Origin: Terriglobia bacterium | GTDB lineage: Bacteria; Acidobacteriota; Terriglobia; Acidiferrales; UBA7541 | Length of the DNA stretch: 58,562 nt | Reading direction: 5' to 3' | Assembly (NCBI GenBank): GCA_020073485.1 | Contig: JAIQFB010000031.1 | Coordinates: forward strand, 1 to 58,562 | Part shown: positions 1-58,562 of the stretch, piece after piece | How the letters are laid out: each line of letters starts with the position of its first letter | Position numbering within the stretch: position 1 is the stretch's first letter | Made by a program: the position numbers and the translations under genes | The notes under the pieces: model-generated | Seen by the model: the letters and a program-made list of their open reading frames with translations, nothing else | Told to the model about the DNA's origin: nothing | Databases searched by the model: none

Positions 1-299
1 TTGCGCGCGGCGCGGCAGGCTTGCGCAGACCACCGGATGCCCATCTCGCCCGGCAAAAAAACCTTCCGGATTGCGCGTTCGGCTTGCCACCCCGGCCCGC
101 GCCGTCCGTTCGCCGTGAACGGATCGGGAATGCGAATGGTGTTCGGATCGCCGCGGCCCGCCTGCTCGGCGGCGGTGAAGACGCGGCAGTCGTAGCCCAG
201 TTGGGAAAGATACTTCGCAAAACGCGAAGGCCGCGCGCCGCCGATGGCGTTCTCCGGCGGATAGTGGTAGGCGAAAATGACGACCAGGTGCTTGCTCAT
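1..299 (-). CDS. Glycosyltransferase N-terminus (partial, runs off window)
   Basis: Reading the minus strand from an ATG at 299 gives about 99 residues starting MSKHLVVIFAYHYPP, followed by a glycine/arginine-rich GGARPSRFAKYL segment. This is the usual first beta strand and loop of GT4-like (GT-B fold) glycosyltransferases that begin with an AYYFPP-type motif. The ATG overlaps the TGA of the upstream wecB-like gene by 4 bp (ATGA), so it belongs to the same exopolysaccharide operon and is probably translationally coupled. The C-terminal nucleotide-sugar domain lies outside the window, so donor and acceptor cannot be guessed. Confidence 0.72.
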   Translation of the reverse strand, partial: MSKHLVVIFAYHYPPENAIGGARPSRFAKYLSQLGYDCRVFTAAEQAGRGDPNTIRIPDPFTANGRRGPGWQAERAIRKVFLPGEMGIRWSAQACRAAR

Positions 300-1426
300 T
301 TGGTTTGCAACTCGGCGGCTCGCCGGCTCAGCAGTATTTCCCTCAGCGCCGCGTGACAGCGTGTCGCGGCTTTGCCGTCCCACAGCGGCGGTATCCGCTT
401 TTTTTCGTGATCGGCGCGGCTTTCCTCCCACGCCCGCAAAATCGTTGCCTTGCGCGTCCCGGCCAGACGGTTGGTGCCGTACTCGATCGTCGCCGGCCGC
501 TCCGTGTTGTCGCGCAATGTAAGGCAGGGAACTCCGAGCACGGTGCTTTCTTCCTGGATGCCCCCGGAATCGGTGAACACCGCCGCGCAGTTCGCTTCCA
601 GGCACAAAAAATCCAGGTACCCGAGCGGCTCCACGACGTGAATCTTGTCCGGCAACGGCAGCGCGGCCTGCGCCATGCGCGCGCGAGTTCGCGGATGCAT
701 GGGCCAATACAGCGGAAGATCGCTCGCAATCACCGACAGTGCGTCCACGATCCGGGCCAGTTGCGAAGCGTCGTCCACATTCGCAGGCCGGTGCAGCGTG
801 ACCAGTCCAAAACTCTTCCCGCCGATTCCCAGCCGCTCCCGCACTTGCGACCGCATCGCCCGCCCAACATGCCGCCGCAGCGAATCGACCATCAGGTTGC
901 CCGTGAGACGGATGCGCTCGGCCGCGATCCCTTCCCGCAATAAATTCGATCGCCCGCTTTCCTCGCTCACCAGCAACAGATCGGAAATGGCATCGGTGAC
1001 CACGCGGTTGATCTCTTCCGGCATGCCGCGGTCAAAACTGCGAAGCCCGGCCTCGGCGTGCACCACGCGGATTCCGAGTTTCGCCGCGGTCAGCGCCCCC
1101 GCCAGCGTGGAATTGACGTCGCCGACCACCACGATGGCCGCAGGTTTGACCTCCAGCAGCACCGGCTCCAGCCGCTTCATGACTTCCGCCGTTTGCGCCG
1201 CGTGGCTGCCCGAGCCTGCTCCCAGAAAATAGTGCGGCGCGGCCAGATCGAGATCGTCGAAGAACTGTCCCGACAGGCTGTGGTCGTAATGCTGCCCGGC
1301 GTGCACCAGGACTGCGGAAAAGTCCGCGTCGGCCGACAGCGCTTCCATCAGCGGCGCCACCTTCATGAAATTGGGCCGGGCGCCTGCCAGCACCACAATT
1401 GGAACCGGTATGTTCGGCGTATTCAG
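296..1426 (-). CDS. wecB: UDP-N-acetylglucosamine 2-epimerase (non-hydrolysing), WecB family
   Basis: The product should interconvert UDP-GlcNAc and UDP-ManNAc in the cytoplasm, supplying ManNAc-type sugars for the polysaccharide. Family signatures are clear: an N-terminal GARPNFMKVAPL, HAGQHYD, GDVNSTLAGALTAAKLGI, HAEAGLRSFDRGMPEEINR, LTGNLMVDS, LVTLHRPANVD, and the C-terminal FTDSGGIQEEST with GVPCLTLRDNTERP. At about 375 residues it has normal length. The start is uncertain. The family's first beta strand needs codons upstream of the first GTG (1396), and no ATG or TTG fits; a CTG at 1426 overlaps the TGA of the previous gene (CTGA), mimicking the ATGA overlaps elsewhere in this operon. 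GTG at 1396 or 1393 is the conservative alternative. Confidence 0.92.
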   Translation of the reverse strand: MNTPNIPVPIVVLAGARPNFMKVAPLMEALSADADFSAVLVHAGQHYDHSLSGQFFDDLDLAAPHYFLGAGSGSHAAQTAEVMKRLEPVLLEVKPAAIVVVGDVNSTLAGALTAAKLGIRVVHAEAGLRSFDRGMPEEINRVVTDAISDLLLVSEESGRSNLLREGIAAERIRLTGNLMVDSLRRHVGRAMRSQVRERLGIGGKSFGLVTLHRPANVDDASQLARIVDALSVIASDLPLYWPMHPRTRARMAQAALPLPDKIHVVEPLGYLDFLCLEANCAAVFTDSGGIQEESTVLGVPCLTLRDNTERPATIEYGTNRLAGTRKATILRAWEESRADHEKKRIPPLWDGKAATRCHAALREILLSRRAAELQTK

Positions 1427-2589
1427 CGGACTGCTTTCCGGAGCAGAATCATTTCGTAGATCTCGGCCATGCGCTTTGCCGCGATTTCGATGGTGAACAT
1501 TTTCCCGGCAAACTCCGCCGCCCGCCTCCCCAGTGCGCGCCGCTGCGGTTCGTTCTGAACGAGCGCCGCCAGCCTCGCGGCCAGGTCCGCGGCGTCTCCC
1601 GCCTCGAACAGCAGCCCGCGCTCCTCGCCGATCAGTTCCGGCGTGCCGCCGACGCGCGATCCCACGACGCAGCAGCCCGAAGCCATCGCTTCCAGGATCG
1701 TGTTGGAAAACGCCTCCGAGCGCGAGCTGGAAACATAAATGTCGAATCCGCGCAGAAGTTCTGCCACCTGGCGCGTGGCCGGCACAAATTCGCAATCGTC
1801 CTGAATTTCCAACCGGCGGCTGTTGGCCTGTAATTTTGCAAGTTCCGGCCCGCTGCCCACGATCCGCAATTTCATTCCCGGTCTCAAATGGCGCGCGCGG
1901 GCAAACGCCTCCTGCAGCAGATCGATCGATTTCTCGGGGCGCAGCACGCACACGGCCCCGATGACAAACGCCACGTCCGAGCCGCGCTCGGGTCTGCGTG
2001 CGCGCGGATAAAACACGCTGGTATCGACGCCGTTGTAACAAAACTCGATGCGCTCCTCCGGCGCATGTTCCTCGTCGATCATGTGGCGGCGCATGGCCTC
2101 GCAATTGACCACCACGGCGTCCACGATCCTGTCCGTCCAGCGCACCAACCGCCGCGTGCGCGCATCGAGCAGCGAACGGTGCCCCAGCGTGCTGGTCAGC
2201 ACCGCCGGCACGCCCAGCGCCCGCGCGATCGGCGCCGCAAACACCGCGCTGGAATCGTAGGCGTGCACCAATCCGATCCCGTGCTCCCGGATATATCTCC
2301 GCAGGCCGAGCGCCGCCGAGACCGCCGACGGCGACTTCAGCGAAGTCACCGGCAAATGCAGCAGCGGCACTCCGGCGGCGCGCAATTCCTCCAGGCGCAT
2401 GCCCTCTGATCGGTAACTGGCCACATGCGGCGCAAATCGCGTGCGGTCGATATTCAGCGCAATTTGGGTGACGTCCCGCTCGATTCCCCCGAGATTCAGT
2501 TCCCGCACGGTCAGCAGAATCGGAACCGGTTTCACCGCGGCCCTGGGGGCGGTTCCCGCCGCCGTCTCCTGCAGTAATTCAATTGTCAT
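1423..2589 (-). CDS. GT4 family glycosyltransferase
   Basis: A 388-residue GT-B glycosyltransferase, probably adding one sugar to a lipid-linked polysaccharide precursor on the cytoplasmic face of the membrane. Seen in the protein: an N-terminal acceptor domain starting ILLTVRELNLGGIERDV, the linker YNGVDTSVFYPR, the strand GAVCVLRPEKSID, and the GT4 EX7E motif in SRSEAFSNTILEAMASG followed by GGTPELIGEERGLLF. The ATG at 2589 was chosen because it lies just inside the upstream gene's end (11-bp overlap) and removes a non-homologous leader. The donor sugar cannot be told from sequence alone. Confidence 0.9.
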   Translation of the reverse strand: MTIELLQETAAGTAPRAAVKPVPILLTVRELNLGGIERDVTQIALNIDRTRFAPHVASYRSEGMRLEELRAAGVPLLHLPVTSLKSPSAVSAALGLRRYIREHGIGLVHAYDSSAVFAAPIARALGVPAVLTSTLGHRSLLDARTRRLVRWTDRIVDAVVVNCEAMRRHMIDEEHAPEERIEFCYNGVDTSVFYPRARRPERGSDVAFVIGAVCVLRPEKSIDLLQEAFARARHLRPGMKLRIVGSGPELAKLQANSRRLEIQDDCEFVPATRQVAELLRGFDIYVSSSRSEAFSNTILEAMASGCCVVGSRVGGTPELIGEERGLLFEAGDAADLAARLAALVQNEPQRRALGRRAAEFAGKMFTIEIAAKRMAEIYEMILLRKAVR

Positions 2590-3724
2590 TGGCGCACGCC
2601 CGCTGGAAAACGGATGCGATCCCCTGGAAAAAAGCATCCGGAGTTTTTCGCGAGACAATTTCGCGAGCCGACGAAATCAGTCGCCGCCGCAGTTCGCCGT
2701 CTTCGAGCAGCCGCGCGGCGGCCGACGCCAGCTCCTCGGCGCTGTTCTTCTTTACCAGCAGGCCGTTTTCACCGTTCGTGACAACTTCGGATATCCCTCC
2801 TGCATCGGCTGCCACCACCGGAACGCCGGCCGCCATCGCCTCCAGCAGCGCGTTGGAGCACCCTTCGCTGCGCGAGGGCAGCACGAAAACGTCGGCGATC
2901 GCGTAATACGGATTGACGTCGTCCTGCTGGCCCGCGAGTGTCACCATTTCGGTTAACTCCAAACGCCGGCAAAGCTCTTCGATCCTCACCCGCTCGGGGC
3001 CTTCTCCCACCAGCAGCAGACGAAGCGGCTGGCTCCCCGCCTGTTCGCGCAATAGCGGCAGCGCGAGGATCAGGTCGGCGTGCCCTTTTTCGCGCGACAT
3101 CCTCCCGACACACAGCAGCACCCGCGCGCCATCCTCCAGGCGGAGTTGCCGGCGCAATTCCGTTTTTTTTCGTTCGGCAACCGGTGCGAACGGACGGATG
3201 GGCATGTGCTGCACGTGGATGCGCCCGGGCCGCACGTTTTGCCGCTCGATCTCCTGTACAAATGCCGCCGAGCTTGTGAGCACCTGATCGGCGGCCGGAA
3301 GCGACCACCGGTCGAACTGGTTGTAGAGGCGCATCTTCAGGTCCGTCGCCGTGTACCCGTGGTGAAACGCGGCCCAGCGGCGTATGCGATTGAGGCCCGC
3401 TTGCCGCACCAGGAAATGCGACTTCACGCTGTTGGACCAGACCAGGTCCGCGCGGCGGTTTTCCGCCGCCGCGCGCAATTGCCCGATCACCCGCGTGTCG
3501 AATCGACGGCGCTCGAAGAGCACGTCGTGCGGCGCGCCCGTTTCGCGGATCGCTCGCGCCAGCGGATTTTCGCCCTGCCCTCGGTCAAATGTCGCGATGG
3601 ATAGCTCAATTTGTGGAAGGCCTGCATGCGCCCGCGCCGCTTCCCGGGCGAATTCCAGCACCGCTTTCGCCGATCCGCTCACGGTCGAGGCTTCGAGCAG
3701 CGCCATCACGCGGATCGCTTTCAT
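2579..3724 (-). CDS. GT4 family glycosyltransferase
   Basis: A 381-residue GT-B enzyme. The N-terminus (MKAIRVMALLEASTVSGSAK) is typical of GT4 enzymes from capsule loci. The C-terminal donor domain shows LLCVGRMSREKGHADLI, LLLVGEGPER and the EX7E motif in SRSEGCSNALLEAMAAGVPV, then GGISEVVTNGENGLLV. The ATG at 3724 overlaps the stop of the upstream glycosyltransferase by 4 bp (ATGA), which fixes the start and implies coupled translation. Its role should be transfer of one sugar during repeat-unit assembly; which sugar is unknown. Confidence 0.9.
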   Translation of the reverse strand: MKAIRVMALLEASTVSGSAKAVLEFAREAARAHAGLPQIELSIATFDRGQGENPLARAIRETGAPHDVLFERRRFDTRVIGQLRAAAENRRADLVWSNSVKSHFLVRQAGLNRIRRWAAFHHGYTATDLKMRLYNQFDRWSLPAADQVLTSSAAFVQEIERQNVRPGRIHVQHMPIRPFAPVAERKKTELRRQLRLEDGARVLLCVGRMSREKGHADLILALPLLREQAGSQPLRLLLVGEGPERVRIEELCRRLELTEMVTLAGQQDDVNPYYAIADVFVLPSRSEGCSNALLEAMAAGVPVVAADAGGISEVVTNGENGLLVKKNSAEELASAAARLLEDGELRRRLISSAREIVSRKTPDAFFQGIASVFQRACANDN

Positions 3725-4977
3725 GACGCAAGAGCCTTTCCGGCAAATTCCGGGCGCCGCTGTTCCGCCAGATTCCCGTGAATGTCGAACAATTTTCTTC
3801 CGATGACGGACCAGTCGTATTTCCCGCACACCAGCGACCTCGCGGCCTGCGCCATGCGGGAACTTATTTCCGAAGACGAAGCCACGCAGCCCACGGCCGC
3901 GGCGATTTCCGGAGCGCTATCCGCCAGCAGCAGGTGCACACCGTTTTCCGCTTCGATTCCTTCGGCGCCGAGCCGCGTGGATACCACCGGCACGCCCGCG
4001 GCCATGGCCTCCAGGATTTTCAGCCGTGTGCCGCCGCCACAGCGAATCGGCGCCACGGCTGCCGCGGCGGTTGCGTAATAAGGACGGACATCCTCCACCG
4101 TGCCCGTCACGCGGATGCGGTCCGACGCCAGGGCGCGAACCTCGGGCGCTGGATCGCGCCCCACGATCGTGAATCGCAGGTCGGGATGATTTCGCGCGAT
4201 CTCCGGCCAGGCCGTGCGCGCAAACCACACCGCCGCATCGATGTTGGCGTGATAGTCCATCGAGCCCACAAACAGGAGGGTCGGTTTCGATCCATCTTGC
4301 CCGCTCGCGCGGCGGGCCTCGGCGATTTTCGCGGCGGAATAGTAGCCGGTGTCCACGCCGTTCGGAATCACCTGAATGTTCGTGCCCGGCCGCCTTGTCA
4401 GTAGCTTCCGGCGTTCCCGTTCGCTCGTCACCGTATGCGTGGAGCGGGCGTCTATGAGCCGGTCTTCGGCGCGCTCGATGAGTTCCGCCGTCCGCCGCGC
4501 CGCCGCGCGCTTCAGCCAGTGGGCGCCGCCTCCGGCATACCGCCGCATCGCCTCGGATTCCATGTTGTGCCAGTCGATCACAATGGCCGGTGTCCCCGGC
4601 GCCTGCCGGATCACCGGCAAATATTCCATCAGGTGCACGCCCTCCAGTTGCACCGTGTCGAATCGCCCGGCCCGCAAGGTTTCCGCCAGCAGGGAAGCCG
4701 ATTCCCGAGACCAGCAATTCAGCACGGTCACCGGCGCGGGCCCCGCCAGGCCGCGCAATATTTTCATCGCCGTGTAGGTGCGTTCCTTCTGCAGGGTGAC
4801 CAGCCTGGCCAGGTTGCTGTCGCCCGGAGGCGCGCGGCGTGTTTCTCCCGCACGGCGCATTTCGATAAACGTGATTTCCGCGCGCGCGCCCAGCTGCCGC
4901 GCCAACTGATAGTCGCGCAGGCGCGCGCCGGTGTTGGCGGGCCACAGCGCGTGAGGGGCGAAGTAAAGTATGTTCAT
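3721..4977 (-). CDS. GT4 glycosyltransferase, similar to PEP-CTERM/EpsH1-associated sugar transferases
   Basis: A 418-residue GT-B protein that opens MNILYFAPHALWPANTGAR, a start often seen in sugar transferases of XrtA/PEP-CTERM exopolysaccharide loci. The donor domain contains PTLLFVGSMDYHANIDAA, FTIVGRDPAPEV, VTGTVEDVRPYYA and GGGTRLKILEAMAAGVPVV. It thus carries the GGGTRLK variant in place of a plain SxSE loop before the second catalytic glutamate. The ATG at 4977 was preferred because homology begins there. It overlaps the downstream glycosyltransferase by 4 bp and lies 69 bp after the deacetylase-like gene in the same operon. Confidence 0.88.
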   Translation of the reverse strand: MNILYFAPHALWPANTGARLRDYQLARQLGARAEITFIEMRRAGETRRAPPGDSNLARLVTLQKERTYTAMKILRGLAGPAPVTVLNCWSRESASLLAETLRAGRFDTVQLEGVHLMEYLPVIRQAPGTPAIVIDWHNMESEAMRRYAGGGAHWLKRAAARRTAELIERAEDRLIDARSTHTVTSERERRKLLTRRPGTNIQVIPNGVDTGYYSAAKIAEARRASGQDGSKPTLLFVGSMDYHANIDAAVWFARTAWPEIARNHPDLRFTIVGRDPAPEVRALASDRIRVTGTVEDVRPYYATAAAAVAPIRCGGGTRLKILEAMAAGVPVVSTRLGAEGIEAENGVHLLLADSAPEIAAAVGCVASSSEISSRMAQAARSLVCGKYDWSVIGRKLFDIHGNLAEQRRPEFAGKALAS

Positions 4978-5046
4978 GATATCGGCCGCAACCACATTCC
5001 GCGATTCGATCGCTGTTCGCTGCCAAAATGCTTCCGCACACAAACC

Positions 5047-6195
5047 TCAGATCCGCACCGCCGCCTCGGCCAGCCGGAAGCGGTGTTCGCGGTATTCGCC
5101 CGGATTTCCGTGGCGTCCCTCGCACGCGGCCAGTGCCACGTTGACCATTTCCCGCATGGTCACGAAGTGCACCATGTATTCGCTTCCGCATCCGGGCCCA
5201 TCCGTCAGTTCGCCAAGAAATTGCTGGGCGGATGCGCCGAACATGGCGGGCTCGTCCCGGGAAATCATGCCGTGGCAGTGCAGCTTGATGAAAATCCAGT
5301 CGGGCCGTCCTGCGACGCAGATCGCGGTGTCCCGCCACAACCGCAGGCGGCGCATGCTGGGCGGGTTCGCTGCGGAAAGTTCGCCGCTCTCGATTCCGGG
5401 CGCAAGCCATCCGCGCTTGCGGCGTGAGAAGTCGATCCCCAGCGGTCCCTGCACGATCAGCGGAAACGTGCCGGGAATCCGGCCGCGCTGCAGGCGCCGG
5501 CCCCGGCGGTGAGGCGCTCGCCGGTCGAGCGGCAACGCGCATTCGTAGATCGCGTTGATCTTCCCGCTGAGTGCCGAGCCGGGCGCCGGCAGCGTGAAGT
5601 CCGCGTAACATCCGGTCTCGGCCAGAATCTGCATCTCCCGGTCCACGCCGCAAAATCTTCCGTGGTCCGAATTCGCCAGTGCCCAGTTGCCGTGAACGAA
5701 CCCGTAGCGCGCCGCGCCGCCATCGCTTTCCCGCGCCAGGCATCCGCGCGCCGCAAGGGCGTCGCGGAATGCGGTCAGAGTCTCCGCCGTATTCTCGGCC
5801 GTGTCCGGGGCATTCACTCCGTGATGCAAGTGAATCTCGATTTCGCCCCAGCCGGCGTGGCAGAATTCCGCCAGGCGGTCCACCAGCGCGTCGTCGAACT
5901 CCTCGGCCGGATAAAAATACGTGTGGCGCAGCGGCTGCCCCTCCTGGTCGCGCCACGCCTCGATCCCCGCGGGATATTCGCGGCACCATCGTTTCACGCG
6001 CCGCTCCTGTTCGCGCGGGTCGACCGCCATTCCCGAGGTCTCCTCCCGCTGCATGGGCTCAAAGTGATCGGCAACCCCGATCAGCAGGTGCACGAGGCGA
6101 ATGTCCGCAGGCCGCCGCGCAAAGCTCTGCCATAAGAAAGCGGGGAGCCAGGGCAGAGCGGCTCTCGTTTTCCGCCAGTTTTCCTTCCAACTCAT
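5047..6195 (-). CDS. Polysaccharide deacetylase-like protein of the exopolysaccharide locus
   Basis: A 382-residue protein beginning MSWKENWRKTRAALPWLP. Metal-binding-type histidine clusters are visible: VADHFEP (about residues 42-48), HTYFYPAEEF (91-100), IHLHHGVN (121-128) and YGFVHGNWALANSDHG (164-179). The pattern resembles a divergent NodB-type (CE4) deacetylase, in which an early Asp and an HxxxH pair bind metal, but it is not a textbook match and the family call is inference. Its place between the glycosyltransferases and the ligase suggests removal of acetyl groups from, or other trimming of, the polysaccharide. The ATG at 6195 was taken because the upstream extension is arginine-rich and unlike a protein start. 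Confidence 0.6.
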   Translation of the reverse strand: MSWKENWRKTRAALPWLPAFLWQSFARRPADIRLVHLLIGVADHFEPMQREETSGMAVDPREQERRVKRWCREYPAGIEAWRDQEGQPLRHTYFYPAEEFDDALVDRLAEFCHAGWGEIEIHLHHGVNAPDTAENTAETLTAFRDALAARGCLARESDGGAARYGFVHGNWALANSDHGRFCGVDREMQILAETGCYADFTLPAPGSALSGKINAIYECALPLDRRAPHRRGRRLQRGRIPGTFPLIVQGPLGIDFSRRKRGWLAPGIESGELSAANPPSMRRLRLWRDTAICVAGRPDWIFIKLHCHGMISRDEPAMFGASAQQFLGELTDGPGCGSEYMVHFVTMREMVNVALAACEGRHGNPGEYREHRFRLAEAAVRI

Positions 6196-6280
6196 CGTCG
6201 ATCTTTTCCGCCGCCGGCCGCGCGCCCGGGCAAAAGAAAAATGCCCCGCGGCCGCCGCTTGGGCAATTCCCCCGCTGAAT

Positions 6281-7639
6281 TCACTTCGCTTGCCACAGCA
6301 TCTCCAGGTCCGCCGGATCGGTTTGCGGTTTCGCACTCCGCGCGGACTTCTCCGCCAGCGCGTCTTTCTTGTGGATCGCGGTCGAGTGCCGCGCCAGTCC
6401 CGCCAGGGCCGTGGTATACGCCACCAGGAGATAAGGGAAAAATTCGTACGCCATGCTCAGAAACGCCGAGCCCGCCAGGTAGGCGGCCAGGCTGGCCAGC
6501 AGCGCTCGCGCCACGACGCTCGATTCGCCGTGTTCCCGCGCCAGACGTTTGGCCGCGCGCAAATTCCGGAAGCCGCACCCCAGAATCATCAGGTACAGGA
6601 CCAGCGCCGGCACGCCGCCCTCCGAACTCATTTGCGTGTAGGAGTTGTGCGTCACGTGCCAGTTCCCGGAAATCTGCTCGAAATTCCCCGCGCCCACGCC
6701 GAACAGCGGATGCTCGCGGGTTACTTCCAAGCTGCGCCAGAACAGTTGCTGCCGCTGCTGAACCGACTCGTCCGGAGTCACGATCCCCTGCATGCGTCCC
6801 GCAACCATGCCGCCGGAGACTTGCCACAAAATTGCGGCCCCCAGCAGGGCCAGCGCCACCAGGTATCCCCGCCGGCCCCGGACGGCGAACTCCCATAGGC
6901 CCGCGACGGCTGCCGCCGCCAAAGCAAGATATCCGCCCCTGGACCCGGTCAGCAGAATCGCCATGCTCATCGCCACGATCGACGCCGCCCAGAATATTTT
7001 CCAGAACCAATTCCTGCTCAGCAAAGTGAGCGCCAGCGCCAGCGGCAGGGAAATGACGATGGTCAGAGCCAAGTCGTTAGGATCGGAAAAGGCTCCCGCG
7101 ACCGCTCCTGCCAGGCGGCCCGCCAGCAGATGGCTTTTCCAGATCGTGACCCCGGCAATCACCGCGATCGAGCCGGCCTGCAGAAAAATGACCTGCTGCA
7201 ACCGCTTTTGCGAATTCAGCGCCAGCGTCATCACCAGGAAGATCGCCGGAACCTTGGCGAAGTCCAGCGCCGCCTGAAGCGCTCCGCCCTTCCAGACCGG
7301 CGAGGTCGCAGCGGACAGCAGCAATTGCCCGGCCAGCAGAGCCAGCAGGAAAATTTCCCGGGGGAAATTCCCGCGGATGTGCCGCACCGAAAACAGCAGC
7401 GCGAGCAAAGCCAGGATGCCCGTGATTTTTGCCAGCGGCGCGTGCGACATTCCCGGGACCCAGTCGGTGGGCCGAACCCAGTAGACGAGGATGAACAGCT
7501 GCAACGCCACGTACGCGCTGGCCAGTGGTGTTCCGGGAGAAACGCTCCGGCGCGCCCGCGAAGCGCGCTGGGCGCCGGCGTGGAGCGTCTCGCCCGGGTC
7601 GTTCTGCCCGAACTGGATTATCGTATCCATAGTCTCCAT
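6281..7639 (-). CDS. O-antigen ligase/polymerase (Wzy/WaaL-like) membrane protein
   Basis: About 452 residues with many hydrophobic segments spread along the chain (for example LASAYVALQLFILVYWV near residue 40 and ITGILALLALLFSV near 75). The large periplasmic loop has the ligase/polymerase signature: FGVGAGNFEQISGNW, then THNSYTQMSSEGGVPALVLYL, equivalent to the HNxxLxxxxExG motif of WaaL/Wzy proteins. The expected role is to polymerise or ligate undecaprenyl-linked sugar units on the periplasmic side. Two ATG codons (7639, 7630) are possible; the longer TTG start at 7678 looks less likely. It sits 43 bp after the GT2 gene. Confidence 0.88.
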   Translation of the reverse strand: METMDTIIQFGQNDPGETLHAGAQRASRARRSVSPGTPLASAYVALQLFILVYWVRPTDWVPGMSHAPLAKITGILALLALLFSVRHIRGNFPREIFLLALLAGQLLLSAATSPVWKGGALQAALDFAKVPAIFLVMTLALNSQKRLQQVIFLQAGSIAVIAGVTIWKSHLLAGRLAGAVAGAFSDPNDLALTIVISLPLALALTLLSRNWFWKIFWAASIVAMSMAILLTGSRGGYLALAAAAVAGLWEFAVRGRRGYLVALALLGAAILWQVSGGMVAGRMQGIVTPDESVQQRQQLFWRSLEVTREHPLFGVGAGNFEQISGNWHVTHNSYTQMSSEGGVPALVLYLMILGCGFRNLRAAKRLAREHGESSVVARALLASLAAYLAGSAFLSMAYEFFPYLLVAYTTALAGLARHSTAIHKKDALAEKSARSAKPQTDPADLEMLWQAK

Positions 7640-7682
7640 GGGCCGCCGCGGAATTTGTGAACAGCGGCAGCCAGGCAAGCGG

Positions 7683-8801
7683 TCATCGCGCCCACACCAC
7701 CTTCTTGCCGGTGATGAAGTACACGAACGCGACGGCGGCCGCCGTGTTCAAGAGCAGAAACGCGCGCGAGGTATTCGACAGCCGCGATAGCGCGCCGGCT
7801 CCGACGCCGGTGAAGGGCAATGCCGCCGCCGCATAGAGCATCAATTGCAGCGCCAGGAGGAATTCGTAGATTCCCTCGCGGATCGTTAGCGTCGAAATCA
7901 GCACGCCCAGCAGCGCGAACGGCGCGGCCAGGCGCAGCAGCTTGTGACACACGAATTGCATCCGCAGAGGGTTCGAGCGCGTCAGCAGCCACGGAGCCAG
8001 CTGCAACAACTGGTAATTGCCCGTCAGGGTTCTGACCTTCCGGCGAAATTCCTGTTTTGGCGTGGCCGCCAGGCTGTCCCAGGCCACCGCCGCCGGATCA
8101 AAAATTACCCGCTTGCCCTGCCGCGCCACGTGCAGCGGAATGTACACATCGTCCAGAATCGTTCCCGCGGGCGGCGCCACGAAATTTTCTTTTCGAACGG
8201 CGTAAAACGCCCCCGTGGCTCCCACGGTGGATCCGGCAAGCCCCTCCCAGTTCCGAATTTGTTTTTCCAGGCGCCAGTACAGTCCGGCGCCCTCGGACGT
8301 GCCGGTGGCATCCGCCCCTGCGAGTACCAGCGCGCCGCTGGCGCAGCCCACCTCCGGGTCCGCAAAATTTGCGACCAGACTCTTCAACCCATCGCGAGCG
8401 ATCCTCTGCCTCGCGTCGGTGAAACAGAGGATTTCGCCATGCGCCCGGGCCGCGCCCTGGCTGATGGCGTTCGCCTTGCCCTGATGGTCCGCCAGCAGCA
8501 CGGCCTGTATTCTGGAACCTTGCGCTCCGCGCAGAATTTCCCCGGTCCGGTCCGTGGACCCGTCCGAGACGACCATGATTTCCAGGCCATCGGCGGGATA
8601 CTCCAGCTCGGACAGGTTGCGCAATTTCGCCGGAAGGTCTTTTTCTTCGTTGTACGCCGCCACGATGATCGTGACTTTCGGGAAGACCGGCGCGCGCCCA
8701 ACCGGCCGCGGCCGCCATCGCGCCCGCGCATACGCATGGAGCGGGTAGCCCGCGTAGGCCACAAGAATCAGGGACGCGGAAATCAGGAACGCGAGCCTCA
8801 T
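7683..8801 (-). CDS. GT2 family glycosyltransferase, membrane-bound
   Basis: A 372-residue processive-type GT2 enzyme. It opens with a membrane segment ([20 protein letters not shown]), then the GT-A domain: VTIIVAAYNEEKDLP (about 43-57), VVSDGSTDRTGEIL (77-90), CFTDARQRIARDGL (DXD-like), ILDDVYIPLHVARQG and FRRKVRTLTGNYQLL, where the Q/RxxRW-type loop is modified. Two or three hydrophobic helices end the protein, as in hyaluronan-synthase-like transferases. The ATG at 8801 overlaps the upstream sugar transferase stop by 4 bp (ATGA), so the start is well supported. It probably adds an early sugar after the initiating transferase. Confidence 0.9.
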   Translation of the reverse strand: MRLAFLISASLILVAYAGYPLHAYARARWRPRPVGRAPVFPKVTIIVAAYNEEKDLPAKLRNLSELEYPADGLEIMVVSDGSTDRTGEILRGAQGSRIQAVLLADHQGKANAISQGAARAHGEILCFTDARQRIARDGLKSLVANFADPEVGCASGALVLAGADATGTSEGAGLYWRLEKQIRNWEGLAGSTVGATGAFYAVRKENFVAPPAGTILDDVYIPLHVARQGKRVIFDPAAVAWDSLAATPKQEFRRKVRTLTGNYQLLQLAPWLLTRSNPLRMQFVCHKLLRLAAPFALLGVLISTLTIREGIYEFLLALQLMLYAAAALPFTGVGAGALSRLSNTSRAFLLLNTAAAVAFVYFITGKKVVWAR

Positions 8802-10216
8802 TTCGCTCCCCGCGCCCACAGGATCACTTTGATGGTCTGAAAGAACACCAGAAAATCCAGGCCGATGGACATGTTCTTGATATAAAACAGGTCGTAGCGC
8901 AGTTTCTCCCGCGCGTCTTCCACCGAGCTTCCGTACTTGTGGCGGACCTGCGCCCAGCCGGTAATTCCCGGGCGCACCGTGTGGCGCAAATCGTAGTACG
9001 GGATTTCCTGGCGCAGGGCGCTCACGAATTCCGGGCGTTCCGGCCGCGGCCCCACCAGGCACATGTCTCCCCGCAGGACGTTCCAGAGTTGCGGGATTTC
9101 GTCCAGGCGCAGCTTGCGCAGAAGCGCTCCCACGCGGGTGATGCGCGGGTCGTCATCCGCCGCCCAGGTCGGCCCGGTATCGGCTTCGGCGTCCTGGCGC
9201 ATGGTGCGAAACTTGTAGCAATGGAATTCGATGCCGTCGCGCCCCACGCGCCTTTGCCGGTACAGCGCCGGCCCCGGCGAGGTCAGCCGGATGGCCAGAT
9301 AAATTAGCGGCAGCAGCGGAAGCGTAAGGATCAGGCCGGAAATCGACACCAGGATGGACGCGGCGCGCTTGTAGGCCAGGTGAATCTTCGACGCGTGGCA
9401 GCCGGGCGAAAACAGCAGCCAGCCCAGGCGCACATATTCGGTTTGCACTTTTCCGGTGATGGCTTCGTACAGGTCGGCGCCGTCATGCACCTGCAAACCG
9501 CGGCATTTCATCGCCAGCAGCGCGTCGACCGGCAACTTGCCCCGGCGGTCGCTCATCGCCACCACGATGCTGCTGGCCCGAAAAAATTTCACGGCCCTCG
9601 ATAAATCCTCCACCGCTTCCTTGGCGGGAGCGTCGCCGCGGCGCTCCGGCCGCTGCGAACCGGCCTGCGAGTCCGCGCCGCCGATCGCCGGAATGCGGCC
9701 CACCAGGCGCAAGCCAAGCTCGGGGCGCGATTCGTATTCCCGCTGAAGAATGTCCGCCAGCGGGCCGTCTCCGAGAATCACCACGCGGTCGGCAAGATCC
9801 GGGATGCTGTTGATTTTCGAGAACAGCCTTCGCCAGAAGAACAGGCACAGCATGACCAGCGCCAGCCCGATGACGGAAATTCCCCGGCCCAGTTCCAGCG
9901 GGGGATAGATGTAATGCAGCAGCAGGAGCAGGCAGTAGACCGTGCCCAGCACCTGCGTCAAACGGATCAGCACCTCGCGGCGGTTTCCCAGCACCGCGGA
10001 ATCGTACAAATCGAAGTAGTACATGCAGATCACGAACGCCAGGGAAATGCAGATTATTTTTATCGATCCGTGCTGCTGGTTCAGCACGTAGCCCGCTCCG
10101 CCCGTGCCCAGCCGCGCCACGGTCGCGGCCAGGAAGGCCACGGATACCAGCAGCGCCTCGGTAATCCCCAGAAACAGTGTGCGCACGGGAAAATACGCGT
10201 GCAGAATCCTGATCAA
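8798..10216 (-). CDS. Initiating undecaprenyl-phosphate sugar phosphotransferase (bacterial sugar transferase)
   Basis: A 472-residue polyisoprenyl-phosphate hexose-1-phosphate transferase that should start repeat-unit synthesis. The N-terminal part has about four or five membrane helices. A Rossmann-like segment follows ([18 protein letters not shown]), then the catalytic domain: [72 protein letters not shown] and [10 protein letters not shown]. It is similar to the EpsB-type transferases of XrtA/PEP-CTERM loci. Translation starts at a TTG at 10216, supported by GAGG about 8 nt upstream. It is the first gene of the glycosyltransferase run. Confidence 0.94.
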
Positions 10217-10624
10217 GAAATATCCTCTCGGGTATTCAGGTTTTACTTCGGTTCTCGGTTGCCGTTCACGGCGTGACGGCCGAAGGGGGGGCCGTGCCGC
10301 TTCCTGCTTCGAAAATTTAGAGCCTTGCTGCTACCAATTCTGGAGCCATTGCTTGCCTGATCCGGCGATCCCAAGGCCTGGCACGGACCACCTTCGGTAG
10401 AATTCGTAAGAAGCTGTCTCACCCATAGTCTTAAGCCTTTGCGGGACGCGGCTTCAGCCGCGACACCCAGAGGCTTGAAATGCATGGGCTTTAGCCCCTG
10501 GCGTCCTTTCGAGCTGGAACACCGGCCATTTATGAGACGGCCTTCCAGACTTTTCGCGTCGCGATCCCGGCGCCGGCGCGAATGCTGTGTCTGGCCTGCG
10601 TGTCCGCGCCCGGAACTGGTGCCG
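10217..10624. other. Intergenic region, no gene seen
   Basis: This 408-bp gap separates the initiating sugar transferase from the upstream tyrosine-kinase-like gene. No open frame in it looks like a protein. It must hold the promoter or processing region for the operon below 10216, but no clear -35/-10 or sigma-54 box could be picked out. It carries one copy of the palindromic repeat listed at 10441-10515. Confidence 0.6.
10441..10515. repeat. Palindromic intergenic repeat, GGCTTCAGCC/GGGCTTTAGCCC type
   Basis: It contains CGCGGCTTCAGCCGCG and, about 30 bp later, GGGCTTTAGCCCCTGGCGTC. The same two-part arrangement (a hairpin centred on TTCA, then a TTTAGCC-CTGGCG block) recurs at 21801-21902, 50130-50228 and, interrupted, at 52104-52335. 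It is non-coding and probably a REP-like unit. Confidence 0.7.
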
Positions 10625-11662
10625 CTACAATTTCAGGTAAAATTTCCCGGCCGCGGATTTTTGCGCCGCCGAATATTGCTCGCTGTATTGCCCCTGATCG
10701 GCTCCCGAGGCCTCGTTCATCACCACGCCGAGCAGCTTGGGTCGAATCAGCGCCTGCAGCCCTTTCTTCAGCGCGTGGACCGGCGTTTGTCCTTCCCGCA
10801 CAACCAGCAATGTGCCATCCAATAATTTCGACCACAGGTTCACGTCCACGATCGGGAGCATGGGCGTCGAATCCACCACCACCCAATCGAACTGTTTGGC
10901 CATCTGCGAGAAGGCCTTCTCAAAACGCGACGAACTCAGGATGTCCGAAGGGCGGTCGCGAAATTCTCCCGCCGTCATCAGCCACAGCGCCATGCCCTGC
11001 AGCCGGTGAACGTACTTTCCGAGTTCCGGCTCGGTTCCGGACCACCACTCGCCCAGGCCCGGCAATCCTTCCAGGCCCAGCAGCGTCGCCAGGCCCGGCC
11101 TGTGCAGATCGCCTTCGACCAGCAAAGTCCTCGATCCGGAATATTTCGCCAGCGTTGCCGCCACATTCCCGGCCACCAGCGTCTTGCCCTCATTCATGGT
11201 GCTGCTGGTTACCTGAAATGACCGCAGCGGGCCTTGCTTGCGCATGTCGTCCAGGCGCGTGACCAGCGCGCGAAATTTCTCCGCGCCCAGGCTGTTCGGC
11301 TCGGTCAAGGCCACTAGCCGCGACTCGGGCAAAACCTTCGCCTGCACGCTGCGTTCGCCCGCGGCGGGAGCCGTTCTGGGCCGGGCCTGGGGGATGACCT
11401 TCGCCGTCTCGGCGGGCGGCGTCGCGACGGGTTCCTTCACGGTCACGTCTTGCGGCGCCGTTTCCGCGATCGCGGCCGCGAGTCGCGCCGCTTTCAGCGG
11501 GCCCGGATCCGGCTTCGGTTGCGCGTCCTTCACTGGCGCGGCGGGCTTGACGGCCATGGCCTCGCTCGGAATCACCAGCACGGAGCTTGCCCCAGGCCTG
11601 TCCGCGGGCCGTGCGGACGGATACGCTTCCAAATTGCTCAGCGCCTCAAATAATCGGTTCAC
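10625..11662 (-). CDS. CpsD/CapB-like tyrosine autokinase of the exopolysaccharide locus
   Basis: A 345-residue BY-kinase-type P-loop protein likely to control chain length with the adjacent Wzz protein. The first 115 residues are Pro/Ala-rich and low in homology. The kinase core has a Walker A at 153-161 (SSTMNEGKT, K160), a Walker A' region LLVEGDLHRP (180-189) and a Walker B VVVDSTP (261-267). Tyrosines Y326, Y330 and Y342 near the C-terminus form a short autophosphorylation-like cluster. Both Walker A and A' deviate from the usual PGEGKT and DxDxR forms. The GTG start at 11662 is preceded by GGAG. The gene lies 50 bp after the Wzz-like gene in the same direction. Confidence 0.85.
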   Translation of the reverse strand: MNRLFEALSNLEAYPSARPADRPGASSVLVIPSEAMAVKPAAPVKDAQPKPDPGPLKAARLAAAIAETAPQDVTVKEPVATPPAETAKVIPQARPRTAPAAGERSVQAKVLPESRLVALTEPNSLGAEKFRALVTRLDDMRKQGPLRSFQVTSSTMNEGKTLVAGNVAATLAKYSGSRTLLVEGDLHRPGLATLLGLEGLPGLGEWWSGTEPELGKYVHRLQGMALWLMTAGEFRDRPSDILSSSRFEKAFSQMAKQFDWVVVDSTPMLPIVDVNLWSKLLDGTLLVVREGQTPVHALKKGLQALIRPKLLGVVMNEASGADQGQYSEQYSAAQKSAAGKFYLKL

Positions 11663-11712
11663 ACCATCTCCGCACGTTCCGGTTCCCGCAACTCACGCCT
11701 GCTAAATTCCAG

Positions 11713-13338
11713 TTACCCTTTGTAAAAGGCATAGAGGTTGCCCAGCACCATCAGCATCAGCAGGGCCGTGGCCGCGCCCCATTCCGTCCACAGGCGCAGC
11801 GCGCGAACCGCTTCTTCCTTCCCGGTATTCAACCGGGGTATGCCCACCAGCACGCGCGCGGCGACAATCCCTATCAGATCCTTCTCCTCACGCACACGCA
11901 CGTCCACCACTTCCAGCAAGGACGCCAGTCCCAGCCCCAGTGCAATCCCCGCTAGCACCCCGCCCAGGCTGAACCACAGATGATTGGGCGCCGCCGGCTT
12001 TTTCGGCAAGCTTGGCGGATCGACGATGCGGAACTGGTCGCCCTGCTGCCGGTGCTCCAGGCTGGTGGCCAGCTGCGATTGCATTTCTTTTTGCTGCAGG
12101 GAATTGTAATTGGCCTTGGATTCCTCGTATCCCCGCGAGATGCTGATCAGCTCCTGCTCGGTCGTCGGAGTCAGATTCAGCCGCGTCTGGTATTCGGCGA
12201 TTTTCGATTCCAGTTCCTTCTTGTGCTGCTGGTCGTTCTGGATTTCCAGTTCGTTGGCCTTCAGCTGGCTTTGCACCTGCATCATGGAAATCGGCGAGCC
12301 GTTCGGCGACGGTTCCATGGCCGCGGGATCGATCGTGCTGGGCGCGCTGGGCGCTTTTTGGCCGGAGGCCAGTTCGTTTTCGGCCTGCTGCCTCAATTGT
12401 TCGGTTTGCGCAATCGTGCCTTTCAGCGCGGCCACGTCCGGGAACGCGTCGGTATACCGCGATTCCAGGTCATTCAGCCGCACGCGCTCTTCCAGCAGCT
12501 CCTTGTCCAGCGCCTGCACGCGCGCCGCCGCCGAGGGTTCGCCGCCGCTGCCTTTGGCGGCTTGCGCGGATTGGTACTGCTGCAGCAGCGACTCCAGATA
12601 CAGCTTCTGCTGCCGCGCGGCGTCCAGCGCCTGTTGCGTGTTCTGCAATTGCGACTGGATGCCGGAAAGGATTTGCACGTTCGTCGCCAGCTGGCTGGGC
12701 AGGTCTCCCATGTGCCGGGCCTCGAAGGCCGCCACCTTGGCTTCCTGCTCATCCATGTTCGAGCGGGCCTGGGCCAGCTGGTTCTCCAGGAAATTCGTGG
12801 TGTCTTCCGACAGCCGCCGCTGCGCTTTCACGTTTTCGTCGATGAACAGCCGCGTGATTTCGGCGTTTACGTCCCGCGCCAGCTCGGGCGATTCGGCCGA
12901 GTAGCTGATTTTGAACGCCGTGAATTCTCCCGGATGCCCGGGCGTTTCCACCAGATCGATCTTTATGTCGCCGCGCATTTGCGTCACCGGATCGCCGGAT
13001 TTCAGCAGGCCGTTCCAGCTGTGGCGCGGGCGATACAAGTGAAAACGGTCGATGGTGGACTGCAGCCGCGTGCGGCTCAGAATCTGCTCGGTCATCGCCT
13101 GCAGCCGGTCCTGCAGATTCGTGCTCACGTTGGGCACAACATACTGGTCGGGAACTTTTTGCTGATCCACCAGGATTAGGGATTCAGATTTGTAGACCGA
13201 CGGCAGCACCCAGCTGATGGCCCACGCCATCCCCCAGGCCAGAAATGCCGGCAGCAGAATCCACCAGCGCCGGCGCACCAGGATGGCCCAATAGTCCTCC
13301 AGGCTGCGAAACGCCCGGTCCTCTGGTTCATACAGCAT
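11713..13338 (-). CDS. Wzz/GumC chain-length determinant, XrtA/PEP-CTERM locus type
   Basis: A 541-residue inner-membrane polysaccharide co-polymerase. The first membrane helix is at about residues 25-50 (after VRRRWW), followed by the Wzz signature region YKSESLILVDQQKVPDQYV. A long periplasmic coiled-coil stretch runs from about 170 to 430, with FLENQLAQARSNMDEQEAKV and many heptad-like segments. A second helix follows at about 450-475 (LWFSLGGVLAGIALGLGL), and a third very near the C-terminus. It differs from classical Wzz in that its kinase is a separate gene directly downstream. The ATG at 13338 has GGGAG 5 nt upstream. Confidence 0.9.
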   Translation of the reverse strand: MLYEPEDRAFRSLEDYWAILVRRRWWILLPAFLAWGMAWAISWVLPSVYKSESLILVDQQKVPDQYVVPNVSTNLQDRLQAMTEQILSRTRLQSTIDRFHLYRPRHSWNGLLKSGDPVTQMRGDIKIDLVETPGHPGEFTAFKISYSAESPELARDVNAEITRLFIDENVKAQRRLSEDTTNFLENQLAQARSNMDEQEAKVAAFEARHMGDLPSQLATNVQILSGIQSQLQNTQQALDAARQQKLYLESLLQQYQSAQAAKGSGGEPSAAARVQALDKELLEERVRLNDLESRYTDAFPDVAALKGTIAQTEQLRQQAENELASGQKAPSAPSTIDPAAMEPSPNGSPISMMQVQSQLKANELEIQNDQQHKKELESKIAEYQTRLNLTPTTEQELISISRGYEESKANYNSLQQKEMQSQLATSLEHRQQGDQFRIVDPPSLPKKPAAPNHLWFSLGGVLAGIALGLGLASLLEVVDVRVREEKDLIGIVAARVLVGIPRLNTGKEEAVRALRLWTEWGAATALLMLMVLGNLYAFYKG

Positions 13339-13467
13339 TCGAACTCCCGGCAGGCTACCGCGCCCAAACGCGCTGATTCCCTAAAAAGAATCGGTGATCA
13401 CAACTCCCCTGAGTGGCTAGCATTTCCGGTTCCAATTCATGATCCAACTTATTTCAATCGCTTTTCT

Positions 13468-14922
13468 TCAGTTGGAATCATGCCCCTTGCGGATGGACTC
13501 ACTGCTTCCCGTCGGCTGCATCCCCGTATTCCTGTTATCGGCTGGCAATTCTGACCTTGCATCGGACGATGCGCTGCCGGAACTTGGCTGCGCTGCCGAG
13601 TCGACCGGCACGGGCGCTACAGCCGCAGGCGGGGGCGCGGCTGCGGGCGCGCTGCTGCCTTTTACCAATTCCATTATGGAACGCCACGACGCATCGAACT
13701 GCTTGTTAATTCCAAATTGAACTCCGGCCCACCCCAGGGCCACCAGCACCACTCCGGCAAACGCCACCTTAGCCAGCTTGCCTCCGGCAGGCGGCTCCTT
13801 CACGGTCAGCACCGCTGCGCGATATCTTGGGGGAGCGAAAGGTTTCGGCTGGTCCGCGATTCTGGGCGCCACACTGGCTTTCTCCTTCGGCGGTTCCACC
13901 TGCGGCCTGTTGCCCGCAGGCGGCTCGGGCGCCGCATGCGCTGCGGGGCGAATCAGCGGCGCGGCGGGTTTCGCTGGCTCCACAATTTTTGCCTCCGGCT
14001 CCGCCTGTGCCCTGGGCACTTGGTAATCCATGTCCGACAAGACGTCGCGCATCATGTCGCGGTCGATATTTTTTTGCTTCAAGGCCCAGGCCAGCGACAT
14101 CGCCGAAAAGCAGATATTGTTGACATTGCGCGGTATTCCCTGGCTGTATTCGCCCAGCAGGCATTGCGCGCCGGGGCTGAACAGCGTCGAGTTCTTGTAA
14201 CCGGCGACCCACAGCCGGTGAGCCACGTAGGCGGCGACTTCCTCGCGCGTGAGCGGCTCGATGCGAATCGAGAACGAGACACGCTGCCGCAGCTGCGCCA
14301 TCTCGGGCTTGGCCAGCCGCTCGGCCAGTTGCGGCTGGCCGGCCAGGATGATCTGCATCAGCTTCATCCACGGGGTTTCGAAATTGGAAAGCAGCCGCAC
14401 CGATTCCAGGACTTTTTCGTCCAGATTTTGCGCTTCGTCGACGACCAGGATGAAAGACCGGCCCGCGTTCATCTCCCGCGTCAGAAACTGGTTGAGAATC
14501 AAACGCATTTCCGGAAGATCCTTGCCTTCGCCTTCCAGATCGAGGTCGGCCAACAGATGCCGCATCAGGTCGCGCGAATCGCCGTCGGTCTGGAACAGGA
14601 ACGCGGTCCGCGTCTTATTCCGCAGGCCTTCCATGTATTGGAAAAGCAGGGAAGTCTTGCCCATGCCCGGAGGGGCGATCAGCGTCAGGAACCCCCGATT
14701 CAAATCCGTGCCGTAATTCAGTGCGGTAAGCGCCTGGCGGTGCTTGGGGCCGAGGTACAGAAAGCGGGGATCGGGGGTCACGCCAAAGGGCTGCTCGGCG
14801 AGTCCAAAATGGTCCAGGAACCGGCGCTCCACGGTTTGTATCGGTTCGCCGTCGCCCTTATTAATGGGAGTTGGCGCGGCGCTTTCTCTCATTCCCGTGT
14901 ATCGAATCTGTGGGTCTTTCAT
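13468..14922 (-). CDS. ExeA-like AAA ATPase, XrtA/PEP-CTERM locus type
   Basis: A 484-residue protein. The N-terminal segment DHFGLAEQPFGVTPDPRFLYLG is the usual start of ExeA/GspA-type ATPases. Walker A is APPGMGKTS (83-91) and Walker B ILVVDEAQ (158-165). SNFETPWMKLMQIILAGQP and RVSFSIRIEPLTREEV follow, then IPRNVNNICFSAM, the sensor-2 area. After about residue 300 comes a Pro/Ala-rich linker and a single membrane helix near 400-420 (KVAFAGVVLVALGWAGV). In XrtA loci this ATPase always accompanies the chain-length protein and kinase, as it does here. It is the first gene of the minus-strand exopolysaccharide cluster. Confidence 0.9.
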   Translation of the reverse strand: MKDPQIRYTGMRESAAPTPINKGDGEPIQTVERRFLDHFGLAEQPFGVTPDPRFLYLGPKHRQALTALNYGTDLNRGFLTLIAPPGMGKTSLLFQYMEGLRNKTRTAFLFQTDGDSRDLMRHLLADLDLEGEGKDLPEMRLILNQFLTREMNAGRSFILVVDEAQNLDEKVLESVRLLSNFETPWMKLMQIILAGQPQLAERLAKPEMAQLRQRVSFSIRIEPLTREEVAAYVAHRLWVAGYKNSTLFSPGAQCLLGEYSQGIPRNVNNICFSAMSLAWALKQKNIDRDMMRDVLSDMDYQVPRAQAEPEAKIVEPAKPAAPLIRPAAHAAPEPPAGNRPQVEPPKEKASVAPRIADQPKPFAPPRYRAAVLTVKEPPAGGKLAKVAFAGVVLVALGWAGVQFGINKQFDASWRSIMELVKGSSAPAAAPPPAAVAPVPVDSAAQPSSGSASSDARSELPADNRNTGMQPTGSSESIRKGHDSN

Positions 14923-15730
14923 GTTTTCTTCTTCTCATCGGCCCCGCGATAGGGCCGGTGTTTCGGACATGTCTGCATACGCCATTGGAATATAAGTTTT
15001 TCGTCGAAATGGCTGTGGCACGTTGCGGCCCGAACCTCACGTGTGAAATTTCAGCTGCCGGAAACGGCATTTCTGATGCTGAGTCTAAGTTTCCGGACTC
15101 AATCCTTTGCGGGGAGGGTGCATCAAGTCTACTCCTCGCCTTTCGCCGGTCAAGATCTATAGTTTAAAGCACAAGTGGACCGGTACGTATAGGACCTGTC
15201 ATGATTCGTGACTTTTCAGTACCCCCTCCCCTTGCCCTGCCACAACCACAGCCCCAGGCGCAGCCCGATCGATCCGTGCTACCAGCCCCTGATCAGACAC
15301 CATTAGCCCATAGAGGACAGATTGTTTAGAGCATTTAGGGCTCCACTCGTCTGTTCCACTTTGAACCGCTGCGGGGGGCTTCCTCACGGGTTCATGCTCC
15401 AGAAGTTGCGCTGATCTTCAGGACATAGCCAACCTGCGGGGTCGCTCCCGCCAAACGGGGCTGCGAGTACAACCCGCGCCAGCCTCTCCAAGTCTTTTGC
15501 GGGACACGGAAACCCCGGTCCTGTGTCTCCAAAAGTGCACAGTTGGCGCCCCGTCCTTCGCGTGAATCTTCCATTAGGTGCGCGCTATGCTGGCTGGCAT
15601 GCGGCTGTGGGCTGGACTATCCGCAGTTTTTACGATCACGATGTGATGGAAACGTCGAGGCCCAGTTGGGACCGACTTTGCGAGCGTCGGAAGGCCTGAT
15701 GCGAAGATTTGGAATGTCGATTTCCGAAGC
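14923..15730. other. Long intergenic region (808 bp), no gene supported
   Basis: It lies between the start of the exopolysaccharide cluster and the end of the reductase gene, both on the minus strand. Short open frames occur on both strands (for example 15543-15734 plus, 15392-15574 minus), but none has a ribosome-binding site plus recognisable protein features. The part nearest 14922 should contain the promoter of the exopolysaccharide operon. No sigma-54-type GG-N10-GC box, tRNA or riboswitch could be made out by eye. Confidence 0.55.
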
Positions 15731-16516
15731 CTAAGATGCCGCGGCAAGTCTGCCGGGAATGAAGTACACCTCTTCCCGCATCGCGTCCTTTTGCCACCCC
15801 CGGCGCTTCAATATCCCTTTTGTATTTTCGATCATGGTAGGGTGCCCGCAGAGATAAGCCACAGTATTTTCCGGCGTGAGTCCCCACGAATCGGCATACT
15901 TGCGCACGAGATCGTCCACGCGTCCGGTTTCCCCGTTCCAGTTGCTGTCTTCCCAGGGGCGGCTGATCGTCGGAACATACGTCAGCCACGGAACGTCATC
16001 GGCAATCCGCGCGAGTTCTTCCCGGTACCCCAGCTCGCGGGACCTGCTGGCGCCGTCAATCAGGAAGAGCCTGTTTGAACCGGCCGACCCGGCATTTTGC
16101 TCGCGATGATACAGAGACCTGACGAAGCTGACGAACGGGGCCACGCCGGTCACCGTGGCGAGCAGAAGATGGTTGGTGCGGCCGCTCGAGGTATCGAGCG
16201 TAAACCGGCCCTTGGCGGCTTTGCGCAGCGTGATTTCGTCGCCCACCTGGAACGGATACAATTTCGGAGTGACCTCGCCATGCGGCACAAGCTCGATGAA
16301 AAATTCCAGGAATTTTTCATGCGGGGCGGAAGCGATGGAATAGGCGCGCTCATGATGTTTTTCCGGAGTGACCACTCCCAGCGTCGCATATTGGCCCGGC
16401 TCGAAGCGATACTCCCCTCCGGGATCGGCTCGAATCACCCACAGATCGCCGGAAACGTCGCGCCGCTTCATGATCCGGGCGCGATAAAACTTATCGGCAG
16501 TCGCAAGCATGGCCAT
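15731..16516 (-). CDS. fpr: Ferredoxin/flavodoxin--NADP(+) reductase
   Basis: A 262-residue soluble FAD enzyme passing electrons between NADPH and ferredoxin or flavodoxin. The FAD site RAYSIASAP (RxYS motif) and FRFEPGQY-like EYRFEPGQYATLG are present. The pyridine-nucleotide domain has LLLATVTGVAPFVSFVRSLY, where the usual GTG is TVTG, and the C-terminus has YLCGHPTMIENTKGILKRRG. It ends with the bacterial-type short tail REEVYFIPGRLAAAS. The start at 16516 is backed by GGGAGAAGGA directly upstream; a second ATG at 16510 is equally possible. It stands alone, divergent from the secreted repeat protein at 17081. Confidence 0.9.
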   Translation of the reverse strand: MAMLATADKFYRARIMKRRDVSGDLWVIRADPGGEYRFEPGQYATLGVVTPEKHHERAYSIASAPHEKFLEFFIELVPHGEVTPKLYPFQVGDEITLRKAAKGRFTLDTSSGRTNHLLLATVTGVAPFVSFVRSLYHREQNAGSAGSNRLFLIDGASRSRELGYREELARIADDVPWLTYVPTISRPWEDSNWNGETGRVDDLVRKYADSWGLTPENTVAYLCGHPTMIENTKGILKRRGWQKDAMREEVYFIPGRLAAAS

Positions 16517-17080
16517 TCCTTCTCCCGCCTCTTGAAATTGATTCTGGATCCAGCCTCGATCGATACGCGCGCTGCATCCGGCCAATCCGTTTGAAATCGG
16601 CCGCGCCAATGGCCCCTCACGCGACTCCAATCTACATGGCTCAGAGGGCCGAAACTACCGTACCGAGGTACAGGGAAAGTACGGGAGCCGGAACATGCCC
16701 GGCGCGCGCCAATCCGGCACCGCAAACGCCGCACAACGCGAGTTCGTCCGCGATGGCACGGCAATTTGTTTTTTTTGCGCCGGAATTGTTTGCGGGATCG
16801 GTAGGGAAGATGGAACCGGAACGTCGGCGCCATTTGTTTCGTTCTTGCCGCATGCAGCGATTTCCCGGCCTGTCCTTAGCGCAAGAAAAAATCCGTCCTT
16901 TAACTGGACCCGCGACCAGTAGATTGCCGATCCACTCGAAGCCTAGCATTCGCATCGTCGAGTGATTCCATCCGGCTCTGACTTCGGGGAAAAGGGGATC
17001 CCCAAGCGATCGCCGCCGTTGGCCGGAAGAAATCATCTCCGCGAACCACCCAGCCAAAATCTGCCTGAGGGGGTATTCCA
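16517..17080. other. Divergent intergenic region, no gene supported
   Basis: This is 564 bp between two divergently transcribed genes, so it should contain both promoters. Open frames here (for example 16641-17057 minus) have arginine-rich composition typical of shadow frames. A hydrophobic stretch at the end of that frame is not enough to call a protein. The end near 17081 holds the GAGGGGGT ribosome-binding site of the next gene. Confidence 0.5.
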
Positions 17081-19372
17081 GTGAGACGAAGTCGTCCCGC
17101 TCTATTTTTCCTTTTTGCCGGTATTCTCACCGTTCTTGTTTTCCTCGGCGCGCAATTTCAGGCGCCCGTGGCCTTCGCGCTTCCTTCCTTTACTTCGAGC
17201 AGCGTGTCCTCCCCGGCCACCAACACCTGCGCCGGCTGCCATAGCGGGTCCGCTCTGTCCGGCGGAGGCGCGACAATTACGTTTCCCTCGGGCACAACCT
17301 ATACGCCAGGGGTGGCGCAAACTTTAACGGTTAAGGTAACCGATCCCACTCACGCGATTTTCTCGTTTATTCTCACCGCGCGTCTGGCCAGCAATGTCTC
17401 GACGCAGGCCGGAACGTTCACCGCGGGCAGCGGCAGCACCGTCGCCGGGATGGACATCGAAGCAAGCAGCTTCACCTCTTCGACGTGGACCTTTACGTGG
17501 ACTCCTCCCGCTACCAATGCAGGCAACGTTACTTTCTTCCTGACCGGTCTTACCGCCGGCAGTCCGGGCACCACGACCAGCGGCAACGGCATTTACCAGT
17601 CGCAATTTACATTGACCAGTGCGAGCGTGGCGCCAACGCCTGATTTCAGTCTCTCGGCCTCGCCGAGCAGCCTCACCATCGCGCAGGGAGCCAGCGGCAC
17701 CAGCACCATTACTACAACTCCGCAAAATGGATTCGCTGGAAGCGTGGCCCTGGCGGTCTCCGGCCTGCCATCGGGAGTTTCAGCGTCCTTCACGGGCAGC
17801 ACCCTGACGCTGTCCGCCAGCAGTTCGGCCGCCCCCGGAACATCCACCGTGACGATTACCGGAACCTCCGGCAGCCTGACTCACACGACCACCGTAAGCC
17901 TTACGGTGGCTGCAGCGGCTGCGCCGAACTTCAGCCTTTCGGCCTCTCCCAGCAGCCTCACCATCGCGCAGGGAGCCAGCGGCACCAGCGCCATCAGCAC
18001 AACTCCGCAAAATGGATTCGCTGGAAGCGTTGCCCTCGCGGCCTCCGGCCTGCCATCGGGAGTTTCAGCGTCCTTCACCGCCAGCACCCTGACGCTGTCC
18101 GCCAGCAGCGCAGCTGCGGCCGGAACATCCACCGTGACGATTACCGGAACCTCCGGTAGCCTGACTCACACGACCACCGTCAGCCTTACGGTGACTGCAG
18201 CGGCTGCGCCGAATTTCAGCCTTTCAGCCTCTCCCAGCAGCCTGACCATTTCACCGGGCTCCAGCCGCACGAGCACCATTACGATCACTCCATCCGGCGG
18301 CTTCAGCCCTGCCACCGTCAGCTTCGCGCCCCCGGGTTTGCCTTCGGGAGTGACTGCTTCCTTCAGTCCGGTTAGCGGCGCGGGAACCAGCACCCTCACG
18401 CTTTCCGCAAGCAGCAGCGCCGCCAGTCTCACCGTCGGATTAACCATCACCGGCGCTTCCGGCAGCCTGACGCACACCACAACGGTGAGTCTCACGGTAA
18501 GCCCGGCAACCGGCGCGAGTGCCTTGACCGTGACTCCGTCGCTGCTCACATTCAATTCGCAAGCGGGCGGCGCCATTCCACCCTCGCAAAACCTGACGCT
18601 CGCTTTCAGCAATGGTTCCATCGCCTTTACGGCGTCAACCTCTGGCGGCGCCTGGCTTTCGGAAAGCCCTGCTTCCGGCACGGCTCCAGGAATAATCACG
18701 GTTTCCGTGAATCCGGCCAACCTTTCCGCGGGAAGGTATTCGGGCATGATCCACATCACGGCAACGGGCGGAAGTGCCACGAATATTCCTGTCACCCTGA
18801 ATGTCAGTGGACAACGTGTTTGCGATGACGATTGCGCCGGCGCCGGAACCACGCTGCACGCCGCACCCTTCGTCATCGACCCGACATTCTCCAGGACGCT
18901 CGCTGCCGTTTGGGTAAATTGGCTGGGCATTCCCACCGGCACATCCACCAACGCCGGCGACCCGGGCCTGGTACTCTCCAAGGATGCCGCAGCTCCTTCG
19001 GGCACACAGGCTGGCGCCATCATCCGAAACGTCGATGCATCGCTCACCGAACTCGGCTACGACTACCGCATGGGCGGCCAGTGCACCGCGACCTCGCCGC
19101 GCTTCGTGGTTGTCACCACCCTTGGCGCGACGCACACCGTGGGAGGCTGCACCAAAGGCACGACCACGGCCGCGCCCGTCATGGGATGGAATCGCGTGCG
19201 GTTCAACTTGACCGACCCCTCGATACAATCTTCTCCGAGCCTCGTTCCCGGAGATGTGGTGTCCACCATAACGCTGATCATGGATGTGCCGGCCAGCGCG
19301 GACCCGGCTTCCGCCGGCGGCCTCGTCGTGATCGGCAACATCGACGTCAACGGTACGCTCGTCGGAAAGTAA
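17081..19372 (+). CDS. Secreted Ig-like repeat protein with N-terminal CXXCH (choice-of-anchor V-like) domain
   Basis: A 763-residue exported protein. The GTG start follows GAGGGGGT. Residues 1-33 form a signal peptide (hydrophobic LFFLFAGILTVLVFLG). At about residues 50-56 there is CAGCHSG, placed exactly where choice-of-anchor V/reeler-like secreted domains carry a conserved CxxCH. The domain continues to about 180 (HAIFSFILTARL, TFTWTPP). Three 95-residue Ig-like repeats follow (from about 189), each starting FSLSASPSSLTI and containing LPSGVSASF or a close variant. A BACON-like domain (WLSESPASGTAPG) comes next, then an unrecognised Cys-containing C-terminal domain. No PEP-CTERM or LPXTG tail is seen. 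Likely a cell-surface or matrix protein; its function is unknown. Confidence 0.8.
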   Translation: MRRSRPALFFLFAGILTVLVFLGAQFQAPVAFALPSFTSSSVSSPATNTCAGCHSGSALSGGGATITFPSGTTYTPGVAQTLTVKVTDPTHAIFSFILTARLASNVSTQAGTFTAGSGSTVAGMDIEASSFTSSTWTFTWTPPATNAGNVTFFLTGLTAGSPGTTTSGNGIYQSQFTLTSASVAPTPDFSLSASPSSLTIAQGASGTSTITTTPQNGFAGSVALAVSGLPSGVSASFTGSTLTLSASSSAAPGTSTVTITGTSGSLTHTTTVSLTVAAAAAPNFSLSASPSSLTIAQGASGTSAISTTPQNGFAGSVALAASGLPSGVSASFTASTLTLSASSAAAAGTSTVTITGTSGSLTHTTTVSLTVTAAAAPNFSLSASPSSLTISPGSSRTSTITITPSGGFSPATVSFAPPGLPSGVTASFSPVSGAGTSTLTLSASSSAASLTVGLTITGASGSLTHTTTVSLTVSPATGASALTVTPSLLTFNSQAGGAIPPSQNLTLAFSNGSIAFTASTSGGAWLSESPASGTAPGIITVSVNPANLSAGRYSGMIHITATGGSATNIPVTLNVSGQRVCDDDCAGAGTTLHAAPFVIDPTFSRTLAAVWVNWLGIPTGTSTNAGDPGLVLSKDAAAPSGTQAGAIIRNVDASLTELGYDYRMGGQCTATSPRFVVVTTLGATHTVGGCTKGTTTAAPVMGWNRVRFNLTDPSIQSSPSLVPGDVVSTITLIMDVPASADPASAGGLVVIGNIDVNGTLVGK
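17645..18508 (+). repeat. In-gene tandem repeats, 285-bp unit, three copies
   Basis: The copies begin at about 17645, 17930 and 18215, each opening with codons for FSLSASPSSLTI. The first two are nearly identical at the DNA level over long stretches, which points to recent duplication or gene conversion. The third has diverged. The unit is exactly 95 codons, so copy number can change without shifting the frame. Confidence 0.9.
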
Positions 19373-19431
19373 TAACCGGCGTCAACGAACCTTTGTTTGT
19401 GAATTTAATTGGAAGCAGGTTGTGGGTTCAT

Positions 19432-19478
19432 CCAGGCCGGACTGCCAGCAGGATTGTGGCAGCCCGGCCTGGTTTTTT
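19432..19478 (+). terminator. Rho-independent terminator
   Basis: A hairpin with outer arms CCAGGCCGG / CCCGGCCTGG and an inner CTGCCA / TGGCAG stem is followed by TTTTTT. It lies 60 bp after the stop of the repeat protein and faces the end of the convergent cytochrome/propeller gene. Confidence 0.88.
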
Positions 19479-19526
19479 ATTCCGCGATGAGGTGAGATGG
19501 TGCGCCGCGTCCAGAATCGGATCACG

Positions 19527-21611
19527 TCATTCGAGCGGCTGAATCCGCACGATTCGCCCCGTGCTGTAATCGGCGTACCAGACCGTGGTCGGCGTGGTGG
19601 ACTTATCCACCCAAAGCGCGCGCGAATGCGCATACGGCTCGGGCATGGCGTATTGCGTCCACTGGCTCGTCTTCGGATTGAATCTCAAAAAATTCCGGCC
19701 GTGCAATTCGCCGGCCCAAACTTCGCCATTCTTGTCCGCCTCGGCGGAATACAAATCCGTGTAAGGCTCCGTCGGACCCGGCGGCGTAAATTCGCGGATG
19801 CGCTTGGCCTCGGCGTCCAGCTCCACGATCGTGCCGTTTTCCCCGCCGAACCACGCGTTTCCAAACGGATCAAACCCGCCTCGCCGTGCGGCCGATGCCC
19901 TGTACCCGGAATCCAGGTTCAGCATCTTGCCGGTGCGAATATCCAGCAGTTCCGCCGAATTTCCATTCGGCCCGGAAATCGCTCCTCCGGCCCAGTAATT
20001 TCCGTCCTGCGAAATGATGCCGTCGTAGCTGAAGGGCACTTTCATCGGATACTTCTGCACGATTTTCCCGGTCTCGGGATCAATCTTTTCGGCGCTGTAT
20101 CCGCCGCCCATGCTGGCCCATATAAATCCGTCCGGGGTGAGATCGAAATCCGCCATGCCCGCCGAATTGATCGGGAACGGCGCCTCCACGAAGACTTCCT
20201 TCATCTGTCCGGATTTCGGATCGAGCTTCAGCAGTTTGTGCGACCACGGTTCCGACAACAACACTTCACCATCTTTGCGCACATACACATGGTGCGTCCC
20301 GGGCTGTCCGCCCTCGGTCAACGGAGTCTGGTATTCCGTGACGATCCCCGTATGCGTATCCAGCTTCCCGAAGTACCGGTTCAGGTGGCTCGTGTACCAG
20401 ACGTTGCCTTTGGAATCCCCGTACACGTCGTGCGCGCTTTGCATCGACCGGGGCAGCTCGAATTCCGTGACCACCACGCGATTGGATTCCCCCGTCAGCC
20501 GCGGAAACGCCCGCAACGCGCCATCTGTGGCATCCGGCCCGCGAACCTTGGCCAGCCAATTGATCAGAATCTGATCGACGGCCGACTGCGCAGGCGTAAC
20601 CGGTTCCAGCGGATCGTTGATCAGCGGCCCTCCGCCGCGGTGCAGCATCCGCGAAACCAGCGTCGCCCAGCTGCGCCGGTCATAGCGGTTCTTGAAAATC
20701 TGCTGGAACGAATGGCACCCCAGCGCGCAGGTCTGGTGCAGCGCCTCCTTTTCCTCGGTCGTCCCCGGCAGATTCCACAGCAACTCATCCCCGCTCAGTT
20801 GCGCTTCGATCTCCGGCGTGGCCGGCAGCAACTGGCTCTTGGTAATCCGCTCCAGCACGATGTCATCGAGTTTGGTCGCGCCGTCAATACGCACCGAATC
20901 CCGCTGGAAGGGCTTGAACTCCAATGGATTCGCGATGCGCAACGTGTATGAGTCCCCGGCCTGCATTTTCGGGAATTCATAATTCCCGTTTTCGCTCGTG
21001 TAGACCGTGGTCCGCACGCCGCTCGGCGCGATCAGTTGCACCATGATGCCCTCGGCTGAGTCGCCGCTGGCCACGCGTACGGTCCCTTTGGCTCCGCCAG
21101 ACAGGCTGGTCGGCACGCTCCACTTGTTGGTTTCCGCGCGATACCTCGGATTGGCGGGAAGAGATTCGCCCTCGACGCAGCATTTCCCGCTGTGCAAATA
21201 GCTGACCACGTCGGCCACGTCCGCGTCCGACAAAGTCGTGCCAAACGACGGCATTCCCGGCCCGCCCTTCTTGATATGCGCCGCCACAGTTTCGTCGTTG
21301 ACAGCCACGCCCGTAATCAGAGTCGACAGCTGAAACAGGCCTTCCAGTTGCGGCGCTGCTTGTTGGTATTTGTTGTGGCAGGCCCAGCATTTGTGCCAAT
21401 AAATATCTTCGCCGCGCGCCGCGCCGCTGTCCGCTACTTCGAGGTAGTGGTCGATCTTGTAAGAGAGCTGAAGATTGTCGCGAGCGGTGTCCACAGCCGT
21501 GTCGCCGGCAGCCGCGCCGGGTTTCCGTCCGGCAGCAGCCGGATAAACCGCGCAGACAGCAAAGAAGATCAACGCCGCCAGGGCGCTCTGTATGGCATGA
21601 CGTCGGTTCAT
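19527..21611 (-). CDS. Secreted cytochrome c / streptogramin-lyase-like beta-propeller fusion
   Basis: A 694-residue exported protein, with the ATG at 21611 preceded by GGAGG. Residues 1-27 form a signal peptide. A cytochrome c domain carries CWACH (75-79) and a likely axial Met in GPGMPSF (about 120). A carboxypeptidase-regulatory-like beta-sandwich follows (about 175-255, GTVRVASGDSAEGIMV). A second heme-like motif is CALGCH (295-300), spaced CX3CH. From about 370 a Vgb/NHL-type propeller takes over, with blades such as GNVWYTSHLNRYFGKLD and GEVWAGELHGRN. The gene at 44579 has the same order at the equivalent site but with normal CFSCH. Probably a periplasmic redox protein; the substrate is unknown and antibiotic lyase activity is not implied. 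Confidence 0.82.
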   Translation of the reverse strand: MNRRHAIQSALAALIFFAVCAVYPAAAGRKPGAAAGDTAVDTARDNLQLSYKIDHYLEVADSGAARGEDIYWHKCWACHNKYQQAAPQLEGLFQLSTLITGVAVNDETVAAHIKKGGPGMPSFGTTLSDADVADVVSYLHSGKCCVEGESLPANPRYRAETNKWSVPTSLSGGAKGTVRVASGDSAEGIMVQLIAPSGVRTTVYTSENGNYEFPKMQAGDSYTLRIANPLEFKPFQRDSVRIDGATKLDDIVLERITKSQLLPATPEIEAQLSGDELLWNLPGTTEEKEALHQTCALGCHSFQQIFKNRYDRRSWATLVSRMLHRGGGPLINDPLEPVTPAQSAVDQILINWLAKVRGPDATDGALRAFPRLTGESNRVVVTEFELPRSMQSAHDVYGDSKGNVWYTSHLNRYFGKLDTHTGIVTEYQTPLTEGGQPGTHHVYVRKDGEVLLSEPWSHKLLKLDPKSGQMKEVFVEAPFPINSAGMADFDLTPDGFIWASMGGGYSAEKIDPETGKIVQKYPMKVPFSYDGIISQDGNYWAGGAISGPNGNSAELLDIRTGKMLNLDSGYRASAARRGGFDPFGNAWFGGENGTIVELDAEAKRIREFTPPGPTEPYTDLYSAEADKNGEVWAGELHGRNFLRFNPKTSQWTQYAMPEPYAHSRALWVDKSTTPTTVWYADYSTGRIVRIQPLE

Positions 21612-22084
21612 TTTCACTTCATCCTCCGGAAATTCGGGATCCCATTGACCGCCCGTGCCCGCATCGAGCGGGGAGCGCCAAATGTGTCTTGTTATCGCGG
21701 TCCGCGCAATTCTACACCATTTGTTCAACCCTCTACGCCCAACGATCGACGCATTGAGAAAACTCATCGCCATTCTTTCTCTCGCCTACGGGAGAGGGTA
21801 TGAGAACTGAGAAATCCTTGTAGGGCACGGCTTCAGCCGGGCCGTAAAGCACGCAAAGTTGATGCGGCTTTAGCCGCTGGCGTCTTAGAATTGTAGTTCT
21901 CACGAACTCGCAGAGGGCACGTATGGCAAACTGCCTGAGGTTTCCCCGGCGTGTGTCGTGCGGTAGGATGATCGTGCTTCTCGAGATTGAAATTAGCGCG
22001 TAGCCCGCAACGCGCGCCATGCAGGATGACGGAAGGGAAGTATCGAAAATTGCGCAGGAACAAAACTTCACTGGATATTCAACA
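21612..22084. other. Divergent intergenic region with a palindromic repeat
   Basis: This is 473 bp between the divergent propeller gene and the agmatinase-family gene. No protein-like frame was found apart from a possible N-terminal extension of the latter from 22019. It carries the repeat at 21801-21902. Promoters for both genes must lie here but were not pinpointed. Confidence 0.55.
21801..21902. repeat. Palindromic intergenic repeat bounded by TGAGAACT / AGTTCTCA
   Basis: A 102-bp unit with 8-bp terminal inverted repeats (TGAGAACT at 21801, AGTTCTCA ending 21902). It contains GTAGGGCACGGCTTCAGCCG and GCGGCTTTAGCCGCTGGCG. It matches the copies at 10441, 50130 and 52104 in order and spacing of blocks, so it is one mobile or amplified family. 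Confidence 0.8.
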
Positions 22085-23044
22085 ATGACCTCTCGCCGAT
22101 ACGAGCCCGTCGATTCGGGCGTCACTCCTCGCTTCGCCGGCCATTCCACCTTTATGCGTCTTCCAGTGGTCACCGATCCGCGCGAAGTCGACGTTGCCAT
22201 CGCTGGCGTCCCTTGGGACGGCGGCACGACCAACCGCCCCGGTCCGCGCCACGGCCCTCGCCAGGTCCGCGAAATGTCCAGCCTGATCAAGCGCGTTCAT
22301 TCGGTCACGAAAATTTCTCCCTACGAATTGTGCCGTGTGGCCGACGTCGGCGACGCACCCGTAAATCCGATCGACCTGAATCGCTCGCTGGAAAGCATCC
22401 AGACATTCTTCAAGCAACTTGTGGAAGCCGGCGCCGTTCCACTATCCATTGGCGGCGATCATCTGTGTTCGTTGCCCATCCTGCGCGCGGTCGCGGCCAA
22501 AGGCCCCGTAGGCATGATCCATTTCGACGCGCACTCGGACACGGTCGACACGTATTTCGGCGGCTTGAAATACACGCACGGCACACCGTTCCGCAGAGCC
22601 GTCGAGGAAAATCTCCTGGACCCCAAGCGCGTGGTCCAGATCGGAATCCGCGGATCGACCTATTCCGCCGAAGAGCGCGACTGGCCGCTCGCGCAGGGCA
22701 TGCGCATCATCACCATCGAGGAATTTGAAGACCTGGGCGTGGACGCAGTCATCCGCGAAGCGCGTCGCGTCGTTGGCGAAGGCGCCACCTACATCAGCTT
22801 CGATATCGACGCGCTCGACCCGGCCATCGCGCCCGGAACCGGAACTCCCGAATTCGCGGGCCTGACCTCGCGCGAGGTTCTTCGCCTGCTGCGCGGCCTG
22901 CGCCACCTGAATCTGGTGGGCGCGGACGTAGTCGAAGTGTCGCCTCCATTCGATCCCTCCGGAGGCACGGCCCTGGCCGGGGCAAACATCGCGTTTGAAT
23001 TGCTTTGTCTATTGGCGGAATCTGCTTCCAAACGAAAACGTTAG
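22085..23044 (+). CDS. speB: Agmatinase/ureohydrolase family protein
   Basis: A 319-residue Mn/Ni-dependent ureohydrolase that should release urea from agmatine or another guanidino compound. All metal ligands are present: GGDH (H126), DAHSD (D148, H150, D152) and SFDIDALDP (D240, D242). GVPWDGGTTNRPG and ARHGP-like PRHGPRQVRE are also family marks. The ATG at 22085 fits the family N-terminus best; an earlier ATG at 22019 would add 22 unconserved residues. Its stop codon overlaps that of the convergent creatininase-family gene (TTAG). The neighbour suggests substrates such as guanidino acids, so the precise name agmatinase is provisional. Confidence 0.9.
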   Translation: MTSRRYEPVDSGVTPRFAGHSTFMRLPVVTDPREVDVAIAGVPWDGGTTNRPGPRHGPRQVREMSSLIKRVHSVTKISPYELCRVADVGDAPVNPIDLNRSLESIQTFFKQLVEAGAVPLSIGGDHLCSLPILRAVAAKGPVGMIHFDAHSDTVDTYFGGLKYTHGTPFRRAVEENLLDPKRVVQIGIRGSTYSAEERDWPLAQGMRIITIEEFEDLGVDAVIREARRVVGEGATYISFDIDALDPAIAPGTGTPEFAGLTSREVLRLLRGLRHLNLVGADVVEVSPPFDPSGGTALAGANIAFELLCLLAESASKRKR

Positions 23045-23799
23045 CGCGCCGCGCCGCCCATATGCTCGCGCACAAGCGCTTCCAGTTGAGAGCAAATTTC
23101 CCCATAGAGCGCGGCGCCAATTTCAGAGGATGAAGTCGAAGTAGTTCCCAGTACGCCGCGATTGGAAACTTTCGACGGCTCGACAGGGAAGAAATAAATC
23201 CCCGCCCGCGGCGGCGCCGGATTATCCACGCGCGCCTCGCCCACCAGATCTTTTTTCAGATGCAGCAGCAACGAAGTCTCGCACGCGCTGGCGTGTTCCG
23301 CGTGCCACCCGGGAAATTTGCCGCCAAACAATTGATCCAGCAACGCGTCCGGCACAAGACTCCACCAGCTCAAAGCGATAACCTTTGCTCCCTCGAGTTT
23401 TCCTTCCTCGCGGCAAAGTTCCAGCGCCTCAAACAGAAAACTCTCATTTTCGTAGTGCCCATTGAGAACAACAATCGAGCGAAACCCGGATGCAAGATAG
23501 CCGCCGATCACATCCTTCACGTATTCCGTCAGCACGCTCCCGCGAACATGCACCGTTCCGGCCAGGTCCGGGCTCCCGCCGCTTTGCGGCAACGAGCGCG
23601 CGCCATAGGAAATCCCCGGCGCCACAAATCCGCCGGTCCGTTCCGCCAGCAGCGCCGCAATTCGCGCCGGGATTTCCATGTCGACAGTCAGCGGCAAATG
23701 AGGCCCGTGCTGCTCGACCGACCCGACCGGCAAAATCAAAATTCCTTTGCCGCCCGCCGCGCGAACCGTTTCACTGGTAAGTTTTTCAAATTTGCCCAT
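23041..23799 (-). CDS. Creatininase family amidohydrolase
   Basis: A 252-residue member of the creatininase/MftE-like family. It shows LPVGSVEQHGPHLPLTVD (about 24-40, with E, H and D metal ligands), ISYGARSLPQSGG, VLNGHYENES (about 108-117) and WHAEHASACETSLLL, where a second metal glutamate is expected. The substrate could be creatinine, a formamide or another cyclic amide. The tail-to-tail overlap with a ureohydrolase hints at guanidino-compound breakdown, but convergent genes need not share a pathway. The ATG at 23799 is the only sensible start. Confidence 0.88.
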   Translation of the reverse strand: MGKFEKLTSETVRAAGGKGILILPVGSVEQHGPHLPLTVDMEIPARIAALLAERTGGFVAPGISYGARSLPQSGGSPDLAGTVHVRGSVLTEYVKDVIGGYLASGFRSIVVLNGHYENESFLFEALELCREEGKLEGAKVIALSWWSLVPDALLDQLFGGKFPGWHAEHASACETSLLLHLKKDLVGEARVDNPAPPRAGIYFFPVEPSKVSNRGVLGTTSTSSSEIGAALYGEICSQLEALVREHMGGAAR

Positions 23800-23842
23800 T
23801 CACGTCCCACGCCTGAAAACGTTCACAATCCTTAAGAACATC

Positions 23843-23880
23843 GTCATTCCGAGGCACGCATTTTGCCGAGGAATCTCTCT
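23843..23880. repeat. Fragment of the GTCATTCCGAG...GAGGAATC intergenic repeat
   Basis: GTCATTCCGAG is followed 15 bp later by CCGAGGAATCTCTC, the two ends of a repeat that is complete at 52152-52220. The flanking sequence to 23928 is AT-richer and includes a short AAATCTCAAATC block like that at 55788-55837. Confidence 0.6.
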
Positions 23881-23928
23881 TGAATTTGAAATCTCAAATC
23901 CTCTGTCCTCTGACAGGGAAGTGCAAAT

Positions 23929-24726
23929 TCACGCCTTCGTCGCCCGCGTCAACAGGTAATCCTGCCGCAAAATATTGTCCTCAAAATACTCCGCTGCGAT
24001 CGCGTCATACCGCGCGCGAAACTCCTCCAGCTTTGCCGGATCGCTCGCGGACAATTCCGCAACGAGGCGAACCATCGGCCCCGCCGCCCGCTCGCTCACC
24101 GCCCGGTGATGCGCCGGGCTGAGCGCGAATACCTGCATCACCGCGCGATCGAACAGAATGTCCTTCACCGCCGCCCCCAGCCGTTGCCGCACGATATTCG
24201 GGTCGCCCCACATCGGCGGCGGCGCGACGCCCGGCGGCGGAGGCGGCATGTAGCTGGATGTCAGCGCGAACATTCGGCCTACAAACAGCTCCGGCGGCCA
24301 GGTGGAAAATGCGATGGTCCCTCCGGGCTTCAGCACGCGCAGCATTTCGGCGACGGCAACTTCCGGCCGCGGCGCGAAGATGTGTCCAAACTGGCTCAAG
24401 ACCACGTCGAACGTCGCGTCCGCGAAAGGCAATTTCTCCACGTCGCCTTCGTGCCAGTCGATTTCCAGGTTCGCAATGCGCGCATTTTCCCGCGCGCGCT
24501 GCAGCAGTTCCGGCGTCAAATCCAGCCCGGTCACCCGAGCGCCCATCCGCGCCGCCGTCACCGAAACCACGCCCGTGCCGCAACACACATCCAGCACGTT
24601 CTGTCCCGCCTTCACGCCCGCGCGCTTTACCAGCCGCGCCGCGCACGGAGTCGTCTGCAGTTCCAGCGGCGCGAAATGCGCCCACCCTTTTTTCTGCGCT
24701 TGCTTGAATGACTCGAATGGATCCAT
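23929..24726 (-). CDS. Class I SAM-dependent methyltransferase
   Basis: A 265-residue UbiE/COQ5-like methyltransferase. Motif I is VLDVCCGTGVVSVTAA (about 45-60), followed by GLDLTPELLQRARENA (motif II), WHEGDVEKLPFADATFDVVL (motif III region) and VLKPGGTIAFSTWPPE (motif post-III). The upstream residues MDPFESFKQAQKKGWAHFAP are typical of small-molecule methyltransferases of this group. It is a single gene with its own start at 24726 (ATG) and GGAG 6 nt before it. The substrate is unknown. Confidence 0.9.
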   Translation of the reverse strand: MDPFESFKQAQKKGWAHFAPLELQTTPCAARLVKRAGVKAGQNVLDVCCGTGVVSVTAARMGARVTGLDLTPELLQRARENARIANLEIDWHEGDVEKLPFADATFDVVLSQFGHIFAPRPEVAVAEMLRVLKPGGTIAFSTWPPELFVGRMFALTSSYMPPPPPGVAPPPMWGDPNIVRQRLGAAVKDILFDRAVMQVFALSPAHHRAVSERAAGPMVRLVAELSASDPAKLEEFRARYDAIAAEYFEDNILRQDYLLTRATKA

Positions 24727-24885
24727 GAAATTTCTCCTTGCGTACAGGCCATTGAGTATATCAGCGAGACGTCATTGATAAAGACTTCCCGTATTCTATC
24801 TCCGCAAGCTTGCCGCGCCCGGCGCCGAGTCTGCTATAGTTCCGTGTGCGACCCGTTTCCCAAGCCCAGAGGAGCGAGGTGTTTG

Positions 24886-25878
24886 ATGGTTTCCAGGAGC
24901 GACGAGAAAGTCTTCACCCGGCGCCAGATGCTGCAATCGGCGGGAGCGTTCGCCGGCGGATCCCTGCTGGCGCAACTGTTTCCCCAGCCTCTCGCCGCGG
25001 CATTCCCCCAGCAGGCCGCCGCGGCCCCGCCGGACACCGTGATGACCGCCCGCGCCCGATTCGCCAACGCTCCGATCGAGCCCACGAAGCTTTCCGACAC
25101 GCTCACCCTGCTCACCGGACCCGGCGGAAACGTGGTCGTCTCGAACGGCACCGACGGCAAGCTGCTCGTCGACACCTTCACGCAATTGGCCTGGGACCGT
25201 TTCAAGAAAATCCTCGACGACATGGGCAAGGCTCCTCTGAAATTCGCCATCGACACGCACTGGCATTGGGACCACACCGATAACAACATCAACGTGCACA
25301 CCGCAGGCGCCACCTTGATCGCCCAGGAAAATACCCGCAAGCGTTTGTCGGAAACGCATCTTCTCGATGTTCTCAACCTGCAACTCGAGCCCTCTCCGGC
25401 CGACGCCCTCCCGCAACACACGTTCAAGGAGTCGTATCAGATGCATTTCAACGGCGAGCACCTGACGCTCGGCCACATGGCTCCCGCGCACACCGATTCC
25501 GATATCTACGTCCATTTCCAGAAAGCGAATGTCCTGCACATGGGCGACGTGTTTTTCAACGGCACCTACTGCTACATCGACGCCGGGACCGGCGGCAGCA
25601 TCGGCGGCATGATCGCCGGCGCCACCCGCATGTTGGCCATGGTCGACAACGACACCAAGATCGTCCCCGGCCACGGCCCGCTGGGAAATAAATCCGACCT
25701 CACTCAATTTCGGGACATGATGCGCACCGCGCGCGACCGCGTCCAGAAACTGAAATCCGCCAAGAAAACCTTGCAGGAAGCCGTAGACGCCAAGCCCCTG
25801 GCCGACCTCGACCCGGTCTGGGGCAAGGGTCTGATGAATGGCGATAGGTTCGTCCATCTCGTCTATACCACTCTCTGA
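24886..25878 (+). CDS. Tat-exported metallo-beta-lactamase-fold hydrolase
   Basis: A 330-residue protein exported by Tat: VFTRRQMLQSAGAFAGGSLL (residues 9-28) has the twin arginines and hydrophobic stretch. The MBL fold shows THWHWDHTDNN (HxHxDH at 125-130), HMAPAHTDSDIYVHF (third His), HMGDVFFNG (bridging Asp) and VPGHGPLGN (last His). The family includes quinoprotein relay MBL proteins and SoxH-like hydrolases. The start at 24886 follows GGAGCGAGG and puts the Tat motif at the N-terminus, whereas a longer frame from 24775 does not. No operon partner; substrate unknown. Confidence 0.88.
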   Translation: MVSRSDEKVFTRRQMLQSAGAFAGGSLLAQLFPQPLAAAFPQQAAAAPPDTVMTARARFANAPIEPTKLSDTLTLLTGPGGNVVVSNGTDGKLLVDTFTQLAWDRFKKILDDMGKAPLKFAIDTHWHWDHTDNNINVHTAGATLIAQENTRKRLSETHLLDVLNLQLEPSPADALPQHTFKESYQMHFNGEHLTLGHMAPAHTDSDIYVHFQKANVLHMGDVFFNGTYCYIDAGTGGSIGGMIAGATRMLAMVDNDTKIVPGHGPLGNKSDLTQFRDMMRTARDRVQKLKSAKKTLQEAVDAKPLADLDPVWGKGLMNGDRFVHLVYTTL

Positions 25879-26085
25879 CTCGCCAACTCATCCCGCGGTT
25901 CTGGCGGCAACTTGTCCGCGCGTGCTGCCATCCTAGTAAGGGATGGACAGCGCGTGCGTCGGAGCCTCGCGCATTCTCCCCGAGGTTCCGCGGTGCCCAC
26001 CATGGATGCGTGCGTGCCCTTGCGTTGCAGTCACGGCACAGCGCAGCAGGGTCTTTGCGCCCTTCCGTCCCTTTGGTGAGAAAAT

Positions 26086-27453
26086 ATGGTCATGAACAAT
26101 CTTGTGGGCCTGCTGATAGCCCTCATAATTACGGTTATCTTCGTTCGCAGATATTTGAACTCGCAGAAGAAGATGCACGAGCTTGCCAAACAAGCCGTGC
26201 AAAAAGGAAAATTGCGCTCCGACGGTCCCCAGGCGCAGCATCCCCACATTGACACAACTTATTGCATTGGTTGCGCCACCTGCACCACCGTTTGCCCGGA
26301 GGGCGACGTCCTGGCCATGCTCGGCGGGCAAGCGGTGATCGTCAACGGCTACAAGTGCATTGGCCACAGCCTGTGCGCCGAAGTTTGCCCCGTGGGGGCC
26401 ATCACCATGGTCATGGCCAGCCCGAGCATGGGCCGCGACATGCCGCAGCTCACCCCCCAGTACGAAACCAGCGTTTCCAATATGTATATCGTCGGCGAAC
26501 TCGGCGGCCTGGCCTTGATCAAGAACGCGATCAATCAGGGACGCGACTGCGTCGATACCATCGCCGCGAAAGTCCCGCGCCTGCGCAGCGGCAAGACTCC
26601 GCCCGAGGTCCTCGATGTCCTGATCGTTGGCGCGGGCCCCGGGGGAATCAGCGCATCGCTGCGAGCCATCGAGAAAAAACTGAAATACGTGACCGTGGAT
26701 GAGGGCGAAATGGGCGGCACCGTCTCCAAATATCCGCGCCAGAAACTTGTGCTGACCAGCCCGGTGGAACTCCCCATTTACGGAAAATTCAAGAAGACGG
26801 AACTTTCCAAGGAAGATCTGCTGGAAGTCTGGGCCGAAATCCTGCGGAAAGTCGATTTCAAATTCCGCAAGGGCGAAAAAGTGAGCGACATCAAGAAGGG
26901 CGAGGACGGGATTTTCACGGTCACCACGCCGAAAGCCGAATATCGCGCCCTGAACGTGGTCCTGGCGCTGGGCAAGGGAGGCAGCCCGCGCAAACTCGGC
27001 GTCAAGGGTGAGGACCTGCCCAAGGTGATGTACCGCCTGATGGAGGCGGACCACTACGTGAACAAGAATATCCTCGTGGTCGGCGGAGGCGACAGCGCCA
27101 TCGAAGCCGCCATGGGCCTGGCGCACCAGGTGGGCAACAAGGTCACGCTCTCCTACCGCAAGGAAGCTTTCACGCGCCTGAAAGACCGCAACGAAAAGCG
27201 CGTGGCGGAAAATGCGCGCACCGGAAAATTGAAAATCGTTTTCAATTCCATGCCCGTGGAATTCAAGGAAAAATCCGTCCTGCTTGAAGTAAACGGCACA
27301 GTTCAGGAAATTCGCAACGATTACGTGTGGATCTTCGCCGGCGGCGAACCTCCCACCGCCTTCCTCAAAAAAATCGGCATCCAGGTCGGATTGCGCGATT
27401 TGACCTCGGAAAGCAGCACCGAAGCAAAGCAATCCGTTCTCGTGCACCAGTAG
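26086..27453 (+). CDS. Membrane-anchored 4Fe-4S ferredoxin / thioredoxin-reductase-like flavoprotein
   Basis: A 455-residue fusion. Residues 4-21 form an N-terminal membrane anchor (NLVGLLIALIITVIFVR). A 2[4Fe-4S]-type domain follows. Cluster 1 is canonical (C60, C63, C66, C70). In cluster 2 the second cysteine is replaced by histidine (C91, H94, C97, C101). Then comes an NAD(P)/FAD oxidoreductase with VLIVGAGPGGISAS (about 179-191), GGTVSKYPRQKL, an NAD site ILVVGGGDSAIEAAMGLA and the closing WIFAGGEPPTAFLKKIGI. The redox-active CxxC of true thioredoxin reductases is absent. It probably moves electrons between NAD(P)H and an iron-sulfur partner at the membrane. Confidence 0.85.
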   Translation: MVMNNLVGLLIALIITVIFVRRYLNSQKKMHELAKQAVQKGKLRSDGPQAQHPHIDTTYCIGCATCTTVCPEGDVLAMLGGQAVIVNGYKCIGHSLCAEVCPVGAITMVMASPSMGRDMPQLTPQYETSVSNMYIVGELGGLALIKNAINQGRDCVDTIAAKVPRLRSGKTPPEVLDVLIVGAGPGGISASLRAIEKKLKYVTVDEGEMGGTVSKYPRQKLVLTSPVELPIYGKFKKTELSKEDLLEVWAEILRKVDFKFRKGEKVSDIKKGEDGIFTVTTPKAEYRALNVVLALGKGGSPRKLGVKGEDLPKVMYRLMEADHYVNKNILVVGGGDSAIEAAMGLAHQVGNKVTLSYRKEAFTRLKDRNEKRVAENARTGKLKIVFNSMPVEFKEKSVLLEVNGTVQEIRNDYVWIFAGGEPPTAFLKKIGIQVGLRDLTSESSTEAKQSVLVHQ

Positions 27454-27464
27454 CCGGTTTTAGC

Positions 27465-27582
27465 AGCACAGCCACTCTTTACACCGTGCCCCTGCGGGGC
27501 TGGCTCTGCGGTTTGTAGACCACACGTACGCCACCGGTTCAGCCACGTCCGCAAGAGGCGCACAGGCAAGAGTGCCTGTGCT
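27465..27582. repeat. Long inverted repeat, AGCACAG...CTCTT arms
   Basis: The left arm AGCACAGCCACTCTT (27465-27479) pairs with AAGAGTGCCTGTGCT (27568-27582) with few mismatches across an 88-bp spacer. The arms resemble those at 40708-40809. It is non-coding and lies between the flavoprotein and the UPF0182 gene. Confidence 0.65.
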
Positions 27583-27701
27583 ACCTCAATCCATGTGATA
27601 CGATCCACTACGGTCATCATCCACCGCAATCCCGCGCCGCTCACTGTGTGATTTTATTTTTCGAAGCGGCGCGATTGCTCTGTACCGGAAAATAGCCTTT
27701 T

Positions 27702-30413
27702 ATGCGTCCTTCACAGATCCGCAACCTGATCGTTTTGTCCGCCCTCATCGCCTTTCTTCTATGGGCCTCCGGCACGCTCGCCGATTTCGTCATCGAATAC
27801 AACTGGTGGAAGGAACTCGGCCAGGTGAGCACCTGGTTCGGCATGCTCTGGTACAGCATCGCGCCCGCGGCGGCCGGATCGCTGGTGGCCTTCGTCGCGC
27901 TTTGGGTGGCTCACGCGCGCGGTCTTCACTTCGCCGGGATTCGCCGCCAGGATTATCGCCTCTATTCCCGGTTGGTCCCATTCGCTCTGGCCGTCGTGGC
28001 CGTTTTGTTTTCCAACGGATCGATCGACTACTGGACAGTAATGCGCTATTTCGGTTCGCGTGGCATGTCCGCTCCGGCCGGTGCCTGGAAAGACCAGGTT
28101 TTTTCTCGCCCGCTGCCGTTCTACCTGTTCGATTTGCCGTTCTACAGCCAGGTGCTCGGGTTTGCGTTCGTTCTGGCGATCCTCTGCGCGCTGCTGTTTT
28201 GGGTCACGGCGCGCGGCTGGCAACTGGCCGAGCGCTTTCGCTACGGGCAGCTGATGGACGAACGCGGCAAAACGATCGTAATGGGCCCGGGCACTCTGCT
28301 GTTGCCGGGCGCCTCGCGCGCCGGATTTGTGCGCATCCTCAGCGTGATCGTGCTTGCCGGATTTGCGGCGTGGATTTACCTGGGCAATTACGAGTTGCTG
28401 CTGAACGGCCACGCGTTCATGACCGGCGCGGATTACGTAGACGAGAAAGTCACCCTGCCGCTGCGCTGGCTCCTGATTATCGTGACGCTGGGCGCTCTGC
28501 CGCTGGTCTGGATCCGCAGATACAAGCAAGCCGTTATCCTCGTCGCCGGCTTTTTCATTTTGCAGCTGGCATTGCCCGGAATCGTGCAAGCCGTTTATGT
28601 CCGCCCCAACGAAATTTCCATCGAGCGCCCGTACATCGAGCGCCACATCGAAGCGACTTCCATCGCCTTCGGCCTGAACCGCAACTCGAAGGAAACTCCG
28701 TTCCCCGCAACCGGGCAGGGAACCGTGAACCCGGTGCAGGACGCCACGCTGCTCGACAACGTGCGCCTCTGGGACCTCCGCGCTTACGATTCCACCATCA
28801 CGCAGATCCAGGCCCTGCGCCCGTATTACACATTTCCCACCACCGACGTGGACCGCTATTTTCCGAATGGCCACATCAAGCAAGTCCTGCTGTCGCCGCG
28901 CGAGATTGACGTCACCCAATTATCCGCCGAGGCCAGCCAGAGCTGGATCAACCCGCATTTCATTTACACGCACGGATTCGGCGCCGTCCTTTCCGAGGTC
29001 AATAAGATCACCCCCGACGGCCTTCCCGTTTTGCTGATCGAAAACGCCCCACCCGAAATCAAGACGCCCGGCTTTCAGCTCACGCGCCCGGAAATTTATT
29101 TCGGCGATAAGACGCAGGACCCCGTCTTCGTGCACACGGCACGCGAGGAATTCGATTATCCCTCCGGCGACCAGAACAAATATTCCACCTATCACGGCTC
29201 TGGAGGTTTCCCGGTCGGCTCTTTCTTGGTCAAGCTGGCCGCCGCCATTTCCCAAGGCGAGCCCAACATCGTCTTCACCGGCTATCTCACCGGCGAGAGC
29301 CGCATGATGATCCACCGAAAAGTACAGGACCGTCTCCAGCATCTGGCGGGTTTCCTGCAATGGGATCAGGATCCGTATCTTGTTATCACCGACGACGGCC
29401 GCTTGGTCTGGATGGTGGACGGCTACACCACGTCGCTTTCGCACCCGTATTCCGCAACACTCCCGGTGGCAGGCCTCGAGGACGGCGCAAACTACATTCG
29501 CAACGCCGTGAAGGCCACCGTGGATGCCTACACCGGACAGGTTTCGCTCTACATTTACGACCCCACCGATCCGATCATCCAAGCCTACCAGCGCCTGTTC
29601 CCGAAATTGTTCCTCGCGTATTCCGAAATGCCGGCCGACTTGCGCCGCCACGCCCGCTATCCCGAAGCTCTCTTCACCGCCCAAGCGCAGGCCTACCGCA
29701 GCTTTCACATGCGCGATCCCCAGGTCTTTTACAACAAGGAAGACATCTGGGACATCGCCCGCAATCTGGTTAGCCAGTCCGGACAGCCGGAGTCGATGCA
29801 GCCCACCTACGTGGTTGCGACTTTGCCCGGAGAAAAAGAGCCCGAGTTTCTGCTGATTCTTCCATTCACCCCGCGCGCCAAAGACAATTTGATCGGATGG
29901 ATGGCCGCGCGCTGCGACGGTGACCACTTGGGCGAGCTGATTTTCTATCAACTCTCCAAGCAGCAATTGATGTATGGCCCCATGCAAATCGATTCTCGCA
30001 TCGACCAGGATCAGAACATCGCAAAAGACCTCACGCTCTGGAATCAGCAGGGATCGCACGTTCTGCGTGGCAACATCGTCGCTCTTCCCGTGACCGGTGG
30101 TTTCTTATACGTCGAGTCAATCTACATCCAGGCCACCGAAGCCAAAATGCCACAGTTGAAAAAAGTAGTCCTGGCCATGGGCGACCGCCTCATTTACCGT
30201 GACACCTTCGATCAGGCCCTGGCCGAATTGACCGGCGGCCAGTTGCCGCCGCAGCCAAGCCCCGCGGTAGCCGCATCCGCGCAGGCCGCAGCGCCGCCAG
30301 AAAAAGGACAAGACGTCACCGCCCTCGCCGACCAGGTTCGCAAAATTCGCGATCAGGCCGAACAGTTGGTCCGGGAACTCGATTCGCTGGAAAAAGCAGC
30401 AGGGAAGAAATAA
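27702..30413 (+). CDS. UPF0182 family membrane protein
   Basis: A 903-residue member of the UPF0182 (COG1615) family. About seven membrane helices occupy residues 1-315 (for example LIVLSALIAFLLWASGTLADF, AVVAVLFSNGSIDYW, FAVLAI-like helices, AVILVAGFFILQLALPG). A large extracytoplasmic domain follows with the conserved NPVQDATLLDNVRLWDLRAY, VDRYFPNG and GFGAVLSEVNKITPDGLPV segments. The C-terminus, after a Pro/Ala-rich linker, is a predicted coiled coil (VRKIRDQAEQLVRELDSLEK). The biochemical role of the family is not known. The gene is alone on the plus strand, 75 bp from the convergent lipoprotein gene. Confidence 0.93.
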   Translation: MRPSQIRNLIVLSALIAFLLWASGTLADFVIEYNWWKELGQVSTWFGMLWYSIAPAAAGSLVAFVALWVAHARGLHFAGIRRQDYRLYSRLVPFALAVVAVLFSNGSIDYWTVMRYFGSRGMSAPAGAWKDQVFSRPLPFYLFDLPFYSQVLGFAFVLAILCALLFWVTARGWQLAERFRYGQLMDERGKTIVMGPGTLLLPGASRAGFVRILSVIVLAGFAAWIYLGNYELLLNGHAFMTGADYVDEKVTLPLRWLLIIVTLGALPLVWIRRYKQAVILVAGFFILQLALPGIVQAVYVRPNEISIERPYIERHIEATSIAFGLNRNSKETPFPATGQGTVNPVQDATLLDNVRLWDLRAYDSTITQIQALRPYYTFPTTDVDRYFPNGHIKQVLLSPREIDVTQLSAEASQSWINPHFIYTHGFGAVLSEVNKITPDGLPVLLIENAPPEIKTPGFQLTRPEIYFGDKTQDPVFVHTAREEFDYPSGDQNKYSTYHGSGGFPVGSFLVKLAAAISQGEPNIVFTGYLTGESRMMIHRKVQDRLQHLAGFLQWDQDPYLVITDDGRLVWMVDGYTTSLSHPYSATLPVAGLEDGANYIRNAVKATVDAYTGQVSLYIYDPTDPIIQAYQRLFPKLFLAYSEMPADLRRHARYPEALFTAQAQAYRSFHMRDPQVFYNKEDIWDIARNLVSQSGQPESMQPTYVVATLPGEKEPEFLLILPFTPRAKDNLIGWMAARCDGDHLGELIFYQLSKQQLMYGPMQIDSRIDQDQNIAKDLTLWNQQGSHVLRGNIVALPVTGGFLYVESIYIQATEAKMPQLKKVVLAMGDRLIYRDTFDQALAELTGGQLPPQPSPAVAASAQAAAPPEKGQDVTALADQVRKIRDQAEQLVRELDSLEKAAGKK

Positions 30414-30488
30414 ATGAGGTTGCTGTAGCCCGCCTCTTCAGAGGCTGAGATTTTCCGTCCGGTGGATAGAATTGATCTCTAAAAATGA

Positions 30489-31004
30489 CTATTGAGAACT
30501 GTACGAAGGCCCCTGCGCGCTGGAACTCCCCTGAGAATTCAACGGAGGATGTCCCGGCGGCAGCGAACCCCCCGGTGCGCCGGACGCGCCCGAAGCCCCG
30601 CCGACCAGATCGTTAAAATTCGGCAATTGCCCAGACGGCCCCGGTGTCATGGTCGCGTGCGGATCCGAGCCCGGCGCCGGATGCTGGATCGCTCCGCCGG
30701 CAGGCTGCGTGTTCTGCACTACCCAGACTCCGTTCTGCTTTTCCAGTGTGTAGTTGATCTGCATCCCCGCCCCCGCCGGCGCGCCGGTCTTGGGACGGAA
30801 TTCCACCGCTGCCTGCGCCTGGTTTCCCTGAATCGAAAAACTGTTCACGATCATGTCCATGGCGGACAGGTTGATGGTCTTCAGGCCGTTCAGGTGCGTG
30901 TTGATCCCCGCCCGGATGGCGTCCGCGTCGCTCTCCTGTTTCTTGCAGCCCGCGAACAGAATCAAGAATCCGGACAGAACAATGAATAGCGGCGTGCGCT
31001 TCAT
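30489..31004 (-). CDS. Small predicted lipoprotein
   Basis: A 171-residue protein with a lipoprotein signal: MKRTPLFIVLSGFLILFAGC, with cleavage before Cys20. The middle part (about 25-100) looks like a small alpha/beta domain (INTHLNGLKTINLSAMDMIV, AAVEFRPKTG). The last 60 residues are Gly/Pro/Ser-rich and probably disordered. The ATG at 31004 has AAAGGA upstream. It lies 66 bp after the bis-heme membrane protein on the same strand, so it may be the last gene of the cytochrome operon and could anchor or chaperone a periplasmic component. No specific family recognised. Confidence 0.72.
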   Translation of the reverse strand: MKRTPLFIVLSGFLILFAGCKKQESDADAIRAGINTHLNGLKTINLSAMDMIVNSFSIQGNQAQAAVEFRPKTGAPAGAGMQINYTLEKQNGVWVVQNTQPAGGAIQHPAPGSDPHATMTPGPSGQLPNFNDLVGGASGASGAPGGSLPPGHPPLNSQGSSSAQGPSYSSQ

Positions 31005-31070
31005 GCCAAATTCCTTTCGTGATCCAACGACATTCCTACCAGGTGGCTGTGACCTCCGATCGATCACCGT

Positions 31071-32015
31071 TTATCTATATCCCATCCCCAGGGCCACCAC
31101 AATGTGGATAATGGCCAGCAGCGCAAAAGAATAACTGAACGGCCGGTGCACCACATGCCAGAGATTGAAAACCGTCTTGGTTTGGGACAGGAACAGCACG
31201 CGCTTGTGCAGCGAAGCCTGCCGGCGCGCGTTGAAAATGGCGTTTTCCAGATCGACGTTGTTTGTCCGCAAGATTCCGAACAGGGAACCGACCCACCCGC
31301 CGAATCCTCCGGCGCGCAACCGCAGCCACGACACCTGGAACGGCCGCTTCAAATCCAGCCACATCATCCACCCAATCGCCGACAACACCGAAATGCTGGC
31401 TACCTGCGCCGCCGTCGGCAGCGCAAACAGATCGATCAGGTCGATGCCGATTTTGTCGTGCCGCTCTTCCGCCGCCCAACGCAGCTTGACCTCCGCTTCC
31501 TGGATTTCCTTGATCGAAAGTTCCGCGGCGTTCAAGCTTCTCGGAATTTGCGAATACAGATAGCGCCCGATAAATCCGCTGAGCGTCACCGCGGTCATGA
31601 TCCAGAAGGCCATTCCCGCGATCCCTCCGAATTTGAACGAGGAGTGCAGCGCGATCACCAGCGGCGCCGCCGTGCCCAGGATCACGTGGAAATCCAGCCA
31701 GTGCCGGGAATTCCCCTGCTTACCCAGCCAGCCCCAGCGCTTGCGCAGCGGGTAAAGGAAAATAATGAAAAACATCAGCACGCCGAACATCCCCAGGTTC
31801 ACGCCGATCGTACCGCTGGGGCGAAGCATGGCGTGCTTGGGAGAAAACGGCCGCTCGGTCGAGGGCAGAATGTAGTAGTTGAATCCGTAAATCAGGAATC
31901 CGCCGACGAACAGCGCGGCGGCAATCCATCCGGCCAGCAGCCGCTGGCGGTGCCGTTTTTCCGCGGACTCCGCCTGGTTGAAGATGGCGTTTTGTAGGGT
32001 CGTTGATTGGCTCAT
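31071..32015 (-). CDS. Bis-heme b-type transmembrane protein (ferric-reductase/cytochrome b-like)
   Basis: A 314-residue membrane protein with about six helices (residues 28-50, 70-90, 106-124, 132-155, 200-222, 290-312). Two helices each carry a histidine pair spaced HX13H: H110/H124 and H290/H304. This is the arrangement used to hold two stacked b hemes in ferric reductase and NADPH-oxidase-like proteins. H105 and H287 lie at the helix ends. No flavin or NAD domain is attached, so electrons probably come from quinol. It overlaps the secreted protein gene by 4 bp (ATGA) and shares the operon with a beta-barrel and a 43-motif cytochrome, suggesting the inner-membrane electron entry point. Confidence 0.75.
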   Translation of the reverse strand: MSQSTTLQNAIFNQAESAEKRHRQRLLAGWIAAALFVGGFLIYGFNYYILPSTERPFSPKHAMLRPSGTIGVNLGMFGVLMFFIIFLYPLRKRWGWLGKQGNSRHWLDFHVILGTAAPLVIALHSSFKFGGIAGMAFWIMTAVTLSGFIGRYLYSQIPRSLNAAELSIKEIQEAEVKLRWAAEERHDKIGIDLIDLFALPTAAQVASISVLSAIGWMMWLDLKRPFQVSWLRLRAGGFGGWVGSLFGILRTNNVDLENAIFNARRQASLHKRVLFLSQTKTVFNLWHVVHRPFSYSFALLAIIHIVVALGMGYR

Positions 32016-32887
32016 TGTTCTTTACCTATCTCCTCGTGAACGTCCACATCGAATCTCTTGTAGTCGGTGAAGCGATGCAGGTTGCGCCAGTGCTGGCGCG
32101 GGGTTTGCACGTCGATCGTCGCCGATTCCGGAACCCACACGGCATGTTGAAGGCCCTTGAACTGGTGCTGCGCAAAATAAACTTCGCTGCGCATGCCCGC
32201 GAGCCCGATATCGGTCAAGCCCGATTCCACCTTGGCCTCCAACTTCACGATCCCGCCGGATTGCGGATCGATCCACAGCGTGCCCGATAGGGGCAGGGGA
32301 TAATTCTTCCCGCGCAGCCGCAACGTGGCCGGAGAGGGAGTTCCCGCAATCGGCATGAACCGGATCCGCTGGTAGGAAATTCCGCCGATCGTTTCCGAGC
32401 CGTCCGACTCGAACGTGTAGCTGGCCTCATACATGGGATGTGCAACAAGCAGCAGGCTGGCGAAGCCCGAGGTTACCAGCAGCGTGCGAGCTGGATCGCG
32501 AAACGCCGTGTTGCGGGACGCCCGCGTCTCCGTGAATTTCCAAGCGCCGTTCTGGTCGCTGGTCTCGAACTGATAATCGTAGGCCGAGTTTTCGCGATAG
32601 AGCGTTCTGCCGCTCCCGTTCAACACCAACTGCGTGACCGTCTCCTTGCAGGTCAGGTTGGAAAACTGGTCGAAGTATTCCTGCACGTGCTTGCGCGTGC
32701 GCGCCAGCGTGTCGAGCGCCGGAGGAGCCGGTGCTGCGTCGGTCGTTGCGGCAGCGCCCCCCGCCGGGGTTTCCGGAACCTGCGCAAAACCACTGGCCGC
32801 CGCGAACGCGCAGGCGGCAATCAACGCCAGCACGCGCCAGCAAGCTGGCCGGGCCGGTCCCATCGTTTGAAGGATGCGCGGCCTCAT
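32012..32887 (-). CDS. Secreted protein of the cytochrome operon
   Basis: A 291-residue exported protein; the signal peptide spans about residues 1-36 (WRVLALIAACAFAAASGFAQ). The mature part begins with an Ala/Pro linker, then TRKHVQEYFDQFSNLTCKET and beta-rich sequence. The C-terminal GTLWIDPQSGGIVKLEAKV and SEVYFAQHQFKGLQHAVWVP resemble LolA/outer-membrane-lipoprotein-sorting-like folds, although no family is certain. Both ends overlap neighbours by ATGA, so it is made together with the beta-barrel and the b-type protein. It may be a periplasmic assembly factor for the barrel or cytochrome. Confidence 0.7.
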   Translation of the reverse strand: MRPRILQTMGPARPACWRVLALIAACAFAAASGFAQVPETPAGGAAATTDAAPAPPALDTLARTRKHVQEYFDQFSNLTCKETVTQLVLNGSGRTLYRENSAYDYQFETSDQNGAWKFTETRASRNTAFRDPARTLLVTSGFASLLLVAHPMYEASYTFESDGSETIGGISYQRIRFMPIAGTPSPATLRLRGKNYPLPLSGTLWIDPQSGGIVKLEAKVESGLTDIGLAGMRSEVYFAQHQFKGLQHAVWVPESATIDVQTPRQHWRNLHRFTDYKRFDVDVHEEIGKEQ

Positions 32888-34770
32888 TTGCGGAAGCCTC
32901 CAAAGCGGTAGCCGAACGTCAGATCCATCTGGCGGTAACTTATGTTCGTGCCGGTATTCCATGTGTACAGCCCTTCCAAAAAGTAGCGCGAGCCGATCGC
33001 CCAGTCCGCCGTTCCGGTCACGAATCGCGAGTTGGTGTTCGCGCTGAAATTGGAAATCAGGTGCTGCGTCCCGCCCTGCACGGCCACATGCAGCCGTTCG
33101 CTGATGCTCCGCGACAGCGAAACGAACTCGTAATTACCTTGGCCGAACGAACTGTTGAACTTCGTGTAACGCAAGTCCACATGCAGCCCCGTGTTGCGGA
33201 TCTCCCCGAACGTCAGCCCGTACATCTGGTTCCACGACGTGGACGTATCGGTGCTGCTCTTGCTGCGCCCCACGTCGGTGGAAACCGAAATGCGATAGGG
33301 CAGCGACAACGTCACTCCCCCGCTCAGCCCCTGAAACAGAAACTGATCGAGCAGCCCGGTGCTGATCAGCGCCGGATCGAACGTCGGAAGATTGCGAAGG
33401 TAATTGTGATTGAGGTCGAACGTCAGCAGCGTGATGGGCGAAAATCTCAAACTGCTGAAGCTCTGCGTGATTCCCGTGCCGTACGTGGCGCCCTGCAGCG
33501 CGGTCCGTCCGTTATCGGCCTGCAGGGAATTGTAAAACGAAAATTTGCGGCCCATCGAAAACGTGTTCTCAAAGAAGGCGAATTGCCGCGCCGCATGCCA
33601 GGCGATTGTGGTCATCGCCAAGCCCGCCGTGCTCGTGAATTTCACGTGATCGAAATCGCCCGCCTCATAGTTGACGAACGTTCCGGCGATCCGCTGGTTG
33701 GGATTGTAGCTCCAGGACGTCGGGTCCGGCGTCGATCCGCCAAACACGCCCGCCGTCGTGTGCTGCGAAAATTTATAGCCGAAGTAGCCGCCGTCAATCG
33801 TGCTCAAGCTCGGCGCGTAGGGCAGGAACAGCCGTCCGACCCCCATGGTTACCACCGAATCCGGGTTCTGGTAATACAGCCCCAAATGGTACGTGCGGTT
33901 CAGCAAGTCGTTCAGCGTCGTGGGCGAAGTCCCGCCCGCGCTCCCCGTGGTTTGCGTATTCACAATCCCGCGCCAGTAGCCCGTGAGATTCCAATGCGTG
34001 CCGCCGATGCGACTCATATCGGCTTGCACCAGCAGGCCCACTTGCCGCGTGCTGAAGCCACCCGGCTCGGAGAGATTTCCAAAATCAAAGCCGAGTCGCC
34101 CGCGAATCTGATTTTCAATAGGCGGCGCCACGACCGAAACCTTGGCGGCGCGTACCTCTTCATCCAGCGGATCGCCGTAGGAAAACGTTACGACCACCGG
34201 ATAATTTTCCGATTCGCGCGCATCGCTCTTGGTCTGCCGCAGGTGCACGCTTTGGATATCCAGATAGGCGATGTCGCCAACCACGGGATCTTCGTGCGAG
34301 GTTACGATCTCGGCGGCGCTGGACGTATCGGCCACCGAAAAAATGCGTACATCGGCGAGGGGTTCCTTGCCCTGAAATCGCACCGCATCCGTCGTTCCGC
34401 CGTTCGGGTCGGCGTGGACCACGTGCAGAACCATGCCTTCTTCAAGTTTCGCGTTGCGCCCGGCATCCAGATACACGGCGCCCTCGGAAATATATTTGAT
34501 GTGAAAAACGCACTTGTCCGTAACCGGGACTTGCGCCGGCGGGGGCGTGTTCGCAGCAGCAGGAGCAGGGCCAGAACCCGGAGCCTGCGAAGTTTCAGGC
34601 GCAGCAGCCGCCCCCGGCCAGGGCGTGGACGCCGGAGCAGTTTGGTTCTGGCCGTCCTGTCCGGCCTGCGCCCCACTCATGGGGAGCAGCGCAATTCCCA
34701 GTGCGATTGCGCAAGCTATAAAATTTCGGTGCAAATGTTCCATCCCCCGGTTTCCCATCCATTTAGCCAT
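32884..34770 (-). CDS. Outer-membrane beta-barrel protein of the cytochrome operon
   Basis: A 628-residue exported protein with a signal peptide (HRNFIACAIALGIALLPMSGAQA). The Pro/Ala-rich linker leads to a small N-terminal domain (about 85-195, IKYISEGAVYLDAGRNAKLEEG, similar in style to FlgT/SH3-like modules). From about residue 220 the sequence alternates polar and hydrophobic residues in many aromatic-ended strands (GRLGFDFGNLSEPGG, NLTGYWRGIVNT, LGLYYQNPDS), ending QMDLTFGYRFGGFRK. This is typical of a porin-like barrel of about 20 or more strands. No CXXCH is present. It overlaps the giant cytochrome by 8 bp, the gene pairing seen in porin-cytochrome conduits. ATG at 34743 is an alternative start. 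Confidence 0.8.
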   Translation of the reverse strand: MAKWMGNRGMEHLHRNFIACAIALGIALLPMSGAQAGQDGQNQTAPASTPWPGAAAAPETSQAPGSGPAPAAANTPPPAQVPVTDKCVFHIKYISEGAVYLDAGRNAKLEEGMVLHVVHADPNGGTTDAVRFQGKEPLADVRIFSVADTSSAAEIVTSHEDPVVGDIAYLDIQSVHLRQTKSDARESENYPVVVTFSYGDPLDEEVRAAKVSVVAPPIENQIRGRLGFDFGNLSEPGGFSTRQVGLLVQADMSRIGGTHWNLTGYWRGIVNTQTTGSAGGTSPTTLNDLLNRTYHLGLYYQNPDSVVTMGVGRLFLPYAPSLSTIDGGYFGYKFSQHTTAGVFGGSTPDPTSWSYNPNQRIAGTFVNYEAGDFDHVKFTSTAGLAMTTIAWHAARQFAFFENTFSMGRKFSFYNSLQADNGRTALQGATYGTGITQSFSSLRFSPITLLTFDLNHNYLRNLPTFDPALISTGLLDQFLFQGLSGGVTLSLPYRISVSTDVGRSKSSTDTSTSWNQMYGLTFGEIRNTGLHVDLRYTKFNSSFGQGNYEFVSLSRSISERLHVAVQGGTQHLISNFSANTNSRFVTGTADWAIGSRYFLEGLYTWNTGTNISYRQMDLTFGYRFGGFRK

Positions 34771-37700
34771 TAGGGTGGCACCCCGAAGCCGTACAGGTCA
34801 TTGGCCCGTAGACCGCATTCCTCACTCCGGAGTGCTGTCCGGTCCACTGCGACAACGCATGGCATCCATTCGTGCAATTAAAAGTTGCAAAGTTTGTCGC
34901 CGACCCCGGATTTTGGTGGCAGGTGGCGCAAGTGGCCCCGTTGTGCGGGATTCTCCACCAGGTGTGGTTGAAGGTCGCCGTTGTCCAGTTCGTGGTCGTG
35001 TGGCAGGTCGAGCACGTGCTGGCCGGCGGGAAGCCGTTGCCGGTATGGTCCGGTACATTTCCTCCCAGAGTTGCCGTGCTTTGCCACTGGGCCGTGTGGC
35101 AGCTGTAGCAATCGGTCGGCGGGACGGCCGAACTGGTGTGGCAAAGATTGCAGGCCACCGTGACGTGCGCCCCGGTCAGCGGGAATCCGGTTGTGCTGTG
35201 GTCAAACGTCGCGCCCAGCCACGAGGTGGTTGTGTGGCATGAAGCGCAGGTCGTCGGATATCCCAGCGTGATGTGATTCGGCACCGCCCCGCCCAGCGTC
35301 GTGGTGCTTTGCCACGCGGCCGTGTGGCAGCTGTAGCAGTCTGTCGGCAGCGTGCCGCTGTAGTTGCTGTTCACGTGGCACGACGCGCAGGCCACACTCG
35401 TGTGCGCCCCGGTCAATGGGAACGTCGTCGTGGCGTGATTGAATGTCGAGGTCGTCCAATTCGACGTGGAATGGCAGATCGAACAATCGGTCGGGAAGCC
35501 CGCCGTAATGTGGTTCGGAACCGTGCCCCCGAGCGTCGCGGTGCTTTGCCACGCGGCCGTGTGGCATCCGTAGCAGGCCGTGGAATTCAGCGTGTAATTG
35601 TTGTTCACGTGGCACGAAGCGCAGGGCGTCGGCGTCGGCGAAACGTGCATTCCGGTCAGCGCAAATCCGGTCGTGCTGTGGTCAAACGTCGCCGTCGTCC
35701 AGCTCACCGTGGTGTGGCACGTGTTGCAATTCGCCGCCGCGAACGTGGCCCCGGCCGAGGAGTGCGGCGGCGCGTTGGTCTGCTGCCAGGTGGTCAGGTG
35801 GCAGCCAGAATTTCCGCAATCGGTCGGCGCGATATTCAGCGCGTAATTGTTATTGATGTGGCACAGATTGCAGGCCACCGTCGTATGGCTGTTTGTCAAC
35901 GGAAAGCCCGTTGTCGAGTGATTGAAAACTCCCGCCGTCCAGGTCGTAATTGGGTGGCATGACGCGCACTGCGCCGCCGTGGTCGGGAACCCGGCGGCGA
36001 CGTGGTTCGGAACGCTGCCGCCAAGCGTTGTGGTGCTTTGGAACGCCGCCGAGTGGCAACCGTAGCAATCCGTCGAATTCAGTGTGTAGTTGTTATTCAC
36101 ATGGCAGGCGACGCAAGCCGTCGGTGTCGGCGAGGCATGCGTTCCCGTCAGCGCAAATCCGGTCGTGCTGTGGTCAAACGTCGCCGTCGTCCAGCTCACC
36201 GTGGTGTGGCAGGTGTTGCAATTGGCCGCCGCAAACGCCGCGCCCGCCGTCGGGTGCACCGGATTATTCGTGCCCTGCCAGGTGGTCAGGTGGCAGCCGG
36301 AATTTCCGCAATCGGTCGGCGCGATGGTCAGCGCGTAGTTGCCGTTGATGTGGCACAGAGCGCAGGCCACGCCGGCATGTCCGTTGGTCAGCGGGAATCC
36401 GGTCGCGGTGTGATCAAACACGCCCGCCGACCAGGTCGTAATCGGGTGGCACGTGGCGCAGGCCGAAGCCGTGGTCGGGAATCCCGCCGTGACGTGATTC
36501 GGAACATTGCCGCCAATCGTCGTGGTGCTCTGGAACGCAGCCTGGTGGCATCCATAGCAGTCCGCCGAATTGAGCGTGTAATTGTTATTGATATGGCAGG
36601 AGGCGCACGGCGTGGGCGTCGGGGACATATGCGTGCCCGTCAGCGTAAATCCGGTAATGCTGTGATCGAACGAAGCTGCGTCCCATCCTGTTGTCGTATG
36701 GCACGTGGCGCAATTGGCCGCCGCGAATGCCGCTCCGGAGGTGGAGTGCACCGGATTGTTCGTCCCCTGCCAGGTCGTTAAATGGCATTGCGAATTTCCG
36801 CAGTCGGTCGGTGCGATGGTCAACGCATAATTATTGTTGATGTGGCACAAAGCGCAGGCCACGCCGGCGTGCCCGTTGGTCAGCGGGAATCCGGTCGCGG
36901 TGTGATCAAACACGCCCGCCGACCAGGTCGTAATCGGGTGGCACGTGGCGCAGGCCGAAGCCGTGGTCGGGAATCCAGCCGTGACGTGGTTCGGAACATT
37001 GCCGCCAATCGTCGTGGTGCTCTGGAATGCGGCCGAGTGGCAACCGTAACAATCCGTCGAATTCAGCGTGTAATTGTTGTTCACATGGCAGGCGATGCAC
37101 GCCGTGGGCGTCGGAGACATGTGCGTCCCGGTCAGCGTGAATCCCGTCGTGCTGTGATTGAACGATGCCGTCGTCCAGCTCACGGTCGTATGGCAGGTCG
37201 CGCAGTTCGCCGCCGCGAATGCCGTTCCGGACGTCGAGTGCACCGGATTGTTCGTCTGCTGCCAGGTGGTCAGGTGGCACTGCGAATTTCCGCAATCGGT
37301 CGGCGCAATTGTCAGCGTGTAATTGTTGTTGATGTGGCACGACGCGCAGGCCACATTGGCATGGCCGTTCGTCAGCAGGAATCCCGTGGTGCTGTGATCG
37401 AAGGTCGCCGTCGTCCAGCTCACCGTGTTGTGGCAGGTGCTGCAATTCGCGGCGGCAAACGCGGCCCCGGCCGAGGGGTGCACGGGATTCGTGGTCGTCT
37501 GCCAGGTAGTCAAATGGCATTGCGAGTTTCCGCAATCGGTCGGCGCAATCGTCAGATTGTAATTGTTATTGATATGGCAGGAAGCGCAGGGCACATTGGC
37601 GTGGCCGTTGGTCAGCAGGAAGCCCGTGATGGCGTGGTCAAAGCTGGCGTTCAGCCAGGTATCGAACGTCGTGTGGCAGGTCTCGCAGGTAGTCGAGAAT

Positions 37701-38230
37701 TTTGCCGCCACGTGATTGGGGTTCACGGTCTTCTGGAAATCCGTCAGGTGGCACGACGCGCAGGCCGTCGAGAGCCCGGTAAATTGCCCGACCGCCGCGT
37801 TCTTGTGGCACAGGTCGCATTCCACCACCGCGTGCGCGCCCAGCAGCGGAAACCGGTTGAAGTGATTCTTGATCGCTGTCACGGATACATTCCAGCCCGA
37901 GGGCGTGTGGCACTGCGCGCAGTTGGCGCCCATCTGTCCGCGATGAATATCCGCGTGGCAGTCCGCGCAATTCTTACCCACATTCGTGAAGACAGGCTTG
38001 GTGTGACACTCCGTGCAGCGCACCTTCTCGTGCATCCCGCGGAGCGGGTAACGGGTGGAATCGTGATTGAATTCGGGAACCGCGCGAATCGGAGTCCAGC
38101 TCGTGCTGGTGTGGCAGTTCTCGCAGGGAATGTTCAGAGGGCCGTGCGGACTCCGGCTTGGCTGTCTTTGAGCCTCGGCCGTGCGCACAAATGCCAGCGC
38201 GAGAAGAATTAGCGCCAGCCGGCTGCCCAC
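34763..38230 (-). CDS. Giant multiheme cytochrome c, 43 heme-attachment-like motifs
   Basis: A 1155-residue exported c-type cytochrome; GTG start, signal peptide LALILLALAFVRTAEA. I count 43 motifs: 36 CX2CH, six CX4CH (CGNSQCH three times, CGNSGCH twice, CTASGCH once) and one CX3CH (CTNGCH near the end). CX4CH is an accepted heme site in tetraheme cytochromes c3; CX3CH is unusual. The middle holds four 164-residue modules with six motifs each. Each module also has six non-motif histidines (in PNH, FDH, NGH, NPVH, FDH, GTH), enough for bis-His ligation of every heme. No lipobox or membrane anchor follows, so it is periplasmic, outer-surface or extracellular. The downstream barrel and b-type protein suggest extracellular electron transfer, which is inference. 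Confidence 0.93.
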   Translation of the reverse strand: MGSRLALILLALAFVRTAEAQRQPSRSPHGPLNIPCENCHTSTSWTPIRAVPEFNHDSTRYPLRGMHEKVRCTECHTKPVFTNVGKNCADCHADIHRGQMGANCAQCHTPSGWNVSVTAIKNHFNRFPLLGAHAVVECDLCHKNAAVGQFTGLSTACASCHLTDFQKTVNPNHVAAKFSTTCETCHTTFDTWLNASFDHAITGFLLTNGHANVPCASCHINNNYNLTIAPTDCGNSQCHLTTWQTTTNPVHPSAGAAFAAANCSTCHNTVSWTTATFDHSTTGFLLTNGHANVACASCHINNNYTLTIAPTDCGNSQCHLTTWQQTNNPVHSTSGTAFAAANCATCHTTVSWTTASFNHSTTGFTLTGTHMSPTPTACIACHVNNNYTLNSTDCYGCHSAAFQSTTTIGGNVPNHVTAGFPTTASACATCHPITTWSAGVFDHTATGFPLTNGHAGVACALCHINNNYALTIAPTDCGNSQCHLTTWQGTNNPVHSTSGAAFAAANCATCHTTTGWDAASFDHSITGFTLTGTHMSPTPTPCASCHINNNYTLNSADCYGCHQAAFQSTTTIGGNVPNHVTAGFPTTASACATCHPITTWSAGVFDHTATGFPLTNGHAGVACALCHINGNYALTIAPTDCGNSGCHLTTWQGTNNPVHPTAGAAFAAANCNTCHTTVSWTTATFDHSTTGFALTGTHASPTPTACVACHVNNNYTLNSTDCYGCHSAAFQSTTTLGGSVPNHVAAGFPTTAAQCASCHPITTWTAGVFNHSTTGFPLTNSHTTVACNLCHINNNYALNIAPTDCGNSGCHLTTWQQTNAPPHSSAGATFAAANCNTCHTTVSWTTATFDHSTTGFALTGMHVSPTPTPCASCHVNNNYTLNSTACYGCHTAAWQSTATLGGTVPNHITAGFPTDCSICHSTSNWTTSTFNHATTTFPLTGAHTSVACASCHVNSNYSGTLPTDCYSCHTAAWQSTTTLGGAVPNHITLGYPTTCASCHTTTSWLGATFDHSTTGFPLTGAHVTVACNLCHTSSAVPPTDCYSCHTAQWQSTATLGGNVPDHTGNGFPPASTCSTCHTTTNWTTATFNHTWWRIPHNGATCATCHQNPGSATNFATFNCTNGCHALSQWTGQHSGVRNAVYGPMTCTASGCHPNG
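35480..37450 (-). repeat. In-gene tandem modules, 492-bp unit, four copies
   Basis: Within the giant cytochrome gene, equivalent sites recur every 492 bp: the complement of the CHPITTW codons starts near 35939, 36431 and 36923, with a diverged copy near 37415. The two middle copies are nearly identical over more than 100 bp, for example from 36411 and from 36903. The unit is 164 codons and carries six heme motifs, so the number of hemes can change in frame by unequal recombination. Boundaries are approximate. Confidence 0.85.
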
Positions 38231-38489
38231 CTGGAAAAAGCGGAAAATGTTCGACCCTCGGTCCGACGTAAACTCGTGTCCATGCGCCTGTTACAGCACA
38301 ATGGAAGTTTACCGCTCCGGCAAACGGTCCTCTACTGGCCTGAGGGGCAGTAATGGATCAGGTCCCTCTTCCGCTGGGGGGTAGCGGAGCTCCGACAGCT
38401 AATCGCAGGCTGTTCCCGTAGATGCCCGAAGATCCAGCCGGGTTGCCATATAGCGGCAATGGTTATACCGCTGCCGTTAATATGCAAGC

Positions 38490-40469
38490 CTAATTCAGGC
38501 GCGGCACATTCGGTCCATGGCAATCGGCACATGCCTTGGACGTGGGCTTGTAGAACAGCACCAGTTTTCCCTGAACTTCGCGTTCCAGGGAGTGGCACTG
38601 CGGGCAGCCCACATTTTCGTGTCCGCCGGTGAGAGGGAATTGCGTGCGTTTGTCGTGATCGAACGTGGAAGGGGTCCAGCGTTGAGAGGTATGGCAATCC
38701 GCGCAGGGCGTCACGCCGTTCTTGGCCGCGAACTGCCCACCGTGCGCGTCGGTATGGCAGGCGTCGCAGTTTTGCGGCGTTCCCTTGAATTGAATGTCAT
38801 GCGTGCCGGCAATCGGCTTGTGGCAATCGTTGCAGGCCACCACGCGATGCGCTCCCACCAGGTCAAATTTCGTCTTCGAGTGGTCGAAGCCCGTGATCTC
38901 GATCCACGAGCGCACGTTGTGGCAGGCCTCGCATCCCAGCGGGATTCCATTCGCGCGTTTCAGTGCCATGCGGTCCTTGAATTCGCCCTTATGAGGATCG
39001 GTGTGGCACGCCGTGCAGGTGCGGTCCTCGAAATGGAACGGCAGGATTTTATCCGTGCGTCCGCCCAGCCCGGCCTTGTGGCAATCCGAGCAGGCTACCG
39101 CGGCGTGTGCTCCGGTCAGTGCGAACCGCGTGTTCCTGTGTTTTGCGATCGTGAAGGTGGACCGGTGGAAATCCTTCACCGTGTGGCAATCCTCGCACCG
39201 GTTCTGGTACGGCGCGGCCGCGAACTGCTTGTCGTGCTCATCTTTGTGGCAATCCAGGCAGGCCGCGAATTTCACCTTATACACCGTGTCCTTGCCCGCC
39301 GGAGTGTGGCACTTGTCGCAGGCCACGGCCGCATGTTTTCCTTCCAGCGGATATTTGGAGGTCGCGTGTTCCTTCACGCCGAATAGAGACGGCTTCCAGC
39401 CGTCGACTTTGTGGCATTCGGCGCACTCGCCCTTACTGGCCGTTTCCTGGAACTGGCCCTTGTGGGGGTCCGGCGTATGGCACACCGCGCAGGTGCCGAA
39501 TTCCAGCGGCTTCTTGAAATCGCCCTTGGCGTGGCAATCCGTGCAAGCCACCTTCGCGTGCATTCCGAGCAAGGGATACTTCGTCTTGGAATGGTCAAAC
39601 TGCGACGACATATTGCTGCTGTTGATGATCTTCCATCCGCTCGTCGTGTGGCACGATTCGCAAGCCGCCTTGAACGCTCCCTTGTGCGGATCGGTATGGC
39701 ACGCCGTGCAGGTGTCAAACTTCAGCCCCTTATACTTGACCGTTTTGTCCGGCCCGGAAGGGAAGTGGCACTTCTCGCAGGTTACTTTCGCGTGCAACCC
39801 GGTCAGCGGATATTTGGTTTTGGAGTGGTCGAACTGATTCGCCTGTTTCCAGTCCACGATGTTGTGGCAACTGGTGCAATCCGGTCCGAGTTGCCCCTTG
39901 TGTGGATCCTGGTGGCAGCTGACGCAATCTTTCGACAGCCCGAAAAACGAGCGCGTCAGATCTTTATCGCGGATCAACGCGCGCACCGCCGGATTCATGT
40001 GCGACGGCGTGTGGCATTTTTCGCAGGCGACTCCGGCATGCTTATCCACCAGAGGATAACCGGTAAGCTTGTGATCGAATTGTTTCTGAGGCGGGTCCCA
40101 GTGGATCAGTGCAAAGTCCGCGCCGTTGTGCTCCAGGTGGCATCGCACGCAATCCCTGCCGTTGGGATTCTGCATCCCCAGCTGCGCGTGATATCCGGTC
40201 TTCGCCGCCAAAGCCCCCGCAACTTCCTTATGGCATTCCAGGCACTTGAACGCCGGCGTGCTGGTCCCGAACTGGTGGCACGAGGTGCATTGCGTCGCCC
40301 CGTTCAAGGACTCATGAGCTTTGGAAAGCGGCCCAGGCGAAATCTGAGCCTGCGCGCTGCTTGAAATGAAAAGCAGCCCGGCAAAAACCACGAGCACGGC
40401 AACCAGTAATCGCGCCGAATCAAAACCGCGAATTAGGCTTTTGCTTGCGTCTGGTTCCCGGAAGTACAC
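38490..40469 (-). CDS. Multiheme cytochrome c, 23 CXXCH motifs
   Basis: A 659-residue exported cytochrome with 23 canonical CXXCH motifs and no CX3/CX4 variants. A signal peptide (ARLLVAVLVVFAGLLFISSSAQA) follows a GTG start at 40469, chosen because GGAGG lies 6 nt upstream; the ATG at 40580 has no such site. Recurrent units such as QFDHSKTKYPLTGLHAKVTC and CHTDPHKGAF place histidines at FDH, GxH and DPH, consistent with bis-His c hemes of the cytochrome c3/c7-like class. Lysine-rich loops differ from the Thr/Asn-rich giant cytochrome next door. It probably lies in the periplasm and relays electrons to the downstream complex, from which it is separated by 259 bp. Confidence 0.93.
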   Translation of the reverse strand: MYFREPDASKSLIRGFDSARLLVAVLVVFAGLLFISSSAQAQISPGPLSKAHESLNGATQCTSCHQFGTSTPAFKCLECHKEVAGALAAKTGYHAQLGMQNPNGRDCVRCHLEHNGADFALIHWDPPQKQFDHKLTGYPLVDKHAGVACEKCHTPSHMNPAVRALIRDKDLTRSFFGLSKDCVSCHQDPHKGQLGPDCTSCHNIVDWKQANQFDHSKTKYPLTGLHAKVTCEKCHFPSGPDKTVKYKGLKFDTCTACHTDPHKGAFKAACESCHTTSGWKIINSSNMSSQFDHSKTKYPLLGMHAKVACTDCHAKGDFKKPLEFGTCAVCHTPDPHKGQFQETASKGECAECHKVDGWKPSLFGVKEHATSKYPLEGKHAAVACDKCHTPAGKDTVYKVKFAACLDCHKDEHDKQFAAAPYQNRCEDCHTVKDFHRSTFTIAKHRNTRFALTGAHAAVACSDCHKAGLGGRTDKILPFHFEDRTCTACHTDPHKGEFKDRMALKRANGIPLGCEACHNVRSWIEITGFDHSKTKFDLVGAHRVVACNDCHKPIAGTHDIQFKGTPQNCDACHTDAHGGQFAAKNGVTPCADCHTSQRWTPSTFDHDKRTQFPLTGGHENVGCPQCHSLEREVQGKLVLFYKPTSKACADCHGPNVPRLN

Positions 40470-40867
40470 CAAATTCCTCCAGCAAACGGGTGCGGATGCA
40501 ATCGCCTTGGCCAGAATGACCACTTTCCCGCGTCGGCGACTCGGAATTCGCCCTCGGCCCCCGTTCATCCAAACTACCACTGGAGGAGCTTTGCTTCCGA
40601 AAAGCTTAAAGATGTGTGTCCTTATTGAAAAACTGTACCGAAGTGCAGTGCGTCGCTGTCCATAGAGCAGATGGCGGGCAGGATGTTGTTATGGGGAAGG
40701 TTTAAGTAGCACAGCAACTCTTGGCTGTGCGGTTTTTGCAATCTTACTCAGATCGACGACGTACCCCTGGCCCTCAAAATCGCACAGCCAAGAGTGGCCG
40801 TGCTGCTAAAATCTATCCGCAGCATGTTTAGCCGCTGACGCCTTGGTCAAGCCGCCTTCCAGGCTCC
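40470..40867. other. Intergenic region upstream of the 23-heme gene
   Basis: This 398-bp gap holds the promoter and GGAGGAATTTG ribosome-binding site of the 23-heme cytochrome near 40470-40480, and an inverted repeat at 40708-40809. A possible in-frame extension of the cytochrome up to 40580 has arginine-rich, non-signal-like sequence and was not accepted. Nothing else was recognised. Confidence 0.55.
40708..40809. repeat. Inverted repeat, AGCACAGC...CTCTTGGCTGTGC arms
   Basis: The left arm (40708-40735) contains CTCTTGGCTGTGCGGTTTTT. The right arm (40778-40809) contains its near complement, GCACAGCCAAGAG, then GTGCTGCTA. The 40-bp loop has no feature. It is related to the repeat at 27465-27582 and could also act as a terminator for the gene ending at 40868. 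Confidence 0.75.
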
Positions 40868-41431
40868 TCACCGATGCAACCCTGGCTTCCAACGCACGTC
40901 CTGCTTTCCTTTATCATTCAAAAATCGCGCTAGCACAAATAAAAGATCCGAGAGCCGGTTGACGTACCGGATGACCGCTGGATTTACAGCTCCTTCGGCA
41001 GCCAGCCGCACGATCTCCCGCTCCGCCCGCCGCGTCACTGTCCGCGCAAGATGCAAATACGCCGACGCCGCGCTGCCTCCGGGCAGCACAAAACTGTCGA
41101 GCGGCGCAAGATCAGCATTGTACAAATCGATCGTGTTCTCCAGCCACGTGACTTGCTCTTCGGTGATGCGCAGCGCAGGGGTGCCCGCGCCCGGCCTCTC
41201 CGGCACGCACAAATCCGCGCCCGCGTCGAACAGGTCATTCTGAATGTGATTCAAAATTTTGAGCACCGCAGCCTCGCTCACGTGCAGGCTCGCCACGCCA
41301 ATCGCGGAATTGGCTTCGTCCACCTCGCCGTATGCGGACACCCGAAGGTGGAATTTGGGAAGGCGAGAGCCGTCGCCCAGCGACGTCTGTCCCTCATCCC
41401 CCGTGCGCGTATAAATTTTGTCGAGTTTCAT
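40868..41431 (-). CDS. ATP:cob(I)alamin adenosyltransferase, PduO type
   Basis: A 187-residue PduO/MMAB-type adenosyltransferase that makes adenosylcobalamin from reduced cobalamin and ATP. The family N-terminus is intact (KLDKIYTRTGDEGQTSLGDG), followed by GEVDEANSAIGVA, and the C-terminal helix holds LPGGSAASAYLHLARTVTRRAER and the closing YVNRLSDLLFVLARFLN. The ATG at 41431 removes a 68-residue unrelated extension. The gene is divergent from the iorA-like gene (172 bp between them). No cobalamin riboswitch box was found upstream. Confidence 0.93.
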   Translation of the reverse strand: MKLDKIYTRTGDEGQTSLGDGSRLPKFHLRVSAYGEVDEANSAIGVASLHVSEAAVLKILNHIQNDLFDAGADLCVPERPGAGTPALRITEEQVTWLENTIDLYNADLAPLDSFVLPGGSAASAYLHLARTVTRRAEREIVRLAAEGAVNPAVIRYVNRLSDLLFVLARFLNDKGKQDVRWKPGLHR

Positions 41432-41603
41432 CGTGAGTTCTGCCGGATCGATCAAATCGTATCCTGATTTGTAACGCGCAGGAAGCCCGGATTTCATATT
41501 CACGGCGCGGGGAATGATTGACCGTTTACCACTTGCCGTTGTGCGCCGGGAAAAGCATTGCCGTCCTTGACGAATCGCGGCGTTCGCAATAACCTCTGGG
41601 CAT

Positions 41604-42071
41604 ATGAGCGCCATCACCTTGAAAGTCAACGGCACCTCTCACACACTGGATCTGGATCCCACAACGCCGCTCCTGTACGCCCTGAGCGACGACCTGCAAC
41701 TGCGCGGCCCGAAATTCGGCTGCGGCCTCGGCCAGTGCGGGGCCTGCACCGTGCTCGTCAAAGGCCAGGCGGTCCGCTCCTGCATCACTCCGGTGGAGAC
41801 CGTGCAGGGCGTGGAAATCACCACCCTTGAAGGCCTCGGCACCATCGAAAAGCCGCACGCCATCCAGAAAGCCTTTATCGAAGAGCAGGCTGCGCAGTGC
41901 GGATTCTGCCTCAACGGCGTGATTCTCACCGCCAAAGCGTTCCTCGACAAAAATCCAAAGGCGAACGAAAAACAGATTCAGGAAGCGATGTCGCGCGTGC
42001 TCTGCCGCTGCTTCACGCACACGCGCATGTTGCGCGCCATCGGCCGCGCGAAACAGGAGATGGCCCGATGA
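41604..42071 (+). CDS. iorA: 2Fe-2S subunit of a molybdenum hydroxylase (isoquinoline 1-oxidoreductase alpha-like)
   Basis: A 155-residue small subunit carrying two [2Fe-2S] clusters. The plant-type cluster is in FGCGLGQCGACTVLVKGQAVRSC; the second, four-helix-bundle cluster uses CGFC (about 99-102) and CRC (about 135-137). It passes electrons from the Mo site of the partner to an acceptor. The length matches IorA and aldehyde dehydrogenase small subunits. Its stop overlaps the start of the large-subunit gene (ATGA). No signal peptide is present; it is expected to be co-exported with the Tat-bearing large subunit. Confidence 0.92.
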   Translation: MSAITLKVNGTSHTLDLDPTTPLLYALSDDLQLRGPKFGCGLGQCGACTVLVKGQAVRSCITPVETVQGVEITTLEGLGTIEKPHAIQKAFIEEQAAQCGFCLNGVILTAKAFLDKNPKANEKQIQEAMSRVLCRCFTHTRMLRAIGRAKQEMAR

Positions 42072-44440
42072 AAAATCAATCTCCAAAGACGAACGAAAAT
42101 TCGCTGACTCCTGACGCGCAGCAAGCCCTGCAAAGCGCAGGATTTTCCCGCCGCTCATTTTTGCAGGGAACCGGCGCCTTGATCGTCACCTTCAGCATGG
42201 GCGACATGCTCGCCCCGCAAACTGCGCGCGCCCAATTCGGCGGCGCCGATGCCGCCTCCGACGCTCCGCCCGCGAGTCAAGTCGACTCCTGGATCGCCAT
42301 CGCCCCGGACGGCAGCGTCACCGCCTACACCGGAAAAGAAGAACTCGGCCAGGGCATGTCCACCGCGCAAACACAACTGGTCGCCGAGGAACTCTGCGTG
42401 CCGCTGCAGCGCGTCAATCTCATCATGGCCGATACATCCATGACCCCCGACCAGGGCGTCACCTCCGGCAGCCAGTCGAGCCCCGCGAATTTCAATCGCA
42501 ACAATCTCGCGGGCGCCGCTGCTACCGCTCGCCAGGCGCTGCTGCAGATGGCTTCCACGAAACTGAATCTTTCCGCCGATCAGCTCACCGCCGTCGATGG
42601 CGAGATCCGCTCAAAGACAGATCCCAAGAAAAAAATCGGCTACGGCGAACTCGTGGCCGGCAATAAGTTCAACCTCAAGGTGGACACCAACGCCCCGAGA
42701 AAGCCCGCCAGCGAATGGACTGTCCTCGGCAAACCGATCCCACGCCCGGATATGCCCGCAATGGCCACCGGCCGGTTCGAGTACGTTCACAACGTAAGCG
42801 TCCCCGGCATGTTGCATGGCAGAGTCGTGCGCCCGAATGCAGTCGGCGCAACCTTGGTGAACGTGGACGAAAGCTCCGTCGCCGGAATACCCGGCCTCGT
42901 AAAGATTGTCGTGCGCAAGAATTTTGTCGGCGTCGTAGCCGAAAAACCCTGGCAAGCCGTGCAAATCGCCAGCCAATTGAAAATCAATTGGGCCCCAGGC
43001 CCCGCTCTGCCCAACCACGATACCTTTTACGATTACCTTCGGAATCAGAAGCCGACCCGCGACACCCTCTCGGTGAACTCCAAGGACGTGGACCAGAAAC
43101 TCGCCGATTCTCCGACCGTGGTCAAGGCCACCTACTACCACCCATACCAGATGCACGGGTCGGTCGGGAGTTCCTGCGCCGTCGCCGACGTGCAGGGCGA
43201 CAAAGCCACGATCTGGTCGCCCACGCAAGGCGTCTGGCACCAGCGCGGCTCCCTGTCCCTGCTGCTTGGATTAAAGCCCGCGAACATTCGCGTGATCTAC
43301 CGCCGCGGCTCGGGCTGCTACGGGATCAACGGCGCCGATGCTGTCACCTTCGACGCCGCCCTGATGTCGCAAGCCGTCGGCAAACCGGTGCGCGTGCAGC
43401 TTTCGCGCAAGGACGAAATGGCCTGGGAAAATTACGGCTTCGCCTTCGTGATGGACGAACGTGCCGGCCTCGACGCCCAGGGAAATATCACCGCGTGGGA
43501 TCACGAAGCGTGGTCTCCCGTCCTGGGCAACCGCCCCGGCTACAACAAACCGGGAAACGTTATCACCGGAATGCTCGCTGGATTCGAGCCGGACGAATTC
43601 CGCCCCAGAGCTAACGCCCCCGAGCCAAACGCCTACAACAACAACGGCAACAGCGTGGCCTCGTACATGGCCGGCCAAGTGAACGGCATCGCCAAGGGCA
43701 CGGGCACGATCAAATCCGAACGCTCCCTCATTCACAATACGAAATCCTATTTTTGGACCGGCCCGTTGCGTTCCCCGCAGCGCCTGCAAAACACATTCGC
43801 TCACGAATCGTTCATGGACGAACTCGCCGCCAAGGCCCAGGCCGACCCGGTCGCATTCCGTTTGCGCCACTTGAGCAATTCCCGTTTGAGCGATGCGGTG
43901 AAAGCCGTGGCGAAAGCGGCAAGTTGGGATGCCAGGCCATCGCCAAGCCCGCGCGCCAAGAAAACCGGCGTGGTCACCGGTCGCGGAATTTCCTGCGTCG
44001 CCTACGAAGGCGACAATGGGTACGCCGCCCTGTTCGCCGAAGTCGAAGTCGACACCGCAACCGGAAAAGTCACCGTGAAGCACATCGTCGTCTCCACCGA
44101 CGCCGGCCCGATTTCCAATCCCGATGGCCTGCGCAATCAATGCGAAGGCGGCGCCCTGCAAGGCATGAGCCGCGCCCTCGGCGAAGAAGTTACCTGGGAC
44201 GACCAGAATGTCACCTCGGTCGACTGGCGAACCTATCACAGCCTGCCGCTCGGCTTTGACGTCCCCAAAGTCGACGTCGTCCTGCTCAATCGCCCTGATG
44301 AGGAGGCCACCGGCGCCGGCGAAACCGCCATCACCACCGTCGCCGCAGCCATCGGCAACGCCATCTTCGACGCCACCGGCGTGCGCATCCGCCAGATTCC
44401 GTTCACGCCCGAACGCGTCAAGGCCGCGCTGCATACTTAG
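42068..44440 (+). CDS. iorB: Molybdopterin-binding large subunit, isoquinoline 1-oxidoreductase beta-like
   Basis: A 790-residue Mo-cytosine-dinucleotide hydroxylase subunit of the XDH family. The Tat signal FSRRSFLQGTGALIVTF lies at about residues 26-42. Conserved cofactor segments include GKEELGQGMSTAQTQLVAEEL, MADTSMTPDQGVTSGSQSS, GSVGSSCAVADVQGDKAT, WSPTQGVWHQRGS, YRRGSGCYGINGAD and the C-terminal catalytic glutamate region ATGAGETAITTVAAAIGNAI. Substrates in this group are aldehydes or N-heterocycles and the enzyme is periplasmic. The ATG at 42068 overlaps the small-subunit stop. A cytochrome-containing gene follows, which could accept the electrons. Confidence 0.92.
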   Translation: MKNQSPKTNENSLTPDAQQALQSAGFSRRSFLQGTGALIVTFSMGDMLAPQTARAQFGGADAASDAPPASQVDSWIAIAPDGSVTAYTGKEELGQGMSTAQTQLVAEELCVPLQRVNLIMADTSMTPDQGVTSGSQSSPANFNRNNLAGAAATARQALLQMASTKLNLSADQLTAVDGEIRSKTDPKKKIGYGELVAGNKFNLKVDTNAPRKPASEWTVLGKPIPRPDMPAMATGRFEYVHNVSVPGMLHGRVVRPNAVGATLVNVDESSVAGIPGLVKIVVRKNFVGVVAEKPWQAVQIASQLKINWAPGPALPNHDTFYDYLRNQKPTRDTLSVNSKDVDQKLADSPTVVKATYYHPYQMHGSVGSSCAVADVQGDKATIWSPTQGVWHQRGSLSLLLGLKPANIRVIYRRGSGCYGINGADAVTFDAALMSQAVGKPVRVQLSRKDEMAWENYGFAFVMDERAGLDAQGNITAWDHEAWSPVLGNRPGYNKPGNVITGMLAGFEPDEFRPRANAPEPNAYNNNGNSVASYMAGQVNGIAKGTGTIKSERSLIHNTKSYFWTGPLRSPQRLQNTFAHESFMDELAAKAQADPVAFRLRHLSNSRLSDAVKAVAKAASWDARPSPSPRAKKTGVVTGRGISCVAYEGDNGYAALFAEVEVDTATGKVTVKHIVVSTDAGPISNPDGLRNQCEGGALQGMSRALGEEVTWDDQNVTSVDWRTYHSLPLGFDVPKVDVVLLNRPDEEATGAGETAITTVAAAIGNAIFDATGVRIRQIPFTPERVKAALHT

Positions 44441-44481
44441 CTAAAGCTGTTCCGTGGAAGAGAAACGATGGGTCCGCACCA

Positions 44482-44559
44482 GTGGCACAGGCTTCAGCCT
44501 GTGTGGTTTAATTTTTGCGCGAGCAAGCTCTAAACCGCGCAGGCTGAAGCCTGCGCCAC
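44482..44559. repeat. 29-bp inverted repeat between iorB and the propeller gene
   Basis: Arms 44482-44510 and 44531-44559 are complementary at about 26 of 29 positions around a 20-bp loop. Their core is CAGGCTTCAGCCTG / CAGGCTGAAGCCTG, itself palindromic. It could form a long hairpin in the transcript between the two genes, or be another member of the GGCTTCAGCC repeat group. Confidence 0.8.
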
Positions 44560-44578
44560 AATGTGAAGAGGAGAGTCC

Positions 44579-46183
44579 ATGCGCCTACAGAAAAAATTCT
44601 TGATCCTCGCCGTCCTCCTATTCTCACTCGCGCCATTTTCCAAGGCCGCCACGATTTCTGGCACCGTGAAAGGCCCCGACGGCAAACCCTTCATGGGCGC
44701 CTTCGTCGAAGCGCAAAATCTCGATTCCAGAATCACCGTCAACGTTCTATCCAGCAGAGATGGCGCCTACCGTGTAGAAAATCTCCCCGAAGGCCAATAC
44801 CAACTGAAAGTCCGCGCCATCGGATACCGCTTCGAGCCCCGCGCCGGCATCGAACTCTCCGCCGACCAGAACGCTTCCTTCGATATCGCCCTGGAGAAGG
44901 GAACGGTGCACTGGACCGACATTTCCATCTACCAGGGCGCGCAGATTCTTCCCGAAGGCCGCGGCAAGGACCTGCTGACCACGCGCTGCTTCAGCTGCCA
45001 CGGATTCCAGAGCCGCATGGCCGCCCAAATTCGCGACGAAGTCGGCTGGCGCGACCGCGTCAATTACATGCGCACCACCTTCGGCTATCTGATCGGGCCA
45101 TTCTCCGAGGAAGATCGCGACACCGTCACCGCGTATCTCACGAAATATTTCGGCCCCGATTCTCCGCTGCCTCGTTCCCCCGCGGAAATGCCGAAATACG
45201 AAACAGTCAAACCGGCGCCCTACACGGACGACGCCATGAAAATCGTTTACGTGAGCTACGAACTGCCCGGCAACAACCGTTTCCCCGGCTCAGCGCGCCC
45301 GCTCCACGATGGCAACGTCTGGATTTGGCAATACCGCGGCCACTGGTTCTCCAAACTCGATCCCAAGACCGGGCAAATTACCGAATACACGATTCCCAAC
45401 GTGGACCAGGCCTCCAACCACGCCGTCGTCATCGCCCCTGACAACACGATCTGGTTTTCCGAGCAGGCCACCGACACGCTCGGCAAGATGGACCCGGTCA
45501 CGCACAAGATCACGCGCTACCAGGAGAAAAGCCGCGGAACCCGGCACACGCTGGTCGTTGACTCCAAGGGAATGGTCTGGGCCACCGGCTCTCCCCTCAC
45601 GCGCTTTGACCCCGAAACCGAAACCTACACCGATTTCCCTGAAGTCCCCAGCGCCTACGGCATCGCGCTCGACAAGGACGAAAACGTCTGGTTCTCGGAA
45701 TTCACGAAAGACGGCAAGATCGGCAAAGTCGACGCCAAAACCGGCAAGATCACCAAGTACGCCCAGCCCACGCCCGACTCCTGGCCGCGCCGCCTGAAAA
45801 TCGACGCCCAGGGCAACATCTGGTTCTGCGAATACGAAGCCGGAAAAATCGGCCGCTTCGATCCCAAAACCGAAACCTTCAAGGAATACGCGCTCCCCGG
45901 CGGACGCCCCAGCCCCTACGCCCTGGAGATCGATAAGAACACAGGCCACCTCTGGATTTCGTCGCTGGAGATGGACACCGTCACGGAAATGGATCCGGCG
46001 ACGGGCAAACTCATCACCTATCCGTTCCTCTTCTCCGAAAACGGCATGCGCGATTTCTTCCAGGACGCCGAAGGCCGCATGTGGTGGGGCTCGCAATCGA
46101 ACAACCGTGTCGGCTATTTTTATCTGAAAGGGAAGGGAACTACCCAGCGCGCCGCCGCGGATGTCGTAAAAAGTGCGAAGTAG
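44579..46183 (+). CDS. Secreted cytochrome c / streptogramin-lyase-like propeller fusion
   Basis: A 534-residue exported protein. The signal peptide (residues 1-23, FLILAVLLFSLAPFSKA) is followed by a carboxypeptidase-regulatory-like beta-sandwich (about 25-106, GTVKGPDGKPFMGAFVEAQN). Next comes a single heme motif CFSCH (137-141) with WRDRVNYMRTTFG downstream. From about 230 a Vgb-like propeller has blades such as NTIWFSEQATDTLGKMDP, ENVWFSEFTKDGKIGKVD and GNIWFCEYEAGKIGRFDP. The ATG at 44579 has GAGGAGAG upstream. It follows the IorAB-like genes and could be their electron acceptor, or a separate oxidoreductase. The Vgb resemblance is to the fold only; resistance is not implied. Confidence 0.83.
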   Translation: MRLQKKFLILAVLLFSLAPFSKAATISGTVKGPDGKPFMGAFVEAQNLDSRITVNVLSSRDGAYRVENLPEGQYQLKVRAIGYRFEPRAGIELSADQNASFDIALEKGTVHWTDISIYQGAQILPEGRGKDLLTTRCFSCHGFQSRMAAQIRDEVGWRDRVNYMRTTFGYLIGPFSEEDRDTVTAYLTKYFGPDSPLPRSPAEMPKYETVKPAPYTDDAMKIVYVSYELPGNNRFPGSARPLHDGNVWIWQYRGHWFSKLDPKTGQITEYTIPNVDQASNHAVVIAPDNTIWFSEQATDTLGKMDPVTHKITRYQEKSRGTRHTLVVDSKGMVWATGSPLTRFDPETETYTDFPEVPSAYGIALDKDENVWFSEFTKDGKIGKVDAKTGKITKYAQPTPDSWPRRLKIDAQGNIWFCEYEAGKIGRFDPKTETFKEYALPGGRPSPYALEIDKNTGHLWISSLEMDTVTEMDPATGKLITYPFLFSENGMRDFFQDAEGRMWWGSQSNNRVGYFYLKGKGTTQRAAADVVKSAK

Positions 46184-46227
46184 TTCGATTCTTGCGCATA
46201 ATTGTTTGATTCGAGAGTGCTAAAAAA

Positions 46228-46270
46228 AAAGAAAACGCCCCGCTGTGAATCGCAGCGGGGCGTTTTCTTT
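46228..46270. terminator. Bidirectional Rho-independent terminator
   Basis: A perfect 18-bp stem (46228-46245 with 46253-46270) encloses a 7-nt loop. The stem core is AACGCCCCGCTG / CAGCGGGGCGTT, with an A-run on the left and a T-run on the right. It therefore gives a U-tract in both directions, ending both the plus-strand gene at 46183 and the minus-strand gene at 46319. Confidence 0.95.
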
Positions 46271-46318
46271 CAAAAGTAAGGCGCAGAAATCTGCCCGGTC
46301 AATCAGATACAATAAATC

Positions 46319-47599
46319 CTACTTCGTCGCTATCCCGTCTTTCCCCGGGTTCTTCACCGTCACCAGCGCCACCACATTCTCTCCGCTCTCGGTTAGCGCC
46401 AGTTTCCCGTCCGGAAAGTGCGTCATATTCCGCACCACGCCTCCCCCTGCGGGAATCGCCCAGGTCTGAAACTTCTCGGTCTTGGGATCGAAGCGCACAA
46501 GCGTGTTCGGCTTCACGGCCGATTCGCTGTACCACACGATGCCGTTCACAATCGTGATTCCGTAAGGCCGCGAATTGGGGCCGCCCGGAGACGGCCATTC
46601 CTTGACGAACTTTCCGGTCTTCGCGTCGAACTCACCAAGATAGCCGCGTCCGTAGTCGGCGTAATATAAAACGTCGTCGGTCGTAATCGCCACGCGCCTC
46701 GGCCGCGCATCTGGATTCGGCAATTCGTATTCGTGAATGGCCATCGTCTCGGGATCAATGCTGGCGATCTTGTTCGCGCCGAACTCCACAAAATACGGAA
46801 TTCCCTTGGTGGTGATGACCATGCCGTAGGGATTCGCTTTCGGCGTGGGCACGGATTCGGTTTTCGCTTCGCCCGTTTTCGGGTCGAGCCGCCCCACCAT
46901 ATCCGCCCCTTGCACCGTGAACCATAGAATCCCGTTCTGATCGAACAGCGGCGTGTGCGGATCGCGCGCCTCGGGATCCAGCGGATATTCCGTGAACTTG
47001 CCGGTCGAAGGCTCGAACTTCCCGATGTACGCCTTGAAATTCGCCGTGAACCAGATATTTCCTTGCTTATCCATCACCAGCCCGTGCGGCCCGGACATCG
47101 GCGTGTCCGGATGGTATTGCTTGATGTCGCCCGTCTTCGGATCGATGTGTCCCAGCACATTGGCCATGTGCCCGGTGAACCAGATCGTGCCATCGGGCCC
47201 GGCCAGCGGATCGTGCGGGCGCGTCCCGGGTATAGGCAACTTCCATTCCTGGAAAGAAACCTGCACGTCGCCGGGGATCAGCACTGCGGGCGGAGCCGGT
47301 TTTTCAGGAAAATTTGTGCTCAGGTAATCCAACAACGCGTCCACTTTGTCCGCAGGCACGGCCGCTCCAACATTCAGCATCATGGACATCGTCGTTTTCC
47401 ACTCCTCCCGCGAATGCCCGGCAGTGGTGATATTCCCGAGGCTGTGGCAGGCCGAGCAGGCCGACTGCACGAGCGGCTTCACTTCGCCGTCAGGCAGCAT
47501 GATCGGCGCGCGTCCGCCCGCCTGGCCCTGCCCATGCGCCGGCGCCGCAAACGCCGCGCATGTCATGGCGGCAATCGTGAAAAGTGTTTTCGCGCGCAT
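46319..47599 (-). CDS. Secreted cytochrome c / streptogramin-lyase-like propeller protein
   Basis: A 426-residue exported protein; the ATG at 47599 is preceded by a strong TAGGAGGTG site. The signal peptide covers about residues 1-23. A heme motif CSACH (48-52) sits in a short cytochrome c domain, and the Met residues in TTMSMM (about 69-74) could give the sixth ligand. There is no carboxypeptidase-regulatory domain. The propeller (about 115-420) repeats blades such as GTIWFTGHMANVLGHIDP, GNIWFTANFKAYIGKFEP and ILWFTVQGADMVGRLDP. It is convergent with the similar gene at 44579 and divergent from the PEBP gene. Confidence 0.84.
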   Translation of the reverse strand: MRAKTLFTIAAMTCAAFAAPAHGQGQAGGRAPIMLPDGEVKPLVQSACSACHSLGNITTAGHSREEWKTTMSMMLNVGAAVPADKVDALLDYLSTNFPEKPAPPAVLIPGDVQVSFQEWKLPIPGTRPHDPLAGPDGTIWFTGHMANVLGHIDPKTGDIKQYHPDTPMSGPHGLVMDKQGNIWFTANFKAYIGKFEPSTGKFTEYPLDPEARDPHTPLFDQNGILWFTVQGADMVGRLDPKTGEAKTESVPTPKANPYGMVITTKGIPYFVEFGANKIASIDPETMAIHEYELPNPDARPRRVAITTDDVLYYADYGRGYLGEFDAKTGKFVKEWPSPGGPNSRPYGITIVNGIVWYSESAVKPNTLVRFDPKTEKFQTWAIPAGGGVVRNMTHFPDGKLALTESGENVVALVTVKNPGKDGIATK

Positions 47600-47807
47600 A
47601 ACACCTCCTAAGGAATCGCTCCAATGTGCTTTAGAGTAGAAAATCCCGTCGCGGGTTTCAAACTTTTCCGCGATCTGCCGCCCGCCCCGCCACCGCAAGA
47701 TATCTCACTTGCAACTCTCGGTAAACTGTAATACTAACTCTACGAGCCGGAATACGCGAAATTCGAAAATCGAAGTATCCAGGCATCGAAAAGGGAGGAA
47801 ATTCAGA

Positions 47808-48395
47808 ATGAGAATCAGCGTCACGCAATCTTTCAAAGCCTTGGCCCTGTTGGCGGCCGCGGGCATACTACCCGCCGCTGCGCAACAGGCCGCTCCGCCC
47901 GCAGCCCCTCCGGGACCTCAATTCTTGCTCAGCAGCCCCGGCTACGCCGACGGCGCCGATATCCCGGTCAAGTACTCCTGTTCCGCGACCCCCGCGGCGG
48001 TTTCCCCGGCCCTGCAATGGTCCAACATTCCCAAGGGCGCTGCCAGCCTCACCCTCATTTTCCATGACCCCGACGCGCATCCGGCAAAGGGCATGTCGGA
48101 CGTGACCCACTGGATCGTGTGGAACATTCCTGCTACCGCTACGCAGCTCCCCGAAAACGTTCCGGCCGGCCCGAAAATGGACGACGGCGCGATCCAGGGC
48201 AAGAATGTTCGCGGGGTGAACGGTTACCAGGGCCCGTGCCCTCCTCCGGGAAAGCCGCACCACTACACCTTCGAGCTTTACGTCCTCGATAACACTTTGG
48301 ATCTTGGGGCCGACGCCTCGCGCGCCGACGTCATGAAAGCGATGGACGGGCACATTATCGGCAAAGCCGTCTACGTCGGATTCTTTCACAGGTAA
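47808..48395 (+). CDS. YbhB/YbcL family (PEBP-like) exported protein
   Basis: A 195-residue phosphatidylethanolamine-binding-protein-like product with a signal peptide (ALALLAAAGILPAAAQQ). Family segments are ILLSSPGYADGADIPVKYSC-like FLLSSPGYADGADIP, SPALQWSNIPKGAASLTLIF, the ligand loop HDPDAHPAKGMSDVTHWIVW, GVNGYQGPCPPPGKPHHY and FELYVLDNTLDLG. The ATG at 47808 is preceded by AAGGGAGGAA. The cellular role of bacterial PEBPs is poorly known. It stands alone and is divergent from the propeller gene. Confidence 0.92.
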   Translation: MRISVTQSFKALALLAAAGILPAAAQQAAPPAAPPGPQFLLSSPGYADGADIPVKYSCSATPAAVSPALQWSNIPKGAASLTLIFHDPDAHPAKGMSDVTHWIVWNIPATATQLPENVPAGPKMDDGAIQGKNVRGVNGYQGPCPPPGKPHHYTFELYVLDNTLDLGADASRADVMKAMDGHIIGKAVYVGFFHR

Positions 48396-48444
48396 TTGTG
48401 AAGCTCGGACTGCATGGAAATCCGGGTAAACTAAACCGAGTGTA

Positions 48445-48502
48445 GAAGACAGAGGCGGATGGGCTAGTTTCCCTTGGAATAAGGAACTCCGCCTCTGTCG
48501 TC
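48445..48502. repeat. Inverted repeat between convergent genes
   Basis: Arms GAAGACAGAGGCGGA (48445-48459) and TCCGCCTCTGTCGTC (48488-48502) pair at 14 of 15 positions around a 28-bp loop. It may act as a bidirectional transcription stop between the PEBP gene and the lectin-like gene, although no U-tract follows. Confidence 0.7.
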
Positions 48503-48591
48503 TAACGCGCACGTTATATCAGAAAAGTTTCAATCCGTGCAAGGGAACTAATAAGTAAGCCAGTTTTGCCCGGCACGGTCGCCTGCCCCGC

Positions 48592-49263
48592 TCAGTTAAT
48601 CGCGAAACAGTAGAACAGCCCCGCTCCCCCCGTGCTCACCAGGTTCTCCTGGCTGCAGCCTCGGCTCGGGTGCGCCGAATTCCAGGACGTGTTCCCGCCG
48701 CCGTTGCGGTCGGAATGTCCCAGCTGCACAGTGCCGGCGGTTTCGCTGGTATAGTTGTTGCAGGTGTGGTCGGCGGAATCGGTGTACGCCCGGCCGTCGG
48801 TGGTCGATCCGGTCAGCATGTCGTGCCGGTTCGGATTATCCCCGCGCCCGTTATTCACGTCGCCCTTCTCGGTCAGCGCCGATAGCTTCACCAGATTGTT
48901 TCCCAGGCGCGCCAGTTCCGCCGTGTCGCCATGCAGGTCGGCAAGCCCGTTGGCGATCTTTTCACCCTTGGCGTTGTACCAGGGCCCCGCTCCAATGCGA
49001 TCCCGGGCATTTACGGCGTTCGGGCCTTGCGTGCTCATGTACGCATGCCAGGTTTTCGTGCTGCCCACGGCGGCGGCCAGCGTCTGGCAGATGCGGTCCG
49101 CTCCCGCCAGCCCTCCCAGATTGGCGCCATGTCCCGAGCCCTGGCTGGAGACGAAGAAGCTCATCGGCTGCGGCGGAGCCTGCGCTGGCTGCTGCGCCAG
49201 TGCCAGGATTGATCCAAAAACGGAAAGCGCGAGTACTGCCAATAGCGGCTGGATCTTTTTCAC
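48592..49263 (-). CDS. Secreted lectin/endostatin-like protein
   Basis: A 223-residue exported protein; the GTG start at 49263 follows GGGAGAG, and the signal peptide is LLAVLALSVFGSILALAQQ. The mature domain begins FFVSSQGSGHGANLGGLAGA, continues DRICQTLAAAVGSTKTWHAY and NARDRIGAGPWYNAKGEKIA, and ends GGAGLFYCFAIN, with cysteines placed as in collagen XVIII/endostatin- and DUF1554-like lectin folds. The start FV(T/S)S...LGGLAGADxxC is characteristic of that group, but the exact family is uncertain. Likely a surface or periplasmic binding protein. Confidence 0.7.
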   Translation of the reverse strand: MKKIQPLLAVLALSVFGSILALAQQPAQAPPQPMSFFVSSQGSGHGANLGGLAGADRICQTLAAAVGSTKTWHAYMSTQGPNAVNARDRIGAGPWYNAKGEKIANGLADLHGDTAELARLGNNLVKLSALTEKGDVNNGRGDNPNRHDMLTGSTTDGRAYTDSADHTCNNYTSETAGTVQLGHSDRNGGGNTSWNSAHPSRGCSQENLVSTGGAGLFYCFAIN

Positions 49264-49515
49264 GTGTCTCTCCCTTGCCTATTGAGGATGTACGCCTTGA
49301 CCTAGCTTGCAGCGGGAAATGGGTCCGTGATCTCGCCTCGCGCCACTCGACCGCAGCCCTGCCAATCGCCGGAAAGCATTCCCAGGCCGGAACGTTGCGC
49401 CACCCGTGGTCCGCAGGATCTGGCCTTCGCTATTTGGCGACACCCTATCACAAGCATTTCCCGGCCACAAGGCGGCCCGGTTCTGTACTGATCGGAGATT
49501 TACCGCCGGAAAATC

Positions 49516-49917
49516 TCAGTCGTCGCTGGATTTTGGGTGCGCGGACTTCAGGGAATCCACATTAATGATGGGATCGGTGAATACAATCGTTTCCTTCGTG
49601 CCGGACAGCCGCAGCTCCACCAGCGACCTCGAGCCATCGGAATTCACGCGCAACAGCACGGCATTGTCCGCGAACCTTTTTCCCTGCTTCACCCAGGTTC
49701 CCTTGGCGCCGGCGATGAATTTCCCATCCTTGGAAATGGTCACCAGCGCCGTCGAGTCATGAGTTTCCAGGGACACCAGATAAATCCCCGCGGGCACCTG
49801 CACCCCGTTCACCAGGATGGGCAGCGAAAAATACAGCATGTGCCCTTTACGCGGGTGCGCGGAGACATTCGTTGCCAGCAGCAAGAGCACAAGCAAGGCG
49901 GTCCATTTTATTTTCAT
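49516..49917 (-). CDS. Small secreted beta-rich protein of unknown function
   Basis: A 133-residue exported protein with a clear signal peptide (KWTALLVLLLLATNVSAH). The mature sequence alternates in beta pattern: LYFSLPILVNGVQVPAGIYL, then LVTISKDGKFIAGAKGTW and SLVELRLSGTKETIVF. Sequences of this kind, with VPAGxYxV followed by a beta sandwich, are common single-gene secreted proteins in Acidobacteriota, but no function is known to me. The ATG at 49917 was chosen for the signal peptide. Confidence 0.72.
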   Translation of the reverse strand: MKIKWTALLVLLLLATNVSAHPRKGHMLYFSLPILVNGVQVPAGIYLVSLETHDSTALVTISKDGKFIAGAKGTWVKQGKRFADNAVLLRVNSDGSRSLVELRLSGTKETIVFTDPIINVDSLKSAHPKSSDD

Positions 49918-50486
49918 GGCTGTTGTATTCCTCCATCGGCCCTGGACACAGCGCATTTCTGGCTTCGACGCCACCATACTTAGAATGGTTGGCGAATGAA
50001 TAAAAGACTCAAATTGGCATGCATCCAATTTGGCCCAAAATCGCATTCGGCCCCGCACCCCGGCCGGCCCGTTGCCACCACGCCACTGGCGCAAGTTGAA
50101 ACAGGAGTCCCGTCACGAGTGCGCGTCTTAACTTCAAAATCTTTGTAGGGCACGGTTTCAGCCGTGCCGTAGAGCGCGCAAAATCTGTGCGACTTTAGCC
50201 GCTGGCGCACCGGAGTTCGAGTTCTCAAGCACACGCGTCATGGGGCTGGGACGCGCGACGCCTTCCACAAGATAAAAATTGGCCATCTCATTTCCCCTTC
50301 CGTGTTGTCTTGCAACGCTGCGCATCCGGCGCTTCCGATTCCATCTTTACTGGTAAAACGCTTTTGGCCCTCCCGAGGTTAACCGCGCCGCACAAAAAAA
50401 TATTCCATCCGCTCATCCAATCTCGCGCCCGCCTCGTATTACCAGGTGCAAGGCCAAACTAAAAAAACGAAAAGAGGGAACAAAAG
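49918..50486. other. Intergenic region with a palindromic repeat
   Basis: This is 569 bp between two divergent genes. It contains the repeat at 50130-50228, and near 50465-50486 the GAGGGAACAAAAG ribosome-binding region of the fasciclin gene. No protein-like frame was found. Confidence 0.55.
50130..50228. repeat. Palindromic intergenic repeat, GGCACGGTTTCAGCCGTGCC type
   Basis: It contains a perfect-looking hairpin (GGCACGG / CCGTGCC around TTTCAG), then GCGACTTTAGCCGCTGGCGC, then GAGTTCTCAA. It is the same block order as the copy at 21801-21902 and is the best uninterrupted template for the broken copy at 52104-52335. Confidence 0.8.
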
Positions 50487-51032
50487 ATGAAAAAGATGGC
50501 GCAGTTGTTTGTCTTGACGTTGGTCGCGGCGTCGGCGATTGTCGCGGCAACCAATCCCATGGTGGGCGGCCATGAGATGTTTCCCACGAAAAATATCATT
50601 CAGAACGCGATCAATTCCGAGGATCACACCACGCTGGTGGCCGCGGTAAAGGCCGCGGGGTTGGTGGACACACTGCAGGACCCCGGCCCATTCACTGTAT
50701 TCGCTCCCACCAACGAAGCCTTCGCCAAGCTGCCCTCCGGCACGGTCGACACTCTGCTCATGACCGGCAACAAGGCCACCCTGACCAAGATCCTCACCTA
50801 CCATGTGGTCGCGGGCAGGCTCGGCAGCAAGGAAATCGCCGGCGCCATCAAGGCCGGCCACGGCAAAGCCGAATTCAGCACCGTCAGCGGCGGCAAACTA
50901 TGGGCGAGCATGCAGGGCAAGGACCTCATCCTCACCGACGAAAAGGGCGGCATGTCCAAGGTCACCATCTCCAACGTCTACCAGTCCAAGGGCGTCATCC
51001 ACGTCATCGACACCGTTCTGATGCCGAACTAA
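50487..51032 (+). CDS. Exported fasciclin-domain protein
   Basis: A 181-residue protein with a signal peptide (MAQLFVLTLVAASAIVAA) and one FAS1 domain from about residue 45 to the end. Both conserved boxes are present: H1-like FTVFAPTNEAFAKLPSGTVD and H2-like VTISNVYQSKGVIHVIDTVL, with the linking TYHVVAGRLGS. FAS1 domains mediate adhesion or surface interactions. The ATG at 50487 has GAGGG 8 nt upstream. It is a monocistronic unit followed by a long hairpin. Confidence 0.93.
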   Translation: MKKMAQLFVLTLVAASAIVAATNPMVGGHEMFPTKNIIQNAINSEDHTTLVAAVKAAGLVDTLQDPGPFTVFAPTNEAFAKLPSGTVDTLLMTGNKATLTKILTYHVVAGRLGSKEIAGAIKAGHGKAEFSTVSGGKLWASMQGKDLILTDEKGGMSKVTISNVYQSKGVIHVIDTVLMPN

Positions 51033-51055
51033 GCAGTCGTATTCCCGGCCAAACA

Positions 51056-51115
51056 GGCACAGAGACGCAGAGAAAACAAGGACGAGTTCCTTGTCTTCCT
51101 CTGAGCCTCTGTGCC
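51056..51115 (+). terminator. Long imperfect hairpin after the fasciclin gene
   Basis: Arms 51056-51082 and 51088-51115 (GGCACAGAG... / ...CTCTGTGCC, inner ACAAGGA / TCCTTGT) form a stem of about 27 pairs with some mismatches and a 5-nt loop, 23 bp after the stop codon. There is no strong U-tract, so it may instead be a dispersed repeat that stabilises the mRNA end. Confidence 0.6.
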
Positions 51116-51225
51116 TTCATGGCATTTGTTTTTCTTCCAGGCCGGGCTCTGCTTGACAGTGCTACGCGGAAGGGCGTATAGCTGGGGGGCCTTCGATACG
51201 CCACACCTCGGAAGGAGACCACCCC

Positions 51226-51867
51226 ATGAGCCCCAAGAAAGAAGACGTTCGCACTCGTATCAACCAGCTCGAAGAAGGATCGCAACGCGCCAAGCCCGTT
51301 CTTCACCAGCACGGCAAGGAAATTCAACCATACGGTAAGATCGCCAAGTTGCCAATCGCGCTCGACGAGACCGCCTGCGAGACCAGCGTCAACAATCTCA
51401 ACCAGGTCCTCGCCGATACCATGACCCTTCGCGACATGTACAAAAAACATCATTGGCAGGTGGCTGGCGTCACCTTCTATCAGTTGCATTTGCTTTTCGA
51501 CAAACACCACGGCGAACAGGACGAACTGGTGGATACCATCGCCGAACGCATTCAACTCCTGGGCGGCGTCAGCATCGCCATGGCCGCCGACGTGGCCGAA
51601 ACCACCATCATTCCTCGTCCTCCCCGTGGCAGGGAAGAAGTCCCCGTCCAGATTTCACGCCTGCTCGAAGCCCATGAATTTATTTTGAAGGAAGCGCGCG
51701 CCATGGCCCGCCAGGCCACCGAAGTCGGCGACGACGGCACCAACGACCTTCTGGTCAGCGACGTCATCCGCTCCAACGAATTGCAAGTCTGGTTCCTGGC
51801 CGAACACCTGGTGGCCGTCCCCCTGCTGCATCCCGAGCAGGCCAAGGCCGCCTTGTCGGGCCGCTAG
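51226..51867 (+). CDS. dps: Dps-like ferritin (DNA-binding protein from starved cells)
   Basis: A 213-residue Dps-family protein. The inter-subunit ferroxidase residues match the family in type and spacing: H76 (in KKHHWQV), H88, D103 and E107 (in VDTIAERIQLLGG). The first 45 residues, rich in Lys, Arg and Gln, extend beyond the usual core and could bind DNA. The C-terminal half (RLLEAHEFILKEARAMARQA, SNELQVWFLAEHL) gives the remaining helices. The ATG at 51226 follows GGAAGGAGA. It should store iron and protect DNA from oxidative stress, useful in a cell with many hemes. Confidence 0.93.
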   Translation: MSPKKEDVRTRINQLEEGSQRAKPVLHQHGKEIQPYGKIAKLPIALDETACETSVNNLNQVLADTMTLRDMYKKHHWQVAGVTFYQLHLLFDKHHGEQDELVDTIAERIQLLGGVSIAMAADVAETTIIPRPPRGREEVPVQISRLLEAHEFILKEARAMARQATEVGDDGTNDLLVSDVIRSNELQVWFLAEHLVAVPLLHPEQAKAALSGR

Positions 51868-51970
51868 GAGTAGGAGCTTGCGGCGCAGACGAATCTGACC
51901 TGCGTGATTATCCGGTGATTATCCGGTGATTGTTCCGCGATCGTTCGAGGATCTGATTTTGCGCCGTCGA

Positions 51971-52056
51971 AAGTCCCGTAGGGACGAAACAACGTAGCCC
52001 ACCGCGGAAGCGGTGGCAGATTTCGCGGGATCCACATAAGTCCCGTAGGGACGACA
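51971..52056. repeat. Two copies of AAGTCCCGTAGGGACGA
   Basis: Palindromic AAGTCCCGTAGGGACGA occurs at 51971 and again at 52038, flanking a segment with its own CCACCGC-GGAAGCGGTGG hairpin. The arrangement is a small inverted-repeat array of non-coding type. Confidence 0.75.
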
Positions 52057-52103
52057 CAAGGTTCCCCCGTGCCGCCGCTCCAATTGTGCGTGAAATTCCC
52101 CGA

Positions 52104-52335
52104 ATCCCTGTAGAGCACGGCTTCACAGTTTGCGGACAACTCCCTATTCCCGTCATTCCGAGCGAAGCGAGGAATCCCTCTTCGATCGGAAACCGGGGAA
52201 AGAGGGATTCCTCGGCGAAAGACGCATCTCGGAAGGACGGCGGTTTTGAGTTTTTCCGCAAACTGTTCAGCCATGCCGAAAACCGCCCAACATCAATCCG
52301 GCTTCAGCCGCTGGCACCTCGAACGTCGAACTCGA
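52104..52335. repeat. Palindromic intergenic repeat interrupted by an insertion
   Basis: The left part GTAGAGCACGGCTTCA (ending 52125) and the right part TTCAGCCATGCCG (from 52266), with GGCTTCAGCCGCTGGC downstream, together match the intact repeat at 50130-50228. They are separated by the 140-bp element at 52126-52265. Confidence 0.8.
52126..52265. mobile_element. MITE-like element, 140 bp, with terminal inverted repeats and TTCA duplication
   Basis: The ends are perfect 10-bp inverted repeats: CAGTTTGCGG (52126-52135) and CCGCAAACTG (52256-52265), with further near-complementary bases inward. TTCA flanks both sides (52122-52125 and 52266-52269), as a 4-bp target-site duplication would. Removing the element and one TTCA restores a continuous palindromic repeat. 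Inside is the GTCATTCCGAG...GAGGAATCCCTC palindromic sequence. It has no coding capacity, so it would need a transposase from elsewhere. Confidence 0.72.
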
Positions 52336-52338
52336 CAA

Positions 52339-53235
52339 TCAACTTTGGTTCGACGCCGTCGACTTCCCGCGAATCATTTCGACTAGTTCCCGCGTGACCA
52401 GCGCGCCAAATCCATGCTCCTGCGCCGCGCGCATAATTGGCCCCGCGATGGCGTCCAGCTCCGGTGGATTCCCGGCCGCGACGTCCTTTTGCATGGAACT
52501 GCGCGTGTCGGGCGGAACTTTGTCAAATATCGCAATGATTTCGTTGGCGTCGAACGGTGTCCCGGCCGCCGTGCTTGCCGCGCAAGCCTCGCGTGCGGCT
52601 CCGTCCAAACGCGGCCTCCACTCGGCAGCGCGGCAGACTTCGCCAACGGTCAACCCCGAGGCCGTGGTCGTCAGCGCCAGGGGCGCCAGCACCACCAGCT
52701 TGCTCCACAACAGTTTCTTTTCATCCGCATCAAACTGGCACTTGATCCCAAACTTCCGCAATTGCTCCAGCGTCGAACCCAGCCTGCTTTCCCCGATCGC
52801 GGACACATTAAGCCGCACGGCCATCGATCCCACCAGAAATTTTCCTGGCGCGACGCGCTCCGTTTCCACGCGGATGGCGGCCGGAACCACCCGGTCCTGC
52901 CCGAACCTCGCGCGCAGCAGCGCCACGTGGTCGATGCCATTGAGCAGCGGCACCACCGCCCCGAGTTCCTCCGGCTTTACCGCCACGCTGCGCAACGACG
53001 CCTCCAGTTGCGTGGCCTTCACCGCGATCCACAGCACGTCGTACGGCTTTGTAATAGCCTCGGCCGCCTCCACCGGCGCAGTAAACGTGCCTTGCGAATT
53101 TTGCAGTGACACTTCGCGGGGATAGTCCTTCAACGTTCCCGGTCGAACCACCATCGTCACCGCTTCTCCTGCCGTGGCAAGCGCTATCCCAATCAGCCCG
53201 CCCACTCCGCCTGCCCCCAATATTGCGTGCCGCAT
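52339..53235 (-). CDS. 2-dehydropantoate 2-reductase (ketopantoate reductase) family protein
   Basis: A 298-residue PanE/ApbA-like dehydrogenase. The N-terminal Rossmann motif is ILGAGGVGGLIGIALATAG. LWIAVKATQLE and PLLNGIDHVALL follow, where the family has K and N catalytic residues. The C-terminal helical domain contains KKLLWSKLVVLAPLALTTT, and RSSMQKDVAAGNPPELDAIA is the family end motif (SSMxQD-E). The ATG at 53235 is preceded by AGGAGG. It reduces ketopantoate to pantoate with NADPH if it is true PanE. No other pantothenate gene is near, and many paralogues act on other 2-keto acids. Confidence 0.9.
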   Translation of the reverse strand: MRHAILGAGGVGGLIGIALATAGEAVTMVVRPGTLKDYPREVSLQNSQGTFTAPVEAAEAITKPYDVLWIAVKATQLEASLRSVAVKPEELGAVVPLLNGIDHVALLRARFGQDRVVPAAIRVETERVAPGKFLVGSMAVRLNVSAIGESRLGSTLEQLRKFGIKCQFDADEKKLLWSKLVVLAPLALTTTASGLTVGEVCRAAEWRPRLDGAAREACAASTAAGTPFDANEIIAIFDKVPPDTRSSMQKDVAAGNPPELDAIAGPIMRAAQEHGFGALVTRELVEMIRGKSTASNQS

Positions 53236-53346
53236 TCCTGCCTCCTGATCTCCTCATTCCATTATCTTCCTACCGCCGGACAATGAGGCGCCACCGGCCA
53301 ACATTTCACTTAATTTATCCGTTCCGCACCGATGATCCTCATGGAA

Positions 53347-53643
53347 TCAAAGCCGTATCGGCTCGCCATAATGCTCCACCGTCGGAAACGGATCATAAAA
53401 ATGGTGCAGCAGTTCCCGCCATTTCGCGTACCGGTCCGATTTCCGAAACCCGACGGTATGATCCTCCAGCGCCGCCCACGACACCGACAATAAATAGCGA
53501 TTCGGAGTTTCCACGCACCGGCGAAGGTTCATGCCTCCAAATCCCGGCGAAGCCTCAATCAGCGGCCGCGCTTTCCGCATGGCCTCCTCGAAGGCCGCTT
53601 CCTGCCCCGGCCGCACATTCAGTGTCGCGACTTCCAGGATCAT
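53347..53643 (-). CDS. Antibiotic biosynthesis monooxygenase (ABM) domain protein
   Basis: A 98-residue dimeric alpha+beta barrel protein. It opens MILEVATLNVRPGQEAAFEE, has ASPGFGGMNLRRCVETPNRY and LLSVSWAALEDHTVGFRKSD, and closes HHFYDPFPTVEHYGEPIRL, a pattern typical of small ABM-family proteins. The family name is historic; members include quinol monooxygenases and heme-degrading proteins, and the substrate here is unknown. The ATG at 53643 is the only start. Same strand as the reductase above, 111 bp upstream of it. Confidence 0.88.
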   Translation of the reverse strand: MILEVATLNVRPGQEAAFEEAMRKARPLIEASPGFGGMNLRRCVETPNRYLLSVSWAALEDHTVGFRKSDRYAKWRELLHHFYDPFPTVEHYGEPIRL

Positions 53644-53835
53644 CGGCGCATTTTCTCAATCAATCCCTCACCCGTCCACGCATTACTCGAACCCTTCCAC
53701 CTCTGTGCCGGGCGCCATACGGACTTTCCTCCAGTTTTCACCCCGCCTTCATGCTCCTGCAACCCATGCAGATTACGAAACTCCCTCGCAGTTCGCATGA
53801 CCCTGTGAACCCTGCTCCGGTGCTATGATTTTGCC

Positions 53836-55566
53836 ATGGTGACTGAAAAAAGCGCTTCGAGGATCGCCTACTTTTCCATGGAAATTGCCCTGGATCAGGC
53901 TATTCCTTCCTATGGTGGAGGCTTGGGAATTCTGGCTGGGGACATGCTTCGTTCCGCGGCGGACCTGGAACTGCCCATCGTCGCGATCACCCTGGCGCAC
54001 CGCAAGGGCTACTTCCGCCAGCACCTGGACGCGGAAGGGAATCAAACCGAAGAGTCGGACCCTTGGGATCCGGAAACCGTGCTACAGGCGGCCCCGAGCA
54101 CTTTCACGGTTCAGATCGAGAATCGCGAGGTCCACGTTCGCGCCTGGCGCTACAGCGTGCATGGTCTGTCCGGCTTCATTGTCCCCGTCTACCTGCTGGA
54201 TACCGACTTGCCCGAGAACTCGGAGTATGACCGCACCCTCACCGACACACTTTACGGCGGCGACCAGCGCTATCGCATCTGCCAGGAAGTTTTGCTGGGA
54301 ATGGGCGGCGTGAATCTGCTGCGCAGCCTGGGCATAAAAGGAATCAATAGCTACCACATGAACGAGGGCCACGCCGCGTTTCTCACCCTCGCCCTGCTGG
54401 AGGAAACTCTGAAGCTCCGCAAATATACCGTTCCGGTCGAGGCCGACGTCGAAGTCGTCCGCCGCCGCTGCGTGTTTACCACCCATACCCCGGTCGAAGC
54501 CGGCCATGACCGCTTCCCCTGGGACATGGTTCGCCAGATTCTCGGCGAGGACAGAACCAACCTGCTGCAGCAATCAGGCTTTGCGAACGCGAACGCCCTC
54601 AACATGACCGACCTGGCCATTCATTTTTCCCGCTACGTCAACGGCGTGGCCATGCGCCACGGCGAAGTTTCCCAGAACATGTTTCCGCAATTTCCGATTC
54701 ACGCCATCACCAACGGCGTGCACGCGGCCACCTGGGCCTCACCGCCGTTTCACGACCTGTTCGACCGCCAGATTCCCGAATGGCGCCGCGACAACGCTTA
54801 CATGCGCTACGCCGTCGGCATTTCGCTCGACGAAATTCGCAAAGCGCATTGCCTGGCAAAAGCCGCGCTCATCAAGGAAGTGCAGAAGCGCAGCGGAGTT
54901 CTGCTCGATGAATCCGTTCTGACCATCGGCTTCGCCCGCCGCGCCGCCACCTATAAGCGCGCCGACTTGCTGTTCAAGGACATCGAACGCCTGAAAGCCA
55001 TCGCCGCTTCGGCTGGCCCCATCCAGATCATCTACGCCGGAAAAGCCCACCCGCATGACGGCGGCGGCAAGGCCCTGATCCAGCGCGTCATCCAGGCCGC
55101 CGCGGGCCTCAAGGACTCCATCAAGATTGTGTATCTCGAAAATTACAACATGGCCCTGGCGAAGTTCATCACCTCGGGCGTCGATCTCTGGCTCAACACT
55201 CCGCAGCGCCCGCAGGAAGCCTCCGGCACCAGCGGCATGAAAGCCGCGCTCAACGGAATCCCCAGCCTCAGCGTGCTGGACGGCTGGTGGGTCGAAGGCT
55301 GCGTCGAGGGCGTCACCGGTTGGGCCATCGGCTACGACAGCAAAGTGGACGGAGACGATTCCGCCGCTGAAAGCGCTTCGCTCTACGACAAGCTCGAGCG
55401 CCAGATCATTCCCATGTACTACCGCGCTCCCGAAGCCTACTCCGAAATTATGCGCTCCTGCATCTCCCTCAACGCCAGCTTCTTCAACACCCACCGCATG
55501 CTCAGCCAGTACAAAGCCAACGCCTATTCCCCCCGCGCCCTGATCAAAATGGCGCAGGAAGTGTGA
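53836..55566 (+). CDS. glgP: Alpha-glucan (glycogen/maltodextrin) phosphorylase, short form
   Basis: A 576-residue GT35 phosphorylase that releases glucose-1-phosphate from alpha-glucans. It begins directly at the catalytic core ([40 protein letters not shown]). It also has [19 protein letters not shown] and [13 protein letters not shown], then [15 protein letters not shown] and [13 protein letters not shown]. The PLP lysine is K469 in [14 protein letters not shown]. It lacks the DUF3417-type N-terminal extension of longer bacterial versions but matches the free-standing core, so it should be functional. A 28-bp copy of its last codons lies just after the stop. Confidence 0.94.
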
Positions 55567-55614
55567 AGCGTATATTTCCGCATGGCCTTGATCAAAATGG
55601 CCCAGGAAGTGTGA
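55539..55614 (+). repeat. Direct duplication of the glgP 3' end
   Basis: The last 28 bp of the gene (55539-55566, TGATCAAAATGGCGCAGGAA and the rest) recur at 55587-55614 with two mismatches, 48 bp apart. The second copy still spells LIKMAQEV-stop. It looks like a remnant of a small tandem duplication at the gene end. Confidence 0.85.
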
Positions 55615-55787
55615 CCATCCAGCGCCGCTTGGCTGGCGATTTGCACTGCAAGTTTGAGTTTTGCCTCTAGCTAGATTTCAAGGCCGCCTGATTTCCAAAC
55701 AATGCGGAAACGATCGCGGGAAAACCGTTCCGTGCGCATCTCACGTAATGTTTCGGTCCCAGCCGCCATCTCATCGAGCATCCGATT

Positions 55788-55837
55788 TCAAATCTCAAAT
55801 CTCAAATCTCAAATCTCTAATTCTAAATTTTAAATTT
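55788..55837. repeat. Short AT-rich tandem repeat, AAATCTCAAATCTC type
   Basis: Four or five copies of a 10-bp TCAAATCTCAA-like unit, drifting into TCTAATTCTAAATTTTAAATT. A similar short block occurs near 23880-23896. It is low-complexity and unlike the surrounding GC-rich DNA. Confidence 0.8.
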
Positions 55838-56436
55838 CATATCCTCTCCCCCGCCAGCCACCCTTTCCCCTTTGCATAAAGCGCATCCGCCTCCGGACCC
55901 TTTAGTCCCGGCATGTCCGTCTTCACCTTGAACCCCAGGCCGGACTGCAGATACGCCAGGTGCCGGTACCCCTCCGGAAACTGCGCCAATATTTTCGGAT
56001 CCAGCCTCACCGTGGTCGACGGATCCACCGGATCCATCCGATCCTTCTCGTAAAACAGCCGCCGCAGCACAATCGCCCACCGCCCATCCCGCTTCTCAAA
56101 AAAATCGTAAAACCGCCCCGTACACAGCACGTCCACCAGGACGTCATGCACCACCGCGCGCTGCGAAATCGTCATCTTAGTTTGCGCAATCGCGCGCGCC
56201 CCGGCAATTTCCACCGACGTCCCCCCCAGCAAATGCAAAATGCTCACCCCGCGCTTCCACCCATCCTGATTGACGCGGATAAACTCCTCAAACGTCCCCT
56301 GAAACCACGTCGCCATCATCACGCCTTCTTCATGCCACACTGTCCGAAAGCGTTCCCAATCCCCGGAGTCCCTCCAAACCGCCCAGTTCTCCACCACTTC
56401 CTTGATCGCCAGCGTATCCATCATCCGTTCGTCCAT
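55837..56436 (-). CDS. SnoaL/NTF2-like domain protein
   Basis: A 199-residue protein with an NTF2-like cone fold. It starts MDERMMDTLAIKEVVENWAV, then WRDSGDWERFRTVWHEEGVM (the usual Trp/Asp segment of the pocket), TWFQGTFEEFIRVNQDGW, ILHLLGGTSVEIAGARAIAQ and GRFYDFFEKRDGRWAIVLR. The family includes polyketide cyclases, dehydratases and dehalogenating enzymes. The last 60 residues (LDPKILAQFPEGYRHLAYLQ) resemble lignin- or aromatic-degradation members, but the substrate is open. The ATG at 56436 has GGAGAAAT upstream. Same strand and likely downstream of the dienelactone hydrolase. Confidence 0.85.
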   Translation of the reverse strand: MDERMMDTLAIKEVVENWAVWRDSGDWERFRTVWHEEGVMMATWFQGTFEEFIRVNQDGWKRGVSILHLLGGTSVEIAGARAIAQTKMTISQRAVVHDVLVDVLCTGRFYDFFEKRDGRWAIVLRRLFYEKDRMDPVDPSTTVRLDPKILAQFPEGYRHLAYLQSGLGFKVKTDMPGLKGPEADALYAKGKGWLAGERI

Positions 56437-56482
56437 AATTTCTCCGTCCAGGTGCCTGATGAAAATAAACGCAACGAGGAAT

Positions 56483-56610
56483 CCACAGATGAACACAGAA
56501 CAACACTGATAAGGAAATGTCGAGAAGAGGAACAATATCCTAAATCATTTTCTTCATCCTCGCTTCATCCGGTCTTCATTTCTCCTGACTTCATCTGTGT
56601 TCATCTGTGG
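56483..56610. repeat. 16-bp perfect inverted repeat
   Basis: CCACAGATGAACACAG (56483-56498) and CTGTGTTCATCTGTGG (56595-56610) are exact complements with a 96-bp spacer, between two minus-strand genes. Possibly another dispersed repeat or an intercistronic hairpin. Confidence 0.75.
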
Positions 56611-56633
56611 CTTCAGTTTTTTCTTCTCACCAA

Positions 56634-57347
56634 TCACTTCACATAGCTCGCCAGGAACCGCAGCGACAAATCCCACGACTGCTTCGCGGCCGCTTCCCGG
56701 TAGCTGGTATGGACATCCCGGAAGAACGCGTGATCGGCGTCGGAAAATTCCACATTCACATAGGTCTTCTTCGCCGCCTTCATCGCATCGGTAATCGAAC
56801 GGACCTGTTCCGCCGGGATGTGCGCGTCCTGCACGCCCCAGAAAAACAGCATGGGCCCGTTCAGCTGCGGCACGCGCGGCAGCAGCCCCGGCGCGATCCC
56901 TCCCCCGTAATACGAAATCGCCGCCTTCAGCGGCAGCGCCGAATTGGCCAGGAACGAAGTCCGCCCGCCCATGCAATATCCCACGCTGGCCGTGGCGTTC
57001 GGCAATACGCGCGGATTCTTCTGCAGCCAGTCGAACGCCGCCCGCGCGTCCGCGATCAGCCCGTCCGGAGTCAGCGCCTGCAGGTGCGGCATCACCGACG
57101 GGAAATCCGTGTACGACCCGTCAAACCCCGGCGCCGTCCGGTGAAACAATTCCGGGGCGATGGCCACATACCCTTGCCGCGCGAATCGCTCGGTCACATC
57201 CCGAATGTGCGCGTTCACGCCAAACGCTTCCTGAAACACAAGCAGTCCCGGCAGCTTGCCGCCTTCGTCCGGCATCGCCGCGTAGGCGTCCATGGACGTG
57301 CCGTCTCCCACGTGCAGCGTCAACTTCTCGGTGCGCAATGTGCTCAT
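56634..57347 (-). CDS. Dienelactone hydrolase family protein
   Basis: A 237-residue alpha/beta-hydrolase. The nucleophile elbow is GYCMGG (Cys nucleophile, about residue 113), the acid Asp lies in LFFWGVQDAHIPAEQV, and the His in EFSDADHAFF. These are the DLH triad and match the family length. The ATG at 57347 is preceded by GAGGAG. It may hydrolyse dienelactones from aromatic breakdown or other esters; the SnoaL-like neighbour is the only context. Confidence 0.92.
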   Translation of the reverse strand: MSTLRTEKLTLHVGDGTSMDAYAAMPDEGGKLPGLLVFQEAFGVNAHIRDVTERFARQGYVAIAPELFHRTAPGFDGSYTDFPSVMPHLQALTPDGLIADARAAFDWLQKNPRVLPNATASVGYCMGGRTSFLANSALPLKAAISYYGGGIAPGLLPRVPQLNGPMLFFWGVQDAHIPAEQVRSITDAMKAAKKTYVNVEFSDADHAFFRDVHTSYREAAAKQSWDLSLRFLASYVK

Positions 57348-57594
57348 GGTTTCTCCTCGGTTGATTTTGGGTATGAGAGCCGACACATCATAGCCACTGC
57401 CGGCCAAAATTTCGAGCGCTGATGCACAAATACAAGCACTTCCATCGCCTCGTACAGTCGCCCTTCGCTTGTCCCATACCTGTCCCGCCGTACCATTGAC
57501 CCTGCCGCGGCGCCCCCCTAGCATGATGGCAGGCGGGGAGTGCCTTCTTCGGTTATTCCACAAGAAGGTTTCTTCGTCCACTGAGGGTTTTGCA

Positions 57595-57975
57595 ATGGTG
57601 GAATTTCGGGCCAGACGAGGCCCGGTCATTCCGGGGAGAATCAAGGCCACGGTTGCCGATACGGCTCCGCGCGATGGCCGTGAAAAGCGCCGGGGTGTGC
57701 GTTTGAATTCGCGCGTTCCGGTGGCCGTGGAATGGGAATCGGCCGGCGAGCCGCACCGCGGCGAAGCGCAGACGCGCGTTGTCGGGCCCTACGGATGTCT
57801 TGTTGTTCTCCCGCAGGATTTGCGGGTCAAGCAGCAGATCCAACTGACGAATTTAGTGAGCCAACAATCTAATCCGGCCGTGATCGTCTGGCGCGGCAAT
57901 GAGCGCGCCGAAGGCTGGGAACTGGGGATCGAATTGATTAATCCACAAATGGGATTCTGGGGAGTGGAACTGTGA
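57595..57975 (+). CDS. PilZ-like domain protein
   Basis: A 126-residue protein. Residues about 25-45 (REKRRGVRLNSRVPVAVEWE) carry the RxxxR arm of PilZ c-di-GMP-binding domains. The later NxSxxG motif is weak or missing (VVGPYGCLVVLP), so c-di-GMP binding is uncertain. The ATG at 57595 has GAGGG 7 nt upstream. Its stop overlaps the start of a second PilZ gene, so the two are translated together. Confidence 0.75.
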   Translation: MVEFRARRGPVIPGRIKATVADTAPRDGREKRRGVRLNSRVPVAVEWESAGEPHRGEAQTRVVGPYGCLVVLPQDLRVKQQIQLTNLVSQQSNPAVIVWRGNERAEGWELGIELINPQMGFWGVEL

Positions 57976-58352
57976 CGCCACCAAAAGAACTTTCGGCGGA
58001 CCGCGCAACAGCCCTGATGGCCGGAGAAGAACGCCGCCGCAGCCAGCGCGTCATCATCCGCGTCCCGGTCGCCCTGGAAGCGACAATCATGGGCCAGAAA
58101 GTCAAGGCCGACGCCTTCACCGTCGCCGTCAATATTCACGGCGCTATGGTTTTGTGCCCGCGCCCATTCGACGCGGAAGCCAAGCTCGAAATGCGCAACG
58201 AACGCACCGGTGAACGCATCGGCGTCCGCGTCACGCGCGCCGCGCGCGAATCCGCCGAGGGCTACCTGATTCCCTTGGAATTCGTCGCTCCATCGCCCAA
58301 GTTCTGGCAAATTTCCTTTCCGCCCGAGAACTGGAAATCCTCAGGTCTCTGA
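57972..58352 (+). CDS. PilZ-domain protein
   Basis: A 126-residue protein from a GTG start that overlaps the previous stop (GTGA). It has RRRSQRVIIRVPVALEAT (RxxxR) and VNIHGAMVL, close to the D/NxSxxG motif, then a beta-barrel pattern ending in GYLIPLEFVAPSPKFWQISF. It should sense c-di-GMP or act as a PilZ-like adaptor for surface or exopolysaccharide control. Its pairing with a degenerate PilZ suggests a heterodimer. Confidence 0.8.
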   Translation: MTPPKELSADRATALMAGEERRRSQRVIIRVPVALEATIMGQKVKADAFTVAVNIHGAMVLCPRPFDAEAKLEMRNERTGERIGVRVTRAARESAEGYLIPLEFVAPSPKFWQISFPPENWKSSGL

Positions 58353-58562
58353 CGGTCCACCGGGATTCGCCCAGCAACGCCCCAGCCCGCAAGGCCGAGC
58401 CACATCCATTTGCGTTAACTAAAACGGTACGTTGCATGCCACAGGCATGGAAATGCGCCAGCTTGCCGCATACCCTAGGTACCGCGTGGGGTGCAGCCTC
58501 TTAAAGTTCCACTTTCCGAGAAAACCCGGAACTAATCCCTGCATCCAACGGAACTGATATGG

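Follow-up and report, generated by a model that had tools for sequence, protein, structure and literature searches.

The locus raises the question of whether a run of overlapping genes built around a giant c-type cytochrome encodes a complete electron conduit through the cell envelope and, if so, whether that conduit is of a new kind. Both had been proposed in a preliminary description of the window, by which we mean the whole stretch of 58,562 nucleotides analysed here, from a Terriglobia bacterium of the Acidobacteriota. The gene set comprises seven members:

MHC23: 38490-40580, minus strand, 23-heme c-type cytochrome (Cytochrome_C7, E 5.9e-26)
MHC43: 34763-38230, minus strand, triheme-repeat cytochrome (43 heme motifs; Cytochrome_C7 in 10 stretches, E 1.7e-40)
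BARREL: 32884-34770, minus strand, predicted outer-membrane beta-barrel with a small N-terminal FlgT_C-like domain
SEC: 32012-32962, minus strand, secreted protein, accessory (signal-like stretch at 44-62)
CYTB: 31071-32015, minus strand, inner-membrane protein with two probable b hemes, resembling the inner-membrane protein (IMP) of PCC3
LIPO: 30489-31067, minus strand, lipoprotein-like, accessory and less conserved (hydrophobic stretch, then a Cys, near the N-terminus)
FESFAD: 26086-27453, plus strand, protein with a membrane anchor, ferredoxin-type motifs and a pyridine-nucleotide oxidoreductase domain

The four overlapping minus-strand genes of the preliminary description (giant cytochrome, barrel, SEC and CYTB) were confirmed in their coordinates, with neighboring frames overlapping at 34763-34770, 32884-32962 and 32012-32015, and so were the 43 heme motifs of the giant cytochrome, the 23-heme cytochrome gene upstream and the lipoprotein-like frame downstream. 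FESFAD, which is part of the set, had been overlooked; in the window it is separated from the other members by a UPF0182 gene. The listed frames of MHC23 and SEC extend upstream of their signal-like stretches, so that both starts are uncertain, and the real start of MHC23 probably lies downstream of the listed GTG at 40580. The N-termini of MHC23 and MHC43 are both signal-like.

Acidobacterial relatives keep the gene order, and since the set recurs in many genomes, we consider it to be more than a chance assembly. At least one CYTB relative occurred in 42 of the 247 Acidobacteriota genomes sampled; among isolates, Occallatibacter savannae AB23 (L093) carries the full set. BARREL and SEC were found in 69 and 70, respectively, of the 74 loci with at least 2.5 kb of sequence upstream of CYTB, FESFAD in 69 of the 71 with at least 1.5 kb downstream (60 of those 69 under a strict rule requiring the same strand as CYTB and a distance within 1.5 kb), and two or more multiheme cytochromes (MHCs) in 45 of the 48 with at least 8 kb upstream. 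Across all 80 loci, BARREL is missing from 5 and LIPO has relatives in 13, while four sets (L109, L112, L114 and L117) consist of MHC23, CYTB and FESFAD without barrel and array. Outside the phylum, a plasmid of Emticicia (Bacteroidota) carries a related set (CYTB, 195.9 bits; FESFAD, 475.1; barrel, 54.7) with MHCs of 23 and 40 hemes; plasmid matches in Pseudoalteromonas and Methylophaga lie in different neighborhoods, and the plasmid search with the barrel found no proteobacterial PCC3 sequence. Among 20 more distant loci, FESFAD was seen in 11. The MHC adjacent to CYTB is complete in 12 of them, with 23 hemes in 9, 24 in L125 and L127, and 20 in L135. A complete second MHC is present in 10, and in 8 of these the heme number equals 1 modulo 3, the deviants being L125 (24) and L127 (27). 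L124 has a single 51-heme MHC instead. The more distant loci L126, L127 and L128 keep CYTB, the MHCs and the barrel and lack FESFAD, and L138 has the CYTB-FESFAD pair with no MHC in 19 kb.

The two cytochromes follow different rules of length. All 23 heme motifs of MHC23 are of the CX2CH type, and 44 of the 51 complete-frame open reading frames (ORFs) of its class have the same number; of the remaining seven, two are small and unrelated, four are fragments of two split genes (each gene totaling 23 hemes), and one contains a run of N. MHC43 combines 36 CX2CH, one CX3CH and six CX4CH motifs, and the CX4CH sites occupy positions held by CX2CH in adjacent repeat units. The protein contains exactly 86 Cys and 86 His, which for 43 motifs places every Cys within a motif and leaves one extra His per heme, as if all hemes were bis-His ligated. 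Neither MHC43 nor MHC23 had a match at E up to 0.01 in a PDB sequence search. A Pfam match of MHC43 to Mtrc-MtrF_II-IV (E 2.2e-24) was set aside, since a Tenuivirus protein also scored above the cut-off on the same repeats, and such scores are thus inflated. We likewise dropped the heme number as a record, 85 hemes being already reported in PMC5566968; '113 heme' occurs in an excerpt of PMC7082337.

The architecture of MHC43, a six-heme N-cap followed by 12 triheme units and a last heme, is one case of a general plan in which n triheme units give 3n+7 hemes, with heme numbers ranging from 19 to 79 across loci. A period of three hemes is visible in the heme spacing of 55 arrays, the spacing of the N-cap is nearly constant across 49 (a set that omits L039, L043, L051, L100, L101, L113 and L099), and each added heme brings 24.9 residues. 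Of the 58 complete-frame ORFs of this class, 7 carry fewer than 15 hemes and were left aside; among the other 51, 46 have a heme number equal to 1 modulo 3. The exceptions to the 3n+7 plan are L043 and L100, which are split (the pieces of L100, 5+23, sum to 28 hemes), L099, which stops early without a C-cap, and L063 and L077, each one motif short. Because a plain binomial test is invalid for related sequences, we counted changes on a tree instead: among 50 arrays, the heme number changes at least 37 times and its residue modulo 3 only 3 times. This tree leaves out the open or split arrays L039, L043, L051, L100, L101 and L113 as well as shorter pieces, and 23 of its 79 inner branches are open, with support given by SH-aLRT only.

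The barrel announced in the preliminary description is borne out by structure prediction: the AlphaFold2 model of BARREL forms a large beta-barrel of 22 strands within residues 222-623, at moderate confidence (mean pLDDT 62.7, pTM 0.48). Its Foldseek and VIA matches are outer-membrane barrels (best VIA match: Z 18.3, rmsd 4.9, 343 aligned). At the sequence level, FlgT_C was detected in 5 of 14 members (best E 6.7e-06), no porin family of Pfam or NCBIfam matched any of the 14 at E up to 0.05, and the PDB sequence search returned only hits at E 0.81 and 1.2. We therefore did not retain membership in the MtrB or OmbB families, for which Pfam and NCBIfam gave no match; the absence of MtrB among the 50 VIA matches listed says nothing either way.

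The proposed b-type membrane protein is also supported, in that the alignment of 15 CYTB members displays two invariant HX13H pairs (H110/H124 and H290/H304), together with invariant W286, S146, G147 and G150 and a nearly invariant W106 (at least 90% of members). These residues reproduce the SGXXG and two WX3HX13H motifs described for the IMP of PCC3, a protein of ~300 residues with five transmembrane helices (PMC5566968); CYTB has 314 residues and, by simple hydropathy, six segments. Modeled as a helical bundle (mean pLDDT 74.5), it had no Foldseek match at E up to 0.001 and only background in VIA, with a best Z of 7.7 to a receptor and STEAP4 (Z 6.5) among unrelated rows. DUF4405 and Ferric_reduct were weakly matched in 7 and 4 of the 15 members, respectively (best E for Ferric_reduct, 0.0032). 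FESFAD contains a Fer4_10 domain (E 3e-10) with two ferredoxin-type motifs, a Pyr_redox_3 domain (E 4.1e-41) and an N-terminal membrane anchor; its gene directly follows CYTB in most relatives and is inverted in the window genome. We predict it to be a membrane-anchored Fe-S/FAD oxidoreductase of the NAD(P)H type and a partner of CYTB, and its presence suggests that electrons are exchanged with the cytoplasm and not solely with quinone. Being absent from L126, L127 and L128 and not found in 2 of the 71 loci, it is not indispensable. SEC is conserved in relatives, and no Pfam family was found in the SEC of the window.

A trans-envelope electron conduit, as anticipated in the preliminary description, is the best reading of the conserved order, the barrel model and the HX13H pairs of CYTB. 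We thus regard as fairly probable a PCC3-type porin-cytochrome conduit across both membranes, in the order FESFAD, CYTB, MHC23, barrel and array. Extracellular electron transfer is the best reading of its use, the direction and the NAD(P)H step being what we infer from the sequences. Anchored on the cytoplasmic side, FESFAD would be reduced by NAD(P)H (or a ferredoxin) and would in turn reduce the two b hemes of CYTB, from which electrons would pass to MHC23. By analogy with PCC3, MHC23 is probably the wire on the periplasmic and barrel side, and the array a surface heme wire. At ~1 nm per heme, MHC23 would be long enough to extend to the barrel, a scale illustrated by MtrA (about 100 Å) and by the 12-heme GSU1996, which the title of a paper calls a 12 nm protein; the barrel would house the contact through the outer membrane, from which the array would carry electrons outwards. 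An MHC23 of constant length would suit a gap that is itself constant (periplasm plus barrel), and a partner varying freely by entire triheme units would suit a wire that hangs outside the cell, whose reach can change while its two conserved ends stay intact. Most likely, the conduit would serve under oxygen shortage to unload reductant onto external acceptors such as Fe(III) or humics, although the same parts could run inwards.

A more specific version, which we put forward tentatively, is that the conduit, in Acidobacteriota and on at least one Bacteroidota plasmid, is independent of quinone and leads from NAD(P)H or ferredoxin through the Fe-S/FAD protein and a diheme b relay to a 23-heme ruler and an extendable surface wire, the reach of which (~19 to 79 hemes, tens of nanometers) would evolve by gain and loss of triheme units. 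If true, soil bacteria would dump reductant outside when oxygen fails. Alternatively, the set would be an ordinary PCC3 operating inwards: an external donor, for instance Fe(II), would supply electrons that pass both cytochromes and enter the quinone pool through CYTB, and FESFAD would be a side partner or would drive electrons in reverse onto NAD(P)+ or ferredoxin. That FESFAD accompanies CYTB at 69 of the 71 acidobacterial loci, on the Emticicia plasmid and in the MHC-free pair of L138 speaks against this. We consider this inward operation rather unlikely, even though it corresponds to the PCC3 model of He et al. (PMC5566968), agrees with the PCC3-like sets without FESFAD (L126-L128) and draws on Sideroxydans, in which PCC3 is discussed as an iron oxidation route and the IMP gene of PCC3 copy 2 is up in iron-oxidizing strain CL21. 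In S. lithotrophicus ES-1, PCC3 genes are down on Fe(II) (PMC8788666), and because the cell interior is negative, an inward transfer to NAD(P)+ would run uphill for electrons.

The arrays might also act as capacitors, holding charge between oxic and anoxic spells with no need of an outside acceptor. Storage has been proposed for large MHCs (PMC10138318 and PMC7399161), and the many hemes with few residues each would suit it; a conserved barrel would nevertheless be superfluous, and the sets free of barrel and array would already store, which makes this reading very unlikely. Least likely of all is a NOX- or ferric-reductase-like system that serves iron uptake or defense, and not respiration or redox balance, by reducing O2, peroxide or Fe(III) close to the cell. 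CYTB does have two HX13H pairs as in ferric-reductase domains, and FESFAD would supply the flavin side, yet such short-range chemistry needs neither 66 c hemes nor a barrel, and no iron-uptake gene was named among the scanned neighbors in the window.

PCC3 was recognized in genomes in 2017, and its function is so far a prediction (PMC12442390). Mostly discussed for iron oxidizers, it is here extended to very common soil bacteria, and the conserved cytoplasmic Fe-S/FAD partner offers a biochemical handle on the source or destination of its electrons. The fixed 23 hemes set against 3n+7 also raise the question of whether one cytochrome measures the cell envelope and the other sets the outside reach.

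Among known systems, MtrAB/MtoAB and OmbB-OmaB-OmcB likewise combine a barrel with periplasmic and, often, surface multiheme cytochromes, which have 10 hemes each in the former and 8 and 12 in the latter (PMC4245776), versus 23 and 43 here. These numbers led us to reject a decaheme MtrA/DmsE-type identity (TIGR03508, 49.9 bits against a cut-off of 192.2) and membership in the Geobacter OmbB-OmaB-OmcB (Pcc) family, and the lack of a porin family match among the 14 BARREL members led us to reject an MtrB-family porin. Nothing in the analysis points to a cytochrome filament, a polymer of small monomers like those of OmcS, OmcE or OmcZ; the sequence reads as a long single chain. The heme wires of Geobacter (GSU1996, 12 hemes; GSU2210, 27) are likewise single chains of c7-type triheme domains, as the 10 Cytochrome_C7 stretches and the three-heme period indicate for MHC43, but they are described as periplasmic and without a barrel (PMC10138318), and each domain of GSU1996 includes one His-Met heme, in contrast to the exactly two His per heme in the array of the window. 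A 24/49-heme porin-cytochrome cluster of Burkholderiales (PMC7399161) also places two large MHCs before a porin and varies the larger by insertion or deletion of domains bearing CXXCH while the smaller stays constant; it differs in its OmbB-like porin and its occurrence in three closely related genomes only, and the section describing it reports no cytoplasmic oxidoreductase or triheme rule.

The closest likeness is to PCC3, described by He et al. (2017, PMC5566968) as a porin, two very large MHCs and an inner-membrane protein, with a median of 21 hemes in the periplasmic MHC and of 34, up to 85, in the extracellular one; in Gallionellaceae, the periplasmic MHC has 21-27 hemes and is considered capable of bridging the periplasm (PMC10734462). 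The present set shares the porin gene (the 22-strand model), a pair of adjacent genes for very heme-rich MHCs (23 and 43 hemes), the IMP motifs, the repeats and the low number of residues per heme. Judged against that published description, it is of PCC3 type and not a new kind; the novelty previously seen in a dedicated heme b protein and a giant cytochrome falls away, as PCC3 has both. Three points we have not seen published: the occurrence of PCC3-like sets across the Acidobacteriota, together with a relative on a plasmid of Bacteroidota; an FESFAD gene accompanying such sets; and a fixed 23-heme cytochrome paired with a 3n+7 partner. Compared with PCC3, the sets studied here thus have an Fe-S/FAD oxidoreductase gene beside the IMP gene and an added SEC protein, a periplasmic-type MHC fixed at 23 hemes with a partner of 3n+7, and hosts among Acidobacteriota and on one Bacteroidota plasmid rather than the Alpha-, Beta- and Gammaproteobacteria of He et al.

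All six genes of the minus-strand cytochrome-barrel-membrane protein cluster claimed in the preliminary description are present in the window. Missing from that list was FESFAD, an Fe-S/FAD oxidoreductase gene on the other strand, and the genes are as follows.

38490-40580, minus: MHC23, 23-heme cytochrome
34763-38230, minus: MHC43, triheme-repeat cytochrome (the array)
32884-34770, minus: BARREL, the barrel protein
32012-32962, minus: SEC, secreted protein
31071-32015, minus: CYTB, putative inner-membrane protein with two b hemes
30489-31067, minus: LIPO, lipoprotein-like protein
26086-27453, plus: FESFAD, beyond a UPF0182 gene; in most relatives, the gene right after CYTB

Of the 43 heme motifs in MHC43, 36 are CX2CH, one is CX3CH, and six are CX4CH; the protein has exactly 86 cysteines and 86 histidines, and its non-CX2CH motifs occupy positions held by CX2CH in adjoining units. 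MHC23 contains 23 CX2CH motifs. Pfam recognized cytochrome c7 repeats in both cytochromes and no family for the barrel, SEC, CYTB, or LIPO proteins; its Tenuivirus movement protein match on the heme repeats (34763-38230; 34.9 bits, cut-off 25) is clearly spurious. Beside the cluster, 40868-44440 encodes a cobalamin adenosyltransferase of the PduO type and a molybdopterin protein resembling aldehyde oxidase; the PduO gene also adjoins MHC23 in a related locus (L021). Three Vgb-lyase-type propeller proteins lie nearby (19527-21773, with a cytochrome c domain, 44579-46183, and 46319-47698), and an Acido-Lenti-1 RNA at 51972-52017 on the minus strand (RF01687, 49.2 bits) agrees with the acidobacterial origin of the window.

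A scan of public genomes with the CYTB alignment gave 135 relatives, the best 80 of which, all with acidobacterial titles, were used for locus counts. The same gene order recurs in these loci, with BARREL in 69 and SEC in 70 of the 74 having at least 2.5 kb of upstream sequence, and at least two MHC ORFs in 45 of the 48 having at least 8 kb. FESFAD is found in 69 of the 71 loci with at least 1.5 kb downstream: 60 on the same strand and close (strict rule), 5 inverted, and 4 on the same strand with ORF bounds outside the rule. CYTB was matched, in some cases weakly, in 42 of 247 sampled Acidobacteriota genomes, and the barrel is present in 18 of 61 genomes, that of the window counted. Four loci (L109, L112, L114, and L117) hold MHC23, CYTB, and FESFAD without barrel, array, or SEC, sets that look like a core module. 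Isolate AB60 keeps SEC but shows neither barrel nor array over the sequence examined, and L138 has a CYTB-FESFAD pair (about 6695-9227, minus) with no MHC ORF in the 19 kb examined. A related gene set also lies in one run, preceded by a cytochrome c biogenesis gene, on plasmid pEMTOL02 of Emticicia oligotrophica (Bacteroidota). Its CYTB, FESFAD, and barrel relatives score 195.9, 475.1, and 54.7 bits, quoted instead of E-values because the comparison covered seven proteins only; the run also encodes a 23-heme cytochrome, a 40-heme cytochrome, and a small protein, and SEC was not found in it.

FESFAD has a hydrophobic N-terminal stretch, a pair of ferredoxin-type motifs, and an oxidoreductase domain of the pyridine-nucleotide kind, and its nearest NCBIfam model, YpdA, scores below cut-off (162.5 versus 339.9 bits). 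Positive residues after the anchor suggest a domain on the cytoplasmic side. The second motif (residues 91-102) reads C-x2-H-x2-C-x3-CP in 16/16 homologs, His replacing the second Cys. The Emticicia protein shares this His, and in its other motif the second Cys is replaced by Ser. Thioredoxin reductases carry a CxxC pair; the seven cluster-motif cysteines are the only invariant ones among the 16 FESFAD homologs, and such a pair is therefore not conserved, which fits Fe-S, and not a disulfide, as the acceptor of the flavin electrons.

The two cytochromes follow distinct rules. Among complete-frame MHC23-class ORFs, 44/51 have 23 hemes. Of the seven others, two are small ORFs of unrelated kind, four are the pieces of two split genes (11+12 and 4+19 hemes), and the last contains an N run. 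Among complete-frame arrays of at least 15 hemes, 46/51 have a heme number equal to 1 mod 3 (19, 22, 25, 28, 31, 34, 37, 40, 43, 46, 49, 55, 61, or 79). Inter-motif spacing is periodic in 55 arrays, with mean differences of 1.30 and 1.44 residues at lags 3 and 6, versus 10.5 to 11.8 and no repeat at other lags; 49 arrays, that of Emticicia included, nearly always open with the same five spacings, 36-16-16-34-19; and between species the array ends are 61% and 57% alike, versus 50% for a randomly chosen middle unit. By this period, these nearly constant first spacings, and the likeness of the ends, the array consists of a 6-heme N-cap, 4 to 24 triheme units (12 in the window), and a last heme. 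Middle units inside one protein are 61% alike. The CYTB tree (82 rows, 50 with heme counts) requires at least 37 changes of array heme number and 3 of its residue mod 3. A close relative of the window (CYTB 95% identical) has 49 hemes versus 43, a gap of two units or one 492-bp superunit, and superunits within the window array reach a DNA identity of 0.91. Since most of the genomes are metagenome bins, any single array may reflect assembly collapse or expansion of repeats; most units have diverged, which argues against an artefact as the general cause of the variation, and the isolate Occallatibacter savannae AB23 has a 34-heme array. In 20 more distant acidobacterial loci the rules are followed for the most part, with 23 hemes in 9/12 and a 1 mod 3 partner in 8/10, yet limits appear. 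L125 and L127 have 24-heme cytochromes with partners of 24 or 27 hemes that begin differently, one locus has 20 hemes, and in another a lone 51-heme protein takes their place. FESFAD occurs in 11/20 and was not seen near L126, L127, and L128, whose sets are otherwise full.

Structure prediction supports the barrel, with matches (Foldseek, VIA) to outer-membrane barrels. Large TonB-dependent receptors give the best Z, 18.3, at an rmsd of 4.9 over 343 aligned residues; for OprD-type porins Z is 17.8 over 280. The model has 22 strands starting at residue 222, an approximate number given a mean pLDDT of 62.7 and a pTM of 0.48. Structure searches with the CYTB model gave no telling fold match. Its alignment contains four invariant His in two HX13H pairs, an invariant W286, a nearly invariant W106, and S-G-x2-G; together these residues make up the signature by which PMC5566968 characterizes the inner-membrane proteins of PCC3 and PCC4, interpreting it as two b hemes. 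Electrons would pass from NAD(P)H or ferredoxin through FESFAD, the two b hemes, MHC23, the barrel, and the array to an outside acceptor, and the membrane potential would favor outward flow with NAD(P)H as the cytoplasmic donor. We infer the positions of MHC23 and the array from PCC3, whose periplasmic cytochrome is proposed to span the periplasm (PMC10734462). For scale, 12 hemes measure some 12 nm in Geobacter GSU1996 and MtrA is about 100 Å long (PMC5566968); with each heme adding about 1 nm, a 23-heme chain would be roughly as long as the periplasm is wide.

By its parts, the gene set is a PCC3-type conduit with a predicted function. He et al. (PMC5566968) described PCC3 in 2017, and the word Acidobacteria is absent from their main text; PMC7399161 presents MtrB-type and ExtB/E-type sets of Holophaga as the first acidobacterial porin-cytochrome sets. 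Our literature search found no description of an acidobacterial PCC3-like set, which may exist under other names or in other papers. PCC3 expression data, as given in PMC8788666 and PMC12442390, conflict in direction. In Burkholderiales the larger cytochrome is described as varying by whole heme-bearing domains (PMC7399161), and Gallionellaceae PCC3 heme counts (10-18 and 26-35; 21, 24, and 27; PMC10734462) do not obey the fixed-23 and 1 mod 3 rules. The claim of a new electron-transfer system is to be narrowed: the kind is known, and what is new relative to PCC3 is the predicted cytoplasmic Fe-S/FAD partner, the host phyla, and the heme arithmetic.
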